64,000 nt of DNA from Planctomycetota bacterium (lineage in GTDB: Bacteria > Planctomycetota > Phycisphaerae > Phycisphaerales > Phycisphaeraceae). The stretch lies in NCBI GenBank assembly GCA_016350165.1, contig CP066225.1, forward strand, positions 930,001 through 994,000, written 5' to 3'. Position 1 is the stretch's first letter; each line of letters begins with the position of its first letter. Of this stretch, positions 1-64,000 are shown piece after piece. The notes under the pieces are model-generated. The model did no database searches and had not been told where the DNA came from. It saw nothing but the letters and a program-made list of their open reading frames with translations. Made by a program: the position numbers and the translations under genes.

Positions 1-81
1 AAGTGGTGGCAAAGAAACATCGGCACTGACAATTGTGGAACTCAAACAAAGGCTTAAAAAAACTGCGATATATTTCATCAT
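1..81 (-). CDS. Secreted protein, N-terminal fragment (possible sialate O-acetylesterase), cut by window edge
   Basis: The first 27 codons of a minus-strand gene are visible: two ATG codons (81 and 78), then a short signal peptide of the form MKYIAVFLSLCLSS..VSA followed by ADVSLPPL. A good ribosome binding site, AAAGGAAC, lies 6-9 bases before the ATG pair. The mature start ADVSLPPL resembles the beginning of sialate O-acetylesterases (compare ADF..LFTSNMVLQ in the next gene upstream), so a second esterase of the same family is a reasonable guess, but the diagnostic GQSN motif would lie outside the window. It follows the gene at 145-1686 in the same direction with a 63-base gap, so it is probably the next gene of the same operon. 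Confidence 0.55.
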   Translation of the reverse strand, partial: MMKYIAVFLSLCLSSTIVSADVSLPPL

Positions 82-144
82 AATTATGTTCCTTTTATGT
101 TGTAATGCGCGATGCTCTGCAGCTTTATGAAGCGATGTAAAGGT

Positions 145-1686
145 TTATTGTAAAGGTGGCAAGTTGTAAGCGTCAGTTCTAAATGGTTGAGCTGGGAGCC
201 CCTCTGTGTTGAATAAATTACATATCGGGAAGGGTGCAAAACCGTAACGAATATCGATAATTTTTGATACTTTATCAGATGTCAATGTTACTTGGTCTGG
301 TGCTGTTATGTTTGCTTCTGCTGGATAGAATTTGCCATCGGAATCTGCAACTTCAAAACCCATTAGATAGCCAAACTCAATTTTTACTTCTGTTGTTTTC
401 TTATTGTTACTTGTAGGTATGTCTTTGAAGATGAGCTGTTTTGCAATAAGACCTGTAGGGCAATTGTAAAATTTGAGTGTTGTTGATTTTTTATCTTTGT
501 GAATACTCTTAACAATAGGACCATTTGCAATGATGTTCTGTTTCTCTAATGCGATTGCATGCAATGCGAGTCGTTTGCCTACCATATACTTGTATTTTGG
601 GTGAATGTCTGAGTATTCGCCGAGATCCAGAGTTACAGCCATTGAAACATTATTGAGATTCTGTGCTTTAGCCTGTGCTTCACGTTGGTATGGCCACAAT
701 GCAGTCCGTTGTTTTTGCCAATCATTTTTACCGCCGAATGCGGGGAGCTGCACAAAAATAAATGGGAATTCATCTTGTGCCCATGCTGTACGCCAACCTT
801 TGATTGCTTCGGTAAAAAGCTCCTCGTAGTTATTATAACGAGGTGCGTTGTTTTCACCTTGATACCAAATCATTCCTTTGATTGACAATCGCGTTAGTGG
901 GTGCATCATGCCGTTGTATAAATCTGATGGATGCTTTTGCTTGTAGGTTTCTATTACTTTAGGATTTTTAGCATGATTCTCCGCCCATGTGATTTCTTTG
1001 GTGTAATGGGCCATGACGCTGTTGTAGCAATTAAGTTCTTCAAGTACTGGTATTGGCATCCAAGATGCGATATCAGTTCCGCCTAATGCTACCTCGATAA
1101 GGCCGATGGGTACATCTAAATTGTGATTCACTTTTAAGCCGAAATAGTATGATACTGCAGAGAATTTAGAAGCGTATTGTTCATTCGCGTGCTGCCACGA
1201 ACTGTTGAAGTCTGGGTTAATTTGGAATTTTGTTTGCGGAGTTTTTGATCCGTTGGGTGTTTTTGCTCTAAGTAATCTTAAATATTGTGCAGCGGGATAG
1301 GCTGTGGGTTGTGGCAATGTTTGATGCACTGCCCATCCCATATTGCTTTGCCCTGCACAAACCCAAACATCGCCAACTAATATGTCTCTTAATATTTTAG
1401 ATTTCTTGGATTTATTTGAAGTTAGCTTGAGTTCATAATTTTGTTTTGAAGCTTTTTGGGGTGCTAGGCTAACGTTCCATATTTTATCTTTATTGACGAC
1501 AGTAGATACGGTTTGGTTAACAAAAGTGATTGTAATTTCTTCATTTGGCTCACCTGTACCAAAGACACGGATCGGTTTGTTTCTCTGCAATACCATATTA
1601 CTGGTAAAAAGAGTATCAAAATCCGCTGCGACAGAGCTTGTCACTAGAACAAATAAACATGCTATAGATACAACGACCCGTGTCAT
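145..1686 (-). CDS. Sialate O-acetylesterase family SGNH hydrolase, secreted
   Basis: Predicted carbohydrate O-acetylesterase of the sialate O-acetylesterase (SASA) family, which removes acetyl groups from sugars; in planctomycetes and Bacteroidota these enzymes strip decorations from polysaccharides rather than only sialic acid. Seen: an N-terminal signal peptide (MTRVVVSIACLFVLVTSSVAA), the beta-rich start LFTSNMVLQRNKP, the nucleophile block VCAGQSNMGW at about residue 110, and the second block WYQGENN near residue 275, with a DIHPKYK segment near 360 that can supply the catalytic Asp-His. I start it at ATG 1686, not at the upstream codon at 1716, because AGAGGTG lies 5 bases before it and the signal peptide then begins cleanly. 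It is last but one in a minus-strand run after GH94 and GH144 genes, so its substrate is probably an acetylated oligosaccharide made by them. Confidence 0.88.
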   Translation of the reverse strand: MTRVVVSIACLFVLVTSSVAADFDTLFTSNMVLQRNKPIRVFGTGEPNEEITITFVNQTVSTVVNKDKIWNVSLAPQKASKQNYELKLTSNKSKKSKILRDILVGDVWVCAGQSNMGWAVHQTLPQPTAYPAAQYLRLLRAKTPNGSKTPQTKFQINPDFNSSWQHANEQYASKFSAVSYYFGLKVNHNLDVPIGLIEVALGGTDIASWMPIPVLEELNCYNSVMAHYTKEITWAENHAKNPKVIETYKQKHPSDLYNGMMHPLTRLSIKGMIWYQGENNAPRYNNYEELFTEAIKGWRTAWAQDEFPFIFVQLPAFGGKNDWQKQRTALWPYQREAQAKAQNLNNVSMAVTLDLGEYSDIHPKYKYMVGKRLALHAIALEKQNIIANGPIVKSIHKDKKSTTLKFYNCPTGLIAKQLIFKDIPTSNNKKTTEVKIEFGYLMGFEVADSDGKFYPAEANITAPDQVTLTSDKVSKIIDIRYGFAPFPICNLFNTEGLPAQPFRTDAYNLPPLQ

Positions 1687-1740
1687 AATCACCTCTGTTT
1701 TGTTATGTAACAACAAACGTTCTTTATAAATTAACCAGAT

Positions 1741-4700
1741 TTAATAATAAATTATCATCGTATTAATTGTTTGATTTGCGAATTGATCTATTGTCTGTTT
1801 TTCGATCATGATACCGCCTTCGCGATATGGCTTATTATGCATTGGTACAGCAGGTGCATTGTTTCCGTTGATCACTACTGTCATATATTTTTGGTTCGTT
1901 TTATAGTATTGAATTGAAAATTTCTTGCCAAGAATCGTTATGTCACAAGTTGTGCCTGACATTTGCTTGGTCATAATTGGATCTATTACTAAGTTACCAT
2001 AGTGACGTGTGATACCGAGCATATTTTCTATAACGATGCGAACAAAAATACCTGGACCTGAGGAATATAATCGCCAACCACCTTTCACTTCAATATTGCC
2101 CTGCATAATGTCTTGATATCGCTCATATGATTCATAACGATCTGAAACATCTGCATCAGAGCTGCTGAAGTATGTATTTGCTTGTCGAGGTTGGCTATTT
2201 TTTACAATGCTCTTCAAATCAATTGGGTTGACTGTCATTAGAGCGTTTACTAGATTTTCACGATTGCCGAGTTCGGATTGTGCTTCAGCGTAACGCAAGT
2301 GTGCATGCACATATTGCAAGCCGATTTCACGACTGAATGATGCTGCTGATTCTGCTCGGCGGAACACAATCTCGCGTCCACCTTGATATACAGGTGGTTT
2401 ATTCATGAGTCTTGCACCATCTGGTGCAAGCAGATGATCTTGAATGTATTGCTGATGTTGCTCGGCTTGTTCCTTTGTAAAGATACCGCTTAGGATACCA
2501 CGAGTCATTGGTAACAAGCGATATGAAATTCCTGTTCTTTCATCACTTGGATGCAAAAGAAGCTCTGGTGATTCATTTTGCTCGTGGAACAAGCCGAATC
2601 CAGCAACACAATCATCTTTTACTAGATAACGATTGAAATCATCTTGGATTTTTTGAATTGCTGTTGGAATCCTTGCAACCCAATTACTATTAATGCCAGC
2701 AAATTTTAATGCGTCCAAAAGTTCGCTCAAAGCTTGATAGACAAGTTCAACAGTCCATGTACTTACAAGGTTATCACGATATTTTTCTTCTGTAGGCTGC
2801 AGTGAATCGTTCCAGTCACCATCTCCAAAACGTATTAAATTTGTATTGGAAATAAAATCTGAATTAATTCTATCCATACATCGTTCTACGTGATCCAGTA
2901 TTGTTGTCGTTGAATTATTCTCTTTATGGAAAGGGACTATCTCGTGGAATATCGAAGTGTCACCGGTACGCATGACATAGTATGCGAGAGACTTTATTGG
3001 CCAAACAATGATATCCCCATGACAATCAGTTTGTCGTATTTGCTGATAATCGCCGAACATAAACCATTGAGGCCAATTGCCCGTTTCTTGATCCTGTTGA
3101 GCGTATACTTTGCATAAAATATTGCGAGCTTCAGTATCATGACCTAATGCAACAAGACTTTCGACAGCTCCTTGAAGCACATCTCTTACGCCCCACGCAG
3201 CGCCGCCATATTGTTCTAAACCGTGTGGCGAACTTAGGTGAATGAGTGCATTATGCATAAACCACTGAACACAATCATTCAACTTGCTGACTGTGATATC
3301 GTTTTCATTTTTTATACTAAAAGTATTTAATAACTGTGAATTACATGTGACTTTTTCAGCTTCACCTTTTGGTAAATATTTTTCTGTTTCATTTATTGTG
3401 ATCGCTAGCTGATTCGTATGTTTGGATTCACAAACTATTGTAGGAGCCGCTACTTGATTTGTAGCTTTGATTAGCATTTCACTACTGCCGAAGGATAACT
3501 TTGACGCATCCGTAGTGAATTTCATATCAAAAGTAACTTCATCAAAGGCTGTATTTAACGAAGTGGTATTGTGTGTAGAAAACTGGATACATTGATTCAC
3601 CTCGTCAACTTGTGCAATTGACTGTTGATGATATTCATCTGATCCCATGACGATATCGCTATAGATTATTAAGTCACATGCCGACCCACTGATTGTATTA
3701 AAAGTGATATCAAATCCACGTGATTGATGATTGGCAATTGTTTTTACTTCGAAGATCTGGCTTTCTAGTTTATATATCCAGCGACCGCCATTGTGATCCA
3801 TTGAGAAAGCGGAAGGTGTTCCGAGTGCAAAATATTGGTTGTTTATTTTGACAGCAATACGCAACCCAGAAGCTGCGTTGATGTCCAAACTATTGCGAAC
3901 TACTCCGAGGAGTTTTTGAAATGATGTGTTGCCTAGGGCTATATGTGATGCGAATACACCTCCGGCCCACATTGTGCAGCATATGTCATTGTCCTGCGGC
4001 ATTAAACTTGTTGATGCGCGAACAATATGGCCATGCGATCGTGAAACTCCGGCTTCTTTTGCGGCTAAAACTACATGCTCATGATCATTCGTAAAGAACG
4101 ACCAAAGGCTCTGGTCTACGTACTCGCAATGTCTCCATTCTCCTGTAAACCAAGATTTGAGATCTGCTTCAGAAGGATCTATGCCGTGCAAACGTTTGGT
4201 TGCAGAAATTCTAGTTGTAGAAGTCGAGTGACACTGGTTTCTTGTGAAATCCTGTGATGGCCATTGTGCAATTTTATTTGCAGTTTTGTGTGCATCTTTG
4301 TCATTCGTAGGTTCCGAATGATTTGCCTCAAAAAAAGCATATATGTTCGCTTCGTGAGAACCATTACTATTTTTATTCAGTATTTCTGATTGGAGTATTG
4401 CCGCAGCAAATTCATTTTGATGCTTTATTGTAGGTAAACATTTTTGATCTATTACTACAGGTGTATCGGTACGTCGGTATGTGGTTCCATAAAAATCATA
4501 CGCATCGGTCATCGCTGCATTCGCACCATTTTCAATCGCATGAACTATGCATGGGTACTTATGATCTTGAGCTAAATTTTGCCTTGAAGCAACCATGTAA
4601 CCTAACGAATCATGGCTGAGTATTTGATGATCAATGTATTGTGAAATGTAAGCTTCATTTGTTCGGACAGCTCCACGATTGGCTAAACCAATATCTTGAG

Positions 4701-5121
4701 CGATTATGATGTCATAATCGGCGTTATCATGGCTATTTATTTGGACATTCCATCGCCATGCAAAATCATTTGGATGAATTTCCAATCGGCAAACATAGGT
4801 ACAATTACTCCAATTGCCTACCCATTCGATTGCATTTTCATAACAGCAGTATTTGCTACGACTCTGATTTCCGACAATTTGGATATTGTCGATTTTGCCT
4901 TGCTCATGCTTTCTGAGATAAATTGCAGTAAGACCACCATGAACTGGATGGGCTAATATTTGATTGATCAAAATGTCTGCACATTCTATAGCGTACAAAT
5001 GACCGCTTGGTAGAACAGATATTTTTAAGCCAACAGGATTTTGTATTGTTTGAATACCTAAATCTTCTTCTGCTGGAAGAATGATTGTTTGTTTACTTGT
5101 TTCCGTAGTTACACCTGGCAT
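1741..5121 (-). CDS. GH94-like glycoside phosphorylase, probable 1,2-beta-oligoglucan phosphorylase
   Basis: Large cytoplasmic protein of 1,126 residues without a signal peptide. It matches the GH94 (cellobiose phosphorylase-like) group, which splits beta-glucosides with phosphate to give a glucose or related sugar 1-phosphate. Seen: GGAAWGVRDVLQG at 639-651, FGDGDWNDSL at 765-774 in which Asp769 corresponds to the general acid of the family's DWND motif, and the conserved C-terminal block YRLLPMTRGI...GGREIVFRRAESAASFSREIG. Typical cellobiose phosphorylases have about 810 residues; the extra N-terminal 300 residues fit the 1,2-beta-oligoglucan phosphorylases (about 1,090-1,115 residues). The neighbouring GH144-like gene supports this substrate. 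A clear GAGGATG site lies 8 bases before ATG 5121. The gap to the GH144 gene is only 44 bases, so they are co-transcribed. Substrate is inferred; family call is firm. Confidence 0.82.
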   Translation of the reverse strand: MPGVTTETSKQTIILPAEEDLGIQTIQNPVGLKISVLPSGHLYAIECADILINQILAHPVHGGLTAIYLRKHEQGKIDNIQIVGNQSRSKYCCYENAIEWVGNWSNCTYVCRLEIHPNDFAWRWNVQINSHDNADYDIIIAQDIGLANRGAVRTNEAYISQYIDHQILSHDSLGYMVASRQNLAQDHKYPCIVHAIENGANAAMTDAYDFYGTTYRRTDTPVVIDQKCLPTIKHQNEFAAAILQSEILNKNSNGSHEANIYAFFEANHSEPTNDKDAHKTANKIAQWPSQDFTRNQCHSTSTTRISATKRLHGIDPSEADLKSWFTGEWRHCEYVDQSLWSFFTNDHEHVVLAAKEAGVSRSHGHIVRASTSLMPQDNDICCTMWAGGVFASHIALGNTSFQKLLGVVRNSLDINAASGLRIAVKINNQYFALGTPSAFSMDHNGGRWIYKLESQIFEVKTIANHQSRGFDITFNTISGSACDLIIYSDIVMGSDEYHQQSIAQVDEVNQCIQFSTHNTTSLNTAFDEVTFDMKFTTDASKLSFGSSEMLIKATNQVAAPTIVCESKHTNQLAITINETEKYLPKGEAEKVTCNSQLLNTFSIKNENDITVSKLNDCVQWFMHNALIHLSSPHGLEQYGGAAWGVRDVLQGAVESLVALGHDTEARNILCKVYAQQDQETGNWPQWFMFGDYQQIRQTDCHGDIIVWPIKSLAYYVMRTGDTSIFHEIVPFHKENNSTTTILDHVERCMDRINSDFISNTNLIRFGDGDWNDSLQPTEEKYRDNLVSTWTVELVYQALSELLDALKFAGINSNWVARIPTAIQKIQDDFNRYLVKDDCVAGFGLFHEQNESPELLLHPSDERTGISYRLLPMTRGILSGIFTKEQAEQHQQYIQDHLLAPDGARLMNKPPVYQGGREIVFRRAESAASFSREIGLQYVHAHLRYAEAQSELGNRENLVNALMTVNPIDLKSIVKNSQPRQANTYFSSSDADVSDRYESYERYQDIMQGNIEVKGGWRLYSSGPGIFVRIVIENMLGITRHYGNLVIDPIMTKQMSGTTCDITILGKKFSIQYYKTNQKYMTVVINGNNAPAVPMHNKPYREGGIMIEKQTIDQFANQTINTMIIYY

Positions 5122-5165
5122 TACTTTTCATCCTCAACTTAATCAACAATAATCAAAACATCAGA

Positions 5166-7061
5166 TTATTTACTGAGTCTTAACAACCCAACTTCAATTT
5201 TCTTTCCGTTGTTAACAAAGTGCCACTCGGTTTTTCCTTCGTAGCGTAATTCTGTTTGATTAACAACTGGAGAAACACCAAGCATCAAACCTTTACGGGG
5301 ATTTAAGCCAAGCTCTGACCACTGGAATTCGTAACGAACGGTAAAACCATTATTATTTTTATTCGTTTTTATCACTGCATCGTGCGAACGATTTTCACCA
5401 AACCACTCATAAACGCGCTTAGGAGGTGCAAATCCGATTTGCCAATCTTCTTTGTTTTTCCATTTGATACCGTCGTTTTTAGGGTCTATAAAAAGTTCGA
5501 CACAATCATCTAAATACAGCTTATTTGCAGGCTGTTTTTGCTTAATTTTGATATCTGATACTTGAGCATGAAAAACCAACTTATTTTCATCCCAGGTGAA
5601 AGCAAATTTTGCAACACCTGGGCCATTGAGAATCATTGTTTGCCAATCACGGTTACCAACTTTGTGTTCTGGATTAAATTTTGCGACAGCTAATGGCTTA
5701 TCATTTTTACGGATATCGCGAACAGGTTTTTTTCTAAAAAATACGGAACTTGTTCGCTTTTTACTTCTTTCTTTTGTGGACAGTGATTTGAAACCAATTT
5801 GCTTCATGGCTTTGTTGATTTCTGGATTTTTATGAAATGTTTTCCAAACAAATCGATCTTTATAATTTTCAGCCATTAACAACGTGATACCGACGTCAAT
5901 GCCGAGTACATCATCTGCATACCAATTTGTATGTGGATTGAATGCATCAATTAGTCCATAGCGTTTCCAGACTTTATTGCCAAACTGTTTGTACATGTAG
6001 TACAGAGTCGGAACACATGCTTCTGGAGCGAATGGAATAGAACCACCGGGTGCACATGGAACAATACTGCCATCAATTGCTGGTGTGATCGTACCGGGAG
6101 GACCACCCCAAACCATATAACCTTTAGGGCCAACAGATGCAGTTAAACCCCAGAGTTTTTTTGAGTATTTTGGAAAACGCTTTGAAAGATCGTCACAATA
6201 CTGCTGTTGCGCGAGTGTTGCGAGTCTTGAATTTAAGAAATAATCAGCGTACTTATCACGTTTATTTTCGAAGTCGATCCAAGCATGTGAGTATTGATGC
6301 GTGAATAAGGGTGGGCATGAAAGGAATGTTTTATTGCCGTAATTAACGACGCGGTTGCGTCCCCACGCATCCCATGCGTCGGGACCAATACTATGTGTTG
6401 GGGAACCGATTGCGAGCACATAAAGAAGCATTAGTTCGTTATAGCTTGACCATCTTGCGTTAAGGAAACCTTCTTCAGGTTTCCAACCCATTGTTAAAGT
6501 TGGCTTTCCGTTGCGCATCCATTCCCAATCTATGCGCTCGTATATTTTGGTTGCAAGCGATTTAATTTCACTATTGTCAAAATGTTGTTTTGCAGTCAAT
6601 ACACCTGCTACGAAAAGAGCGGTGTCAATACTTGATAATTCACACTTCCATGCTCTTTTACCTGTTTCCATATTCAGAAAGTGATAATAAAAACCACGTT
6701 CAGTTTCGACTTCGTTTGCAAAGAAGCGAAGTGTATTTAATGTTCGCTCTTCAAGTTTGTCATGTGATTCCCAACCGCGTTCATCTGCTATACAGTATGC
6801 GGTCAAACCGAAACCTACAGCGGCGACACTTGCGACATCGCCATGCCCACTCCCATCAGCTTGCGCCTGATCAGGTATGAGGCCAGTTTTGTGCTGACCC
6901 TGTTCCCAAAAAAATAGGAAGCTTCGACGTGAGAGTTCATTAAGAAATGCTTTTTGACTGCGTGTTGGCTGATATGCAGCATGAGTTTTACTGATACCAA
7001 CACATGCACTTAAAAGCATTGCACAGATTGAAAATATTGTAATTATTTTGATATTCACCAT
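5166..7061 (-). CDS. GH144-like endo-beta-1,2-glucanase lipoprotein with C-terminal CBM9-like domain
   Basis: The first 420 or so residues match the glucoamylase-like (PF10091) fold used by GH144 endo-beta-1,2-glucanases: RRSFLFFWEQ near residue 45, GDVASVAAVGFGLTAYCIADERGW around 74-98, and the ARWSSYNELMLLYVLAIGSP and PAIDGSIVPCAPGGS blocks further on. The last 200 residues (GPGVAKFAFTWDENKLVFHA..., LYLDDCVELFIDPKNDG) look like a CBM9-like carbohydrate-binding domain. Starting at ATG 7061 gives a lipoprotein signal with lipobox LSAC and acylated Cys20; the longer reading from 7106 has no ribosome site and spoils the signal. It would act at the cell surface or periplasm and feed oligosaccharides to the GH94 phosphorylase just downstream. 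The CBM9-like fusion on a GH144 enzyme is less usual. Family call fairly sure, exact linkage inferred. Confidence 0.8.
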   Translation of the reverse strand: MVNIKIITIFSICAMLLSACVGISKTHAAYQPTRSQKAFLNELSRRSFLFFWEQGQHKTGLIPDQAQADGSGHGDVASVAAVGFGLTAYCIADERGWESHDKLEERTLNTLRFFANEVETERGFYYHFLNMETGKRAWKCELSSIDTALFVAGVLTAKQHFDNSEIKSLATKIYERIDWEWMRNGKPTLTMGWKPEEGFLNARWSSYNELMLLYVLAIGSPTHSIGPDAWDAWGRNRVVNYGNKTFLSCPPLFTHQYSHAWIDFENKRDKYADYFLNSRLATLAQQQYCDDLSKRFPKYSKKLWGLTASVGPKGYMVWGGPPGTITPAIDGSIVPCAPGGSIPFAPEACVPTLYYMYKQFGNKVWKRYGLIDAFNPHTNWYADDVLGIDVGITLLMAENYKDRFVWKTFHKNPEINKAMKQIGFKSLSTKERSKKRTSSVFFRKKPVRDIRKNDKPLAVAKFNPEHKVGNRDWQTMILNGPGVAKFAFTWDENKLVFHAQVSDIKIKQKQPANKLYLDDCVELFIDPKNDGIKWKNKEDWQIGFAPPKRVYEWFGENRSHDAVIKTNKNNNGFTVRYEFQWSELGLNPRKGLMLGVSPVVNQTELRYEGKTEWHFVNNGKKIEVGLLRLSK

Positions 7062-7107
7062 GCTCTTAACACTTTCAACACAGCGCACGTATCGCGCATA
7101 CCCCATC

Positions 7108-7123
7108 TGTAATCAATATTACA
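7108..7123. promoter_or_regulatory. Inverted repeat TGTAAT-N4-ATTACA between lacI-type gene and GH144 gene
   Basis: A 6-4-6 inverted repeat, TGTAAT CAAT ATTACA, sits 47 bases upstream of the GH144 ATG at 7061 and just after the LacI-family gene. The half-site TGTAAT recurs in the palindromes at 9929 and 10103, which fit LacI-family operators better; here the spacer is two bases longer, so this may be a weaker or different site. Confidence 0.4.
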
Positions 7124-7155
7124 TTTATTCAAAAAATGGCTTGCTCAGGATTAAA

Positions 7156-8157
7156 TTACCCTGCTCCACCACATGTCTTACGTATGACCAGCTTGGTCTT
7201 GACTAAATATTCTTTCTGAGCTGTCGCTTCAGGTTCATTAATTGCTTGGATTGCAGCATCGACGGAAAGCGTGCCAAGTTCTTGGAATGGGACTGCGACA
7301 CTGGTTAAGCTCAAGTGTTTGGCAAGTGAAACATCATCGAAGCCAACAACAGCAATATCTTCCGGAACACGTACATTTGCTTCACGCAAACCGTCTAAAA
7401 TGCCGAAAGCCATTGGGTCATTGAGAGCGAAAACCGCATCAGGCAGTTTCTTACCTGACTCAATGTAGGAACGAATCATTTTATAGCCACTGACTTCCGT
7501 GAAATTACCTTCCCATGTCAGCAGATCATCTGAAGCTAAACCTAGTTCTGAAGCAATCTGCCGACAAGCACGCAAACGTTCCATGGAGTCATGCGTATCT
7601 GCAGGACCTGTGGCAATGGCGATTTGCTTGTAGCCATGGTTACGAATCAGGTGTTCCATTGCTTCACGAGCCCCGACCTCATTATCAATGCCAACAGAAA
7701 CTGTATTCAAACCACATTCGGGTCTATCCAACAAAACGAGTGGTACACGTGAACCATTTAAACTTCGGATAAAACGTGAAGGCAGGTCAAGGTTCATAAC
7801 AATCAATGCATCAACGCGTTTTTGCTGCACGTATTTACGAACGAGGCGCATTTCACCTTCAGGATCATGCCCGAAGGCAACCATCAGGTCGTAACCGCTA
7901 TGAGCTGCGCGTTTGTTAATTGATTTGAGAACTTCGGTATAGAAGCCCACATCGAGGTCTGGAAAAATAACGCCGATACTATCTGTTGCTTCACGACGTA
8001 ACATTCTTGCTGCAAAACTTGGCTGATAGTTCAGTTCACGGATCGCACGCTCAACACGCTTTTTTGTCTCAGGATTAACCTTTGCAGAGCCGTTAATGAC
8101 TCGCGAGATTGTCGCTGTTGAGTATCCAGATAATTTACTTACATCTTCCAGTGTCAT
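7156..8157 (-). CDS. LacI-family transcriptional regulator
   Basis: Sugar-responsive DNA-binding repressor of 333 residues. Seen: the LacI helix-turn-helix at the N terminus (MTLEDVSKLSGYSTATISRV), the hinge segment ETKKRVERAIRELNYQPS at about 31-48 with minor-groove-binding residues, and a full periplasmic-binding-protein-like sensor domain ending in VVGFDDVSLAKHLSLTSVAVPFQELG. The start has a GGAGAAAAT site. It lies inside the run of sulfatase, GH144, GH94 and esterase genes, so it most likely represses that locus and is relieved by an oligosaccharide from it. The palindromes at 9929 and 10103, which match the TGNAANCGNTTNCA type of LacI-family operator, are the natural target candidates. 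Confidence 0.93.
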   Translation of the reverse strand: MTLEDVSKLSGYSTATISRVINGSAKVNPETKKRVERAIRELNYQPSFAARMLRREATDSIGVIFPDLDVGFYTEVLKSINKRAAHSGYDLMVAFGHDPEGEMRLVRKYVQQKRVDALIVMNLDLPSRFIRSLNGSRVPLVLLDRPECGLNTVSVGIDNEVGAREAMEHLIRNHGYKQIAIATGPADTHDSMERLRACRQIASELGLASDDLLTWEGNFTEVSGYKMIRSYIESGKKLPDAVFALNDPMAFGILDGLREANVRVPEDIAVVGFDDVSLAKHLSLTSVAVPFQELGTLSVDAAIQAINEPEATAQKEYLVKTKLVIRKTCGGAG

Positions 8158-8238
8158 GCGATTTTCTCCAAACTATTCTGCAACAAACTGAGTTATCAAA
8201 TTCATTTTTGATCAGGTTTTAGGTGTTGCAGCAATCTT

Positions 8239-9882
8239 TTACTTACGTTTTTTGCGATTTACTTTTTTCTGCGTGCGTGCCTTTGGCTTGTGCCGCGATT
8301 CTATATTTAATGTAGGAACATCGTATTCATCACGGATTACTTCCAAACGCTTGTGCATCATCGCCTGAATATCAGAGTACTTACCATTATTGTAAACACT
8401 CTTCATTTCCTGCGGATCTTCTATTAGATCAAACAGTTCCCACTCTTCATGAGGGTAATAGTAATGAATCAATTTATAGCGGTCGTTACGCACACCTTCG
8501 AATCGTGGCAAATTGTACGATCCATCATCATAATAATGGTAATAAATCGCGTCCCGCCAGTCATCTGGAGTTTGCCCTTTGAGAACATTCACAAGTGAAC
8601 GGCCTTGGATTTCCTCAGGTATTGACACATCGGCTGCATCTAAGAACGTTGGAGCATAATCAATATTTTGAATCATGGCTTGAGAATGAACACCCGCTTG
8701 AGCGACGCCGGGCCATCGAATAATGAACGGCATTTTCAGCGATTCTTCATACATCCACCGCTTATCATTCCATCCATGCTCACCGGTATAAAAACCCTGA
8801 TCTGAGCTATATATTACAATGGTATTATCTGCGAGGCCTTCTGCTTCCAACCAATCCAATATACGACCAACATTATCATCGATTGCAGCAACACAGCCAA
8901 GATAATCCTTGATATATCGCTGATACTTAAATTTTTCCATCACAATCGGATCATCATACGCCCCTGCAGCCTTGCGTTTACGATATTCATTATTCTTTTT
9001 GTCGTACCCTTCGTGGTAGGCTTTGCGCTGCTCAGGCGACATGCGAGCAAGAAACTGGTAACGCCGATCTTTTAGATCATATTTCCCTTCTTCGGGAACG
9101 ATATTAAGAATCGGCTCTCGCATCCCCTTGAATTCCATCCACGATTTTTGTGCGTATGACGAGCGATTCTGGTAATCATCAAACATATTTGAAGGTTCAG
9201 CCACGTTCACATCATCATAATCATTAATATGACGAGGTGGTGGCACACGATGAATATGCGGCGCCTTAAACTGCGTCATGATCATGAATGGCTTGCCATC
9301 ATTTTTGTGATTTTCCATCCATGCTATTGATTTATCTGTAATGATATCAGTCGAATACCCCTCAATTTGAGTTACTTTGCCATATTTATCAGTAAATTCC
9401 GGATTGTAATAATGCCCCTGCCCTCCAGCACCAGAAAGTAAATTCCAGTGATCAAACGCATCATCCGGCGTCCCCTTCAAATGCCATTTACCAATCAACG
9501 CAGTAGAATAACCTGCTTTTTTCATATCACGAGAAAAGACATATTGCTGAGAATTCCACTTCGCACCATTACCTAATACACCGTTCTTATGACTATGCTT
9601 TCCAGTCAAAATCGTTGCTCTAGATGGGCAACTAATTGAATTCGTGCAAAAACTCTGCTCAAACACCATCCCTTCGTTTGCCAATCTATCGATATTCGGT
9701 GTTTCATTCAGACCACTTCCATATGCACCAATCGCACGCAAAGCATGATCATCACTGAATATAAACACAATATTTGGTTTTTCAGGCTGAGATGCCTGCT
9801 CAGCAAACAACATACCACCGGGCTTAGCGACTACCAAAACCCCCGAAAGCATTAGCATTGATGAATTTTTAATATTGAGCAT
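8239..9882 (-). CDS. Secreted S1-family sulfatase, Ser-type active site
   Basis: Sulfate ester hydrolase of the alkaline-phosphatase-like S1 family, 547 residues from ATG 9882. This start is preferred over the upstream codon because TCAGGAGAT lies 7 bases before it and the protein then begins with a signal peptide (LMLSGVLVVAKPGGMLFA). Seen: the metal-binding IVFIFSDDHALRA at about 38-50, the formylglycine motif S84-C-P-S-R-ATILTG, and the metal block NTIVIYSSDQGFYTGEHGW. The residue that is modified to formylglycine is Ser, not Cys, so maturation should need a radical-SAM AtsB/anSME-type enzyme. The basic C-terminal tail (KPKARTQKKVNRKKRK) is odd. First gene of the minus-strand run; it implies a sulfated substrate. 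Confidence 0.9.
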   Translation of the reverse strand: MLNIKNSSMLMLSGVLVVAKPGGMLFAEQASQPEKPNIVFIFSDDHALRAIGAYGSGLNETPNIDRLANEGMVFEQSFCTNSISCPSRATILTGKHSHKNGVLGNGAKWNSQQYVFSRDMKKAGYSTALIGKWHLKGTPDDAFDHWNLLSGAGGQGHYYNPEFTDKYGKVTQIEGYSTDIITDKSIAWMENHKNDGKPFMIMTQFKAPHIHRVPPPRHINDYDDVNVAEPSNMFDDYQNRSSYAQKSWMEFKGMREPILNIVPEEGKYDLKDRRYQFLARMSPEQRKAYHEGYDKKNNEYRKRKAAGAYDDPIVMEKFKYQRYIKDYLGCVAAIDDNVGRILDWLEAEGLADNTIVIYSSDQGFYTGEHGWNDKRWMYEESLKMPFIIRWPGVAQAGVHSQAMIQNIDYAPTFLDAADVSIPEEIQGRSLVNVLKGQTPDDWRDAIYYHYYDDGSYNLPRFEGVRNDRYKLIHYYYPHEEWELFDLIEDPQEMKSVYNNGKYSDIQAMMHKRLEVIRDEYDVPTLNIESRHKPKARTQKKVNRKKRK

Positions 9883-9928
9883 CAAGAAAGATCTCCTGAA
9901 ATGAAAACACCACAACCATGTATTGCCA

Positions 9929-9942
9929 TGTAATCAATTACA
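9929..9942. promoter_or_regulatory. LacI-type operator candidate TGTAAT-CA-ATTACA
   Basis: A 6-2-6 inverted repeat lies 47 bases upstream of the Ser-type sulfatase ATG. It matches the LacI-family consensus TGNAANCGNTTNCA except for A instead of G in the centre. The LacI regulator encoded two genes downstream is the likely binder. Confidence 0.5.
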
Positions 9943-10102
9943 CCACAAAACATCAATACACGCAACCAACATTCTTCGATTTTCACTAAATTCATTGATT
10001 TCCTCAATACTTGTAACATTTATACACTTGTTTTTTAGATTTTTTATCTTTTATCATTTTTTCGCCCATTCTAATTGCACAGATTCCACACCAATGTTAT
10101 CT

Positions 10103-10116
10103 TGTAATCGATTTCA
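10103..10116. promoter_or_regulatory. LacI-type operator candidate TGTAATCGATTTCA
   Basis: This 14-mer fits the LacI/CcpA-like consensus TGNAANCGNTTNCA at every fixed position, with the CG centre, and is flanked to give TTG...CACAA. It lies midway in the divergent region, so it could govern both sulfatase transcripts. Confidence 0.5.
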
Positions 10117-10378
10117 CAATTAATACGGCCTTGAATGAGAGACTCGTACTATTGAAATTTTAATGATGAAAACATCATTATTTCACAAAGTACTCTCTTA
10201 ATAGTCTAAATCCATGGTTTTTGACTTATTTTCGTGTGTCACAGTCCTGCTTATGTAAAATCGTACTCATCTGAACGCTTTACGCTGAGATAGGCCCCGA
10301 ACTGCATTTTCTGTGATAACGATTGCTTTTTCATTACATCACACCCGCTCGGGATTATATTCAACAGGAGATTCGTCT

Positions 10379-11212
10379 ATGTCGCCTAATCAATCAGCAA
10401 TACCAAAGCGGCACCAAACCAATCATTTTGGTTTCACACTAATCGAACTTCTAGTCGTCATCAGTATCATTGCACTGCTTATTGGAATTCTATTGCCAGC
10501 TTTGAGTGCAGCAAGACGCGTTGCAAGAGACATGTCATGCTCATCAAATCTCAAACAAATCGGCATCGCTACTTATGTATATGCCAATGAAAATAAAATG
10601 AAACTGCCTCCCGGCCTCTGGAATCATCAAGGCGCACCACTAAGCTGGCCAAGAATGCTTGCTGGTCTCCTACAAAGTAGCCAAAACAACACATCGCCGG
10701 GCGAATCATTCCAATGCCCATCAGCCGTACTCGCTGAAGATGGCGACATTGGCTGGTATGGTAACTACTCAGCCAACGGCCTCCTTCTGGTCAATCTCAC
10801 ACAAGGATTTGCAATACCCGAAGGCGGAACTTATCCCATGGATGCATGCAAAAGACCTTCAGAACTAGTAACCATTTTTGATGGCACTCAAAAACTAAGC
10901 ACACAAGCTCGTTACGCATTCGCAATCGCTAACGGTCTTGATGGCGGCACCCTCGTCAAATGGAACGGCATGAGCGCCCATTGGTACAACGGAGCCGACA
11001 TCGACAATGACGATTTAATTGATCCAGGCCCTAATACTGATCAAGAAAAATCGAAGGATAGCAACCTTCGCTTCCGCCACGGTGGTTACGATGCTGGCTC
11101 ACCTCAATCAGGTACATGTAACATCTTATTCCTTGATGGCCACGCTGAACCCAAAGATCAAAAATCGATCTACAAACGTAACCTCCGAACCGATCCTCCA
11201 ACATTCAACTAA
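10379..11212 (+). CDS. Pilin-like protein with N-terminal methylation motif and H-X9-DG type C terminus
   Basis: Protein of 277 residues of the very numerous planctomycete/PVC family with a type IV prepilin-like leader and one long membrane helix. Seen: the leader ending at G followed by [32 protein letters not shown], then [20 protein letters not shown], and a C terminus with RHGGYD...[11 protein letters not shown], the processing-associated DGH signature. ATG 10379 is chosen because ACAGGAGATT lies just before it; a longer reading from 10313 has no such site. The function of the family is unknown; export through the T2SS/pilin machinery is assumed. It heads a plus-strand pair with the Cys-type sulfatase 71 bases downstream. 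Confidence 0.85.
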
Positions 11213-11283
11213 ACAACATTATTCAGCTGCTTAAACCCATTATATTTTGCTACAAAAGCAGCTTATTTAAGGGATAAAATAAG

Positions 11284-12654
11284 ATGAACAATCTCTGCCC
11301 CACAATGCTGGCCTCAACTTTATTACTCGCTTCGCCTTATGTTTCAGCAGCATCACAAACTCAAAGCACATCGCAAAAACCTAATGTTGTACTAATCCTG
11401 GCTGACGATTTAGGTTCAGCAGATCTTAGTGTGTTAGGTTGTCGAGATATTCAAACATCTAATATCGATTCGATCGCACAAAAAGGTATTACGTTCACAC
11501 AAGCTTACGTTACCGGTGCTGTTTGTGGCCCAAGTCGCGCAGGCTTAATTACTGGACGCAATCAACAACGCTTCGGCTTCGAAGATAACCCCGGCCCATT
11601 CCGTCGATCAGTTGATACTCGTGTAGGTCTCGATTTAAATGAACGTACGATTGCTGATCGACTCAAGCCATTAGGCTACAAGACTGGCATGGTCGGTAAA
11701 TGGCACGATGGCGATGATGCAGATTTTCAACCACCCGCCCGCGGATTTGATGAATTCTATGGTTTCAATAATGGGGCACAAAGATATCTCAATGTCGACT
11801 CAAGCAATACACCAATGATGCGCGGTAAACAGCCAGAAAAACATGGAGCAGGCTATCTTACCGATACGTTTGGTCGTGAATCAGCTGAGTTCATTGAGCG
11901 TAATCACGATCAGCCATTCTTTCTCTTCCTTTCATTCAACGCACCGCATGGTCCAATGACTGCTCGCCCTGATATTCTCGAAAAATACAAGCACATTGAA
12001 GACATTGGCCGCCGTAGATATGTTGCAATGATACATTCTATGGATGTTGCTGTTGGCTCCGTTCTAGAAAAACTTCGCGAACACAATCTCGAAGATAACA
12101 CCATGATCATTTTCCTTAGCGATCATGGTGGCGTCAAAAACAAGAAGGCTAGCTGGTCAGACAACGGTATTCTTCGCAACGGTAAAGGTACGCTTTGGGA
12201 CGGCGGTATACGCACGCCAATTCTCATTCAGTGGAAGCCGATGATTGATGCTGGCACAACTTACACCCTGCCCGTCTCGTCACTCGATCTACTACCAACA
12301 ATCGTCGCAACTTGCGGCGGCAAAGTAGAACCAGAATGGGAACTCGACGGCGTTAATCTATTACCTTTCATTGATGGTAAAAAAACAGAGCGACCACACC
12401 AAACACTTTATTGGCGTCAAAACGAAATGTGGGCCATGCGTGATGGCGACTGGAAGATCTTCAAAGATCGCGGTAATGTCGAGCCTAAACTCTTTAATCT
12501 AGCTAAAGATCCAAGCGAACAACGTAATCTAGCAAACGAAAATTCAGAAAAACTAAGTGAATTAGAGGCCAAATACTATAAATGGGATGCAAGTGTCGAG
12601 AAACCTCGCTTCGGCTGGTGGAAGAAAATTGGCCCACGTATAGAAAACAAATAA
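11284..12654 (+). CDS. Secreted S1-family sulfatase, Cys-type active site
   Basis: Sulfatase of 456 residues with a signal peptide (MNNLCPTMLASTLLLASPYVSA). Seen: NVVLILADDLGSADLSVLGC at about 34-53 for metal binding, the formylglycine motif C81-G-P-S-R-AGLITG, the NQQRFGFEDN stretch typical of exo-acting glycosaminoglycan or carrageenan-type sulfatases, and TMIIFLSDHGG. Here the modified residue is Cys, handled by the oxygen-dependent FGE enzyme or anSME, unlike the Ser-type enzyme across the divergent region. AAGGGA lies about 10 bases before the ATG. A rho-independent terminator follows at 12686. It probably takes part in the same sulfated-glycan pathway. Confidence 0.92.
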   Translation: MNNLCPTMLASTLLLASPYVSAASQTQSTSQKPNVVLILADDLGSADLSVLGCRDIQTSNIDSIAQKGITFTQAYVTGAVCGPSRAGLITGRNQQRFGFEDNPGPFRRSVDTRVGLDLNERTIADRLKPLGYKTGMVGKWHDGDDADFQPPARGFDEFYGFNNGAQRYLNVDSSNTPMMRGKQPEKHGAGYLTDTFGRESAEFIERNHDQPFFLFLSFNAPHGPMTARPDILEKYKHIEDIGRRRYVAMIHSMDVAVGSVLEKLREHNLEDNTMIIFLSDHGGVKNKKASWSDNGILRNGKGTLWDGGIRTPILIQWKPMIDAGTTYTLPVSSLDLLPTIVATCGGKVEPEWELDGVNLLPFIDGKKTERPHQTLYWRQNEMWAMRDGDWKIFKDRGNVEPKLFNLAKDPSEQRNLANENSEKLSELEAKYYKWDASVEKPRFGWWKKIGPRIENK

Positions 12655-12685
12655 GACTTCAAATCATGTGTCCATATACACAGTT

Positions 12686-12723
12686 AAAGCCACGCACTCA
12701 TCAAAGTCAGTACGTGGCTTTTT
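12686..12723. terminator. Rho-independent terminator, shared by convergent genes
   Basis: AAAGCCACG and CGTGGCTTT form a stem round a loop of 18 bases followed by TTTTT on the plus strand; it lies between the convergent Cys-type sulfatase and the epimerase gene. The A-run on the left arm lets it also work on the minus strand. Confidence 0.8.
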
Positions 12724-12742
12724 CAATAAATCAAACATTTAT

Positions 12743-13780
12743 TTAAAATTTACCGCTTCGCAATTCATACTTCGTTGGCTTCCCAAGCAAATCTCCATCT
12801 CTCTGAATCCAATCAGAAATATGAATCATCAACTCATCAATACTAAGCGTTGGATAGCCATATCTACGATGGCCCATCTGCCCATTACTTAAAATTGCTT
12901 CAAACCCTTCCTCACCACTAAACACAACATCTTTATGCAACAATCCACCTAAGCGCATAGCGATTTTTTTCACGGATAACTGTTCAGGCCCAGCAATATT
13001 CAATAAGTATGGCGGCACATCTGCATCCATCAAGCTTAATAACGCCATCGCATTCGCGTCACGCTGCCAAATTACATTCGCCATTGGCATCCCTAAATCA
13101 ATAGACTCATTACGCCATATCTTGCTAGCGATATCTACCAATACGCCATAACGCAATTCACAGGCGTAATTCAATCTCAAAATCGAAAGTTTCGTTTGAT
13201 TTGTTTTACAGTAATACTCAAGCGTACGCTCCCTACCTAAGCAACTCATTGCATATTCACCACAAGGATTCAGTGAATCACCTTCAAGCGAACCACCTGA
13301 TGCCACAGGTACTAAGCCATACACATTACCTGTTGAAAAGGCAGCAATTCGACTATCTTTATAACGCTGACAAGCTCTCGCAGGTAGCAATGTATTCATC
13401 GCCCACGTCAATGATTCATTACCCGTTGCACCAAATTTCATGCCCGCCATATAAACCATCAACTCTGTCTTAGGTAGCGTGTTAACAAACTTATCATCAA
13501 GCAAATCTCCAGCAATCGTTTTTATCCCCCATGACTCCAAACGTTCACGCATCGCCGGATCACTAAATCGCGAGACACCGATCACCTTACGATTACTGCC
13601 AACCTGCTCCATTGCACGCACAGCCATTCGCCCAAGCGTTGGCCCCATCTTCCCGCCAATCCCTAGTATTATCAAATCAGAATCAGTGCGTGAAAACATT
13701 TCCAAAACTCTACCAGTAGGTTCAGACAACACCTCCTCAAGTCGATCCACATCTACTATTTGTGACTGAGTATTTTTCAT
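12743..13780 (-). CDS. NAD-dependent epimerase/dehydratase family protein
   Basis: Extended short-chain dehydrogenase/reductase-like protein of 345 residues. Seen: an N-terminal Rossmann segment DLIILGIGGKMGPTLGRMAVRA (about 34-55), VYMAGMKFG in the middle, a sugar-binding STGNVYGLVP block and RLNYACELRYGVLVDIASKI. The usual Ser-Tyr-x3-Lys active site is not clear, since the expected YxxxK position reads YAMSCLGRE, so some catalytic residues may differ. It is the last gene of a minus-strand cluster TetR, Gfo/Idh/MocA oxidoreductase, epimerase that lies opposite an FAH-type hydrolase; together they suggest oxidation of a sugar or sugar acid. Substrate unknown. CAGGAAAT precedes the ATG by about 10 bases. 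Confidence 0.78.
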   Translation of the reverse strand: MKNTQSQIVDVDRLEEVLSEPTGRVLEMFSRTDSDLIILGIGGKMGPTLGRMAVRAMEQVGSNRKVIGVSRFSDPAMRERLESWGIKTIAGDLLDDKFVNTLPKTELMVYMAGMKFGATGNESLTWAMNTLLPARACQRYKDSRIAAFSTGNVYGLVPVASGGSLEGDSLNPCGEYAMSCLGRERTLEYYCKTNQTKLSILRLNYACELRYGVLVDIASKIWRNESIDLGMPMANVIWQRDANAMALLSLMDADVPPYLLNIAGPEQLSVKKIAMRLGGLLHKDVVFSGEEGFEAILSNGQMGHRRYGYPTLSIDELMIHISDWIQRDGDLLGKPTKYELRSGKF

Positions 13781-13832
13781 TTTTAACTATATTTCCTGTA
13801 TTTTTTCACCCACTCAAACAAAAATTAATCCA

Positions 13833-14906
13833 TTACCCTGCAACAACTCTCTCAAATTGCTTGCTTGTCACACTTCTTTTGAATGCATCAACAACCTCGA
13901 TCGCAGCAACCATATCACTGACCGTTACCATTGGATTCTCATCATGAATAACCGACAACGCGAATCCCTCTAACCACGACTTAGCCATTTCACCACAATA
14001 TCCTTCAACAGCTTCACTCGTAACTACTGCCTTTTCCACCTGTTTTACCTCATCACTAGCACCATCACGCACAATCAAAATATTATCGTCCAGACTCTGC
14101 CAAGCTGGCGACCACTGAACCGCCCCCCTTGTACCCCTAATTGAAACATAGATATCTCGCTTACCTGGATGACTCTCAGTCAAACCATAACTGATATCCA
14201 ATACACCAACACATCCATTTTCAAATCTCAGTAGCGACTGTGCCTGATCTTCAATATCGCGAAAGGGTTCACCAATCGGACCTCCTATTTGCCCACAAAC
14301 TTCCTTAACTCTCTCTCCTAATAACCACTGAAAATAATCAATCCAGTGAACACCTAAATTCCACATTGGCCCGCCCCCTTCTTCAGCTGATAGCATCCAC
14401 ATTGCATGATCACGCACATACCGCATCGCACCACCTGCATTCAATCTTGCTTCAACAGCAACAACATCACCAATATCACCACGATCAACAACCTGCTTAA
14501 TTAGCTCACTACCCCGATGCGTACGCCAGCAATAAGGCGAACTAATTTTCACATCCGGATACTCCTTCGCAACACGTTCAATCACGCGAATACCCTCTAA
14601 ATCCGCAGCACAAGGTTTCTCTACAATGACATGTTTTCCCGCTTTCGCCGCCTTCTCCACCATCCCCGGCATCAAACTATGCTGCTCCCATATCATCACA
14701 ACATCAACATCATCACGCTCCAAAACCGCATCAACTTCATCATACGTATCCAACTGATACAATTCGTTCTCAGAATGCAAGAACGCTTCATCGCGTTCAC
14801 ATACTGCAACTGGCCGATACATTGGCAAATAATTCCACAACGGCCAATACCATCTTGGATGCTGATGATGCAAACCAATAAAAGCAATATTCAGAACACG
14901 ATCCAT
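13833..14906 (-). CDS. Gfo/Idh/MocA family oxidoreductase
   Basis: NAD(P)-dependent sugar dehydrogenase of 357 residues. Seen: the Rossmann start NIAFIGLHHQHPRWYWPLW, in which the normal GxGxxG is changed to GLHHQH; the family's HVIVEKPCAAD at about 91-101; and LGVHWIDYFQWLLGE, whose His is the usual catalytic histidine of the family. It sits 53 bases upstream of the epimerase and 64 bases downstream of the TetR gene in the same direction, so the three are probably one transcript. The altered glycine loop suggests a subfamily with changed cofactor contacts. Substrate not known, probably a sugar linked to the FAH hydrolase pathway. Confidence 0.88.
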   Translation of the reverse strand: MDRVLNIAFIGLHHQHPRWYWPLWNYLPMYRPVAVCERDEAFLHSENELYQLDTYDEVDAVLERDDVDVVMIWEQHSLMPGMVEKAAKAGKHVIVEKPCAADLEGIRVIERVAKEYPDVKISSPYCWRTHRGSELIKQVVDRGDIGDVVAVEARLNAGGAMRYVRDHAMWMLSAEEGGGPMWNLGVHWIDYFQWLLGERVKEVCGQIGGPIGEPFRDIEDQAQSLLRFENGCVGVLDISYGLTESHPGKRDIYVSIRGTRGAVQWSPAWQSLDDNILIVRDGASDEVKQVEKAVVTSEAVEGYCGEMAKSWLEGFALSVIHDENPMVTVSDMVAAIEVVDAFKRSVTSKQFERVVAG

Positions 14907-14969
14907 CTATTTTACCTTATTTGCAATATGATAATTATCATTACTACTATCATTTGCTTTCAAGCACAC

Positions 14970-15623
14970 TTAACGTGTACTCTCAGCTCTCATCCCATTC
15001 AGCACCAAATCAACAACATGCGAAACACGCTTCTTAAGTTGCGTTCGTGAGTTCGTTTTAGAACCCAAAATCTCACTCATTGTGTGTTGATTAGAAAAGT
15101 AGAAAAAACACAGTGCAAAAATACTGACAAGCAATTCTTCAACATCAAGCTCAGCTCGAAATTCACCCGATTCCTTCCCTTTATCCAACGCCAACTGCAA
15201 TGCTGTCATAATCTGAGCCTTCTTTCCCTTTAACGACATTTCTTTCGCAACTCGGCCATGATTCAAGTTTTCAAAACTGATCAACCGTACAAACTCTGGA
15301 TTTTTCGACAGAAAATCGTAATACCGCGTTACCAACATCTGCAATAATTCATCAACTGGCAGCAACATGTCACTCAGATCAACTTCAATCGCATAAAACG
15401 CGTCATAAACACGCATCAAAGCCTCACGATAGAGCGCATCCTTATCACCAAAGTAGTGATACACCATCCGTTTATTAACCTGAGCCTTCTCACAAATCTG
15501 ATCAACCGTTGCCCCTTGTAATCCATGCTCCGCAAACACCACCACCGCCGCTTCAATCAACCGTTCTTGTGTTGCTGCCGAATCTCGCTTAACAGTTTTT
15601 TTTGCTTTTCTCTTCATTACCAT
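14970..15623 (-). CDS. TetR-family transcriptional regulator
   Basis: Repressor of 217 residues. Seen: a basic N-terminal tail (KRKAKKTVKRD), the TetR helix-turn-helix with QERLIEAAVVVFAEHGLQGATVDQICEKAQVNKR split over about 19-50 followed by MVYHYFGDKDALYREAL, and an all-helical ligand domain. Three possible starts lie close together (GTG 15626, ATG 15623, ATG 15617) with only a weak GAG before them, so the exact first residue is not fixed. It is divergent from the FAH hydrolase at 15810, and a perfect 8-4-8 palindrome in between (15699-15718) is the obvious operator for both directions. Confidence 0.92.
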   Translation of the reverse strand: MVMKRKAKKTVKRDSAATQERLIEAAVVVFAEHGLQGATVDQICEKAQVNKRMVYHYFGDKDALYREALMRVYDAFYAIEVDLSDMLLPVDELLQMLVTRYYDFLSKNPEFVRLISFENLNHGRVAKEMSLKGKKAQIMTALQLALDKGKESGEFRAELDVEELLVSIFALCFFYFSNQHTMSEILGSKTNSRTQLKKRVSHVVDLVLNGMRAESTR

Positions 15624-15698
15624 CACTCATTCACGTGAAAGCTGATTCCCATTCAAAACACCAACCATTATCATAACCAAAACCAAGACACGAAACCA

Positions 15699-15718
15699 AA
15701 GTAACCAACTGGTTACTT
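15699..15718. promoter_or_regulatory. TetR operator, perfect 8-4-8 palindrome AAGTAACC-AACT-GGTTACTT
   Basis: The 20-bp site has no mismatch in its two 8-base arms and sits between the divergent TetR gene (start 15623) and FAH hydrolase gene (start 15810). Position, size and symmetry are those of TetR-family operators, so the neighbouring regulator most likely represses both promoters through it. Confidence 0.8.
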
Positions 15719-15809
15719 GAAGTCAATTTTTATTTATCATACGATACACCCCACTGGCAACATGCCATATCTCTAAAACAGTTAATTCCATGCAATACAG
15801 AGGCATATC

Positions 15810-16598
15810 ATGGCCAAAATCGCAAGAATCCAGCACGACAGCAAAACCAACCACGCACTCGTTGAGCCCGATGGCTACCGACTTATCACCGGTGATATTT
15901 TTTCCTCATACCAACCCACAAACACGATCATCCCCACAAACGAGGCTAAACTCCTTTCACCGGTCGACCCACCTCAGATTATCTGCATCGGAGCTAATTA
16001 CCGAAAACACTGCATCGAATGCAACGCCCCTATCCCTGACCGCCCCCTCGTTTTCTTCAAACTTATCAACGCCCTAGCTGGACCAGATGATCCCATCATC
16101 ATCCCCAAAGTTGCACCAGACAATATCGATTGGGAAGCTGAACTCGTCATCGTCATTGGCAAGAAGTGTAAAAACATCTCAGAAGACCAAGTCGACGAGC
16201 ACATCCTAGGCTACACCTGCGGCAACGATATCTCTGCACGTGACGTACAACTAAAAATCGACAAACTTTGGGCGCGCGGCAAAAGTATGGACAACTTCGC
16301 ACCCATCGGCCCATGGATCGCCACCGGACTCGACGGCGACAACCTCAATATCTCACTCACACTCAACGGCGAAACACGACAAAATTCAAACTCTTCAGAT
16401 CTCATCTTCTCATGCCGCCACATCGTCTCATATCTCTCACACTCAATAACCCTGCTCCCAGGCACAATTATCATGACGGGCACCCCCTTCGGAGTCGGCA
16501 TGTCAGCTACCCCTCCTCGCTTCCTCAAAGCAGGCGACAAGCTTACAGTCACCATCGAAGGTATTGGCGACCTATCTAATCACGTCATAGACGAGTAA
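15810..16598 (+). CDS. Fumarylacetoacetate hydrolase (FAH) family protein
   Basis: Metal-dependent hydrolase of 262 residues of the FAH family, which cleaves C-C bonds of beta-diketo acids. Seen: ICIGANYRKHCIE near 52-64, KLINALAGPDDPI, the metal ligands in DWEAELVIVIGKK (Glu-x-Glu) and the later Asp in GYTCGNDISARDVQ, plus TGTPFGVG near the C terminus. Family members in sugar catabolism include 2,4-diketo-3-deoxy-L-fuconate hydrolases; with an epimerase-like and a Gfo/Idh/MocA dehydrogenase across the TetR operator, a non-phosphorylating deoxysugar or uronic-acid route is a fair inference. AGAGGCAT gives the ribosome site. A strong terminator follows directly. Confidence 0.92.
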   Translation: MAKIARIQHDSKTNHALVEPDGYRLITGDIFSSYQPTNTIIPTNEAKLLSPVDPPQIICIGANYRKHCIECNAPIPDRPLVFFKLINALAGPDDPIIIPKVAPDNIDWEAELVIVIGKKCKNISEDQVDEHILGYTCGNDISARDVQLKIDKLWARGKSMDNFAPIGPWIATGLDGDNLNISLTLNGETRQNSNSSDLIFSCRHIVSYLSHSITLLPGTIIMTGTPFGVGMSATPPRFLKAGDKLTVTIEGIGDLSNHVIDE

Positions 16599-16620
16599 TC
16601 ACACCTAATTTTCTATAGTA

Positions 16621-16649
16621 AAAAGCAGCATCATTCGACGCTGCTTTTT
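16621..16649 (+). terminator. Rho-independent terminator after FAH gene
   Basis: AAAAGCAGC, a 10-base loop and GCTGCTTTTT form a perfect 9-bp stem with U-tract, 22 bases after the FAH stop codon. The A-run on the left also allows function for the convergent gene at 16669. Confidence 0.88.
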
Positions 16650-16668
16650 ATTCGTTAATCACTAACAC

Positions 16669-17376
16669 CTAAACCAACGGCTGATCACGCAACATCTTCA
16701 ATATCTCTCGATATACATCACCATTTCGATGATTATGTCGATACTCACTTTCCTTCAAGCACAAGCAAAACGTCTCGTCACGCATACCACGAAACCGCAC
16801 AAACCGTTCTCTAGCACGATCCCAAAAACTCTCCAAACTACCCAGATCACGCAAACGATAGATTGCATCACCAACACCACCACCATCAGGATACACACGT
16901 CGATACACTTCTTGCCCATCACCCATATCAACATTATCAACGATCTCATTCAAACGGCCCACCCCTTGTTCACCACCACCAAACAAGCCACTCAAATACT
17001 CCATCTCCCACCCAATCATATCAACTCCCTCTAATACAACTACATGAACACGACCCTCCACACGGAACAAAGCGAACGGCAACACGGGACCTCCATTCAA
17101 TCTTCGCTTCACCATAATCCACACATCATCAACCCCTATCCCACTCATCCTCCATCCACTCTCCTCCCCTACCAAACATGTTTCCACTCCTACAAACTCA
17201 TGACATGCCAGTGCAATACGACGGCGCAGTTTAAGCAATATTCGATTCACGGAATTACGATTCACACCAACCCTCGCCGCTATTTCCTTTGCATGATGTT
17301 CATCCACAAACAATCGCACCAACAGCCGAAACTCCTCATCACTCATTCTTGATCTTTTAAAATATTTGTTCGCCAT
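16669..17376 (-). CDS. IS1595-type transposase-derived protein, probably no longer a transposase
   Basis: Protein of 235 residues from ATG 17376. The N terminus MANKYFKRSRMSDEEFRLL and EIAARVGVNRNSVNRILLKL match the DNA-binding start of IS1595/ISSpo-type transposases, and the end LGSLESFWDRARERFVRFRG followed by CLCLKESEYRHNHR matches their last catalytic block (ESFW with the conserved Glu, and LKExExRxNHR). Between these, the PVLPFALFRVEGRVHVVV stretch keeps the shape of the RNase H core, but the first catalytic region reads GVDDVWI and the second lacks the usual TDxxxxY form. I see no terminal inverted repeats or target duplication. This suggests a domesticated or dying DDE protein. A longer reading to 17514 exists but lacks a ribosome site. 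Confidence 0.62.
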   Translation of the reverse strand: MANKYFKRSRMSDEEFRLLVRLFVDEHHAKEIAARVGVNRNSVNRILLKLRRRIALACHEFVGVETCLVGEESGWRMSGIGVDDVWIMVKRRLNGGPVLPFALFRVEGRVHVVVLEGVDMIGWEMEYLSGLFGGGEQGVGRLNEIVDNVDMGDGQEVYRRVYPDGGGVGDAIYRLRDLGSLESFWDRARERFVRFRGMRDETFCLCLKESEYRHNHRNGDVYREILKMLRDQPLV

Positions 17377-17451
17377 AACTCTTTCACATCTCTTAAGAAC
17401 CGACATCAACCAACCATTGCAATTTGCCCACACTATCATTAATACATTATA

Positions 17452-17466
17452 TATACAAATTGTATA
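17452..17466. promoter_or_regulatory. Palindrome TATACAA-A-TTGTATA
   Basis: A perfect 7-1-7 inverted repeat 76 bases upstream of ATG 17376. Its half-site TTGTATA also forms the left half of the TGTATATACA palindromes at 31070 and 31549, but here the halves point the other way. Confidence 0.45.
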
Positions 17467-17558
17467 CCATAAATTGCTTAAATCATGACACACAAAGCAT
17501 GTTTTCGCGATCAATTTAAACTTTCAAGCACACTTCCCACTATTTTTTCGACTAAACC

Positions 17559-17640
17559 TGTATACAACCTATAGACAAATCTATTTTTTTGTTTACCATT
17601 TGTATCTACAGGATAAAATAAATATGTAGCAGTATATACA
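17559..17640. promoter_or_regulatory. Cluster of TGTATATACA-type operator sites
   Basis: Three sites lie within 82 bases: TGTATACA (17559-17566, perfect 8-bp palindrome), TGTATCTACA (17601-17610, one base off) and AGTATATACA (17631-17640, one base off). They match the exact TGTATATACA sites at 31070 and 31549. The GntR-LacI hybrid at 20530 is the nearest candidate binder, but this is inference. Confidence 0.45.
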
Positions 17641-17911
17641 GGGATCAACTCAGTTCCCGGAAAATCACTCACAAAGGCAACACAATCAACCCTGTCAAGC
17701 ACATGCACAGTTAACGCCAACCAGAGCACACCCAACTAGGCATGAGCACCAAAATGCCGCTGCAAAACGTGTTGTTTTAGCTCAATTGAGAAGTATGTTT
17801 ATTCCAGCAACACAAATAACAACAACATTCATGTTTTATGTTCAACGTATTCATTTTAACTTTAACAATTAACTGAAAATCAATTTCTAACATGCAACAG
17901 GAGAATTGGAG

Positions 17912-18790
17912 ATGCACGCAATGAAAGCTCTTTTCTGTACAGCAGCACTTCTAGGAACAGCTGCACTAACCAACGCAGATAAAATCGTTTTCGAAAACGG
18001 TGTCGGTGACTACAACGGCATGACCGACACATGGCTTACACACGGTAACAACACATGGGAAAGTACATCATACGGTGCCAGCCTCGACAATGGCCGCTAC
18101 GGCAACATCCTCGGTGGCGCAGGTGGCGCAGCTCGCCGTATCGTTCAACACTGGGATCTAAGCTCTCTTAAAGGACAAGTCGCACAAATCACCAGCGCCC
18201 GTATTTACACTTCAGCCACCGGCGGCAACCAAACAAACATCAACATCTACAAAATCCCATCGATCAACTCCAGCTGGACCGACTCGACCATCACAGGGAC
18301 CACCCCCCCAACCAACGAAACTTTCTACGGCTGGGACCGTACCAAAGTATGCTGGGACGCTCGCTTACCAGGCGAAAGCGACTCACACTGGTTTGATGAT
18401 GATGGCAACGTCTCCAAAGGTATCATCAACGACTCATCAAAACTTATCGGTCAAAATACTGCTGTCGCCGGTAGCATCACCGGCAACGTCAATATCTACT
18501 TCGATATCGATATCGACACTATTATGGAATGGATCGAATCGCCCGAACTCAACGCCGGCTTGGTCTATAACACCGACAACGAATTTACTTCTAACAAATT
18601 CTTTGTCCTAGGCTCACAAGTACACAGCAATCCCGGAACACCTCCTATCCACGTAGACCCATACAACGCTGCAAGTACAATCGCCTACATTCCACGTCTC
18701 GAAATCATCTACACAGCAGTTCCAGAACCAGCAAGCCTTGCACTCCTCGGCCTCGGCGGAATCGCACTCATCGCTCGTCGCAAAAAATAA
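17912..18790 (+). CDS. PEP-CTERM anchored secreted protein with DNRLRE-like domain
   Basis: Exported protein of 292 residues. Seen: a signal peptide (MKALFCTAALLGTAALTNA), a beta-rich middle with RRIVQHWDLSSLKGQVAQI and SARIYTSATGGNQTNINIYKI that fits DNRLRE/disaggregatase-like domains found in surface proteins, and a C-terminal PEP-CTERM sorting signal VPEPASLALLGLGGIALIARRKK. The PEP-CTERM tail is processed by an exosortase and marks the protein for the cell surface or extracellular matrix. ATG 17912 is preferred because ACAGGAG lies 8 bases before it. The gene stands alone, with operator-like sites upstream and a terminator downstream, and is close to the glycan-degradation genes. Confidence 0.85.
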   Translation: MHAMKALFCTAALLGTAALTNADKIVFENGVGDYNGMTDTWLTHGNNTWESTSYGASLDNGRYGNILGGAGGAARRIVQHWDLSSLKGQVAQITSARIYTSATGGNQTNINIYKIPSINSSWTDSTITGTTPPTNETFYGWDRTKVCWDARLPGESDSHWFDDDGNVSKGIINDSSKLIGQNTAVAGSITGNVNIYFDIDIDTIMEWIESPELNAGLVYNTDNEFTSNKFFVLGSQVHSNPGTPPIHVDPYNAASTIAYIPRLEIIYTAVPEPASLALLGLGGIALIARRKK

Positions 18791-18820
18791 TCTTTAAAAT
18801 TAGTAGTTTTAAATTCAAAC

Positions 18821-18857
18821 GCAGCAAGGAACTCTATCCCCTTGCTGTGTTTTTTTA
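18821..18857 (+). terminator. Rho-independent terminator after PEP-CTERM gene
   Basis: CAGCAAGG and CCTTGCTG form an 8-bp stem with a 10-base loop, followed by a run of seven T. It ends 16 bases before the ATG of the DUF5009 gene, which therefore has little room for a promoter of its own. Confidence 0.85.
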
Positions 18858-18872
18858 TTATCATTAAATACC

Positions 18873-20282
18873 ATGAATACGACCGCCACATTACAAACTC
18901 CCTCACTAAAACCCGAACAATCTGCTACAAACAAGCAAAGCCGCATCATGTCTATTGACATACTCCGCGGCTTCATCATGCTCACCATGCTCTTCGTCAA
19001 TGATGTCGCAGCGACACCTAAGCTCTGGTGGTGGTCTAAGCATTTTTATCCATACAACGAATCCGGCATGACCTACGTCGACGTCGTCTTCCCCGCATTC
19101 CTTTTCATCGTCGGCATGTCCGTCCCCTTCGCACTCTCAAAACAACTACAAACAAAACCTCTGTATAAAGTCTTACTTCACATATTCACACGTACAGCAT
19201 CATTACTACTACTCGGCTTTTTTACCGTCAACGGAGCCGACTATGAAAAAATGGGTTGGTACAACGGAGCATGGCAAATACTCGTATACACATCATGCAT
19301 CGCCTTATACATACAATTCCCCTCTCCCCAATCCAACCAATCATCTAACCGAAAGTTAGACTTTAGAAAATATACCAACATCATTATCAAATCCCTAGCA
19401 GTCATCAGCCTCTCCATCGCATGGTACTTCTTCCAAAACAAAAACGGCGAAGCCATGCGCCCTCATTGGTGGGGTATCCTCGGCCTCATCGGTTGGGTCT
19501 ACCTACTCACCTCACTCACATACATCATCTTCCGCAACAATCTATTCGCATTAGCCTTCGCTATGGGTATCTTCATCGCGATGTATCTCAGCCATCGCCC
19601 CATTCAGCCAGCGACTTGGAAGCTCCCTGACGATCCAGCCTTCCACACACTGCCCCACCTCAACTTCATCTACCGCATTAAGTACATTCCTATGTCCATC
19701 ACAATGCTGACCGCCATCTCACTCGCAGGCACACTCCTCGCATCCGCCATCAAATTCGGCTCACCAAACAGCAACGGCTCCTTCACAAATACGAATGCCG
19801 CAAAGCTCAAATTCGCACTCATCTTCGCCGCCGCACTTGCCTTCGCCGGCTACCTCCTCCACTACCCACACGGCGTCCTCAAAAACGGTGCGACACCCGC
19901 ATGGGGCCTCTACTGCTCAGCCATCACAACGATCATCTGGATCATCTTCTTCATCATCTTCGACATGCTCAAACACAAAAAGCTTGGCACCGCCCTCGCA
20001 TATACCGGCCAAAACGCACTCCTCGCATACCTCCTCCACCCACTTCTCATTTGGATACAGATCGCCATTAACACCGCCACCTCCCTCAACGAAAACATCC
20101 CCGAAGCCAGCCGCTTCTGGATCACACCCATGGCTTTCGGCCAACAACAAATCTCCATATGGGGCAATACCATCACTTTCCCTCAACCCTATACAGGCAT
20201 CACTCGTTCAGCCCTCACCGCCATCATCATACTCTCATTCACAGCATACATCGCACGCAAAAAATGCCTCCTCAAGCTCTAA
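18873..20282 (+). CDS. DUF5009 / heparan-alpha-glucosaminide N-acetyltransferase-like membrane protein
   Basis: Multi-spanning membrane protein of 469 residues in the group related to lysosomal HGSNAT and bacterial NagX. Seen: the family start MSIDILRGFIMLTMLFVNDVA, then WWWSKHFYPYNESGMTYVDVVFPAFLFIVGMSVPFAL, and about ten hydrophobic helices ending in ITRSALTAIIILSFTAYIA. Such proteins are thought to acetylate amino sugars or other glycan parts at the membrane using cytoplasmic acetyl-CoA. The neighbourhood with PL8 lyase fits metabolism of amino-sugar-containing glycans. The start is uncertain: ATG 18873 lies just after the terminator and no ribosome site is visible, while ATG 18948 begins at the family's conserved SIDILRG. 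Confidence 0.85.
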   Translation: MNTTATLQTPSLKPEQSATNKQSRIMSIDILRGFIMLTMLFVNDVAATPKLWWWSKHFYPYNESGMTYVDVVFPAFLFIVGMSVPFALSKQLQTKPLYKVLLHIFTRTASLLLLGFFTVNGADYEKMGWYNGAWQILVYTSCIALYIQFPSPQSNQSSNRKLDFRKYTNIIIKSLAVISLSIAWYFFQNKNGEAMRPHWWGILGLIGWVYLLTSLTYIIFRNNLFALAFAMGIFIAMYLSHRPIQPATWKLPDDPAFHTLPHLNFIYRIKYIPMSITMLTAISLAGTLLASAIKFGSPNSNGSFTNTNAAKLKFALIFAAALAFAGYLLHYPHGVLKNGATPAWGLYCSAITTIIWIIFFIIFDMLKHKKLGTALAYTGQNALLAYLLHPLLIWIQIAINTATSLNENIPEASRFWITPMAFGQQQISIWGNTITFPQPYTGITRSALTAIIILSFTAYIARKKCLLKL

Positions 20283-20529
20283 CCCCCAACCTGATTTCCA
20301 ACCCCACAATTACACAACCTGTCTTTACATGACTTTCCACCTCTACACCTTATCTCACTCATTCTGTATCCAATTACAATGCCTGTAATACTCTAAAAAA
20401 TAAACAATTACGCTTTTTCAGCATAAATCGTTGCAGATATTGTATTTCTAACTCATATCAATAATAATGACAGGTAAAATCCATTGGATCACAAAATACA
20501 AGCACACTTAACTTTCCGAGAGTAGCACC

Positions 20530-21681
20530 GTGGCCCCACAATCCAGCAAAGAAAAATCATCATCAAACAGCGCCAAGCACGTTCAGATCAGCGACTACTT
20601 ACGCAAGCTCATTCGCTCTAAAAAACTCCCTCCACGCCACATGCTCGAATCCGAAGCCGAGCTCTGTGAACGCTTCAACGTCAGTCGAGGCCCCGTACGC
20701 CAAGCCCTCGCCTCACTCGAACAAGACGGCCTCATCTACCGCATCTCTGGCCGAGGCTCCTTCGTCGCTCCAAAAAACAAAACACCTGAAGCCGCAGCCT
20801 CCACACATACTGCGTCACAAACCAACACACCAACTTCAACAGACGCCCCAACCATTTGGCTATTCCCTGTAGGCGGCCACGACATTCACCACCTCATCTT
20901 CGCAGGACTCCTCTCAGGCCTCGAAAAGGGTGCCGCAATGCACAACGCATCAATCCTCGTCTCATCACTCGATCACAACCAGCACAACCTCAACCAATAC
21001 TCAAACCGCATCGCAGGCGTATTCTCAAGTTACGCTTCCGTCGATGCAAGCACATCACTACCTTCAGACCTCCCCAACGTGTGGCTCATGTCACGTCGTG
21101 ATGAACTCCAACAGGATATCGATGCCGTGTCACCCGACAACAACACCATCGGACACATGGCCGCCGACTATCTCATCGAGCAAGGACACGATCACCTCGT
21201 CTTCTTCTCAACCATGGCCGCCGAACCTTCCTGCAATACGCGTCTCCCCGGCTTCCTCACTGCCGCTCGCCGCGCAGGCAAGCAAGTCACTGTTATCGAC
21301 GACACCCTCCTCCCCGACATCAAACCAATCACTCATCTCAACCAGGTCGACCAATCACTAGTCAGCAAACTCGTCGACATCTACATGGATCTTTCTCCTC
21401 GCCCTACAGGCATGTTCATCGTCGGCGACTACCACACCGCCATCGCACAACCAATCCTCCAAGAGCGTGGCATCAAAATCGGCAAAGACCTCGAAATCAT
21501 CTCTTGTAACAACAACAAGAGTATCCTCGCAATGATGAATCCAAAGCCAGCAACTATCGACATGAACCTCGAGGAAATGGGCATCGCCGCGGCACACATC
21601 ATGGCCTACCGCACCTCCAACCCAGCACACCCACTCCCACCAATGAACATCGCACCAAAACCAACACTCGTCCTCCCATAA
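20530..21681 (+). CDS. GntR-family regulator with LacI-type sensor domain (AraR-like architecture)
   Basis: Regulator of 383 residues starting at GTG 20530. Seen: a GntR winged helix at about 15-80 (YLRKLIRSKKLPPRHMLESE, RFNVSRGPVRQALASLEQ, GLIYRISGRGSFV), a Ser/Thr/Pro-rich linker, and a periplasmic-binding-protein-like effector domain from about 110 on (IWLFPVGGHDIHHLIFAGLL, TIGHMAADYLIEQGHDHLVF). This is the layout of AraR and similar sugar-responsive repressors. It lies upstream of the PL8 lyase and after the DUF5009 gene. Candidate operators are the TTAACGTTAA-type palindromes before the PL8 gene, or the TGTATATACA sites seen near 17.6 and 31.1-31.6 kb. The ribosome site (GAGAG) is weak. 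Confidence 0.9.
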   Translation: MAPQSSKEKSSSNSAKHVQISDYLRKLIRSKKLPPRHMLESEAELCERFNVSRGPVRQALASLEQDGLIYRISGRGSFVAPKNKTPEAAASTHTASQTNTPTSTDAPTIWLFPVGGHDIHHLIFAGLLSGLEKGAAMHNASILVSSLDHNQHNLNQYSNRIAGVFSSYASVDASTSLPSDLPNVWLMSRRDELQQDIDAVSPDNNTIGHMAADYLIEQGHDHLVFFSTMAAEPSCNTRLPGFLTAARRAGKQVTVIDDTLLPDIKPITHLNQVDQSLVSKLVDIYMDLSPRPTGMFIVGDYHTAIAQPILQERGIKIGKDLEIISCNNNKSILAMMNPKPATIDMNLEEMGIAAAHIMAYRTSNPAHPLPPMNIAPKPTLVLP

Positions 21682-21707
21682 CCAAACAATAAGATTTCAA
21701 AATAAAA

Positions 21708-21754
21708 GCACGTCTAACCGTCGATTAGCTACCGATGATTTGACGTGATTTTTT
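21708..21754 (+). terminator. Probable terminator after GntR-LacI gene
   Basis: CACGTC and GACGTG pair across a 27-base loop that may itself fold, followed by a run of six T. It lies 28 bases after the stop codon. The loop is long, so confidence is only moderate. Confidence 0.5.
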
Positions 21755-22018
21755 ACGTGACATACACACCAATACCCCCTATCAACCACAATAAAATCTA
21801 TTAAACCATACGTTCAACACGTAACCTGCCATAAAATTAACGTTAAATTCTCAATAAAACAATTACGATCAATGACAAACTTTTCTCAAAAACATGCTGC
21901 ATTTCTTGAATAAATCGATATATTAACAATCAAACAAACAAGTTTACATTCACAATTCCCAAGTTCTTTGAACTTAACTTTACGTTAATTCAAACAGAAC
22001 AACGATCCGAGCCACGCA
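21755..22018. other. Control region upstream of PL8 gene with three palindromes
   Basis: No gene is visible. Three inverted repeats are: TTAACGTTAA at 21837-21846, AAGTTC-TTT-GAACTT at 21961-21975, and TTAAC-TTTAC-GTTAA at 21974-21988. The first and third share the same half-site TTAAC; the second and third overlap. They lie 30-180 bases before the PL8 start and are probable regulator-binding sites. Confidence 0.5.
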
Positions 22019-24640
22019 ATGAGACAAACCGTATTATTAGCCAAATTATTGTTTATCTGCCTACTGACATTGTTTGCATTCAACACCATCACTTTCGCAA
22101 ACGACTCATCAGACCTCATCGAAAACCGATACTTCGAACTCATCGTCGGCAATGATCAATTGCTCACAGACAGCGAACCACTCGTCATGCAGCACAACAG
22201 CATCATGACTGTGATCGAAAACAATTTCACCAAAGCAAAGTCACTCGACTACTCAGATACCACCAAACCGCTTTACCTCACAAAGAAACCACACTTAAAA
22301 GCGAAAAACCAAGCAGAGCTAAGAATGTTCTTCAACGAAATTCTCCCAGCTCTCGCAATCGCATACAACTATCAAGGCCTCGCCAAACATCCAAATCCAT
22401 ATCACCAAGATTCAAAGATCAAGGAAGCAATCTTCATCATTCTCGATCACCTCCACGCACGTGGCTGGAAAGAAGGTGTCGACACCGGCTTCAATTACAA
22501 ATCCTTCAACGAAACTGGCTTCGCTGGTTTCGGCGGCACAATCCACAACAACCTCGAAGGCTACTCCAAAACAATCTTCCTCATGCGTAACGAGCTCAAA
22601 CAATCAGATCGCTACGACAGAGAAATGGCCACACTCAACTCCGTCACACGCATGTTCGCTCCACCACAAAAAGGCAAACCATATAAGCCCTTCGACTTCG
22701 AAGGCCTCAACTCCGACATGCTCAAAGCAATGACCAACACACGCCTCCCATATATCCTCGCACTCAAAAATAAAACTGAACGACAACGCAACCTCAAACA
22801 CCTCAAAGCATTCCTTGACAAAGGCTACTCCATCGCACCAGGCTGGGCCGACACTTTCAAACCCGACGGCCTCGGCTATCACCACAAAAGCGTTTACGGC
22901 GGCGGATACACCATCGCCGCACTCGAAGCTGCTTCAAGAATGATCTACCTCACCGGTGACACCGAATACTCACCAAAGCAAAGCAGCATCGACATCATCA
23001 TTAAAACACTCAAGACAGTCCGCTTCTACACCCAAAAATACGACATCCCACGCAGCATCAACGCACGCATGGCCGACGGACTCACCGTTGGACCAACTCT
23101 CGTGACTAGTGCAGCCTACCTCGCAAGTCGCAGCAACGAAATCGACCCAGTACCCGCAGCAATCTTCGCTCGCCTCTGGAACGAAGAATACATCCGCGAC
23201 AACACACGCCTCTTCACCAACTTCGCTTCCGGCAAAGGACTCGGCGAAATCGGCATCACCGCAATGATGATCGAACTCGCCAACCAAAACATCAAACCCG
23301 AACCCGATCCGCAAGGCCACGCCTTCAAACCCTACGGCGCTCTCACCATACACCGTAGAGACAATTGGATGTTCGCAATCAAAACCTTCAGCCAATACAT
23401 CTGGGACTACGAAGCAATCACACAAAAACACCGCGCTACAAACTACTTCGGTCGCTTCTCAAGTAACGGTGTCACAACTCTCTACTCACATGGCAACCCA
23501 GTCAACCGTGCCTCAAGTGGTTTTAACAACAACGGGTGGCATTGGAACAGAATCCCCGGCTCCACAACCATCAACCTTCCACTCTTCTTAAACAAAAAAC
23601 ACCTTAAAACAAGACGTTATTCAGACCAAACATTCGTAGGCGGCACACACATCGACAACCAAAACGGGGTTACCGCTATGCGTCTTCGTAACCTCGCAGG
23701 CGAAATCGACATCTACGCAAATAAAAGCTGGTTCTGCTTCGACAACACCATCGTCGCACTCGGATCAAACATACACACCCAAGGCCAAACCAAAAAAGCA
23801 TCCGAACTTCAAGACAAAGATGAACCAACCGTCGACGACTACGGCAATATGCACGTCGAAACAACTATCTTCCAAACCTCCCTCTTCTCTCCAGACACAA
23901 CAACCCTCATCAACAACCAAACAATCACAGGCCTCAATCAAAACTTCAAAGGCAAAGCAGGTCAACCCGTCACATTCTCCGACTCCGTCGGCAACGGATT
24001 CTACGTCTTTGATAGCAACCAACTCAACATCCGTCGTGCAAATCAAGTTTCATTCGACAACTCCAAACTCACTAAAAACCAAGGCCCATTCGCTCTAGCA
24101 TGGTTCGATCACGGCACCACCCCAACCAACGCAAACTACGCCTACGCCATCATGATCCAGGCAGGCAAAGACAATCTCACCCAAGCTGCAAGCAATGTCG
24201 AAACAAACATCAACATTCTTCAGCAGGATGACAACGTTCACCGTTTGCAGCACAAATCAAAAGACATGGTCGGCTACGCAATCTTCAACGCATCAAAAGC
24301 CACCCTCAACGATGGTATCATCATCAACGCGTCAACCAACTGCATTGCCATGACCCAAAATGAAAGTAGCCCAGCCAACGGCATCGATTTCAGCATCACC
24401 AACCCAGACTTCGGTTGGGTCAAAACACCTACAATCATGGGCCTCGGTGATGTACGCAACATCGACATGCTTTACTCAAAAAGCGAACCAATGCCCATCA
24501 CACTCAAATTACGTGGCCAATGGAAAGTTCAAGAAAACGAACAAATCCAAATCCTAAACACCACCGACAACACAACCACAATCAAATTCAACTGCATCGA
24601 CGCCACAACCATTCAAACCACACTCTACCCAGCCAACTAA
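22019..24640 (+). CDS. Polysaccharide lyase family 8 (chondroitin/hyaluronan-type lyase), secreted
   Basis: Exported lyase of 873 residues that would cleave uronic-acid-containing polysaccharide by beta-elimination. Seen: a signal peptide (LLAKLLFICLLTLFAFNTITFA), an all-helical toroid in the first half, DGLGYHHKSVYGGGYTIAAL near 283-302 holding the catalytic His and Tyr region, SINARMADG near 346 with the conserved Arg, and the strongly conserved NNGWHWNRIPGSTTINLP near 504-520; the remainder is beta-sandwich. The sulfatases, the DUF5009 protein and the heparinase-like gene at 28.7 kb fit a sulfated uronan-degrading habit. Weak CCGAG ribosome site. Palindromes upstream suggest regulation by the adjacent GntR-LacI protein. 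Confidence 0.9.
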   Translation: MRQTVLLAKLLFICLLTLFAFNTITFANDSSDLIENRYFELIVGNDQLLTDSEPLVMQHNSIMTVIENNFTKAKSLDYSDTTKPLYLTKKPHLKAKNQAELRMFFNEILPALAIAYNYQGLAKHPNPYHQDSKIKEAIFIILDHLHARGWKEGVDTGFNYKSFNETGFAGFGGTIHNNLEGYSKTIFLMRNELKQSDRYDREMATLNSVTRMFAPPQKGKPYKPFDFEGLNSDMLKAMTNTRLPYILALKNKTERQRNLKHLKAFLDKGYSIAPGWADTFKPDGLGYHHKSVYGGGYTIAALEAASRMIYLTGDTEYSPKQSSIDIIIKTLKTVRFYTQKYDIPRSINARMADGLTVGPTLVTSAAYLASRSNEIDPVPAAIFARLWNEEYIRDNTRLFTNFASGKGLGEIGITAMMIELANQNIKPEPDPQGHAFKPYGALTIHRRDNWMFAIKTFSQYIWDYEAITQKHRATNYFGRFSSNGVTTLYSHGNPVNRASSGFNNNGWHWNRIPGSTTINLPLFLNKKHLKTRRYSDQTFVGGTHIDNQNGVTAMRLRNLAGEIDIYANKSWFCFDNTIVALGSNIHTQGQTKKASELQDKDEPTVDDYGNMHVETTIFQTSLFSPDTTTLINNQTITGLNQNFKGKAGQPVTFSDSVGNGFYVFDSNQLNIRRANQVSFDNSKLTKNQGPFALAWFDHGTTPTNANYAYAIMIQAGKDNLTQAASNVETNINILQQDDNVHRLQHKSKDMVGYAIFNASKATLNDGIIINASTNCIAMTQNESSPANGIDFSITNPDFGWVKTPTIMGLGDVRNIDMLYSKSEPMPITLKLRGQWKVQENEQIQILNTTDNTTTIKFNCIDATTIQTTLYPAN

Positions 24641-24663
24641 CCTAACCTTCAATTAGACATAAA

Positions 24664-24694
24664 AAGCCGACCTAACGCACAGTTAGGTCGGCTT
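24664..24694. terminator. Strong bidirectional rho-independent terminator
   Basis: AAGCCGACCTAAC and GTTAGGTCGGCTT form a perfect 13-bp stem with a 5-base loop, with an A-run before it. It separates the PL8 gene from the convergent NmrA gene and serves both. Confidence 0.9.
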
Positions 24695-24709
24695 ATCCTA
24701 TCCATTTCA

Positions 24710-25546
24710 CTAACCCCACACATCACTCGCCGCAGCCTCTTTCACATACTCACTAAAATCGCGAGGCTTCCTACCAAGTACCTTCTCAACATCTCCACTC
24801 ACACTCTCATTCCGCCCATCAAACAACTCTCCAAACAAATGCTTCATCAAATCAACCATCTCGCTCGGCAACTGCGATTCCTTTAACCCACCAAGAAACG
24901 CATCCATCGGTATCTCTTCAAAACCAATTTCACGTCCCGTCACTTTCGCAATTTCACCCACAGCCTCATCAAAACTCATCAGCCTCGGCCCCGTCACTTC
25001 ATACACCGCACCATCATGCCCCGCCTCTAGCAGCGCCGCCACAACAACATCCGCAATATCACCCACATCAACAAACGGCTCTCCAACCTCATCAACTGGC
25101 AACACCAAATGGCCACCCTTGATCATTGGCAAAAACTCTCCCTCACTAAAATTCTGATCAAACCAGCTCGCCCGAACAACCGTCGTATCCATCTCAGCAT
25201 TCAAAAATATCTGCTCAGCTTTCTCAGCCTCCTTCTCACCACGTCCCGACAACAGCACCATCTTCTTCAACCCCGCCTTCTCCGCTTCACCCACAAATCG
25301 TTCGATCGCGGCATCCGCACCCGGCACAACCAGGTCCGGTACAAACACCACATACGCCGCTTCCATCCCCTCAAGCGCCGCTCCCCACCCCTCAGGCTCC
25401 GCCCAATCAAACGGCCGCTCGCCTCTTCTCGAACCTTTCCTCACCTCAACATCCAGCTCCTTCAATCGCTCCATCACACGCCTCCCCGTCTTCCCCCCAG
25501 CACTCATCACCAACGTCCTCATTTTCGAATTAGTATTCGCATTCAT
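24710..25546 (-). CDS. NmrA-like NAD(P)-binding protein
   Basis: Atypical short-chain dehydrogenase of 278 residues. Seen: MRTLVMSAGGKTGRRVMERL at about 9-28 as the dinucleotide-binding loop (GGKTGR), KKMVLLSGRGEKEAEKAEQ, TTVVRASWFDQNFSEG and VYEVTGPRLMSFDEAVGEIA, all typical of the NmrA group that binds NAD(P) and acts as redox sensor or reductase. ATG 25546 is preferred because GGAGAAACCGAG precedes it. It is divergent from an AraC regulator. Note that ECF41 sigma-factor loci are classically linked to carboxymuconolactone decarboxylase, oxidoreductase and epimerase genes, and such a locus begins 1.2 kb further on, but no ECF41-type promoter is visible here. Confidence 0.85.
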   Translation of the reverse strand: MNANTNSKMRTLVMSAGGKTGRRVMERLKELDVEVRKGSRRGERPFDWAEPEGWGAALEGMEAAYVVFVPDLVVPGADAAIERFVGEAEKAGLKKMVLLSGRGEKEAEKAEQIFLNAEMDTTVVRASWFDQNFSEGEFLPMIKGGHLVLPVDEVGEPFVDVGDIADVVVAALLEAGHDGAVYEVTGPRLMSFDEAVGEIAKVTGREIGFEEIPMDAFLGGLKESQLPSEMVDLMKHLFGELFDGRNESVSGDVEKVLGRKPRDFSEYVKEAAASDVWG

Positions 25547-25724
25547 CTCGGTTTCTCCAAACAGACTATTCTGCATCTTTTCACCAAACGCCACGACAAC
25601 CGCAGCAACGATGAATACAGTATTGGCACATCACCCAAGACTATCAATGACCATTTATCCGCTTATTTTGATTATTCGTCTTAAACCATTGGTTTACCTG
25701 CCCAACCTCATATAACATATATTC

Positions 25725-26702
25725 ATGACCCAAACCGACCGAACATGTACGCCTGACTGCTTCGATCACTCATCCGACCCGCTCGGCCAGACCCTTCACG
25801 CCCTCCGCATGAGCGGCCTCATCTACGCCAAATCCCACCTCACCGCACCATGGGCCATCGAAATGCCGCCCATGCCCGGCTGCCTCATGTTCCACATCGT
25901 CACCTCAGGCAAGTGCATCGTAAAAGTACCCGACACCGAACCACGCACCCTCACACCCGGCGAGTTCATCCTCGTACCCCACGGCATCGGACACAGCACC
26001 GTTAGCGACCTTAAAACCAAACCCATCCCACTCGAACAAATCCCCTGCCAACAAGTCACACCACGTTACGAAGTCCTAACTCACGGCGGCGGCGGCGAAC
26101 CAACCACGCTCATCTGTGGCGCCGTTCGCTTCGACCACCCCGCAGCAATCGACCTCGCCAAATTACTCCCCAACATCATCCACCTCCAAACCTGGGGCAA
26201 CCCAGAAGCCGAAGCCATGCACGCAACACTCCGACTCATGGCCGCCGAAGTCGAAGCACAAAGGCCCGGAGGCGATACCATCGTCACACGACTCGCCGAC
26301 ATCCTCGTCATTCAAGCCGTGCGTCGTTGGCTAGATCAAAGCCCCGAAGCGCAAACCGGTTGGCTTGGCGCACTAAAAGACGAACGCATCGGCCCTGCTC
26401 TACTCAACATCCACAACGCCCCATATCACAACTGGACCGTCGAAACCCTTGGAAAAACAGTACATATGTCACGTTCCAACTTCGCCGCACGCTTCATGGA
26501 CATCGTCGGCGAACCACCACTCAAATACCTCACACGTTACCGCATGCAAACCGCAGCCACCTTACTCCGCGACACAGACATCACACTCATCGAGTGCGCA
26601 ATCAAGCTGGGCTACACATCAGAAGCAGCCTTCAGCCGAGCATTCAAACGTATCTTCAACCAATCCCCCGGCTCATACCGCAATAACGCCATCTCCGCCT
26701 AA
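25725..26702 (+). CDS. AraC-family regulator with N-terminal cupin domain
   Basis: Transcription factor of 325 residues. Seen: an AraC-type cupin (Cupin_6-like) in the first 180 residues with GCLMFHIVTSGKCIVKV and LTPGEFILVPHGIGH, and two C-terminal helix-turn-helix motifs with NWTVETLGKTVHMSRSNFAA and TLIECAIKLGYTSEAAFSRA, ending FNQSPGSYR. It is transcribed away from the NmrA gene, an arrangement common for AraC-cupin regulators that control one adjacent oxidoreductase. No clear ribosome site precedes ATG 25725. The intergenic space of 178 bases must hold both promoters. It converges with the sigma-factor gene, only 16 bases apart. Confidence 0.92.
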   Translation: MTQTDRTCTPDCFDHSSDPLGQTLHALRMSGLIYAKSHLTAPWAIEMPPMPGCLMFHIVTSGKCIVKVPDTEPRTLTPGEFILVPHGIGHSTVSDLKTKPIPLEQIPCQQVTPRYEVLTHGGGGEPTTLICGAVRFDHPAAIDLAKLLPNIIHLQTWGNPEAEAMHATLRLMAAEVEAQRPGGDTIVTRLADILVIQAVRRWLDQSPEAQTGWLGALKDERIGPALLNIHNAPYHNWTVETLGKTVHMSRSNFAARFMDIVGEPPLKYLTRYRMQTAATLLRDTDITLIECAIKLGYTSEAAFSRAFKRIFNQSPGSYRNNAISA

Positions 26703-26718
26703 TCAACCATTAGACCCA

Positions 26719-27591
26719 TCAACCTACCCGCATTAACTTATCTGGATTACGCGTCACATACATCCCCTTCACCTGCTTCTCCTTATCAAATTCAAACCGC
26801 ATCAAACTCGCAACCTTACCCTCATGCCGATACACAAGCGCAAGTTCACCATTCACAAGCATCTTCAACTCACCACCATCATGCCAATTCGGGTGCAACA
26901 CATCCTTCACAAAATCAATCACTTCATTCTGACCAAACAACAATCGATCCACAGCCGCTGCCTTCCCACCATGATCCGCAACCAGCTCCACATCACGCAC
27001 CAGCATCTTCTCCAACGGCTTCATTTCCCCTGTTTTTATAGCCTCAATAAACCTCACCAACATCACCTTCGCATCCTCAACATCATACAACTGCCCAACA
27101 TCATCCCGTCCCAATCGTTTCTTCGCACGTGAAAACAACTTTCGGCTCCCCGCCTCCGACACATCCAATATCCGACTAATATCAGTATAGTGATAATCGA
27201 AAATATGCCGCAAAATAAAAACAAGCCGCTCACGAGGTGGCAGCTTGTCCATCATTAACATAAATGCAGTCGATAACGTTTCATCATACTCAAGCGAATC
27301 ACCAAACCCAATCACACCACCCTCCCCCATCGGCTCAGGAAGCCAAGGCCCAACATACCGCTCCCTCTCTCGCTTCGCCACCTTCAATCGATCCAGACAC
27401 ACGCGCGAACAAACCGTCATCAACCATCCACCCACATTCTCAATCACCTCACGGTTCGCCAACCATTTCACATACGTATCCTGCACCGCATCCTCAGCAT
27501 CAACATGACTGCCAAGCATACGATAACTAAGCCCCATTAATTTGGGTTTCACATCCAAAAACACCTGAGTTTGATGATCCGTTTCAATCAT
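26719..27591 (-). CDS. ECF41-type RNA polymerase sigma factor with SnoaL-like C-terminal extension
   Basis: Extracytoplasmic-function sigma factor of 290 residues, longer than usual ECF factors because of a C-terminal SnoaL-like domain. Seen: region 2 (LMGLSYRMLGSHVDAEDAVQ, TYVKWL), region 4 (LPPRERLVFILRHIFDYHYT, ILDVSEAGSRKLFSRAKKRL), and the three ECF41 signature motifs WLPEP at 83-87, a DGGGK-like DHGGK near residue 196, and NPDKL six residues from the end. In ECF41 factors the extension controls activity without a separate anti-sigma factor. The ATG overlaps the end of the preceding gene as TAAATG, so translation is coupled to it. An exact ECF41 promoter lies upstream of that gene at 28086-28112. 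Confidence 0.95.
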   Translation of the reverse strand: MIETDHQTQVFLDVKPKLMGLSYRMLGSHVDAEDAVQDTYVKWLANREVIENVGGWLMTVCSRVCLDRLKVAKRERERYVGPWLPEPMGEGGVIGFGDSLEYDETLSTAFMLMMDKLPPRERLVFILRHIFDYHYTDISRILDVSEAGSRKLFSRAKKRLGRDDVGQLYDVEDAKVMLVRFIEAIKTGEMKPLEKMLVRDVELVADHGGKAAAVDRLLFGQNEVIDFVKDVLHPNWHDGGELKMLVNGELALVYRHEGKVASLMRFEFDKEKQVKGMYVTRNPDKLMRVG

Positions 27592-28029
27592 TTAGTACGT
27601 CGCAATATGAAGCCGATTCCAGACATTAATCATCGCGATTACGCCCGTTAGACCAGCAACCTGTGCCGAATTGAAATACGTTAGAAGCTCACTACGTATC
27701 CGACCATGTTCATCCGTCCTATCTAAACGTGTTAACGCCTCTGTATATTCCAGCGCAGCCTTTTCCTCAGCACTAAATACATCCACATGCTGCCAGGCCG
27801 GAAGTAAATCCAACTTCTCCTGCGATTCATTTTCACGCCGTGCATCTTTCAAGTGATACGCAATACAAAACGAGCATTGATTAATCTGCGATGCCCGCAG
27901 CATCACCAGATGACACAACCGCGAATCAAGCCCCGTCTTCGCAATCTCAACATGGATCTGATTAAACAACTCATAAACCGCAGGCAGTTCCTGCTTAAAA
28001 TCAACATGATTGTCAGTCAACGTACTCAT
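27592..28029 (-). CDS. Carboxymuconolactone decarboxylase/AhpD-like protein, ECF41 partner
   Basis: Protein of 145 residues from ATG 28029 (TTAGGAGT 6-9 bases before it). It belongs to the carboxymuconolactone decarboxylase/AhpD group. Seen: LRASQINQCSFCIAYHLKDA with the redox Cys-x-x-Cys-x3-His motif, followed by the helix DLLPAWQHVDVFSAEEKAAL and a C-terminal VIAMINVWNRLHIAT. These features fit a peroxidase-like thiol activity rather than true decarboxylation. Genes of this family are the commonest neighbours and the known targets of ECF41 sigma factors, and here it precedes the sigma gene in the same transcript. Confidence 0.93.
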   Translation of the reverse strand: MSTLTDNHVDFKQELPAVYELFNQIHVEIAKTGLDSRLCHLVMLRASQINQCSFCIAYHLKDARRENESQEKLDLLPAWQHVDVFSAEEKAALEYTEALTRLDRTDEHGRIRSELLTYFNSAQVAGLTGVIAMINVWNRLHIATY

Positions 28030-28085
28030 CACAGACTCCTAATTTAATCTGCCAAGTTCATGATCAAATAAAACATCAAAAGTAT

Positions 28086-28112
28086 GACGATCCCCATCCC
28101 CAGTTTGTGACA
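28086..28112 (-). promoter_or_regulatory. ECF41-type promoter: TGTCACA-N16-CGTC
   Basis: Reading the minus strand, TGTCACA (28112-28106) is followed after exactly 16 bases by CGTC (28089-28086), 57 bases before the ATG of the carboxymuconolactone decarboxylase gene. This equals the promoter known for ECF41 sigma factors, so the sigma factor encoded by the second gene should drive its own operon. Confidence 0.88.
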
Positions 28113-28619
28113 CACAACCAAAATTATTTTTCATCACCCTCCAATCATTCCGCGCCTCACCCATCACATGCAACAAAATGCCACCACCCGACATCACCTC
28201 TATCCCGCTTTCAGCTATCTACTGTTCATACAGTAGACCATCCCCAGATTTGTAAATATTGACTTCCGGGGGCGCACACAAACACGCTTTTCCACCACTT
28301 TTACACCGTATTTTTTCACGATTTCTGACCATTTCCAACCCAAAGCGCGCCGTTTCTGATCCATTTCTGTTCATTTTGGCCTATTCTTTGATTAGGGAAA
28401 ACGGACGAATCGTAAAAATCGTGTGCGCAAACTAAAACCAATCCAAACCCATTTCCAAAATACATCTAATAAACCATACATATTTCGCATATTTTTCAAT
28501 AAACGGATTACACAAAATAGCAACCACCCCTCCCGCCAACCACACATCCCCTTACCTCAACCTCATTTCCACAAACATTTTCTATAAATATTGGCCACCC
28601 CAAACTTATCAGCGCGCAT
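28113..28619. other. Long gap with no visible gene
   Basis: About 500 bases between the ECF41 promoter and the terminator of the heparinase-like gene. No supported reading frame. It contains one copy of the GC-rich repeat ACTTCCGGGGGC (28262-28273) and two partial copies of TTTCTGA-CCATTTC about 28 bases apart near 28321 and 28349. Confidence 0.4.
28262..28273. repeat. GC-rich dispersed repeat, copy 1 (ACTTCCGGGGGC)
   Basis: The same 12 bases occur at 42806-42817 and, inverted, at 43303-43314 and 46781-46792. This is the only copy outside coding sequence. Confidence 0.55.
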
Positions 28620-28650
28620 AAAAAATGGATCTAACCATCAGTTAGAGCCA
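28620..28650 (-). terminator. Probable terminator of heparinase-like gene
   Basis: On the minus strand TGGCTCTAAC and GTTAGATCCA form a 10-bp stem with one mismatch and a 5-base loop, then six T. It lies 28 bases after the stop of the gene at 28678. Confidence 0.72.
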
Positions 28651-28677
28651 TCTAGTCAATCCGCACAACTCAAAAAT

Positions 28678-31059
28678 CTATTCGACGCCGTCAATTTCAA
28701 CGTCGCCATTGCTAACATCAACCGTTACAACAATTTCCTTACCTTCGACCTTGGTGGTGATCACAAATTTTTCACCATCCTTAACAATCCCGACAGGCTT
28801 ACTGCTCCAACGTGTTTTATTAACGAACCCATCAATCACCGAAAGCATCACCATCTTCTCAGACTTCTCATCCACATGCACCGTCAAGTGCGACTGCTTA
28901 AACCCCTTCATACCAGATGGTGCAAACTCAAACTTATCCGTCTGCTCCATCCTAACTCCTTGAGGCCAAAGGTATTGCACTTCGCAGCTAACCCCATCCT
29001 TCTGTGCTTTAAACTTCTTCAACTCACTACTATCAACCTGCACTTCAAACGGATTAAACGCATGCAGCTTCCACTGATAAGTCACAGGTTCATTCGCATC
29101 AAGAACATCTACAATCACAACACCTAACTTACCAAGTCGCACGATCTTACGATCAAACTGTTTGATCAGACCTTCGTAATTATTCTCAACGCGGCCGACA
29201 ACATACCCAACCCCGCCTTTACTCCACCAGTCAATGATCTGGCCAACACTATCACGGTGATGCCGCATCTGCGACTTGCCGTTAACTGTAATGTTGTTAA
29301 CGCTTTGCGTATGCCACATCCATTTCGCATGATGCGGCGACCCATACCCATCACGCCTCCCCGTCTTAATCAACAACCGCTCACCACCAAGCGAAAGTAC
29401 AAACGAATTGTTCGATTCATAACCATGCGACTGCATGCCGAATGGTGACGACTTGAAAATCACCTGCATATTGTCACGACCTGAAAGCAGGTTCGTATTC
29501 ATAACCGATTGACCGATGCCTCTAAAGTGTTTGTCATAAGGCATTTCCGCGATCGATTTTGTCTTCGTCTTCGCACCTGCGTAAAACTTACGCATCACAT
29601 CAATATAGAAGTTGAAATCATAACCCTTCGCATACGGGTCATTGATCTTCAAATCATCAACCCGTTTCACATAGTCCGCCCAATACGGGTTACCTGAGTT
29701 TTTCGCCATCGTATCGACCAATGTTGCAACACGAGCTGAGTTCACATGACGCGCTAAGTCGCCAAAACCACCGGAGTTATCGCCTGGAGGCATGAGGTAA
29801 ATCGGATACCAACCAAGGTTTGTGAGCGTTGATTTATCAAACGCATTAACCTGGAAACCAGTCCGCATCACATCTGCCCACCACATGAACATCGAAAGAT
29901 AGCTGCGATAGTATGCTGACCCTTCATGCCAACCACCGTCTTCATCACTCCATACAGGATATGAGCTACCAAAGATCTGCATCGCGTACCAAGCCCACTC
30001 TTCAGCCTCTTCAATCTCACCACGGAATGCGATGCCAACTTCACCCAACATGTGCCAACCACGGTTGTTATGACTGTTATAAGGCTTCCACATGTGCTGA
30101 TGCTTCACATGTAACCATTGATACATATCTGCACCACGTACCTTCATCATCGCAATACACTTTTTACGAAGCTCATCACTCAGTTCATCGTGCATCAATG
30201 AATAGGTGCGGCTAAAGAGATATGCAAGAGGCATTGCAGCTTCATCGTTGTAAACCCAACCGGTTGAACCTTGCGGTTCCCAATCAGTAACAGCATCCAT
30301 AATGCTGATTACCTGATCGTGATACTTTTTATTTGGTTTAATTTTGTGAGCAAGCGCCAAGTTCAATGCGCCAGTTAGAAGGTCATTAACACGATTTCTG
30401 TTGCCCCACCATATTTTTCTCCACTGATCTGCATTCTGCTGCTGCGTAACACCTTCTGGATATTTTGGTGGATCTGAAAGATTCGGTTTCGTTTCAAAGA
30501 ATTTATTACAGATTCCAATCAGTTCCTTGAACTGCGGCTTCAAGCGACCCTTAAGCATTTCACGACGTAATGCAGAAAAATCTTCCGTGCGAATGAAAAG
30601 ACGCGGATGTTCAACCGGCAAATTTGAGAAGAGCTCTTCGCGCTCTGGCATTACGAATTTCTTCGCATTTGGCTTAATCGTGAAGCTACGCGGTTTACTC
30701 CAACCGGATGCTTTATTGTTTTGATTGTAAAAACGATAACGCCAATAGTAGCCTCCTTCGCCTATTTGCTTGGAGGGAACATGGCCTGAATATCGTGGTA
30801 CTTTGACGTCATAAACGATGTCTTTGAATTTCTGATCTTTTGCGATTTGCAAGATATAACCTGCGGCATCCTTTTGAGGTCGCCACGAGAAGAACGGTGC
30901 ATCTTGGCCGATTTCACTTCCATTAACTGGCTTAAAACCCCATTCACCGACGACACCTTCACGATCATCAAGGATGAGAGACGCATGACATGGATCGGGC
31001 CAAGCAAAGCTAATTATGAGCGCTGAGCAGAACATCAACATCAAAAAGCGATGGATCAT
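28678..31059 (-). CDS. DUF4962 / heparinase II/III-like polysaccharide lyase, secreted
   Basis: Exported protein of 793 residues. Seen: a signal peptide (MIHRFLMLMFCSALIISFAW), an N-terminal DUF4962-type fibronectin-like part (PFFSWRPQKDAAGYILQIAKD, GGYYWRYRFYN), a helical toroid with HNNRGWHMLGEVGIAFRGEI and DEDGGWHEGSAYYRSYLSMFM, and a C-terminal heparinase II/III beta-sandwich (YGSPHHAKWMWHTQSVNNIT, RIVRLGKLGVVIVDVLDAN). Such proteins cleave or bind uronic-acid polysaccharides; the YRSY and HH segments are in the right place for catalysis. ATG 31059 is preferred because AGGAATTAG precedes it. An exact TGTATATACA site lies 11 bases upstream and overlaps this ribosome region, suggesting direct repression. 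Confidence 0.85.
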   Translation of the reverse strand: MIHRFLMLMFCSALIISFAWPDPCHASLILDDREGVVGEWGFKPVNGSEIGQDAPFFSWRPQKDAAGYILQIAKDQKFKDIVYDVKVPRYSGHVPSKQIGEGGYYWRYRFYNQNNKASGWSKPRSFTIKPNAKKFVMPEREELFSNLPVEHPRLFIRTEDFSALRREMLKGRLKPQFKELIGICNKFFETKPNLSDPPKYPEGVTQQQNADQWRKIWWGNRNRVNDLLTGALNLALAHKIKPNKKYHDQVISIMDAVTDWEPQGSTGWVYNDEAAMPLAYLFSRTYSLMHDELSDELRKKCIAMMKVRGADMYQWLHVKHQHMWKPYNSHNNRGWHMLGEVGIAFRGEIEEAEEWAWYAMQIFGSSYPVWSDEDGGWHEGSAYYRSYLSMFMWWADVMRTGFQVNAFDKSTLTNLGWYPIYLMPPGDNSGGFGDLARHVNSARVATLVDTMAKNSGNPYWADYVKRVDDLKINDPYAKGYDFNFYIDVMRKFYAGAKTKTKSIAEMPYDKHFRGIGQSVMNTNLLSGRDNMQVIFKSSPFGMQSHGYESNNSFVLSLGGERLLIKTGRRDGYGSPHHAKWMWHTQSVNNITVNGKSQMRHHRDSVGQIIDWWSKGGVGYVVGRVENNYEGLIKQFDRKIVRLGKLGVVIVDVLDANEPVTYQWKLHAFNPFEVQVDSSELKKFKAQKDGVSCEVQYLWPQGVRMEQTDKFEFAPSGMKGFKQSHLTVHVDEKSEKMVMLSVIDGFVNKTRWSSKPVGIVKDGEKFVITTKVEGKEIVVTVDVSNGDVEIDGVE

Positions 31060-31069
31060 TGCTAATTCC

Positions 31070-31079
31070 TGTATATACA
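31070..31079. promoter_or_regulatory. Operator candidate TGTATATACA beside the ribosome site of the lyase gene
   Basis: A perfect 10-bp palindrome that directly abuts the AGGAA ribosome site of the heparinase-like gene. The same 10 bases recur at 31549. A second shorter palindrome, TGTATACA, lies at 31105-31112. Confidence 0.6.
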
Positions 31080-31080
31080 A

Positions 31081-31609
31081 TTAAATCTTCACCCACTGAC
31101 CACATGTATACAATCTACCTTATCTGAGCGATCATTCAACCTCTATCTCTCAAATCCAACCATCTTTCACAACTGATTACGGGTCAAATCCCCCTAACGT
31201 ACACGTCTAAATTTTTGCTGAACCGAAAAAATACAGGTATGTATAAGCAAGATGACGCCGATTTACGCGAACCACAAATCTGCTACCGCCTTACTTTACA
31301 TTATTTATTTACTGTCAAATAGTTATGATATTTTCAATATTAATAAACAAGCATGCTTTCCGGACCAAGTTGAGCATATATGGATGAGATAGCTTCTCGA
31401 GATCTAAGAAAATCTGATCCACTACTTAGTAAAAATCTAAAAAGCTTCATTATCCCCAACAGAACAGTTGGCTTATTCATGCAAAGGCAGTCACGAATCC
31501 ACTAATATATAAAATGACGAGTTCACATAGACAGTTTTGTTGACAATTTGTATATACATTTCGTAATATATAATAATCTTTTCGACATCACACAACGGAG
31601 CGACAGGAA
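31081..31609. other. Divergent control region between lyase and oxidoreductase genes
   Basis: About 530 bases with no supported gene. Contains TGTATACA at 31105-31112 and the promoter/operator at 31540-31569. A minus-strand reading of 68 codons at 31491-31697 overlaps the oxidoreductase start and is rejected. Confidence 0.5.
31540..31569 (+). promoter_or_regulatory. Sigma-70-like promoter with TGTATATACA operator in its spacer
   Basis: TTGACA (31540-31545), 18 bases, then TAATAT (31564-31569), 41 bases before the GTG of the oxidoreductase gene. The palindrome TGTATATACA (31549-31558) fills the middle of the spacer, a place where a bound repressor would block RNA polymerase. Confidence 0.65.
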
Positions 31610-32698
31610 GTGAATCATAAGGGTAAGGCAAACAAGCAAGGGGCAATTCGTGTTGGGATCGCAGGGCTAGGGCGAAGCGGTTGGCATATCCACGCAATGG
31701 CTATGGATTCGATCGGTCGCGATTTATATGAAATCAAAGCGGTTAACGACCCTGATACTGAACGATGCCAGGATGCGGTTGAGAAGTTTGGTGCGAAAAT
31801 TTGCGATAGCTTCGAGTCACTCGCAAAACAAGACGATCTTGATTTGATCGTTATTGCAACACCAAACCATCTCCACGCACGACATGCGGAGATTGCTTTA
31901 GAAGCAGGCAAACATGTCGTGATTGAGAAGCCGATGGGTTGCAACGTTGCTGAGATTGAACCCATCATTGATATGGCTGACAGTCTTGGATTAATCGCGG
32001 CACCATTTCAAAACAGACGGTATGACCCACACTTTCTTAAAGTGAAAGAAATTATTGAAAGCGGCGTACTTGGTCGTGTATTCCAAATCAATATGACGGT
32101 CCATGCATTTACACGTAGATGGGATTGGCAGACACTGAAAGAATTTGGCGGCGGCATGCTAAATAACAGTGGCGCACATTTTGTCGATCAGGCGATTCAG
32201 TTGATTAATGGCGACAACTTCGATGTTTTCTGCCATCTTGATCGCGTGCTTTCGGTTGGCGATGCTGACGATCATGCTGTGATTATGCTACGCAGTGAAA
32301 ACAATCCATTACTATCACTACAGCTATCAAGCGCTTGCGCAAAACATGCTGATTTATGGTTGGTAATGGGTAGTCATGGCACGTTGTGGGGGAATATGAA
32401 CGAACTGTTTTGGAAGACAACTAGTTTCAAGGAATTGCCAAACCATGAGGTGTTACGCACGCCTACGGAGAATCGATGGTATCAGTTTGAGGAAGTCCCT
32501 TGGTCGGAACACCATTGGAAACTGGAAGGTGAAGAAGCGACGCCATCATGGACGCTAGAGCAATATTATATTGACCTCTATTCATCTATTAGAGGTGATA
32601 AAGATTTGTTTGTAACTCCTGAAAGTGTTTTGCGACTGATGAATGTTCTAGAAAAAGCACGCAAGTCAGCACAATTATCAATTGCAGGATGTGTGTAA
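31610..32698 (+). CDS. Gfo/Idh/MocA family oxidoreductase
   Basis: NAD(P)-dependent sugar dehydrogenase of 362 residues with GTG start and GACAGGAA ribosome site. Seen: GIAGLGRSGWHIHAMA as the Rossmann loop, VIATPNHLHARHAEIALEAG followed by HVVIEKPMGCN (the family's EKP motif), and GGGMLNNSGAHFVDQAIQL with the catalytic His. It shares a TGTATATACA operator with the divergent heparinase-like lyase, so it probably acts on a sugar released by that enzyme. The next gene, another member of the family, starts 14 bases after its stop and is co-transcribed. Confidence 0.92.
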   Translation: MNHKGKANKQGAIRVGIAGLGRSGWHIHAMAMDSIGRDLYEIKAVNDPDTERCQDAVEKFGAKICDSFESLAKQDDLDLIVIATPNHLHARHAEIALEAGKHVVIEKPMGCNVAEIEPIIDMADSLGLIAAPFQNRRYDPHFLKVKEIIESGVLGRVFQINMTVHAFTRRWDWQTLKEFGGGMLNNSGAHFVDQAIQLINGDNFDVFCHLDRVLSVGDADDHAVIMLRSENNPLLSLQLSSACAKHADLWLVMGSHGTLWGNMNELFWKTTSFKELPNHEVLRTPTENRWYQFEEVPWSEHHWKLEGEEATPSWTLEQYYIDLYSSIRGDKDLFVTPESVLRLMNVLEKARKSAQLSIAGCV

Positions 32699-32711
32699 AA
32701 AGAAGCTTAAA

Positions 32712-33614
32712 ATGGGCAAAACAACCAAAATTGGGATGATCGGATTGGACACATCGCATGTTACATGCTTTGCCGAATTACTCATGAACCCAAACGATGA
32801 GAACCACATTGCTGGTTGTGAAGTTGTTGCCGGCTGGCCTGGTGGCTCGGAAGATTTCCCAATGAGCGTTTCCAGAGTTGATGGTTACACGTCTAAACTT
32901 AAAGATCATTACAAGGTCAGCATCTTAAATACGCCTGAAGAAGTTGCTGAGATGTGTGATGTTGTGTTTATCAATGCTGTTGATGGACGTGTACACCAGG
33001 AGCTTTTTAAGAAGATTGCTCATTTCAAAAAACCTACATTTATCGACAAACCACTTGCTTGCGATGTCAGTGAAGCTGAAGAGATTATTGCAACATCTAA
33101 AGCAAACAATGTAACACTGGCAAGCTGTTCATCACTTCGCTTTGTTGATGAGTATCAAGCTGCTCTTAAGGATGATTCACAAGGAAGGATCATCAGCATT
33201 GAAGCCTGGGGTCCATTAAGTTTTAAGACGCCAATACAAGGTTATTATTGGTATGGAATCCACGCGATCGACATGATCGTGGCTGGCATGGGTGCTGGGT
33301 GCATTAGTGCTAAAGCGACAGTAGGCGAACAAAGTGAGGTTGTTCAATACGAGTGGATTGACGGACGAAATGCAATTTATCATGGACTAAAAGCTGGACA
33401 AAGTACGTTTGGAGCAGTAATTCATCGTGAACAAGGAAAACAAATGGTCGACGTTTCCAAAGCTAAACGCCCATTCTACGCATGCTTGTTAGATGAGTTA
33501 TTAAAGACATTACCTTTCAACAAGACCCCGATATGCGAAGTTGAAATGCTTGAAACTATCCGATTAATAGAACTGGCAAATGCATCCAGAGAACTGGCTT
33601 GCAAGTCAATCTAA
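32712..33614 (+). CDS. Gfo/Idh/MocA family oxidoreductase (short, divergent)
   Basis: Second dehydrogenase of the family, 300 residues from ATG 32712. Seen: KIGMIGLDTSHVTCFAELL, in which the GxGxxG loop is replaced by GLDTSH, a variant known in a planctomycete/Bacteroidota subgroup; PTFIDKPLACDVSEAEEII as the EKP-equivalent (DKP); and YYWYGIHAIDMIVAGMG with the catalytic-like His. The changed loop suggests altered cofactor use. It follows the preceding dehydrogenase by 13 bases, so the two probably perform successive or complementary steps in one sugar pathway. A reading from TTG 32682 overlaps the previous gene but lacks support. Confidence 0.88.
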   Translation: MGKTTKIGMIGLDTSHVTCFAELLMNPNDENHIAGCEVVAGWPGGSEDFPMSVSRVDGYTSKLKDHYKVSILNTPEEVAEMCDVVFINAVDGRVHQELFKKIAHFKKPTFIDKPLACDVSEAEEIIATSKANNVTLASCSSLRFVDEYQAALKDDSQGRIISIEAWGPLSFKTPIQGYYWYGIHAIDMIVAGMGAGCISAKATVGEQSEVVQYEWIDGRNAIYHGLKAGQSTFGAVIHREQGKQMVDVSKAKRPFYACLLDELLKTLPFNKTPICEVEMLETIRLIELANASRELACKSI

Positions 33615-33760
33615 ATATTGATCGATAAATCCTACTGCAAATTTTAAACTTCAATATCACTGAACACATCGTTAATCCTCATTACAATAATCATCGCTCC
33701 CTGAATGTTTTTGCCTATAATGACTCCTGATTCATTGAATATGAACCAGAGATTCTATAT

Positions 33761-34894
33761 ATGCCAAAAATCGGCCTCGCTAACGATTGGATCACCACTT
33801 ACGGCGGCTCCGAAAAAGTACTCGAAGCTTTTTCGCGCATATACCCCGATGCACCCCTGCATACTTCACTTTACAACGCAAAAGCTATAGAACATACGGG
33901 CCTTGCAAATCTTGATATCAGAACTTCTTTTCTGCAGAAAATTCCGTTCGCCATTCGCAAGTACAAGGCTTTCTTACCTTTCATGCCTTTCGCTATCGAG
34001 CAACTTGATTTCGATGATTACGACATCATTCTCAGTTCTTCACATGCTATTGCAAAAGGCATTATTACTAATGCAAATCAACTTCACATTTGTTACATGC
34101 ACACACCAATTCGTTATGCATGGGACCTGCAGCAAACTTATCTAAAAGAAGCAAAACTTGGCTATTCACCACGTGGCTTAGCTGCTCGACTCATCCTTCA
34201 CTACATCCGTAATTGGGACCAGCTTTCGGCCAATCGTCCTGATCACTATATTGCCAATTCAAATTATGTTGCTCGCCGCATATATAAGGTATATCGACGT
34301 GAAGCTGATGTTGTTTATCCGCCGGTTGATGTTGATCGGTTTGTTCCGTCCAAAGATCGAGGTGATTTTTATCTTGTTGTCACACGGCTTGTTCCTTACA
34401 AAAAGGTTGAGCTCATTGCCAAAGCATGCATCAAGGCTAAGCGCAAGTTAGTCATCATTGGCAATGGGCCTGAAATGAAGAAGCTAAAGATGATTAATCA
34501 TCCTGATATCCAACTACTTGGACACCAATCTGATGAGGTCGTCAATGAGCACATGCAAACCTGTAAAGCATTTATTTTTGCTGCTGACGAAGATTTCGGC
34601 ATCGTCCCCGTTGAAGCTCAAGCGGCAGGCGCGCCTGTAATAGCATATGGCCGAGGCGGCTGTCTTGAAACGGTTGTTGAGGGAAAAACTGGCTGCTTCT
34701 TTAGTGAGCAAAATGAGTCGACAATATGTGATGCGATTGAACGGTTTGAACGAATTGAACATACTTTCGACATGCATGAGATCGTCGCGCATGCTCAGCA
34801 ATTCTCTGCCAAACGTTTCAAAGAAGAAATTGAACGATTCGTTGAAAAATACTGGCACCAATTTAAGGGTACGAAAGTTTGTTCGAGAACATGA
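33761..34894 (+). CDS. GT4 family glycosyltransferase
   Basis: Cytoplasmic sugar transferase of 377 residues. Seen: an N-terminal domain with IGLANDWITTYGGSEKVLEA, the middle linker HYIANSNYVARRIYKVY, and the C-terminal nucleotide-sugar domain VYPPVDVDRFVPS, FYLVVTRLVPYKKVELIAKA, LVIIGNGPEMKKLK and the E-x7-E motif EDFGIVPVEAQAAG. This is the usual GT4 GT-B layout and would act in exopolysaccharide or cell-surface glycan synthesis. The gene stands alone between the dehydrogenase pair and a PEP-CTERM protein; PEP-CTERM proteins often go together with exopolysaccharide production, so a link is possible but unproven. Confidence 0.92.
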   Translation: MPKIGLANDWITTYGGSEKVLEAFSRIYPDAPLHTSLYNAKAIEHTGLANLDIRTSFLQKIPFAIRKYKAFLPFMPFAIEQLDFDDYDIILSSSHAIAKGIITNANQLHICYMHTPIRYAWDLQQTYLKEAKLGYSPRGLAARLILHYIRNWDQLSANRPDHYIANSNYVARRIYKVYRREADVVYPPVDVDRFVPSKDRGDFYLVVTRLVPYKKVELIAKACIKAKRKLVIIGNGPEMKKLKMINHPDIQLLGHQSDEVVNEHMQTCKAFIFAADEDFGIVPVEAQAAGAPVIAYGRGGCLETVVEGKTGCFFSEQNESTICDAIERFERIEHTFDMHEIVAHAQQFSAKRFKEEIERFVEKYWHQFKGTKVCSRT

Positions 34895-35238
34895 ACTACA
34901 GCCTTCAACCTCTCATATAAGAAGTTCGCAGGATTGGACCATTGATCGACATTTCAATTTTTTATTTTCCCCCCACCCTTACACTCAAAAGCCTTGCATC
35001 CCTCTCTACTTGGCCATCAATTTTTCTCACACATTTCCATAATCAAAGCGCTAAAAAAACTCTTCCTTAAATACTAAAGAATCTTATTTAATTGAGACTG
35101 ACTTGCAATTTCATCTAGACGGTGTATTCTTGCAACTGACTCGCAATTTCATCGACTATTCAAACGATTATTGTGCAGTCACATTTTTATGCCTACATCG
35201 CGCCCGAGAGACACCAAAACACACGGAGAGATTGAACA
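34895..35238. other. Gap with a 19-bp direct repeat before dockerin/PEP-CTERM gene
   Basis: No gene is seen in these 344 bases. The repeat ACTGACTYGCAATTTCATC occurs at 35097-35115 and 35135-35153, 38 bases from start to start (about 3.6 helix turns) and 86-142 bases before the ATG. It may be a pair of activator sites. Confidence 0.45.
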
Positions 35239-37494
35239 ATGGGAAAGACGCAACATAAATCGCAAGCATATACCACAAAAGCACTTGCAGCTGCAATACT
35301 TACCGCTAGTGCAGGTTTTATGAATGTTTCAGTGAATGCTGAAGTTGCAAACCGTGATCAGATGACTTTTTACATTGAAACAGGTGCTGCGACAGGAACA
35401 AAAACAAGTGGAACAGTAAACCCAATCGGTGGCTACACTTACGATGCGGCAAATGATACTTGGTGGACCATAGGGTACGGTACAAGTGCCCAAATCCGAA
35501 AACTCATCTCAGACGGCGAAGGTGGCTACGTACCTGCACCTCTGACATATACAGATGACTTCGAGGGCGGATATGTTTATCCAACAGACTGGATGGGCTT
35601 TATCTCGACAACCGACCAGCAGAATGCTGATACCAACTACGACTGGAAAAGCACAACGCCAATTGCCGGGAACATTCTTTTAAACCCAACCGAAATTACA
35701 GTTCAAGGCAAAACGTATGCTCCAAACAGTGTTGCAATCCTGACGCAAAGTGGTGGTGCACTTAATAAGGACACGGCGAACACTGCGGATACAAAGCTAG
35801 TCTATCTTTACGATTTACGTGAGATTGGTGCGACACAGGAAGTTAATGGCAGAGACCTGAACAGCAATGGCATCATCGACTGGGAAGATGTCTTTGTGCC
35901 GATTGCGAACAAACCTGCGATGAATCTCGCAGCTGGTTATGACGCTGACTATAAAGAAAGTGCATCAATGACATACTCACCTAGCTGGAGTGGTGATGGT
36001 CAGAGCATTTACTTTGTTGAGCAAAATAGATACGGCGGCGTTTTCCAAACAAATATCGCGACAGGCGAAGTTAAACGAATTTTCACCGCTGACTCTAATA
36101 CAAAGATCAAATCAAGTGTACACCAGATTCAAAGCAGTGTTAAAAATCTTACTGGCTCATTATATGAGGGCGATCAGTTACTCGTTGCAGGCTCGTCAGC
36201 TAGTGATAATGTTGGTGGCTTAGATGTATTGATTGATGATGGCGTAACAGCAGATGAGTGGTCTTCCTATTCATTGATTAGTGCAGACCAACTGAATGAT
36301 TTCCTCGAACTTGGTGTTAATGATGAAGGTGAAAAGATCTACAGTTCGATCAAAGCAGTCACCACTGATACAGAAGGCAATGTGTATTTTAGAGATGGCA
36401 AGCGTTATGGCATATTCAAATTAGATACCGAAGGCAGACTTTCCAAAGTTGCTAGCGAGCGTGAGATTGAATCTTTCCAGAATGAAAATGGTGCATCTTC
36501 ATCAAATGCGAACACATTCGATTTTATGACACGAAAAACATCACATGATTTTGAAAACGGCGTAGAGGATGTCACGGAATTACTTTATTCCGACCCTGCA
36601 TTGAAATCAGTGATTGGCGTAAAGATCTTCGAAACAGGTGATTTTAATCGCGATAATATTGTCGATAGTGCTGACATTGCATTATTTAAGGATGCTTTGC
36701 AGTTACGTGGTGTACGCGGCACGGATGAAACAGAAAAGTTTGATCTTAACGGCAATGCAAGTGGCAACAGGCTTTACAACTACAAAGACAGCACACATGT
36801 CTTCGGTATTGTTGATTATAAAGATGTGAAACTACTTCAACAGTTCTATGCATTCAATGATGGCGATGCGAACATGGACCAGAATGTCGACATCAATGAT
36901 GCGATCATGCTGGTTGAAAATTATGGCGGCACAGAAAACACCTGGATAACAGCTGATTTTACCGGTGACGATACAGTTGATATCACTGACGCGATTACGT
37001 TGGTCAATAATTACGGTACCGAAGCAACGCTTGCAGCACCAACAATTACGTTTGATAGTGCATCTGATACGAACTCATTGTTAGCAGATAGCTTTGAGCT
37101 TGGGCCTAGTGCGTTGTCACTGATCGTAGACCTTTCTTCTGGCGAGATGAAGATTGTAGGCGATGCGCTTTTGACTGTTTTCTCAATTAAATCTGATTCA
37201 GGTTCCCTAATCGCAGATGCCGACGGTTTCCAAACACCATTCATGTACTTGAGCAATACTGTAAGTGAAGTCGCGGCAATGTCATTTAGCGGCTTTGATT
37301 TGAGCGATGCATTACTTCTTGATGCGATGTTTAAACCAAGCGGTATACAAGACCTAGTATTCGAATATGGTTTGAAGGGTTTCTCTGAATCATTCACTGG
37401 TATCGTGAACATTGTACCTGAGCCAACATCACTTGCTTTGATGTTCTTGGCAGTGCCTGTACTTACATTACGTAGCCGTAGTAAACAAGCGTAA
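35239..37494 (+). CDS. Large secreted protein with dockerin-like repeats and PEP-CTERM tail
   Basis: Exported protein of 751 residues. Seen: a signal peptide (about residues 1-35 ending VNA), a long beta-rich body without a family I can name (PSWSGDGQSIYFVEQNRYGG suggests a WD40/beta-propeller-like repeat), three Ca-binding dockerin-type loops near 467 (GDFNRDNIVDSADIALF), 541 (GDANMDQNVDINDAIMLVEN) and 573 (ADFTGDDTVDITDAITLVNN), and a PEP-CTERM signal VPEPTSLALMFLAVPVLTL with basic end at 726-751. Combining dockerin-like loops with an exosortase signal points to a cell-surface assembly. CACGGAGAGA gives the ribosome site; a 19-bp direct repeat lies upstream. Confidence 0.85.
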   Translation: MGKTQHKSQAYTTKALAAAILTASAGFMNVSVNAEVANRDQMTFYIETGAATGTKTSGTVNPIGGYTYDAANDTWWTIGYGTSAQIRKLISDGEGGYVPAPLTYTDDFEGGYVYPTDWMGFISTTDQQNADTNYDWKSTTPIAGNILLNPTEITVQGKTYAPNSVAILTQSGGALNKDTANTADTKLVYLYDLREIGATQEVNGRDLNSNGIIDWEDVFVPIANKPAMNLAAGYDADYKESASMTYSPSWSGDGQSIYFVEQNRYGGVFQTNIATGEVKRIFTADSNTKIKSSVHQIQSSVKNLTGSLYEGDQLLVAGSSASDNVGGLDVLIDDGVTADEWSSYSLISADQLNDFLELGVNDEGEKIYSSIKAVTTDTEGNVYFRDGKRYGIFKLDTEGRLSKVASEREIESFQNENGASSSNANTFDFMTRKTSHDFENGVEDVTELLYSDPALKSVIGVKIFETGDFNRDNIVDSADIALFKDALQLRGVRGTDETEKFDLNGNASGNRLYNYKDSTHVFGIVDYKDVKLLQQFYAFNDGDANMDQNVDINDAIMLVENYGGTENTWITADFTGDDTVDITDAITLVNNYGTEATLAAPTITFDSASDTNSLLADSFELGPSALSLIVDLSSGEMKIVGDALLTVFSIKSDSGSLIADADGFQTPFMYLSNTVSEVAAMSFSGFDLSDALLLDAMFKPSGIQDLVFEYGLKGFSESFTGIVNIVPEPTSLALMFLAVPVLTLRSRSKQA

Positions 37495-37514
37495 AGATTT
37501 GTACTAAAAATATT

Positions 37515-37550
37515 AAATGATGGCGGTTAACGCTGCTATCATTTTTTCAA
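37515..37550 (+). terminator. Probable terminator after dockerin/PEP-CTERM gene
   Basis: AAATGAT-G-GC and GC-T-ATCATTT pair with small mismatches, followed by a T run. The pilin-like gene starts 17 bases later, so some read-through is likely. Confidence 0.6.
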
Positions 37551-37566
37551 ATGATCGGGTAGATAT

Positions 37567-38229
37567 ATGATGAAGAAACAATCACATACAGACGGCTTTA
37601 CATTAATTGAATTACTCGTAGTCATGTCTATCATTGCAATTTTGATTGCTATATTGTTACCAATGCTTAGCAAGGTAAGAATAGCTGCATTGCAAACTGT
37701 ATGTTCATCTAACTTACATCAAATCCATATTGCTGCATCATGCTACGCCGCTGATAACGATGGTTTCTTTCCCGGGATAAATACTGTTGGCAACGGTTCC
37801 TACAGAATGGCACCTGGAAACAAATCTAAAGATGAACCTCGAGCATTGCCAGAAGAATATGGGCTATCTGCTATCCTCCACAAATATCTTTATCTTGATG
37901 CATTTAGTGGCGTATGGATATGCCATGCTCAACCCGATTGGATGGTTGAATTAGGTAACACATATGGGCATCAATATAATTTCACAAAACCGATTGCTAT
38001 GGAGAATCCAGACAAGGAGTTTGTTTGGGACAATTATTTGGTGAATGCTGCACGTTCAGGCATTAAGACTGCAAACTCAAAATATTTAGGCGACCCATCA
38101 TTAATCTCGTTGCCACATCCAATGAGAGATACCTCGACCAAGAACGATCTATATAACGATACAAACCAATATGGCATCAACCAGTTGTTCGTTGGAGGAC
38201 ACGCTGGTTTGAAGGCAAACTTTCGATAG
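37567..38229 (+). CDS. Pilin-like protein with N-terminal methylation motif
   Basis: Protein of 220 residues of the PVC pilin-like group. Seen: the leader KKQSHTDG then [20 protein letters not shown] as membrane helix, followed by KVRIAALQTVCSSNLHQIHI. The C terminus reads QYGINQLFVGGHAGLKANFR, so the usual DGH ending is degenerated to GGH. It directly follows the dockerin/PEP-CTERM gene. It is shorter than the homologue at 10379 (277 residues). The type II secretion operon begins on the other strand 70 bases further on; whether this protein uses that machinery is unknown. Confidence 0.8.
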   Translation: MMKKQSHTDGFTLIELLVVMSIIAILIAILLPMLSKVRIAALQTVCSSNLHQIHIAASCYAADNDGFFPGINTVGNGSYRMAPGNKSKDEPRALPEEYGLSAILHKYLYLDAFSGVWICHAQPDWMVELGNTYGHQYNFTKPIAMENPDKEFVWDNYLVNAARSGIKTANSKYLGDPSLISLPHPMRDTSTKNDLYNDTNQYGINQLFVGGHAGLKANFR

Positions 38230-38299
38230 CTGCTGCTTACGCAAACATTTATTCAGAACAATTTAAGAACTTAACAAATCCCCAAACCCATTGATTCCT

Positions 38300-38890
38300 T
38301 CATTTCCCCATAACAGCTCTTTGTTCTTTAGCCCATTCGATCCAATCGGTGCGATTGTCACGAAGGATGATCTCATCAATCAGAGTCCGTACTTGGTCGT
38401 TCCTCAATCCCTGGCGAACGTGATTGCGAGCGTAGTTGCCGATGATCTGTACGTTGTTTGGATCAGCTTTATAAGCACGTTCGTAGTACCCATGTGCTTT
38501 TTCATATTGCCCAACTGCTTCGTAAACCATCCCCAGATTATTTAGCGGCTCGGAAGCGTTATCCATCAACTTCACCGCATACTCAAACTCCCAAGCGGCG
38601 GTGTAGTATTGCTGCTGATGATAATACACAAGCCCAAGGTTATTGTGAGCTGGCGCGTAGGTCATATCTTCGGTTAAAGCTTCTTTGAGCAGCGTCTCAG
38701 CTTTTTGATACTGCCTTTGCTCAATGTACATTGCTGCCTCATGATTGAGTATTGAAGCCTTCTCTGCCTGGGCAGCCTTCGCTTCTGCTGGCGATTCATA
38801 GACCTGCTTATCTTGCTTCGGATTCCCCGTGCAGCCCGTAAAGATAATCGTGATCAATAACAACGCTATATATCTATGTGCTTTTCGCAT
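38300..38890 (-). CDS. TPR-repeat lipoprotein, last gene of T2SS operon
   Basis: Lipoprotein of 196 residues. Seen: a signal MRKAHRYIALLLITIIFTGC with the modified Cys in FTGC, and at least three tetratricopeptide repeats (ILNHEAAMYIEQRQYQKAET, APAHNNLGLVYYHQQQYYTA, EPLNNLGMVYEAVGQYEKAH). TPR lipoproteins such as PilW/PilF help assemble secretins in the outer membrane, which fits its place at the end of a T2SS operon led by a secretin. ATG 38890 gives the proper lipoprotein signal; a longer reading to 38929 overlaps the preceding gene. A second, broken copy lies at 62676-63236. Confidence 0.85.
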   Translation of the reverse strand: MRKAHRYIALLLITIIFTGCTGNPKQDKQVYESPAEAKAAQAEKASILNHEAAMYIEQRQYQKAETLLKEALTEDMTYAPAHNNLGLVYYHQQQYYTAAWEFEYAVKLMDNASEPLNNLGMVYEAVGQYEKAHGYYERAYKADPNNVQIIGNYARNHVRQGLRNDQVRTLIDEIILRDNRTDWIEWAKEQRAVMGK

Positions 38891-38909
38891 TAATTTTGCT
38901 TTCTCTATA

Positions 38910-39437
38910 TTATTTTTGTTTTGCATCATCCGGCGAGTAAATCAGATTCGTCATCGTCAAGTCACTCTTCCAACTTTCATCCCGCTGCTGCTTGCGACCT
39001 TCTTTCGCGGACAATCTTAAACCAGATACAGTGAGTGATGGATTACTATCTTCGACGTGCCATAGGAACTCAAGCATCTGTTTCATTGACGCATCATCAA
39101 CTGCTACACGCGTTCTTTGCATGAGATAAGATGACTGATTAACACGCTGCGTACTCTCAGACCAAACGCTACTCAGTGAATCTAAATTTGCCTTTTGAGC
39201 AGCTTTTTCAAGGCGTATGCGCAAGTCACTCATCGCCATATCACCAGCCTCAACTAACTTGGGCTGATCTTGTAATTTTTTGATCTGCTGAATCATCTCG
39301 CGTGCATTTTGATAATCTTTATGAGCTAGCTGCGTTTCCTGCTTCGCGTTATAAAGATTCCAGCCTGACCATAGACAACCAACAAACAGCATTACCACAC
39401 ATATGACAATTAAGATTATTCGTGATCGTTCACTCAT
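38910..39437 (-). CDS. GspM/PilO-like T2SS inner-membrane protein
   Basis: Protein of 175 residues. Seen: one N-terminal membrane helix (IILIVICVVMLFVGCLWSGW), a coiled-coil stretch (QETQLAHKDYQNAREMIQQI) and an alpha/beta domain, which is the layout of GspM/PilO. Its start overlaps the stop of the GspL-like gene as ATGA, and it is followed by the TPR lipoprotein, so it sits in the expected L-M order. Sequence similarity to known GspM is not obvious, so the name rests mainly on topology and position. A broken copy lies at 63262-63783. Confidence 0.78.
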   Translation of the reverse strand: MSERSRIILIVICVVMLFVGCLWSGWNLYNAKQETQLAHKDYQNAREMIQQIKKLQDQPKLVEAGDMAMSDLRIRLEKAAQKANLDSLSSVWSESTQRVNQSSYLMQRTRVAVDDASMKQMLEFLWHVEDSNPSLTVSGLRLSAKEGRKQQRDESWKSDLTMTNLIYSPDDAKQK

Positions 39438-40768
39438 TTCTGCCCCCTTTCATTTGGTAGCCGTTTATCAGTTTTAACACCTGCAATGCTAAACGCCACC
39501 GACCGACTGTCTTGGTTTTCTGTACGCAGTAATTCGAACGTATATCCCGCAACACGATCCAAAGCTTTTGCAATTTTGTTTGCATCAACATGTGACCGTG
39601 CAGCACCATACAAACGGATCTGTTTTGACTCTATTTGCAGTTCAGTCAACTGATACCGCATCTCTTTAGGTAGTTGATTAAGTATCCGAGTCAGCGTTTG
39701 CATAGCCGACTGCTGCTCGGGTGTTGCCTGCCCCGCTTGGCTCATCCCTTTAATGCGTTTAACTTCACTTTCCAGCCGCCCAATAACACCCAGTGGAACT
39801 GATTTACCCGGGAATGCCTGCTGATACTGCTCTTCAATCGATGCCCTCGTCTCGGCCGTTTGTAATCCGTATTCATATGCTCGGATGTTCAACATCGCAA
39901 CAACACTAAGTAGCAGTAATAACACACACGCAACTGCTAACCCCAATGATAAACGGTATCTCGAACTAAAAACCTGATTCGTTAAATCACCACGCCTTAG
40001 ATCAAAACTCGGTAACCGTTCAGATTGCTGAAGCGACGCTGCCCCTTTGGCGATTAACTGCTGCACACCTACATCGATCCGATCAATCTGTAGCTTATCC
40101 TGCTTACTCAGTTCAAGAGATAGATCATCAGGCAATCCAACAGCCAATACAGCTGTTATTTTATTATCTACATGAATCTGTTCACACAGTTGATCTATAA
40201 CACTCTTTGAATCACACAGATACCAGCGAATAATCTTGCCATCATGCATTTGAAGTATGCTGATCGTATCACCTTCATCCTCCAGCAACACGAACTGGTG
40301 ATCTTGCTTGATCTGATTCTGATCTTTCAAAGCTTGATAAGCAAGCATCATTTCAGGGCAAATACCGCCAATCATGACACTTTGTAATTCAAGATCATCG
40401 ACCACCTGTTTAATCGGCTTGCTTTCAACAGCACAACCAACTGCAGTACGTTTATGCTGATCAACCGCGAATGAAGCCGTCAGCGTCTCTGCGTCCATCG
40501 GCAGATACTCTTCAAGCTGATAGAGCATCGTTTCATATCGCGGCTTACCACTTAAATCATCCAAGTTAAATGTCGCGGTATAGCACCAAGCCGAAGGTAA
40601 TGCGAGCAATGGATTATGGATGGCATACTGCGTTGCAATATCAGCATATTGTTTAGCCGAATCAACTTCCGCAGATAATGCTATTGTACGAAGGCGATCT
40701 TTGTCACCAGCAACCAACGAACAACACCCGTCACCCAACAAGATTGCATGTAATTTCTCTTTTGCCAT
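39434..40768 (-). CDS. GspL-like (PilM-PilN-type) T2SS inner-membrane protein
   Basis: Protein of 444 residues. Seen: an N-terminal actin-like cytoplasmic domain (about 1-260) with LVAGDKDRLRTIAL, AVGCAVESKPIKQVVDDLEL and QFVLLEDEGDTISILQMHDG, a membrane helix LSLGLAVACVLLLLLSVVAM near 275-295, and a periplasmic ferredoxin-like domain. This matches GspL, which links the GspE ATPase with GspM. The start is next to the GspC-like stop, and its end overlaps the GspM-like gene. Remains of a second copy occur at 63784-64000. Confidence 0.85.
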   Translation of the reverse strand: MAKEKLHAILLGDGCCSLVAGDKDRLRTIALSAEVDSAKQYADIATQYAIHNPLLALPSAWCYTATFNLDDLSGKPRYETMLYQLEEYLPMDAETLTASFAVDQHKRTAVGCAVESKPIKQVVDDLELQSVMIGGICPEMMLAYQALKDQNQIKQDHQFVLLEDEGDTISILQMHDGKIIRWYLCDSKSVIDQLCEQIHVDNKITAVLAVGLPDDLSLELSKQDKLQIDRIDVGVQQLIAKGAASLQQSERLPSFDLRRGDLTNQVFSSRYRLSLGLAVACVLLLLLSVVAMLNIRAYEYGLQTAETRASIEEQYQQAFPGKSVPLGVIGRLESEVKRIKGMSQAGQATPEQQSAMQTLTRILNQLPKEMRYQLTELQIESKQIRLYGAARSHVDANKIAKALDRVAGYTFELLRTENQDSRSVAFSIAGVKTDKRLPNERGQK

Positions 40769-40770
40769 CT

Positions 40771-41229
40771 TTACTTGGATTCCATATTAAAGGTTTGCTG
40801 CTCTTGATCGATCTCAACAACGATTGCGCTCTGATCAATTGTTTTAATGGTCGCACCGTCAACAACGTCACCTACTTTAACGAACACCATCTGGCCTTTC
40901 TGATTGATCACAAAGGCCTGCATCTGATCGCCATCCATACTCGTGCCCATCAGCTTCAACTTCAGTGGTGGACGTTTACGAACTGCAGGCTGTGGTGTAT
41001 ACAACGGGTTTTGCAGCTTTATTTGGCCTAATGTTTTTAGCTGCGCTAATGTAACTCCCTGCTTGTTCTGAAGCTCTTGACGCTTCACCTTCTTACTGGT
41101 TTGCGTTTGCCCGCTACTTTCCTGTAAAGGTAATAACAAACCTCCCGCCACAACCATACTGATAGCAAGCAAGCACAAAATGGCTACGCTGTATAACCCC
41201 CGTTTAATTTGTCGTGGCATCAATTTCAT
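40771..41229 (-). CDS. GspC-like T2SS protein with HR domain
   Basis: Protein of 152 residues. Seen: an N-terminal membrane helix (GLYSVAILCLLAISMVVAGG), a linker, and a homology-region domain with LKLKLMGTSMDGDQMQAFVI, FVKVGDVVDGATIKTI and QSAIVVEIDQEQQTF, typical of GspC/PulC, the inner-membrane protein that contacts the secretin. The usual C-terminal PDZ or coiled coil is lacking, so it is a short type. In this operon it follows gspK instead of preceding gspD, the order expected in several non-proteobacterial systems. Confidence 0.78.
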   Translation of the reverse strand: MKLMPRQIKRGLYSVAILCLLAISMVVAGGLLLPLQESSGQTQTSKKVKRQELQNKQGVTLAQLKTLGQIKLQNPLYTPQPAVRKRPPLKLKLMGTSMDGDQMQAFVINQKGQMVFVKVGDVVDGATIKTIDQSAIVVEIDQEQQTFNMESK

Positions 41230-41244
41230 TGCATTCTCACTTCA

Positions 41245-42222
41245 CTACCAAGCAAATCGTTTGAGTTTAATTTTCTGATCTTGACTCTCACCATCCAAGG
41301 CTACCCTCTCCATCGGCTCAAGCTTACTTACAGTCCAAGTAACATATTGACGACGCCGATCAGATATTCCCAACATCATACCATAGCAACTGGTCGATCG
41401 ATCTGTCATCACTTTGCCAATATATTCACGCTGAGAGCGATTCACATCGAGCTGTGTTAGTACCCTAGAGAGTTCAAGTTCAGGCTCTTCTTCCCGCAGG
41501 CTCACCAATTTTTCGATACGGTTCATGCCAAGCTCGTGTTCAAGCATCACGCTTAGAGCTTGCTTACTAGCTGTACGATAATCAAGTAGACCATCTGACC
41601 AGCAAGTTAGCCATTGCCTCTCTAACAATAACTCTGGTTTAAACCCATCATACATCTGCTCATAACTTCTTACCGGCTGAAGCTGATTCGTAGTTTCCGA
41701 TGAATCCTGCTCTGACTGATCTTCCTCCTCATGACGTAAACCACGATACTCACGCGGCAAACGCAGCTTGATTTTTGTCATCATATGTCGGTCGTCAGAC
41801 ATCACATCACGCAACCATTTCTGTACCTTTTCACGTGGATACAGACTTAATAATGTATTAACATTAGCTTTTGCATCTTCGTTACTCAGCACAATCTGAA
41901 GTTGACGCTTCTTTAAATCTATCACCATGTGCTGACTTGCAATCGGCTGCATTACATCAAGTCTCTGATTGGCTTCCTCTTCTGATTCTACTTCATCGCT
42001 AACTAATAAATTGCGATCAAGAATCACTGCTGCCTGCTGAAGCACATATTTTTCGCAGCTCCGCTCCAACCATTTGCGTTGTAATACATCCTCAGTTTCA
42101 ACAACCTTCATGGTTTGAGCATGCGATCGTCTGGCAATCATACTAAGCGATACACCGGCAATCGTTAGCAGTACCAACACAAGTACCAGTACAAAACCGC
42201 GGCGATTCACCTGCTGCTTCAT
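41245..42222 (-). CDS. gspK: Type II secretion minor pseudopilin GspK
   Basis: Minor pseudopilin of 325 residues that caps the pseudopilus tip with GspI and GspJ. Seen: a leader MKQQVNRRG followed by FVLVLVLVLLTIAGVSLSMI, in which the normal Glu at position 5 is absent, a hallmark of GspK; then a large alpha domain containing AKANVNTLLSLYPREKVQKW and EKLVSLREEEPELELSRVLT, equal to the two helix-hairpin-like parts of the family. The start overlaps the stop of gspJ as ATGA. Size and order (H-I-J-K) agree with the call. Confidence 0.9.
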   Translation of the reverse strand: MKQQVNRRGFVLVLVLVLLTIAGVSLSMIARRSHAQTMKVVETEDVLQRKWLERSCEKYVLQQAAVILDRNLLVSDEVESEEEANQRLDVMQPIASQHMVIDLKKRQLQIVLSNEDAKANVNTLLSLYPREKVQKWLRDVMSDDRHMMTKIKLRLPREYRGLRHEEEDQSEQDSSETTNQLQPVRSYEQMYDGFKPELLLERQWLTCWSDGLLDYRTASKQALSVMLEHELGMNRIEKLVSLREEEPELELSRVLTQLDVNRSQREYIGKVMTDRSTSCYGMMLGISDRRRQYVTWTVSKLEPMERVALDGESQDQKIKLKRFAW

Positions 42223-42767
42223 ACTTCACCCCCCACCTGCTCCATTGCGACGTCAACTGCAACAACAAGCGGCTGCTCATACCCAATCACTCTCAACTCA
42301 ATATTGACGTTTGCAGTCTGCTCCTCATTCTTACCACCATCCAATTTCACCTTCCACGATTCCACACCGGCTGCAACAACCTGTTTGAATGTTTCTCCTG
42401 AATCACCATCAACAAGTAGCGACTGCTCACGCACCAGTACCTTCATACCACTACGCTCTGCCATACGATAAGTAATCGTAGATGGCATATACTGCCACGC
42501 CAAAGCATCAGGATCATAACCACCCAACGTTTTGAATCTTAAAACGCCTTGCTTATGCTCAACCTTCTCAACATGTGCCATATCACGTTTAAGCTGGTCG
42601 GTTAAAATACGCGCCCAGGTTTGCCCAGTATCAGCTGTTGATTCAACTAACTTTGCAGTGCGTCCCAACGTACCAACAACCTGCATTACAGCAACCATCA
42701 GCAACCCCGCGATTGCGATTGCAGCCAACAACTCAATCACTGTAAAACCAGCTATTTTATGCTTCAT
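42219..42767 (-). CDS. gspJ: Type II secretion minor pseudopilin GspJ
   Basis: Pseudopilin-like protein of 182 residues from ATG 42767, for which AAGGGGGAC is the ribosome site. Seen: leader MKHKIAG and helix FTVIELLAAIAIAGLLMVAV with the conserved Glu5, followed by GQTWARILTDQLKRDMAHVE and ITYRMAERSGMKVLVREQSL, the RDL/RREQ pattern seen in GspJ. Overlaps gspI by 11 bases and gspK by 4. A longer reading to 42836 lies inside gspI and is not supported. Confidence 0.88.
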   Translation of the reverse strand: MKHKIAGFTVIELLAAIAIAGLLMVAVMQVVGTLGRTAKLVESTADTGQTWARILTDQLKRDMAHVEKVEHKQGVLRFKTLGGYDPDALAWQYMPSTITYRMAERSGMKVLVREQSLLVDGDSGETFKQVVAAGVESWKVKLDGGKNEEQTANVNIELRVIGYEQPLVVAVDVAMEQVGGEV

Positions 42768-43206
42768 CCCGTCCCCCTTGATTACCTTCTGAACTTTCAG
42801 CTTCAACTTCCGGGGGCTGCAGCACCGACAAGTCACTTAAGATCAGATCAACGAACAGCACTACTTCGTCATTCTGATTCTTATCTACAACCTTTAAACG
42901 TACAACGCGCATCTTTAGTTCTTCAGGCACCTCCTCCACGCGATAAACAGGTTCAATCTGCCAGTCCAACCTCACCGTCTCTTCATCAATCAGGTGCCCC
43001 CACTGCCCTGCTTCAATCACATGCTTTTCATCCTCCCACCATGCATTCAACAGTTCATCAACAGCAACAATCGCATTCTGTTTGCCTGCAACCACACGTG
43101 ATTGGCGGATGTACTGACTGCGTGCTGATACAATCCCAACGAGCAACATGCTCAGCAATACTAATGCTGCCAACACCTCAATGAGCGTAAAACCCCTTCG
43201 CTTCAT
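42757..43206 (-). CDS. gspI: Type II secretion minor pseudopilin GspI
   Basis: Minor pseudopilin of 149 residues. Seen: leader MKRRG and helix FTLIEVLAALVLLSMLLVGI with Glu5, then KQNAIVAVDELLNAWWEDEK, in which the LA/NxL helix typical of GspI is present. ATG 43206 directly follows the stop of gspH, with three bases between; the longer reading to 43236 overlaps gspH and lacks the proper leader. The last 15 residues are acidic (EVEAESSEGNQGGRDEA). It contains a copy of the GC-rich repeat GCCCCCGGAAGTT at its codons for PPEV. Confidence 0.88.
   Translation of the reverse strand: MKRRGFTLIEVLAALVLLSMLLVGIVSARSQYIRQSRVVAGKQNAIVAVDELLNAWWEDEKHVIEAGQWGHLIDEETVRLDWQIEPVYRVEEVPEELKMRVVRLKVVDKNQNDEVVLFVDLILSDLSVLQPPEVEAESSEGNQGGRDEA
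42805..42817. repeat. GC-rich dispersed repeat, copy 2 (AACTTCCGGGGGC)
   Basis: Lies inside gspI, where the coding strand reads GCCCCCGGAAGTT and encodes part of PPEV. The coding-strand orientation is opposite to the copies in gspH and gspE. Confidence 0.6.
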
Positions 43207-43210
43207 TAGT

Positions 43211-43795
43211 CTATCTTGCTGCAAGAAGAATCGCATCGACTTCCTCCTGCTTATTTGTTTCCAGCACCTGCCCTGTCAATCCCACAAACACCAGCCACCC
43301 CCGCCCCCGGAAGTTCCCCCCTTGTTCCTCTGTAGTTGCATTTGAATTAACGTCCACAGCATCCCCTTCTCGTACCAACTTTACTGCATATGTCAGCATC
43401 ACCCCGTCTTTGCTCACAGGTAGTGCAATCTGTGAGCGGCTCACCTCCCCACCTGCTATACGAACCTCATCCAATCTAAACGGCTGAGCAACCTCCCATT
43501 CACGTTTTTTAATCTCACGCTCTTTCGCATCACCTCCAACCGGCACATAAACAATCGTACTTTGCTCATGACGTAAATCAAAACGCAACTGTCCTTCAGT
43601 CCCATGTAGCCGCGCATGCAAACGCACCTGTTCATCAATATGCTTTATCCGCTGAACAGCATCTTCATGCTTAAAACGCTGACTCATGCCGCGCAATGAC
43701 AACGTCACCGTCCCCGCCAACAAGCCAATGATCACAATGCTCACCATCAGCTCAATCATTGTCACGCCACTATCGCGCAAGCCATTGCTCCTCAT
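43211..43795 (-). CDS. gspH: Type II secretion pseudopilin GspH
   Basis: Pseudopilin of 194 residues. Seen: leader RSNGLRDSG followed by VTMIELMVSIVIIGLLAGTV, which keeps Glu5 with V instead of F as the first mature residue, and a C-terminal beta-rich domain (TEGQLRFDLRHEQSTIVYVP). Order after gspG and before gspI fits GspH. A glycine-rich GGNFRGRG stretch near residue 170 is encoded by the GC-rich repeat and is absent in usual GspH proteins, so it may be an insertion. ATG 43795 or the TTG two codons upstream are possible starts. Confidence 0.82.
   Translation of the reverse strand: MRSNGLRDSGVTMIELMVSIVIIGLLAGTVTLSLRGMSQRFKHEDAVQRIKHIDEQVRLHARLHGTEGQLRFDLRHEQSTIVYVPVGGDAKEREIKKREWEVAQPFRLDEVRIAGGEVSRSQIALPVSKDGVMLTYAVKLVREGDAVDVNSNATTEEQGGNFRGRGWLVFVGLTGQVLETNKQEEVDAILLAAR
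43298..43315. repeat. GC-rich dispersed repeat, copy 3 (18-mer)
   Basis: CCCCCGCCCCCGGAAGTT occurs here within gspH and again at 46776-46793 within gspE, in different reading frames. The last 13 bases also equal the copy in gspI, inverted. Confidence 0.65.
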
Positions 43796-43815
43796 GATCA
43801 ATCGCGACTGAATAC

Positions 43816-44277
43816 CTACTTACTTTTCAGATCCCAACTCCCAATATCCGCATTCGACCCTTCACCGCCCTCACGTCCATCTGCACCCAAACTATAAACA
43901 TCAAACGCGCCATTACGTCCTGGATAGTTGTACTGGTAAGGCTTGCCCCACGGATCAATCGGCTCCTGCAACAAAATCGCCTGATCTTCACCTTCCTGCA
44001 CAGTAGTCAAAACCTCCAACCCCTCATCGCTACTTGGGTACTTATCATACAGCGTGTAGTAAGTCTCAAGAGCATCACTGATCGTTGAGATCTCAAGCCG
44101 CGCGGTACTCGCCTTGGCTTTCGTCAAGTACATCCGCGTACTCACTGTCACTACACCCGCTAATAGACCCAAAATCACAAGCACAACCATCAACTCCACC
44201 AATGAAAACCCCCGGAACCTTTGTCCCCAGAAGTCATTATTACACTTTGCATATTGAGTTTTATCCGCTTTATACAT
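43816..44277 (-). CDS. gspG: Type II secretion major pseudopilin GspG
   Basis: Major pseudopilin of 153 residues. Seen: a rather long leader of 22 residues ending in RG, then FSLVELMVVLVILGLLAGVV with Glu5, ISTISDALETYYTLYDKYPS, EGLEVLTTV, and the strongly conserved end PIDPWGKPYQYNYPGRNG, YSLGADGREGGEGSNADIGSW, which holds the calcium-binding loop of GspG. AGGAAG precedes the ATG. This is the clearest marker that the operon is T2SS rather than type IV pili. Confidence 0.96.
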   Translation of the reverse strand: MYKADKTQYAKCNNDFWGQRFRGFSLVELMVVLVILGLLAGVVTVSTRMYLTKAKASTARLEISTISDALETYYTLYDKYPSSDEGLEVLTTVQEGEDQAILLQEPIDPWGKPYQYNYPGRNGAFDVYSLGADGREGGEGSNADIGSWDLKSK

Positions 44278-44296
44278 CGTTCTTCCTATCTCTTGA

Positions 44297-45520
44297 TTAG
44301 AGCGTATTCCCCATCTCTAGAATCGGCAGGATCGTTGCAAACGCGATCATCCCAATCATCACCGCCAACAGCACGATCATGATCGGCTCAAGCACCGTCG
44401 CAAAACGCGTTGCCGTCGTCGCCACCTGTCTGTCATAGTCTCGCCCCAACCTTGTCAGCATCTTTTCAAGCTTGCCGCTCTGCTGACCCAATGCAAAAAC
44501 CTGCACAACAGTCGCACTAAATGCGCCGGTCTTCTCCAAAGCTTCTGCAATCTCACTTCCCTCTCTCACCGCCTCTTCAGTCTCTTCAAGTGCATCACGC
44601 AGTAACATATTGCCAACTGAGCTTCTTGCCAAACGAATCGCCTGCTCAAACGGTATGCCACTACGCATTAACGTCGCAATCACAAAAGAGAGCTGCACCA
44701 CCGTCTGCTTGCGCACAAGATCACCCAGTATCGGCACCTTCAGAATCATCCGGTGTACCCAATGCCGACCAACATATGATCGCATCACCAATACGCCGCC
44801 CCCAATCATTAACATCGCTCCACCAACAAGCACCCACCACTGATACAAAATAAAATCGCTGACCGCTTTGACCACTTTCGTAATCATTGGCAACTCACGC
44901 CCTGCTTCTTCCAGTGAATCAATCAACCCCGGCACCACATACGTCATCAAAAAGATGCTGACCAATACCCCTACGCACAATACCAGCGATGGATAAAGCA
45001 GAGCCGACAACACGCGATTCTTCAGCGCAGCTGAATGCTCCTTATAACTCGCAAGCTCATCCAGCACCTCATCCAGATTCCCCGCATCCTCACCCACCGC
45101 CACCATACTCACCGTAATCCCATCAATCGATCCTCCCCCCCCTGTATTTCGTGCTTCTTTCAGTGCTTCATGTAGCGACATCCCCGCTGCAACACGTTCA
45201 CGTATCCGAAGCAACATTGATTTCATCTCACCCCGCTGCTGCTTGATAATCGTATCCAAAGCTTCAAGTAGCGGCGTCCCCACACCCAACAGCGTCGATA
45301 ACTCACGTACAAACTCAACCATCTGAATCGGCCGAATCCGTGGTCCAATTGATAAACCCGCTAACCCTGATTTTTTCGTGTTCTGATCAGCCGTAAGCTC
45401 TTGAACAACTAACCCCTTCTCACGCAACTGATCCCTCGCCGCACGCGCACTATCCGCAACCACCGTCCCATCGATGACGCCACTCCCACCATGACTTGCC
45501 TTGTAGCTGTACACCGCCAT
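44297..45520 (-). CDS. gspF: Type II secretion inner-membrane platform protein GspF
   Basis: Polytopic protein of 407 residues. Seen: the N-terminal YSYKASHGGSGVIDGTVVAD, then two repeated GspF domains with FVRELSTLLGVGTPLLEALD and FVIATLMRSGIPFEQAIRLA, each followed by helical bundles and membrane segments (LLYPSLVLCVGVLVSIFLMT, FATVLEPIMIVLLAVMIGMI). The last helix and the final ILPILEMGNTL are typical. GGTGAGAT is the ribosome site; the gene starts 3 bases after gspE. Confidence 0.95.
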   Translation of the reverse strand: MAVYSYKASHGGSGVIDGTVVADSARAARDQLREKGLVVQELTADQNTKKSGLAGLSIGPRIRPIQMVEFVRELSTLLGVGTPLLEALDTIIKQQRGEMKSMLLRIRERVAAGMSLHEALKEARNTGGGGSIDGITVSMVAVGEDAGNLDEVLDELASYKEHSAALKNRVLSALLYPSLVLCVGVLVSIFLMTYVVPGLIDSLEEAGRELPMITKVVKAVSDFILYQWWVLVGGAMLMIGGGVLVMRSYVGRHWVHRMILKVPILGDLVRKQTVVQLSFVIATLMRSGIPFEQAIRLARSSVGNMLLRDALEETEEAVREGSEIAEALEKTGAFSATVVQVFALGQQSGKLEKMLTRLGRDYDRQVATTATRFATVLEPIMIVLLAVMIGMIAFATILPILEMGNTL

Positions 45521-45523
45521 CGA

Positions 45524-47266
45524 TTAGATCTCACCTTGTATCAACTCATCACGTGATTCTGTTTCGCTAACGCCATTAAATTCACGCATCGTCACACGCA
45601 TAACTTCATCAACCGTCGTCACACCCTCAAGTATCTTTTCAACACCTGACTCACGTAACGGCCGCATATGCACACTCTTAACAGCCTCTTGTTTAATCTG
45701 CGCAGCCGTCGCTCTTGACTGGACTAACTCACGAATAGGTTCATTCACCATCAATAATTCATACAACCCCACACGCCCGCGGTATCCCGTACCTCGACAC
45801 AATTCACAACCCCGTCCTAAACGCATCCGCCGCGTATCAACATCACTTTCATTCAAATCCAAACGGTGCAGCCCACCTACCATTGCCTGATCATATGTTC
45901 CGCAGTGAGGACACACACGCCTAACCAATCGCTGCGCCATCACACCCACCAGTGAACTCGCCACCAGGTAAGGCTCAATACCCAGATCCAACAACCTCGT
46001 CACCGCACTCGCTGCATCATTCGTATGCAACGTCGAGAACACCAAGTGACCTGTCAGCGCTGCCTGAATCGCAAGCACCGCTGTCTCCTGGTCACGGATC
46101 TCACCCACCATCACAATATCCGGATCCTGACGTAATACGCTCCTTAACCCACTCGCAAACGTCATCCCCTTTTTCTCACTGATCTGTATCTGACTGATCC
46201 CATCAAGCTGATACTCAATCGGATCTTCCAACGTCAAAATATTCGACTGCTTACTATTAATCTCACTAAGCGATGCATAGAGCGTCGTCGATTTACCCGA
46301 TCCCGTCGGCCCCGTCACCAAAACTAAACCATGCTCAACACCAATCAGCGATCTATATTCTTCATACGACTGCTCGCCCATCCCCAATTCACTGAGCGTA
46401 TAAAGCCGCGCACTCTTATCCAATAAACGAATCACAATTCGCTCGCCGTGACTGCTCGGAATACTAGAGATGCGCAAATCCACCACACCATCACCCACCT
46501 GCACCGTCGCACGCCCATCCTGCGGCAAACGCTTCTCCGCAATATTCATCTTCCCCATCACCTTCACCCGGCTCACCATTTCCTCTAGCACACTCCGCGA
46601 CAACGTATACGCATCAAACAAAACACCATCAATACGCAACCTCACAACCAGCCGATCCTCATACGGCTGCACATGCACATCCGACGCCTCAGCCTTCACC
46701 GCCTCAAACAACATCAGGTTCACCAACTTAATCACCGGCGCACGCGACGCCACATCCAGCAAATCTTCATGCATCCCCCCGCCCCCGGAAGTTACCCCAG
46801 AAGTGTTCATCAATCGACTTAAATCGTCTTCCTTACCAACCTCCAGTTTTTCAATCACCGCATCCGCCTGCCCCGACTGCTGCTGGTATGCCTGATTAAT
46901 CTTCGCAAGCACCTGCGCATGCTCAAACTTTTCGATCCGTATATTGGTCACCCCGAACATCCGCCGCATCACATCAACCACATCACCCCCGCACTGCTCA
47001 CTCACAGCCAACAACATCCCATCCACAGCACCCTCAACCCCCTCATCATTATTGCCAGCATTTTCGCGAAACGATTTTCCGAAGGCAGGTGCACATCCCA
47101 TCACCCCATGACGACGCGCATAACCAATCGGCACACGCTCAACAAACCGCGCCGATACCTTCAACGTTTCAAGCTTTACACATTCACCTTGGCCACCCCA
47201 TCCCACAACACCACCTTCACCATCTACACCAACCCTTGCATCAATTATCTGACTCATTTCTCGCAT
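45524..47266 (-). CDS. gspE: Type II secretion ATPase GspE
   Basis: Secretion ATPase of about 580 residues. Seen: an N-terminal domain, APVIKLVNLMLFEAVKAEAS with DVHVQPYEDRLVVRLRIDG, Walker A GPTGSGKSTTLYASL, Asp box LTLEDPIEYQL, Walker B DPDIVMVGEIRDQETA, His box GHLVFSTLHTNDAASAVTRL, and a Zn site CPHC...CELC. The N-terminal part is glycine-rich (GVTSGGGGMHED near residue 165), and this stretch is encoded by the same GC-rich repeat as in gspH. Start may be ATG 47266 or TTG 47275; GAGGGA serves both. Confidence 0.96.
   Translation of the reverse strand: MREMSQIIDARVGVDGEGGVVGWGGQGECVKLETLKVSARFVERVPIGYARRHGVMGCAPAFGKSFRENAGNNDEGVEGAVDGMLLAVSEQCGGDVVDVMRRMFGVTNIRIEKFEHAQVLAKINQAYQQQSGQADAVIEKLEVGKEDDLSRLMNTSGVTSGGGGMHEDLLDVASRAPVIKLVNLMLFEAVKAEASDVHVQPYEDRLVVRLRIDGVLFDAYTLSRSVLEEMVSRVKVMGKMNIAEKRLPQDGRATVQVGDGVVDLRISSIPSSHGERIVIRLLDKSARLYTLSELGMGEQSYEEYRSLIGVEHGLVLVTGPTGSGKSTTLYASLSEINSKQSNILTLEDPIEYQLDGISQIQISEKKGMTFASGLRSVLRQDPDIVMVGEIRDQETAVLAIQAALTGHLVFSTLHTNDAASAVTRLLDLGIEPYLVASSLVGVMAQRLVRRVCPHCGTYDQAMVGGLHRLDLNESDVDTRRMRLGRGCELCRGTGYRGRVGLYELLMVNEPIRELVQSRATAAQIKQEAVKSVHMRPLRESGVEKILEGVTTVDEVMRVTMREFNGVSETESRDELIQGEI
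46776..46793. repeat. GC-rich dispersed repeat, copy 4 (18-mer)
   Basis: Same 18 bases as 43298-43315, here in gspE, encoding the Gly-rich stretch with a frame different from the gspH copy. Confidence 0.65.
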
Positions 47267-47279
47267 CACACTCAATCCC

Positions 47280-49433
47280 TCAAGGCATCAACAAAGGCTC
47301 ACTCACTGGATACGAAGCATCCATATTCGCTTGACCCAAACTACGATTCGAGAAATATTTTAAATCAGAAAAATCATCATCCCGCAATATAATCGGACGA
47401 ATAAATACATACATCACCGATTCAGAATGCTTGTTTTCGCGACTGCCAAACAAGTATTCTAATACTGGCAACTCACCTAAGATTGGCACAGCACTCTTAC
47501 CTTCGGATTGATCAATTCGTTTCACACCACCGACAATAATCGTATATCCATCTGGCACCGTAACTTCACTACTCACTTCATTTGTCTGGCGTGGCGGTGG
47601 ATTCCCACCTGATCCTTCACCTGTAAAACTATTCAAAGTAATATTGTACTCCAACCGTAAATGATCTCCCTCCGCAATATGCGGTGTCACACTAATCTGC
47701 GTACCCGCTTCCTCATAACCACCAAACCCACTGTTCGAAACACCATTATCTGAATTAATACTCGTCGTAGGCGCTTCATTAACGCTATTTATCTTCCCCG
47801 TTGCATTATCATTCACAAGCAAACGTGGCATAGCTAAAATCCGACTATTCCCCTTCTTTACTAATGCTTTGACAAGTACATCAACGACATCTGTCTTAAC
47901 TAACGTTCCATTGAAACCAGTACTTGCACCCACCGTTCTTACACCTGTTTCAGCATCATACGCACTCAATCCAAAACTCGTAAACAATTTAGATGTGATA
48001 CTATCACCAAACTCAATATCACCACCAAGCTCAACCCCTAATGTTTCGCTATCATTCTCATCAAGTGTCACAATTGTACATTCAATTAGAACCTGTGGTC
48101 GCCTCTTATCTAATAGCTTGATCAACTGACTATAAACCTCATGTATTTGTGACGAACCAATGACAATGATGCTGTTAGTATTAATATCCGCTGTCACGGT
48201 TATAGTATCTGGGTGTAATAAATCATTATTTTCAATATCATTTTGTTTTTCATTAAAATTCTTTTTTAGATCATCTTTAAAATTCGACAAACCCAAATTT
48301 TTATTTTCTAACTGTTGTATTGTACTCAACACTTCTTTTGCATCTGCAAAACTTAATTTATACGAGTGTATGATCGTCTGAGGAGTTTGAGTTAAAACAT
48401 CTAAATGGTTCACGATCTTATTAATTTTCACATGCATATATTCTGTTGCTGTTACAATTAAAGATCTTGAATCATCATCTGGTACAATATTTAAAATATA
48501 TTTATCATTGTCACCAACTCGCAAGCTACTTTCTACTATCTTCAGAATTTTGCTAGGTTTTTTATATTTTAAATGATACACCTGCGTAGACCCCGGTAAT
48601 TCTCGATCCAGTGCATGTATATAACTCTCAACTTCTTGAACATATTTAGCTTCCCCCAGTACTAACAAATAATTCAACCGGACGCATGGCATCACAATTA
48701 CGTTATCGCTTTGTTGAGAGCCTTTATCTTGAAGACGCTTTTGAGAACTCAGAATCTGTGTTAAGTCTCGCGATAATTCAGATAAATTTGCGAATTTTAT
48801 CTCAAAAAATCGATGTTCAATCTCTTTACTGGGTCTATCAGCCATTTCAAGTAGCTTCTGAACTTTATCTATGATTTTCACATAGTCAGTCACTACAAGT
48901 ACATTCTGATCATTCAAGATGTGAATACTACCACCTGGCTGCGTTAATAATGGTGAAACAAGCCCTTGTAACTTCGATGCTTCCGTGTGATCTAATTTGG
49001 AATATAACGTTACGATATCAAATGAAGAATCAAATTGATCTTGTGTATCATTAGATACTCTAGCTAATGTATATTTATCAAAATTTTTCGCTGGAACAAT
49101 TCGTCGCCACCCACTTTCATCTTCGACCAAAACCAAACCTTTGATCTCTAGAATATTATTCAAAAGATCAAGTAACTGCCCTTTTTTAACTTTTCCATGC
49201 GTTTGTAAAGTAATTCTTTTATTGTTAATGGACTCATCATATAAAATGTCAATTTTGAGTTGTTGTGAAACATAATCGACTAAAAAACGCAATTCAATAT
49301 TCGGCGCAAATTTAAGTTCAATTTCATGATCATTCACATCAGTTTCTGCAAACAGCGGACCAGTATTCACTAGCGCACTAAACAACAGCATAAACTGTAA
49401 TATGACCGTTTTTCGAAAATATCTATTACCCAT
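47280..49433 (-). CDS. gspD: Type II secretion outer-membrane secretin GspD
   Basis: Secretin of 717 residues and first gene of the operon. Seen: a signal peptide (KTVILQFMLLFSALVNTGPLFA), the N0 domain start IELKFAPNIELRFLVDYVSQ, N1-N3 domains with HRFFEIKFANLSELSRDLTQ and VYHLKYKKPSKILKIVESSL, and the C-terminal secretin domain with VLVKALVKKGNSRILAMPRL, TQISVTPHIAEGDHLRLEYN, VTVPDGYTIIVGGVKR and PILGELPVLEYLFGSRENKH. GAGGG is the ribosome site. It is divergent from the DoxX-like gene with 84 bases between the starts. It would form the outer-membrane channel for the secreted enzymes. Confidence 0.95.
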   Translation of the reverse strand: MGNRYFRKTVILQFMLLFSALVNTGPLFAETDVNDHEIELKFAPNIELRFLVDYVSQQLKIDILYDESINNKRITLQTHGKVKKGQLLDLLNNILEIKGLVLVEDESGWRRIVPAKNFDKYTLARVSNDTQDQFDSSFDIVTLYSKLDHTEASKLQGLVSPLLTQPGGSIHILNDQNVLVVTDYVKIIDKVQKLLEMADRPSKEIEHRFFEIKFANLSELSRDLTQILSSQKRLQDKGSQQSDNVIVMPCVRLNYLLVLGEAKYVQEVESYIHALDRELPGSTQVYHLKYKKPSKILKIVESSLRVGDNDKYILNIVPDDDSRSLIVTATEYMHVKINKIVNHLDVLTQTPQTIIHSYKLSFADAKEVLSTIQQLENKNLGLSNFKDDLKKNFNEKQNDIENNDLLHPDTITVTADINTNSIIVIGSSQIHEVYSQLIKLLDKRRPQVLIECTIVTLDENDSETLGVELGGDIEFGDSITSKLFTSFGLSAYDAETGVRTVGASTGFNGTLVKTDVVDVLVKALVKKGNSRILAMPRLLVNDNATGKINSVNEAPTTSINSDNGVSNSGFGGYEEAGTQISVTPHIAEGDHLRLEYNITLNSFTGEGSGGNPPPRQTNEVSSEVTVPDGYTIIVGGVKRIDQSEGKSAVPILGELPVLEYLFGSRENKHSESVMYVFIRPIILRDDDFSDLKYFSNRSLGQANMDASYPVSEPLLMP

Positions 49434-49517
49434 GCAACCCTCAGAGAAAAGAACTCATCTATTCGTTAGCACATAATTACCATTAATGCTATATTGTAAG
49501 CTATTTAGGGCAATCTT

Positions 49518-50015
49518 ATGGCTGATTCTCAACAGATAAATCATAATATATCAGGTAAAATCCAACCAGCTTTTTTATTTGATCTTCTCATACTATATCT
49601 GCGAATGATGATTGGATCATTCTTTATATGGGGCGGCTACCACAAACTGAGCGGTAGCATCGAAAACTTCATCAACGGCCCCTTTACCGCACTAAAACCA
49701 TCATGGTTAAGCGACTGGATTGCACTACCTTATGCGTATTGCTTACCATTCTTCGATCTAATCTTTGGCAGTCTTTTAATTATTGGCCTGTTTACTCGCC
49801 TAACCGCAAGCGTCTTAAGTTTATTACTAATCTCATTCCTGATCGCATTAGTATGCAAATTTGGCTTTGCAGCGACACAAGATGCGCATATTCCCTTTCA
49901 CACCAACTACATCATGCTTGGCGCAACCCTTGTCCTTACTATTGTTGGCGCACAGCGACTTAGTGTTGATCACGCAATCTCACACGTACGATCATCATGC
50001 AAGACAAATCTATAA
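49518..50015 (+). CDS. DoxX family membrane protein
   Basis: Small integral membrane protein of 165 residues. Seen: four hydrophobic helices and the DoxX pattern (LYLRMMIGSFFIWGGYHKLS, ALPYAYCLPFFDLIFGSLLI, IGLFTRLTASVLSLLLISFL, TNYIMLGATLVLTIVGAQRL). DoxX-like proteins are linked to thiol-redox and quinone-related membrane functions, but the role of this member is not known. TTAGGG precedes the ATG by 8-9 bases. It is transcribed away from the T2SS operon and ends in front of a bidirectional terminator. Confidence 0.88.
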   Translation: MADSQQINHNISGKIQPAFLFDLLILYLRMMIGSFFIWGGYHKLSGSIENFINGPFTALKPSWLSDWIALPYAYCLPFFDLIFGSLLIIGLFTRLTASVLSLLLISFLIALVCKFGFAATQDAHIPFHTNYIMLGATLVLTIVGAQRLSVDHAISHVRSSCKTNL

Positions 50016-50433
50016 GCGAAAATTTAACGATCCTATAACCAAACCCTATTGTTATCATTTTCTCGCATTGGTGACATACTTTTAGAATGCAATATCTCCC
50101 TATCTTAGTTACCTACAATCTGATACAAATCTTAATCACTACTTTAACTAGCATTATCAATGCTTAATCTCATCTATTATAAAACAACTAATCACTTACT
50201 CACAAGCCGTTGACACAATTGACATAAGAAAGAGCACAAAGCCTCTAAATTAGTAATCATTGAATACCATATTCTTGTAGCAATTGATTACTGAATATTA
50301 TCTCATACTAAAAACATATTAAAATAACGGCCAGTTAATACTGGCCGTTATATAACAATTATTCTAATCTTCAAATCTTACTAAGATTTATTCATCAATA
50401 TCTAAATCAAGGCCCTGATACTTTAATATGTCC
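50016..50433. other. Gap with strong terminator and a short out-of-frame coding-like tail
   Basis: Most of this 418-base gap shows no gene. A perfect terminator lies at 50324-50351. On the minus strand at 50388-50451, following the 215-residue gene, another frame reads an acidic peptide ending QGLDLDIDE, which looks like a natural protein end and may be the original C terminus of that gene before a frameshift. Confidence 0.4.
50324..50351. terminator. Perfect bidirectional terminator hairpin
   Basis: ATAACGGCCAGT and ACTGGCCGTTAT form a 12-bp perfect stem with loop TAAT. It can end the DoxX-like transcript from the left and the RHS operon from the right. Confidence 0.8.
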
Positions 50434-51081
50434 TCAGATATATTGTATTCTTATAAAAGTAAACGATTTATTGAAAAGACAATATAGACCGTTCAATTGA
50501 GAAAAATCAACAACATTTGCCTCATCCTGATTACTCTCTAGCTGCGTTCTGATTTCGATTTCTACTGATTTTATATATCCCAAATGCAAGGATATATCAT
50601 CTTCATTTAAATTCGAGAAACTACGAAGTATTTCCCCATCATTACTTAGCAAATACAAATCTGGCATAGTATTATCATTAGGATTTGATATCCAATAACA
50701 CTTCAATACAGCTATGGTTTTATCATCATTAAACGTCACATATGACAAAAATGGAGCGGGCGTGTCAGTAATATTGTTGGCATATAAATCCAAGATCCCT
50801 GATGCAATTAACCATGCTTGCTCAACTTGTACGTGATCATCATAAGCGTTGGCTTTAATTACACCTGTTTCCAGAAAGTCAATTGGTGCTCCCAAATCAA
50901 TAGCATTACTAATACTTGCTATTGTATCCATCAATTGAATTTTATCTTGAGATTGGTGGCCTTTATCATACTCATCTGAAAATGCAAATACCGAATTTAC
51001 ACATTTAACTAAAATCAATAGACATATGGCTACGATAATAATCAGATACTTATTATGGACATTGCCCAGAACTTTTTGCAT
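50434..51081 (-). CDS. Unknown protein overlapping the RHS gene end; possible partner or immunity protein
   Basis: Hypothetical protein of 215 residues with one N-terminal membrane helix or signal (YLIIIVAICLLILVKCVNSV) and an otherwise soluble alpha/beta part with many Asp/Asn residues. I recognise no family. Its start lies 28 bases inside the end of the RHS gene, so the two are translationally linked. Small genes directly downstream of RHS toxins are often immunity proteins, but an exported or membrane location would be unusual for a cytoplasmic toxin and fits one acting outside the cytoplasm. The last residues (FTFIRIQYI) look abnormal; a neighbouring frame continues with an acidic tail, so a recent frameshift near 50451 is possible. 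Confidence 0.6.
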   Translation of the reverse strand: MQKVLGNVHNKYLIIIVAICLLILVKCVNSVFAFSDEYDKGHQSQDKIQLMDTIASISNAIDLGAPIDFLETGVIKANAYDDHVQVEQAWLIASGILDLYANNITDTPAPFLSYVTFNDDKTIAVLKCYWISNPNDNTMPDLYLLSNDGEILRSFSNLNEDDISLHLGYIKSVEIEIRTQLESNQDEANVVDFSQLNGLYCLFNKSFTFIRIQYI

Positions 51082-54000
51082 CTTCTTTAATCCTTTCTAA
51101 AGCACGTCTTCTAGCGGCATCTCTTTCCGCTTTTCGCGGCAGCATATTTCCCGTTCTCGACCAACCAATATGCTGCATATTTGAATCTATTTCTCCAGTT
51201 CGATCAACTTTCTGTACTTCTTCGGTGATCTTTTTAACATCTGACCATTCTGTAGTTAACGGTTTCGCACATGTGCAGTCACAAACCTTGTACAAAACTA
51301 CATACCATTCTTGAAAATGATTCAATTTTCTTTGCCGATCATAAAAATCTAACATTTTCGGTATTTCACCAATCAATACATCCAATGGTACTGACGGCAT
51401 GTTATTGAATAGATAATTCATCCAATCATTACCATACCAAAACCAATCTTCAGTATTCCCTACCCCACTGCCAATACGTCCCCAACGCTGTAACCGTTTA
51501 CCCCATACAGCGGGATTTTGAAATTTTTTGAGATAATTCAGTCTCGCCAATAAATCTCTAGTTAGAGCATACTTCTCCTCTTCCTTTTCTGGTGTATAGC
51601 CGTATTTTGTTCTAATAAAAGCTCCATTAAATATTTGATAATCGCCCGGCTTACATTGAGATAAACCATATGGGTCCACAGATAATACTGGACTGCTTTT
51701 TAAATATTGGTAAGTGCTTATACCATCAATATATCCTAATGGATCTCTTTGCATAAATCGGCCTATTGCTGGATTTAGCATTCTTGCACGGTTGTAGATC
51801 AGTCCGCCTCTGATGCCAACAAGGTTTTCGTCGTGCATCAAGCCTTGGTGGCCAAACTCGTTGAGCGAAACAATGTAATTGATATAGCCGTCACCACGCG
51901 TGGGTTGAGATCTGAAGGCTGGTGTTGTTAACTTTGGATCACTCTTTTTCTGCTGTTCCAAACTATTTGGATTACTTGGATTAACCCAGAATTGATCTTC
52001 AGCATAACCTGGAGTATTAGAGAACGTAAACACAGTCCGTTCACCATATGGTGTATACTCATAACGCTCTGCTAATGTACCAAACTCATTAACAATACCC
52101 AGAACATTGTAATTAGCATCTTGAAGTGCGTATGTATCAATATATTCTTGCATTTCAAAGCCTGTCAGAATCCTCACAGTTCTACTTTGAATGATTTCAT
52201 CAACATAATTCAGACCCCAGACATTTTGCTTGAGGATTTCATCACTATCATCACGTACTTCGATCTGACGCATACCTTCGTAGTAATAGTGATATGTATT
52301 GTCTAGATTATCACTGTTATGCACCTGCTTGATGATACGCTTACCAAGTGCATCATATTGATTGCTTTGAACAAGTGCACCATTCTCTACATTGCCTAAC
52401 GTGTTACGGTGAGCTTTGTAGACCTGAGTCATGCGGTTCCAAGCATCGTAAGTGTATGCATACACACCATCGAATGTCATGTTGCCAGCAGCATCATATT
52501 CATAAGTGTTTTGAGCATAGCTATCGGTCACTTCAAAATCATCAAAGTGCTCAACTCGGTCGAAAGTGCCGTCACCATTGGAATCGGTACGGACTAAGAA
52601 GTCATCAACATAAGAGGTGGCTCCTGTTGAGAGCAAGCCAACCTGACCACCTTCATCGCCAAGACCTGTAACGGTATAACAAACAGAAGCACTATTCAGA
52701 GCTGAATCGATCGATGCATCATAATTGACTGATGCTGCTGACTTCACGATACGGACTTCGATAACACCATTCACACGCTGTACACGAACCCACAGTTTGT
52801 CGGACTCTGTGACATCTGGGTAATTTGCACTGATATATGTACCTGAGGCAAATTGCCACGCACCACCGTTATCAACTTTGTAGGATTGAATCGTCGTAGA
52901 ACTAGTCTTATTGGATACGTCATTGTGTGCGAAGATCAGTGCTTTAAAGTTATTAATATCCTTTGCACCAAAAATGAGCTGCATTTTGTGTGTATAAGTA
53001 TCACCTGTCTTGCGTTCAAAACTGAAAGTTGTTTCAAAATCATCCAGATAAGACCCCTTCATGAGCAATGGATATGTTTGGTATCCATAACTCCAAGACA
53101 ACCGTACTCGTCCTTTACTACCATCAGTATCAAGTGGCATCAAACTATAGTTTGCCCAACGTCCAAGGAAGTCCTGGGCCGTGAAACTGTCCATATGCAG
53201 GAAAGTATCAAACTTTACGCCAGCTTGCGTCGTGTACAAGCCAACACGACCCGCCGGATAACCATCAGCTATAGCTCTGCCAAGCTTAATTGAATGTGCA
53301 CGGCTATTGGTAGAAAGGAACTGTTTTGAATTAAGCGTTACAGTAGTGTTATATGAATGAATTGTATTCTTCACGCCATTTTCAACATGGTAAAGCTTCA
53401 CATATGACTGAGCGGCATTGTATTGCCTGACATAGAGCCAATAATCATCAGCCGATTTATAGCCAAACACAAAACCTGCCTCTGCACCATCTACTGTATC
53501 CGTCGGGAACTGTGTATAGCAACCGATATTACTTTGCCCTGTTTCCGGCATCGCCAGCAGAATCGTCGCCTCTGAACCTGCAACACTCGTAACCTCAAGC
53601 ATACTTGAGCCGCCGGAGTTAAAGACGAACTGGTCACTGGTGTCCAACTGATCCCAGTCATCTGCATTAGTCGTACTGCTAAAACCTGATATAAATCTTG
53701 GGTTACGACCTGCCAAAGTCTTGCGGTATTCGTATTCATTGGCTTTATTTACAGCTTGTTTATGGCGAATCTCTTTATCTTTAAATTGATTAAGCTTTTT
53801 GATTTCCAGTTGATTACCAAGTTGATCAAGTTTCCATTCTGTCAGGTCAACTATACCAACCTTCTTAATGTCGGGTGATGTCGGTAAACCTGTAATGGTA
53901 CCCGCTTCATAACCTTTCAGGCGGTGTAAATCATCGTAGCTGTAAAGGTGCGATGCTCTTGGATACTCAACACGGTCAGCATAGAGCCGATTCGATGCTC

Positions 54001-57000
54001 TATCGTATGCGTGATTAATATTAAAAATATCATCCACCACATCACCGTTATCATCATATCGTTCCCATTTGAGCTTATTGATACGGCTAAATCGATCCAG
54101 GTGTTCATCACCAGTAGAGCCTGCAAAATCAAGACGTACCTGTGGCTTCGGATAGGCCTTGGCAATCACACGTCCATCACCGTCACGCTCATATGAGACA
54201 ATCACGTTCGCATCATCAGTCCCACGTGTTGCATTGCCTGAGATGGAGGTAATACGGTTAATGTAGTGAGAAAGACCATTTGCATCACCTGCATCGCTAT
54301 ATAAATAATGCACACCTCGACCGTTCGGATACGTAATCTTCTTCAGACGCACACCTTTAACTGTGTCTGATCCATCTTCATATTCGTAAGATACCCATCT
54401 AGCAATGCCATTTTCACTACCATCATGTGTTTGGACATTAGATGTGAGCTGGCCAAAATCGTTATATAGATAAACATTTTCATTTAGCAATGAACCGCTA
54501 CTCGGGTCTTCATTGTCATAGCTCAATACTTTGTTCAGCAAACCACGCTTGTTGTAGCCATAGCTTAATGATTCCACTGAACCATCAACAGCACTATCCC
54601 ATTCCGTCACTTTATCGAGCAGCAAACGTCCCAGGATATCTCTTTCAAATTCACGCTTAACACCACGCTGGTCTTTAGATGACGTAACCCGGCCAAAACG
54701 GTCATACGTCAATTTCACGCGGTCATTAGCATCCTCTGAATCTGGATATTGAATTTCTGTCAGCAGTGTATTGCTTGCAACATCAGAATCAGCCAAAGTC
54801 GTGCCGTAGACATATGTTGTCACCTGATCATCTGAATAATCACCATCTGCATTAGGATCGATGGCTGTAATCGTTTTGATCTTACCACCTGCCGTATACG
54901 TATACTTCGTAGCGCGGTTGACATCATTATCACGACTCATCGGCAGGTTACTGGATGAATTCCAAGTAGAAGACTGGTAATTTTCAATGACATAAATCTT
55001 CTGACCAATATCATTAAAAATGACTTTTGTACTGACCCCTTCCGGATCTGTCATTATTTGAGCCCGAACAACTATGTCTTGAGTGTTATACTCATGACTT
55101 GAGACCAAAACACTTGCAGTCGACGACGGGACTGATGCTGAACGTGTAAACGCAGCACCATCATTGTCACCATAATTCGCACTCGCTATTCGGTTGCCTT
55201 CTTGGTCATACCAATACGCAAGATAGGTCGCATGGGCATTCGCAGAATCCAGAGCACCCACCGTGCTTTGATCGTCATGTTTACGTGAATATGTTTCACT
55301 GGATAGAAGTTGCCCCGCAATATTGTATGCGTATTGCGTCTGCGTAAGAATTGTGTCTCCTGTTGTCAGCTTGACCTCTGGGTATGCCGATTCCGATGGA
55401 GAGTTATCGTATCCACTATACACCGCAACTTGGCGACCAAGATCGTCGTATTGGATCTTTGCAAACCGTACGCCATCACCTGCATTTCTTGACTTGATAA
55501 CATTGCCTGTATCGTCATACCAATAGTTAGATGACAGGCTATTACCCACAACACCTGTATCCGGATTCACCGCGAACTTGGTTTCACGATATTTACGACC
55601 ACGAGCATCGTACCCATACTCTGTTTTACTCAACAACGTGCCTGTTGAAGTCGTTTCTACCTTATCTAACAATTCTGTTTGTACATTTCGGCCAATATTG
55701 TCGTACGTACTCTTTGTATAACGTGCATATGTGTCACTATCATCAAAATTGCCATCTTGATTCTGATCGACAGCACCCGTACCTTCAACAACACGGCGAC
55801 CTAACCAGTCATAATCGTAAACAGTAACAAGCTTATCGGTATCGCTTGCGTACCGAGTGATCTTGGTGATTTGCCCTTCATCTGAATATGTACCATTATC
55901 GTACTCATATTCCGCGACAATACACATATCATTATTTGATGCACCACCAGCGGACGGATCTGCTGATGTTGCGCCGGTATCATCGGTGCCAACATACTCT
56001 TTGACTAGATATCCTAGTTCATCATAAACATAACGCGTCACCGTACCATCCTGCGCTTCGTAGCGAGCTTTCTTACCTGTAACCGCATCATACTCATAAT
56101 ACGTTTCCAGATAATTATTGCTCACGCCAAGCTGGCCATCACCAGTTGTTCCTTCGCTGCCCATTGGGATGTCATGATAAACTCTTGTTGTAACGAGCTG
56201 ATTCTTATCGTTGTAAAAATTCTCTGTCCATGACTCAATGTCGATAGGAACTGTATCCTCACCACTCATACCACCATCTCCCCAATCTCTTGCTATGAGT
56301 GTTTTATGGATACGTTTACCGTCTTTACTAATCCACTGGAATTTAACGTTTTCATGGGAAAACATCTGATAAGGTTCACCTGCATATCCATATCCTGATG
56401 CTACTCGAATTTGATCTAATTCGTTATATGCCCCATCAATATATACATAGCGAGTAACCCTTGGGATCGAATTAATTTCTGGCCCGACTTCGTAAGTCAA
56501 ACGGGCTTTATGGTCATACTCGTAGATCCATTCCTGATGCAAACCCGCGTAGCTGCTGGAGACCCATGATGGATGTTCTGAAACACCGAGTGATGACACG
56601 ATCGGATCTATAACCTTTTTGATGGGTTTACCGATGAACGGGTCATATTCGATATATGTAACAACACCATTCTCGTCTTTTCGCCATGTCAAATTGCCGA
56701 ATCGATCGAATGCCTCGTAACGTTGAACGACCGCGCCTGAACCGTTTTCATCTGTCATAACGGTTGGCAAGATCGTAATACGTTCTTTAATGTTTGTAGA
56801 ATTCTCATGCAAAACATACTGATACTCAGTTGTATTCTGAACCAACTGATCATCAGCATCTGGGTACTTGATAAGTTTCTTCAATCGAACCACAGGTTCA
56901 TAACCTGTTAATACATTACCCTGATCATCTTTTGGATAATGAGATTCGTATTCTCTCTTTTCACTCAAGATCTCTGTTGGTGCAGTATATACACCACCAT

Positions 57001-58996
57001 CGTAAGAGCCCTGCCCCTTCTGATATGAACGTTTTTCTATTTTGCCATGAGTACTGTATTCATATCGCTCAATAATACCATCATTTGCTTTGACATTCGC
57101 ATACAGAGGATTGCCATAACTATCAGTAATCGGATTATTGCTCCCATCAACAGCTTTTTCCATCACCTGGTCTGCACCCCAACCTGCAGGCAATGAATTT
57201 GTGTTGATTGAGCTACTATGTACAACTCTGCTCTTTCTACCTTTAGAATCGTATTCATAGAATTTAGGTAACTCATAGCTAATAGGCGTACTTGATTGCG
57301 ATGCTGCAGCCATACCTGCATTATATGCAACCGCACCTTGACTACTTACAGTAACCTTATTCACCAAATAAACTGGTTGATTCCGTACATTAGTACGCAA
57401 CTTCATATCACGTACTGCACCAGGTCGTGTCCAAGTCGCCTGATTCACTGGTAAGTTATATGCCGTCTTACGTTGAGCTGATGAATCACTAATATTCAGC
57501 TGCGGCCGCGTATTAACCGAAATATAGGCAATCCCATCACCCGTTGTACCTGAGCTACCACTACAAGAACCACATCCAGCTTTGGCAACCTCTTTCGTTA
57601 TCGCACGCTTATAAAAATCTGTATTCGAACTGCTCTGATCATACTCAAAATAATAATCAGAGTAATTATCAAGTAATGTTGAAGTAAACCCACTTTGCTC
57701 TGCGGTACTATTCGCCTTCACTAACGCACGATATGAATCGGGATTCATCACATACTTAAACTGAGAACGAATAACATTTGGTGTTTCACCAGTAGAATGA
57801 TCTGCATAGTACCTGTAAGCATGCTTTTTATATGCAGTTGTATCATATTCTATGCCAGTATTGTTTGGTAAAAACTGCTCTACCCCTTCTAGTCCAAAAA
57901 ACACACCTTCCGACATACCTACTTGAACTTCATATTTTACTTTTCCAATCAATATGCTTTCATATTGACCATTAACAGGCAAATACCGACTAAAAGAAGC
58001 TTCTGTTAATGTAAATCCAAATGTGTAATTATCTAATGATGCAATATCAACGTATTCATATGTAATTAAATCATATGCAACGGAGTCATTTGGAAAAATA
58101 CGTTTCAAACCACTAGGTAGCCCACGATATCTCGTAGTACCCATGTATTCATGCATCCACATTTGATCGTACGTACGCGAACTAACACCAATCACAATCC
58201 CACTTGGATCTTCATAACGCAAAAAACCGCCAACTGGAGTATGCTCAACAACCCCAAGTTCGCCATTATTATGGCTTACATATCCGTCATATTCATCCAG
58301 ACTCCCATTAAAACCACCATCATCATTTGGATCGTTGTCACCATCAGCCAACCCATCATCATAAAAATCTCTAAAATAATATCGACCGCCTTCAAAAGAA
58401 TAAACAAACTCATGATTCACACTATCATGAATAAGTGATATATCTTCATCATCACCTTCAAGCTTCCAAACACTGCCATCTAACACAAATGTTTTGGTTC
58501 CGTGCGGATGAACCGTAATATACATTTTGCGCCCCTGACTCAAATTAACAAGATCTGCATTTGAGTGCTGATTTTCATCATTTCGGGGCATATTTTTTGT
58601 ATACAAATATGGCCATTGATGGAAAAACCAACCTCCCCCTACATGCCCTTCACCGTCCATTGATGCGATTGTCCCGCCTTGGCCTGTATAAGATAACGAC
58701 TTAATATCACCAGGATGGATACGAGATATACCAAACTGCTTCATGCCCAAAGGGTCTGGAATATCAATCGCCGATATATCCTTGGCGCCTGAACCCAGCA
58801 TAATTGGATTATTGGTTTGCCCTTCACCACATCCGGGCTTGGGACCTGTAAAACAAGATGGAATTCCTGGCTCCCCATGAGGTTTCGCATTCACCTCACC
58901 ACCAACTATAAATACTGGTATTGAAACCAAACCTGCTAAAAATAACTTTCCATACAAACCACAAGTACTCATATTGCGTCTCTTTACATTATTCAT
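51053..58996 (-). CDS. Giant RHS/YD-repeat secreted protein with inserted lectin-like domain and variable tip
   Basis: Protein of 2,647 residues. Seen: a signal peptide (MSTCGLYGKLFLAGLVSIPV...GGEVNA), an N-terminal region with IPDPLGMKQFGISRIHPGDI, a Cys-rich CGSCSGSSG turn near 478, then dozens of YD repeats (YEYDSKGRKSRVV from about 579, YEYDAVTGKKARYEA, YVYDELGYLVKEYV and others) up to the RHS core end RMLNPAIGRFMQRDPLGYID and QYLKSSPVLSVDPYGL near 2445. At about 1765-2160 the repeats are interrupted by two concanavalin-like beta-sandwich domains (GRVGLYTTQAGVKFDTF, KLWVRVQRVNGVIEVRIVKS). The last 200 residues after the core are unlike the rest and hold several Trp, Cys pairs and a basic end; no toxin family recognised. 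Overlaps genes on both sides. Confidence 0.9.
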   Translation of the reverse strand: MNNVKRRNMSTCGLYGKLFLAGLVSIPVFIVGGEVNAKPHGEPGIPSCFTGPKPGCGEGQTNNPIMLGSGAKDISAIDIPDPLGMKQFGISRIHPGDIKSLSYTGQGGTIASMDGEGHVGGGWFFHQWPYLYTKNMPRNDENQHSNADLVNLSQGRKMYITVHPHGTKTFVLDGSVWKLEGDDEDISLIHDSVNHEFVYSFEGGRYYFRDFYDDGLADGDNDPNDDGGFNGSLDEYDGYVSHNNGELGVVEHTPVGGFLRYEDPSGIVIGVSSRTYDQMWMHEYMGTTRYRGLPSGLKRIFPNDSVAYDLITYEYVDIASLDNYTFGFTLTEASFSRYLPVNGQYESILIGKVKYEVQVGMSEGVFFGLEGVEQFLPNNTGIEYDTTAYKKHAYRYYADHSTGETPNVIRSQFKYVMNPDSYRALVKANSTAEQSGFTSTLLDNYSDYYFEYDQSSSNTDFYKRAITKEVAKAGCGSCSGSSGTTGDGIAYISVNTRPQLNISDSSAQRKTAYNLPVNQATWTRPGAVRDMKLRTNVRNQPVYLVNKVTVSSQGAVAYNAGMAAASQSSTPISYELPKFYEYDSKGRKSRVVHSSSINTNSLPAGWGADQVMEKAVDGSNNPITDSYGNPLYANVKANDGIIERYEYSTHGKIEKRSYQKGQGSYDGGVYTAPTEILSEKREYESHYPKDDQGNVLTGYEPVVRLKKLIKYPDADDQLVQNTTEYQYVLHENSTNIKERITILPTVMTDENGSGAVVQRYEAFDRFGNLTWRKDENGVVTYIEYDPFIGKPIKKVIDPIVSSLGVSEHPSWVSSSYAGLHQEWIYEYDHKARLTYEVGPEINSIPRVTRYVYIDGAYNELDQIRVASGYGYAGEPYQMFSHENVKFQWISKDGKRIHKTLIARDWGDGGMSGEDTVPIDIESWTENFYNDKNQLVTTRVYHDIPMGSEGTTGDGQLGVSNNYLETYYEYDAVTGKKARYEAQDGTVTRYVYDELGYLVKEYVGTDDTGATSADPSAGGASNNDMCIVAEYEYDNGTYSDEGQITKITRYASDTDKLVTVYDYDWLGRRVVEGTGAVDQNQDGNFDDSDTYARYTKSTYDNIGRNVQTELLDKVETTSTGTLLSKTEYGYDARGRKYRETKFAVNPDTGVVGNSLSSNYWYDDTGNVIKSRNAGDGVRFAKIQYDDLGRQVAVYSGYDNSPSESAYPEVKLTTGDTILTQTQYAYNIAGQLLSSETYSRKHDDQSTVGALDSANAHATYLAYWYDQEGNRIASANYGDNDGAAFTRSASVPSSTASVLVSSHEYNTQDIVVRAQIMTDPEGVSTKVIFNDIGQKIYVIENYQSSTWNSSSNLPMSRDNDVNRATKYTYTAGGKIKTITAIDPNADGDYSDDQVTTYVYGTTLADSDVASNTLLTEIQYPDSEDANDRVKLTYDRFGRVTSSKDQRGVKREFERDILGRLLLDKVTEWDSAVDGSVESLSYGYNKRGLLNKVLSYDNEDPSSGSLLNENVYLYNDFGQLTSNVQTHDGSENGIARWVSYEYEDGSDTVKGVRLKKITYPNGRGVHYLYSDAGDANGLSHYINRITSISGNATRGTDDANVIVSYERDGDGRVIAKAYPKPQVRLDFAGSTGDEHLDRFSRINKLKWERYDDNGDVVDDIFNINHAYDRASNRLYADRVEYPRASHLYSYDDLHRLKGYEAGTITGLPTSPDIKKVGIVDLTEWKLDQLGNQLEIKKLNQFKDKEIRHKQAVNKANEYEYRKTLAGRNPRFISGFSSTTNADDWDQLDTSDQFVFNSGGSSMLEVTSVAGSEATILLAMPETGQSNIGCYTQFPTDTVDGAEAGFVFGYKSADDYWLYVRQYNAAQSYVKLYHVENGVKNTIHSYNTTVTLNSKQFLSTNSRAHSIKLGRAIADGYPAGRVGLYTTQAGVKFDTFLHMDSFTAQDFLGRWANYSLMPLDTDGSKGRVRLSWSYGYQTYPLLMKGSYLDDFETTFSFERKTGDTYTHKMQLIFGAKDINNFKALIFAHNDVSNKTSSTTIQSYKVDNGGAWQFASGTYISANYPDVTESDKLWVRVQRVNGVIEVRIVKSAASVNYDASIDSALNSASVCYTVTGLGDEGGQVGLLSTGATSYVDDFLVRTDSNGDGTFDRVEHFDDFEVTDSYAQNTYEYDAAGNMTFDGVYAYTYDAWNRMTQVYKAHRNTLGNVENGALVQSNQYDALGKRIIKQVHNSDNLDNTYHYYYEGMRQIEVRDDSDEILKQNVWGLNYVDEIIQSRTVRILTGFEMQEYIDTYALQDANYNVLGIVNEFGTLAERYEYTPYGERTVFTFSNTPGYAEDQFWVNPSNPNSLEQQKKSDPKLTTPAFRSQPTRGDGYINYIVSLNEFGHQGLMHDENLVGIRGGLIYNRARMLNPAIGRFMQRDPLGYIDGISTYQYLKSSPVLSVDPYGLSQCKPGDYQIFNGAFIRTKYGYTPEKEEEKYALTRDLLARLNYLKKFQNPAVWGKRLQRWGRIGSGVGNTEDWFWYGNDWMNYLFNNMPSVPLDVLIGEIPKMLDFYDRQRKLNHFQEWYVVLYKVCDCTCAKPLTTEWSDVKKITEEVQKVDRTGEIDSNMQHIGWSRTGNMLPRKAERDAARRRALERIKEDAKSSGQCP

Positions 58997-60369
58997 TTGA
59001 TAGGCCCCTCAAGATGATTAAGTTGCGCTTTAAGTTCATGTAAACGTTTTGTTAACTGTTGAAGACCCGCTTCATTAGTCGGGTCATATTTCTCGATGCG
59101 TTTTATCTGCTGCCTGACAACTTTCAGATTGGCCACAATCTCGTTGTACTGGCGTATGTAATCTTGCTGCTTCTGCTCTGCAGCATAAAGATCACGCAAA
59201 TAGGCTATATTTTGCTTATTACCTTCCAACCGCTCAGTAATAGCAGGATCTGTCGTCGTTACTTTTTCACTTAGCTGACTTGCATTATCAAAATCACGCA
59301 ATGCTGAATACGATTCAATCTGATTTAGCAATGCTTCCTGTTTCAAAACTTCAGACACAGACAAACCGATCGCTTTCTTTTCCCACTCCAACCCAGCCAA
59401 AGCACGCGGTGCATAAGAATTGATCTGCTCAGTATACGATCTTACCTGCAACCAAACATACTTCTCTTCATCTGTCTCAACTGTATCAAGCCGGCTTTGA
59501 ATTTGACCGACCCATTTTTGATAGCTCTCAGTCGCATTAGAAACAACAACCGTACCCTTACCACGTTGAAAAATTGTTTTTTGCCTAGTATAAAAATGAG
59601 ATGCCAACTTATACCCAACCAGCCTATCCTCTAATCGTTCTAAATTATCAACTGCACTAACGAAGCCTTCAATATCTGTAATCATTAACGCCAAAAAGTA
59701 CGCTTCCGCGTACTGATTCATCTTACGAATCGGCGACACTAAACCTCGGTAATACGGGCATGCACTATCATCGATCGTACTGCGTATATCTTCATGCCAA
59801 AACGGATTAAGAAACGCAAGAATCGTACTATCCACCCGAATACGATCCTCATTCCTATCAAAATTTTCGACTAGTGGCATAACCGCCTGACCTAAATCTG
59901 GGCCCTCAGTAATAGAATCTATCAGGTCGGCCTGTCCATACTGTAATGATTCTAACTTTAACGATTTTCCTGATATAACATCTAAATAAGCACTCAAAAT
60001 CATCCACTGACGATGCTCAATATCCGAACCAACATTGGCTTGAAATTCTTTAGAATCAAGGTATTCATGAATCACATCTGAAGCTGAAACTCGCTGATTT
60101 TCCGTAACTAACGTCGAACCACCTAATACCGTAACAAGAACATCTTCTGGAGAATGTTGCGACAATCTCTGATAACCACCGTCAAAGTATTGCCTCCAGT
60201 TCGATCTGGCCAAATCTCGAACTGCAGTTTCATTTGTATTACCGCAGATCACTTTCTTATACACATCACCGCTGGCTATTGCATCTTCACTCAGCCCCAA
60301 AACACCCACGTACAAAGACGCACCTAGCAATGCTACTAACAGGCCAATTAAAATTAGATACTTTATCAT
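58993..60369 (-). CDS. Unknown membrane-anchored coiled-coil protein, first gene of RHS operon
   Basis: Hypothetical protein of 458 residues. Seen: an N-terminal membrane helix (MIKYLILIGLLVALLGASLY), a mostly helical body, and a C-terminal coiled coil (QKQQDYIRQYNEIVANLKVV, QQLTKRLHELKAQLNHLEG). No family recognised. The stop codon overlaps the ATG of the RHS gene (ATGA), so it is the first gene of a three-gene operon. The position suggests a role in assembling, holding or exporting the RHS protein, but nothing in the sequence proves this. It does not resemble the usual EagR or PAAR partners of RHS toxins. Confidence 0.7.
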   Translation of the reverse strand: MIKYLILIGLLVALLGASLYVGVLGLSEDAIASGDVYKKVICGNTNETAVRDLARSNWRQYFDGGYQRLSQHSPEDVLVTVLGGSTLVTENQRVSASDVIHEYLDSKEFQANVGSDIEHRQWMILSAYLDVISGKSLKLESLQYGQADLIDSITEGPDLGQAVMPLVENFDRNEDRIRVDSTILAFLNPFWHEDIRSTIDDSACPYYRGLVSPIRKMNQYAEAYFLALMITDIEGFVSAVDNLERLEDRLVGYKLASHFYTRQKTIFQRGKGTVVVSNATESYQKWVGQIQSRLDTVETDEEKYVWLQVRSYTEQINSYAPRALAGLEWEKKAIGLSVSEVLKQEALLNQIESYSALRDFDNASQLSEKVTTTDPAITERLEGNKQNIAYLRDLYAAEQKQQDYIRQYNEIVANLKVVRQQIKRIEKYDPTNEAGLQQLTKRLHELKAQLNHLEGPIK

Positions 60370-60583
60370 TTTGCCCTAATATGCTTTGTTTAAAACTCAT
60401 TACACAAGCGGAACGGCACCTACAGAAGGTTATGAAGTTACTTATATAAGTAAGATTCTTCAAGTACCTTTTATTTTTTGCACAACACCAAAATGGGTTA
60501 GCCTAAGTATTGCTCTTAGGCGCTGAATTCTAATATTATTACAATTGCTCAACAGAGCACAATTGCGTTATAACATCACGACC

Positions 60584-61672
60584 ATGCAAACACACAGCAT
60601 TATCGTCAGGGTATTAGGCCTATTCTTGATTGGAACCGGATCACTTAAATTATTTACGGATCAATCCATCATCAACCTGTGGCTGATCGCACCAATCGAA
60701 ATCATAATTGGCGGTTTTATATTACTACGCCCAAAAGTTAATGCTACCCATTGGACTCTACTAATCTTATTCTCAACATTTTCGTTATATACCTTATCTA
60801 ACATACTTCAGAACAATGATGATTGCGGCTGCCTCGGAGTCATTTCTATCAACCCATGGTTCACGCTTATATTTGATTTATCCATTCTCATCTACCTAAT
60901 CATAACTAAAAGATCAATAGACAAAAACATGAAACTATTAGTTCCCACCAGTATAGCAATCGTAGCTTCAGTGCTAGCAACTATCATTTACTTTCAAATA
61001 GACAAGACTTTCAATCCCCCCGAACAGACAACCACAACAACCACTATAAATACACCCAAAATCACACTACAGAAAATTTCTAACCCTCTGATTAACACTG
61101 ACACAGAAAATAGAACAAAAACATTTTTTATATATGACCAGCATTGCCTAAACTGCACAAAAATAGCCTCCCACCCAATGTTAGATTCAATAGAATCGTC
61201 ACAGGCACAAAAATATATTCAAAACAGCCCAAACCATGCCAATAAACAGAACCGTTCTACATTACCTTGGCTATTAACAAACAAAGACACAAAAACCGAA
61301 ATTCACCTATTCAATTTAACTGACCAAGCAGATCTGGACATTAAACACAGGCATTTACATATTGGATCCTTTACACAACCTCAATCAATCGATCTCGGCA
61401 TAATTAAGACTAAAAGCCAATTAACAATACCTATTTACATGTTTAATGATACAAATTCCGATATTAAAGTTAAAACATTTCGCCCTACTTGCTCATGCAT
61501 TAAAATTACTTGTAATGTAAAAACAATAGCAATCACTGATTATCTAAAATTTGATTTAACATTCGAAGCGCCTGCGAAAACTATCGATCATTACCAACAA
61601 TCAATTCGCGTACGTACCACCAATGACGACATACCTTCAATAAACCTCTTACTACATGCAACAATAAAGTAG
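60584..61672 (+). CDS. MauE/DoxX-like membrane domain fused to DUF1573 domain
   Basis: Membrane protein of 362 residues. Seen: four helices in the first 120 residues with VLGLFLIGTGSLKLFTDQS, PIEIIIGGFILLRPKV and NNDDCGCLGV, the MauE-like pattern with a CGC pair; a further helix; a linker; CLNC near residue 185; and a C-terminal DUF1573 immunoglobulin-like domain with FTQPQSIDLGIIKTKSQLTI and FRPTCSCIKI containing the family CSC. Planctomycetes carry many DUF1573 proteins, and the fusion to MauE suggests a periplasmic thiol-redox role. ATG 60584 is preferred; an upstream TTG at 60545 lacks a ribosome site. Opposite strand to the RHS operon. Confidence 0.72.
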   Translation: MQTHSIIVRVLGLFLIGTGSLKLFTDQSIINLWLIAPIEIIIGGFILLRPKVNATHWTLLILFSTFSLYTLSNILQNNDDCGCLGVISINPWFTLIFDLSILIYLIITKRSIDKNMKLLVPTSIAIVASVLATIIYFQIDKTFNPPEQTTTTTTINTPKITLQKISNPLINTDTENRTKTFFIYDQHCLNCTKIASHPMLDSIESSQAQKYIQNSPNHANKQNRSTLPWLLTNKDTKTEIHLFNLTDQADLDIKHRHLHIGSFTQPQSIDLGIIKTKSQLTIPIYMFNDTNSDIKVKTFRPTCSCIKITCNVKTIAITDYLKFDLTFEAPAKTIDHYQQSIRVRTTNDDIPSINLLLHATIK

Positions 61673-62044
61673 AAGCTAAATACTCAAAACCTGAATCTTA
61701 AAATTCAGCTTAAAAACTATCTCGGATATGCTTCAAAGTAGAAAAGTAACGCTATGAAAAAAATTTCATTGGCAGATAGAAGCAGCCATATGAGTAAAAA
61801 GAATATGTTCAGGCAAAATTTCTGGGTATGACATTTCTTGTGCAATGAACCAACAAACCCTAACGCCACAGAATTCCATGCAATTCAATACGATAGCTGG
61901 CTAAAAGAGCCCTATACTATATCATCAAAAATGGATCTTTATAAATCTCCAGTACTTTAGATACTTGAGCAATTGTGCTTGTTTAGCTCCACCCCATCAT
62001 CAAGCATGCCAGTGTCACCTTGACCTAGGATATTTCAAAATATA
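61673..62044. other. Degenerate stretch without a gene
   Basis: About 370 bases between the MauE-DUF1573 gene and the recombinase remnant. No reading frame is supported; the stretch is probably eroded sequence from the same lost element. Confidence 0.35.
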
Positions 62045-62385
62045 AAGCCGAAGCTGATCAAAGACCACCCCATCCATAAGGCTGTTCAATGGGTTGACCA
62101 TATCGCTCGCGTAGCCCTCAAACATTACCTCACAAAAAACAAAGCCGCCTCCTTTCCAAAACAGTCTTCGAAACCGAACTCGGATCCACCCCACCGAAAC
62201 CCTCACCATCTAACACCTCAAAAGAGGCGCTGCAGAATCCGGTGCAGAACGTGCAGGAAATTAAGATATACAAGGGGAATCGACAGGAAATCGAAGAAAT
62301 CAAAATCCGCCTTATTTTGCAAAAACTAGGCGTTTTACCGCCTGATAGCGCACAAAAAAAGCTTCCTGAATTTCAGGAAGCTTAA
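62045..62385 (+). pseudogene. Decayed C-terminal end of a tyrosine recombinase (integrase)
   Basis: Reading the plus strand from 62045 gives HKAVQWVDHIARVALKHYL, which equals the last catalytic block of phage-type tyrosine recombinases, in planctomycete elements often VALKHYL with Tyr as nucleophile. After it the frame drifts; another frame gives EALQNPVQNVQEIK from about 62227, which resembles the low-complexity tails (QNPVQ) of planctomycete integrases. So at least one frameshift separates the parts and no N-terminal region remains. It points toward the tRNA-like site at 62391, as expected of an integrated element. Confidence 0.6.
62353..62383 (-). terminator. Terminator downstream of tRNA-like fragment (minus strand)
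   Basis: AAGCTTCCTGAA and TTCAGGAAGCTT form a perfect 12-bp stem with a one-base loop, followed on the minus strand by seven T. It stands 8 bases after the tRNA-like 3' end, the position of a tRNA terminator. Confidence 0.75.
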
Positions 62386-62390
62386 TCAAA

Positions 62391-62410
62391 TGGGCCTGGC
62401 AGGATTCGAT
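62391..62410 (-). other. tRNA 3'-end-like fragment, probable attachment site
   Basis: On the minus strand the 20 bases read ATCGAAT-CCTGC-CAGGCCC-A, which is exactly the layout of a tRNA 3' end: T-loop (canonical TTCGAAT with one change), 5-base T-stem strand, 7-base acceptor strand and discriminator base. The matching 5' part of a tRNA is absent (the bases upstream do not pair with CCTGC). Such 3'-end copies arise at attL/attR when an element integrates into a tRNA gene, and a recombinase remnant lies directly beside it. Confidence 0.6.
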
Positions 62411-62436
62411 ACACAAACGCCAAACCATTGATAAGT

Positions 62437-62673
62437 ATGAACTTATCTAACCCCAACAACATTCTCCATGCAGAATTCGGCGCACTCTTGGATTTATTGC
62501 TTAATCTCTCTCGAACTACCTTACATTCCACCTTACTCCTTGATTTTCTCACTGCAGAGCAGCAAGAACTGATACGATCTTTCCTAACCCAACTGATTCA
62601 GGCACCATCACACAAACGTTCAATATTTCTTAGACAGATTCAGAATATCTCAAATATAGATAGAAATACGTAA
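62437..62673 (+). CDS. Small hypothetical protein
   Basis: Reading frame of 78 codons from ATG 62437. It encodes a helix-rich peptide (AEFGALLDLLLNLSRTTLHS, TAEQQELIRSFLTQLI) with no family I recognise. There is no clear ribosome site, and it is convergent with the broken TPR gene. Codon pattern and composition look natural, but it may be a fragment. Confidence 0.35.
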   Translation: MNLSNPNNILHAEFGALLDLLLNLSRTTLHSTLLLDFLTAEQQELIRSFLTQLIQAPSHKRSIFLRQIQNISNIDRNT

Positions 62674-62675
62674 AT

Positions 62676-63236
62676 TTATTTTCCTATTACCGCTCTTTGT
62701 TCTTTAGCCCATTCAATCCAATCGGTGCGGATTTCACGCAGGATGGTCTCATCTAGTAGCTCTCGTAGTCCATCATTACGCTTCCTTTGCCGAACCTGAT
62801 TGCGAGCGTAATTGCCGATGATCTGTACGTTGTTTGGATCAGCTTTATAAGCACGTTCGTAGTACCCATGTGCTTTCTCATACTGCCCAACTGCTTCGTA
62901 AACCATTCCCAGATTGTTCAGCGGTTCGGATGCGTTATCAAGCAGTTTTACTTCATACTCAAACTCCCACGCGGCTGTGTTGTATTGCTGCAGATGATAA
63001 TAAACAAGCCCGAGGTTATTATGAGCTGGCGCGTAGGTCATATCTTCAGTTAAAGCTTCTTTGAGCAATATCTCTGCTTTTTGATACTGCCCCTGCTCAA
63101 TGTACATCGCGGCTTGTACAGTCTTTGCTTCTGCAGGTGACTCGTATACTTACTTGTCTTGCTTTGGATTTCCCATACAACCCGTGAAGATAATCGTAAT
63201 CATGAATAACGCTATATATCTTTGTTCAATACGCAT
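62676..63236 (-). pseudogene. Broken second copy of the TPR lipoprotein gene
   Basis: The stretch is closely related to the intact gene at 38300-38890. It starts MRIEQRYIALFMITIIFTGC, close to the lipoprotein signal of the intact copy, but an in-frame TAA at 63150-63152 falls after GNPKQDK, and about 11 residues (AEKASILNHEA in the intact copy) are deleted before MYIEQ. The TPR part itself (NNLGLVYYHLQQYNTAAWEF, NNLGMVYEAVGQYEKAHGYY) remains open from 63107 and is nearly unchanged, so the decay is recent or the fragment may still be translated. Confidence 0.88.
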
Positions 63237-63261
63237 CAGTTCTGCTTTCCCTCTGTAATTT

Positions 63262-63783
63262 TTATTTTGCATCATCCGGCGAATAAATCAGATTAGTAAT
63301 CGTTAATTCGCTCTTCCAACTTTCATTCCGCTGCTGCTTGCGATCTTCTTTTTCAGACAACCTTAAACTGGACACCGTGAGTGACGGATTACTCTCTTCA
63401 ACATGCCAGAAGAACTCAAGCATCTGCCTCATAGACGTATCATCAATCGCAACACGCGTCCTTTGCATGAGATAAGATGGCTGATTAACACGCTGCATAT
63501 TCTCAGACCAAACACTACTCAGTGAATCTAGTTTTGCTTTTTATGCCGCTTTTTCAAGCCATATGCGCAGATCACTCATCGCCATATCACCAGCCTCAAC
63601 CAATTTGGGCTGATCTTGCAGCGTCTTAATCTGCTGAATCATTTCACGTGCATTCTGCTAATCTTGTCGAGCCAGCTGCGTTTCATACTTTGCGTTATAC
63701 ATATTCCAGCCGGACCATAGACAATCAATCATGAGCATCGCGACACAAACGATCATCAATGTAATTTTCGATCGCTCATTCAT
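63262..63783 (-). pseudogene. Broken second copy of the GspM-like gene
   Basis: Related over its whole length to the gene at 38910-39437: start MNERSKITLMIVCVAMLMID, middle DQPKLVEAGDMAMSDLRI, end WKSELTITNLIYSPDDAK. Two in-frame stops interrupt it, TAG at 63658-63660 and TAA at 63541-63543. Only the last 78 codons are open. Order and spacing relative to the broken TPR copy equal those of the intact operon. Confidence 0.9.
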
Positions 63784-64000
63784 TTCTGCCCTCTTTCACT
63801 TAGTGGTTGCTTGGCAGTTTTAACACCTGCAATGCAAAACTCAACCGATCATCTATCTTGATTTTCTATACGCAGCAATTCGAATATGTAGCCCTCAACA
63901 CGATCCAGTGCTTTTACGATTTTGTTTGCATCAACATACGATCGTGCTGCACAATCCAAGCGGATCTGCTTCGGTTCTATCTGTACTTCCGTCAACTGAT
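63784..64000 (-). pseudogene. Broken second copy of the GspL-like gene, 3' part, cut by window edge
   Basis: Reads QLTEVQIEPKQIRLDCAARS, VDANKIVKALDRVEGYIFEL and SERGQK at the end, matching the C-terminal 70 residues of the intact gene at 39434-40768. An in-frame TGA at 63849-63851 interrupts the frame. The copy goes on beyond the window, so more of the T2SS operon may be duplicated there. Confidence 0.88.

Follow-up and report, generated by a model that had tools for sequence, protein, structure and literature searches.

Two probable successive insertions at a planctomycete tRNA-Ile(GAU) gene by elements whose integrase frame contains its own attachment site

We examined a window of 64,000 nucleotides (C1:930001–994000, part of a single-contig planctomycete genome of 5,234,020 bases). 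The region close to its right-hand end very probably records two successive insertions at the same tRNA-Ile(GAU) gene, by members of an integrase family in which the attP core lies within the integrase (int) reading frame, such that the gene is cut on integration. As read from the DNA, the case consists of paired cores, frames that continue across them, a C-terminal tail conserved across the majority of the elements we looked at, and a natural circle with an unsplit gene, found alongside an empty tRNA gene.

The 19-mer TCGAATCCTGCCAGGCCCA was searched for across the 5.23-Mb genome allowing up to three mismatches. There are two exact copies: one in the window at 62391–62409 (minus strand), and one that forms the 3′ end of a tRNA-Ile(GAU) gene (C1:1083512–1083585, minus strand) 91 kb to the right of the window copy. 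The reversed pattern, scanned across the genome as a control, gave no matches. The core common to both sites is 24 bp long, TCAAATGGGCCTGGCAGGATTCGA, with window positions 62386–62409 matching C1:1083507–1083530 exactly; no third copy was present in a 175-kb scan allowing up to seven mismatches. ARAGORN made no tRNA calls in the window and Rfam gave no matches at gathering scores. The window copy (minus strand) thus reads as an att core made of the displaced 3′ end of tRNA-Ile(GAU), at the left end of an island, B. On the same strand, the sequence contains a hairpin (62359–62383) and a T run (62353–62359) that can be read as the terminator of the tRNA, and a hairpin with a T run is present beside both copies of the tRNA 3′ end, including that of the intact gene. 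Both cores have on their left the hairpin and, with it, an integrase gene's 3′ end, which is decayed in the window and intact at C1:1082163–1083563. The original prediction of a tRNA 3′-end copy with an adjoining terminator, left as the att scar of a tRNA-targeted element, is therefore upheld: a tRNA with exactly that end exists in the genome, and the partner att copy lies 91 kb to the right with an intact integrase.

The stretch to the left of the window core (62045–62385, plus strand) is the frameshifted 3′ remnant of an older integrase gene, assigned here to an element A. The part that encodes VALKHYL (62111–62131) is in the frame of 62045, and the part that ends in a TAA (62383–62385) is in the frame of 62047. 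Window positions 62054–62409 are 80.5% identical in DNA (379 columns) to the 3′ end of the intact integrase gene, and the two copies, which take in the int 3′ end, the terminator and the 3′ end of the tRNA, are near-identical over the last ∼140 bp. The intact gene has 467 codons and matches the catalytic domain PF00589 (residues 197–358 of P0001; E 2.6e-10), which confirms the frameshifted tyrosine recombinase remnant that had been recognized from VALKHYL.

The two cores bound the 91-kb island B (C1:992386–1083530), most of which lies outside the window. One end has an intact tRNA, adjoined by the intact integrase, and the other has a tRNA 3′ fragment in the same orientation; the integrase gene sits between the two att copies, and the island is absent from the same tRNA in one relative, G001. 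In G001, a genome of the same genus, tRNA-Ile is identical (77 of 77 bases) and is flanked by the T2SS operon and an aminotransferase gene. The distance from T2SS to tRNA-Ile is ∼1.2 kb in G001 compared with 104 kb in the window's genome. From this synteny, the T2SS operon of the window (38300–49433, minus strand) is core chromosome by the ancestral tRNA-Ile site and lies outside the islands. A relic of an integrase seemed to be present by eye at the G001 tRNA-Ile, and was dropped when the best E value with the integrase profile was 1.4.

Because an integrase end, and not plain chromosome, lies to the left of the far core, the simplest history is a tandem one in which B arrived after A at the same tRNA. 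Element A would have inserted first at the 3′ end of tRNA-Ile(GAU), with its integrase and left end decaying later. The younger B would then have entered this tRNA as well, separating it from A's integrase and giving the order seen in window 62045–62673: A's integrase remnant, then the tRNA 3′ end that was displaced, then B's far arm. Element A would span ∼13 kb, from ∼C1:979.5k to 992.385k, and contain the remnant together with putative cargo: an RHS gene (51053–58996, minus strand; RHS repeat PF05593), a companion ORF of 458 aa (58993–60369, minus strand) and an ORF of 375 aa (60545–61672, plus strand). The RHS segment (51053–61672) is absent from G001 between T2SS and tRNA-Ile, and the 458-aa companion had no match in any of five relatives (G001 and four others) in a search run without a positive control. 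Element A probably brought the RHS operon. At its left end, neither a degenerate core (175-kb scan, up to seven mismatches) nor a tail recognized by the tail profile described below was found.

These results modify the suggestion that the RHS operon and a duplicate T2SS tail may have come, or been rearranged, with a genomic island. The att scar with its integrase remnant stands, but the island that can be delimited runs rightwards for 91 kb and the remnant belongs to an older insertion. For the RHS operon, arrival with the older element is plausible, as it lies in DNA that G001 lacks, but no left att copy was found. The duplicate T2SS tail does lie inside the young island B, but the T2SS operon itself does not belong to an island. 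The duplicate is a degraded copy of the end of the operon (62676–64000 and on to C1:994234, minus strand), C1:992675–994234 being 81% identical to C1:968299–969889 over 1.6 kb (1591 columns). It begins 2 bp downstream of the stop codon of the far-arm frame considered below.

The segment C1:994612–1071616 of island B contains four giant ORFs (2796–6019 codons) and two ORFs of ∼1300 codons, which account for ∼60 of the 91 kb. These ORFs have many repeats in common (∼50–100% alike in translated comparison), and one of the two shorter ones matches the passenger-associated transport repeat PF12951. At C1:1050800–1054822 an ECF sigma factor adjoins a Ser/Thr kinase with WD40 repeats. A DUF3987 gene (C1:1079951–1081759) is located ahead of the integrase, and a DUF3987 gene is also found on the 6-kb circle presented below; in G078:C153, one 815-codon frame combines a DUF3987-like part (by eye) with the integrase. 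The same integrase family occurs elsewhere in the genome, at a 40.4-kb tRNA-Leu island (C1:497k), at a 26.0-kb tRNA-Tyr island (C1:2.787M) and at tRNA-Val (C1:1.834M), where int is broken and a tail was found by profile.

The integrase frame of island B runs antisense into the tRNA without stopping before it, with the tail SNGPGRIRTCDLTLIRGAL. When the circular form was joined in silico, the frame in phase with int remained open beyond the core for 87 codons (62410–62670, plus strand, with the stop at 62671–62673), and the other two frames closed at 6 and 12 codons. Shuffled versions of 62410–62673 stayed open in 0.7% of cases. Sites of arm type are found in the integrase arm (TGCAGAATCCGGTGCA, 62231–62246, plus strand) and, 60 bp beyond the core, in the far arm (TGCAGAATTCGGCGCA, 62469–62484, plus strand); the pattern TGCANAATNCGGNGCA has just these two matches in the 64-kb window, one on each side of the core, where 0.01 would be expected. 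The window tail was not among the matches of a held-out profile of 84 other tails, and it scored 4.4 bits (rank 17) with a profile of eight nearer tails. As the tail profiles failed to recognize it, the frame was assigned from its position, phase and arm site rather than from homology. On that basis, 62410–62673 is probably the cut-off C-terminal end of B's integrase, a frame on which the original prediction was silent.

We examined up to 60 kb of sequence upstream of 22 integrases (152 kb for B; 40 kb each for G031_c and G060_b). A displaced tRNA 3′ end was found in 16 of the 22 elements as an exact match of 15–36 bp, giving element sizes of 4.9–91 kb. For 15 of these 16, the int frame joined through the core stays open for a further 41–87 codons, placing the attP core inside the int frame. 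In the remaining element, G031_a, the integrase stops ∼29 codons ahead of the core and there is no tail; no tail was found in the 40 kb examined for each of G031_c and G060_b. The far-arm peptides follow a common pattern, roughly GGAxSGA and then DPxLAxxVxAWPxLPxxIRxGIxAMV.

The 22 elements were translated in six frames, giving 21,706 segments with 1.67 million residues, and these were searched with a profile built from the 15 tails. The 15 training tails ranked first and were followed by four far ends from outside the training set: G000_Val (E 2.9e-5), G071_a (1e-3), G001_a (4e-3) and G038_a (0.024). The profile thus found tails in four of the six elements without a far core match. All four sit behind a diverged tRNA 3′ end (18–26 of 30 bases), and three are in phase with the integrase. 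The fourth, G001_a, is out of phase with the integrase of that element and was counted against; it probably belongs to another, older element. Overall, 18 of the 22 elements have an in-phase tail at the far end. Leave-one-out profiles recovered 11 of the 15 training tails, several of these 11 being much alike, and missed G000_Ile, G000_Leu, G000_Tyr and G004_a, the window's own element being among those missed. In G001 (C1:246594–289170, L172–L174), the decayed 3′ end of a tRNA-Tyr is followed by a tail that resembles the one in the tRNA-Tyr island of the window's genome; its phase does not agree with that of the integrase that occupies this tRNA-Tyr today, and it is probably the trace of an earlier element.

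The phase relationship was also examined at 11 loci. Integrase and tail were in phase in all seven held-out loci that have a common core, identified independently in named genomes from Phycisphaerales, Pirellulales and other planctomycete MAGs. Of the other four, L226 is in phase and was already in the training set, L258 is in phase on an arm repeat rather than the core, L227 is out of phase on a string that is not an established core, and L257 has no shared string. At the other end of the elements, we tabulated 53 non-viral integrase loci (five of them in the window's genome), of which 45 have a called tRNA beside the gene and eight do not. The integrase gene runs into the adjoining tRNA in 42 of the 45, ending inside it in 37 and passing through in five; in three (L045, L048 and L051) the frame stops before the tRNA. 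The catalytic domain is intact in the integrated copies, and by eye the peptides derived from the tRNA fall into three frames (GLEP, IRT and DSN). In one assembly, G014, an integrase (L326, C17) adjoins a truncated tRNA-Phe with only the 3′ part, and the intact tRNA-Phe lies on a separate contig (L327, C72) by an integrase fragment, an arrangement that is perhaps a second-step insertion or a rearrangement. Tail matches were obtained in 158 of 301 genomes of the order (E ≤ 1e-3), and a draw of 294 genomes from the phylum gave 53 with matches (E ≤ 1e-5), in both cases as counts with the integrase partner mostly unchecked and no decoy control.

The first half of the tail overlaps a DNA repeat of two GGNGC half-sites, 11–14 bp (mostly 12) apart. 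Of 23 elements, 14 have this repeat in the int arm and 14 have it in the far arm, where shuffles would lead one to expect ∼2.5 for each arm, and it looks like an arm-type binding site for the integrase. Since the GGAxSGA half overlaps these DNA sites, its conservation is in part not due to selection on protein. For the arm half of the tail the coding signal is weak (pS 0.46, pN 0.37; 433 pairs). For the WPxLP half, beyond the arm site, pS is 0.539 and pN 0.282, and differences are distributed over the three codon positions as 12509/8487/18990 (1271 pairs), so that the substitutions look to be of coding type. This comparison drew on 65 unique best hits that were not hand-checked, after dropping pairs of fewer than 15 codons or with pN above 0.45. 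AlphaFold2, given an alignment of 18 tails, predicted a disordered start followed by a two-helix hairpin (helices at 38–49 and 52–66), with pLDDT of at least 90 at 21 of 70 residues and a low overall pTM of 0.37.

The gene was found intact and unsplit in a single case. The exact 121-bp overlap between its ends makes contig G042:C161 (6,156 bases) a circle of 6,035 bp, on which we found a DUF3987 gene (E 5.9e-68) and one 555-codon integrase frame (stop to stop) that contains the catalytic domain, the tRNA-antisense peptide VARPGLE and the tail. The 22-bp core within this frame, GTGGCCAGACCCGGACTTGAAC, has one further copy in the assembly (up to two mismatches), where it ends an intact tRNA-Phe gene on the 3′ side. 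The 1.5 kb around this tRNA-Phe gene, read in three frames on the strand expected for int, contained neither an integrase nor a tail, and the gene thus appears to be an empty site; the assembly is 78% complete, and a binning error is possible for the pairing of circle and tRNA.

A second contiguous int-tail case, decayed at its 5′ end, is G087:C41. Successive searches for a tail within the integrase's own ORF gave none at 30 loci (1.5-kb flanks), none at 41, one at 40 (L293, with its 5′ part decayed) and, in the next 20, L303, the circle (L316 in that set repeats L293). The L303 tail was recognized by reading and by a second match in the same record (L323). Weak tail-profile matches in L306, L311 and L303 fell outside the C-terminal segment, in an arm-like integrase motif, and were not counted. 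Among plasmid and phage records, integrase queries for episomal relatives gave only distant partial matches. In IMG/VR there were six contigs with related integrases, all without a tail and without a called tRNA, and the tail query confirmed nothing; five of the six were also put through the tRNA-neighbour tabulation, separately from the 53 non-viral loci.

These observations suggest the following course of events. In the circle, a full-length integrase would consist of the catalytic domain, a linker with arm sites, a tRNA-antisense peptide and a C-terminal segment that is predicted to be disordered and then to form a helical hairpin. This protein would use the attP that lies within the int gene itself and pair it with the 3′ end of the tRNA. 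On integration the tRNA would be restored and the int gene cut at the core, behind the catalytic domain. The near part of int would then read antisense into the host tRNA and end in residues coded there, and the C-terminal segment would stay at the far end of the island.

The most serious alternative is an ordinary tRNA island scar at which int merely overlaps attP, the open frame in the far arm being a by-product of conserved DNA arm sites. The coincidence of the GGAxSGA motif with the arm repeat, the failure of the window tail with the held-out profile and the out-of-phase tail found by profile speak for this account. We nevertheless think it unlikely, as the WPxLP half, situated past the arm site, has substitutions of coding type, a two-helix hairpin is predicted with high pLDDT over part of its length, the joined frames end at 41–87 codons in 15 of 16 elements, and an unsplit gene exists in the circle.

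Two other histories were weighed for the window itself. A single old element that brought in the RHS operon as well as the T2SS tail, and of which the remnant and a lone att copy are left, was the form taken by the original prediction, and it agrees with the position of RHS between core chromosome and the remnant. It is very improbable given that the partner tRNA, 91 kb to the right, has an intact integrase of its own and that the T2SS copy lies on that right-hand side of the core. A segmental duplication of the int and tRNA 3′ ends, without site-specific integration, could account for two copies that agree from the int 3′ end through the terminator to the 3′ end of the tRNA and are so alike over their final stretch. 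The match ends in the T arm of the tRNA, however, a part in or close to which the matches of other family members also stop, and G001 lacks the intervening DNA at that locus; we regard such a duplication as the most improbable of these accounts.

We therefore return to two successive insertions by elements with a divided int gene. Here the crossover would fall within the core, a longer, full-length integrase would be made, and the change of tail may alter the activity or direction of the integrase, by analogy with what a review reports for Mx8. It is possible, and we offer it tentatively, that cutting the gene acts as a built-in direction switch. The full-length form, made only from the circle, would integrate, and the cut form with its short tRNA-coded tail would differ in activity and hold or release the island. 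In a tandem, the far arm of the second element, in phase with the older integrase through the core, could re-supply the C-terminal segment and so re-arm the older island; the window may contain a decayed junction of this kind.

Related arrangements are known. In the myxophage Mx8, attP is situated within the coding sequence of int, which acquires a new 3′ end on integration (PMC6070905; PMC4383910). A review reports that this end does not inactivate the integrase and changes its specificity, and terms it a molecular switch (PMC6070905). For Mx9, the same review says only that a similar principle has been elucidated (PMC6070905), and the Islander authors mention that the integrases of Mx8 and SSV extend across attP (PMC4383910). 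The Int frame in the Mx8 record contains a tRNA-antisense-like peptide, STGLEPVLLGS, followed by ∼100 residues. The planctomycete family shares with Mx8 an attP core inside the int frame, seen in the circle and in 15 of 16 in silico joins; for island B the likeness comes from the join alone. Mx8 Int matches the planctomycete family profile weakly (12–13 bits), and with −4.3 bits against the tail profile it shows no homology in the tail. Mx8 represents one phage group, whereas here a large family of planctomycete elements is involved.

The archaeal 'suicidal' integrases (SSV1, pTN3 and pT26-2) contain att within the integrase gene and are split on integration (PMC8371274). According to the account of them in that 2021 review, the split falls between the catalytic domain and an N-terminal part, leaving halves that are described as inactive, and recombinases that disrupt their own gene are exclusively archaeal (PMC8371274). 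In the planctomycete elements, by contrast, the catalytic domain stays whole and the C-terminal segment alone is removed, unlike an SSV-type split. Island B also resembles the tRNA islands described by the Islander authors, which have an intact tRNA at one end, a displaced 3′ fragment at the other and an integrase inside, and which can form tandem arrays (PMC4383910). It shares these features, but in the planctomycete family the int frame crosses att and the gene is divided between the two ends of the island. Integration also changes a C-terminus in the integration-dependent immunity systems of mycobacteriophages. In those systems it is the repressor gene that is cut, whereas in the planctomycete family it is the integrase. 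The mycobacteriophage attP is described as lying inside a coding gene (PMC4557955).

In the literature searched, which left most subscription papers outside, we found no planctomycete case of an int gene containing its own att. The principle is already known from Mx8 and SSV, and we regard the planctomycete family as a new and widespread variant of it. Integrase genes that contain their own attachment site have been described for archaeal elements and a few myxophages; here the arrangement looks to be the usual one in a common planctomycete family. Odd integrase annotations with peptides of tRNA origin at their ends may be explained in this way, and the cut-off tail on its own provides a way to look for island ends. 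The family supplies numerous natural pairs in which one integrase is cut and the other uncut, and would allow a direct test of whether exchange of a C-terminus can fix the direction of integration.
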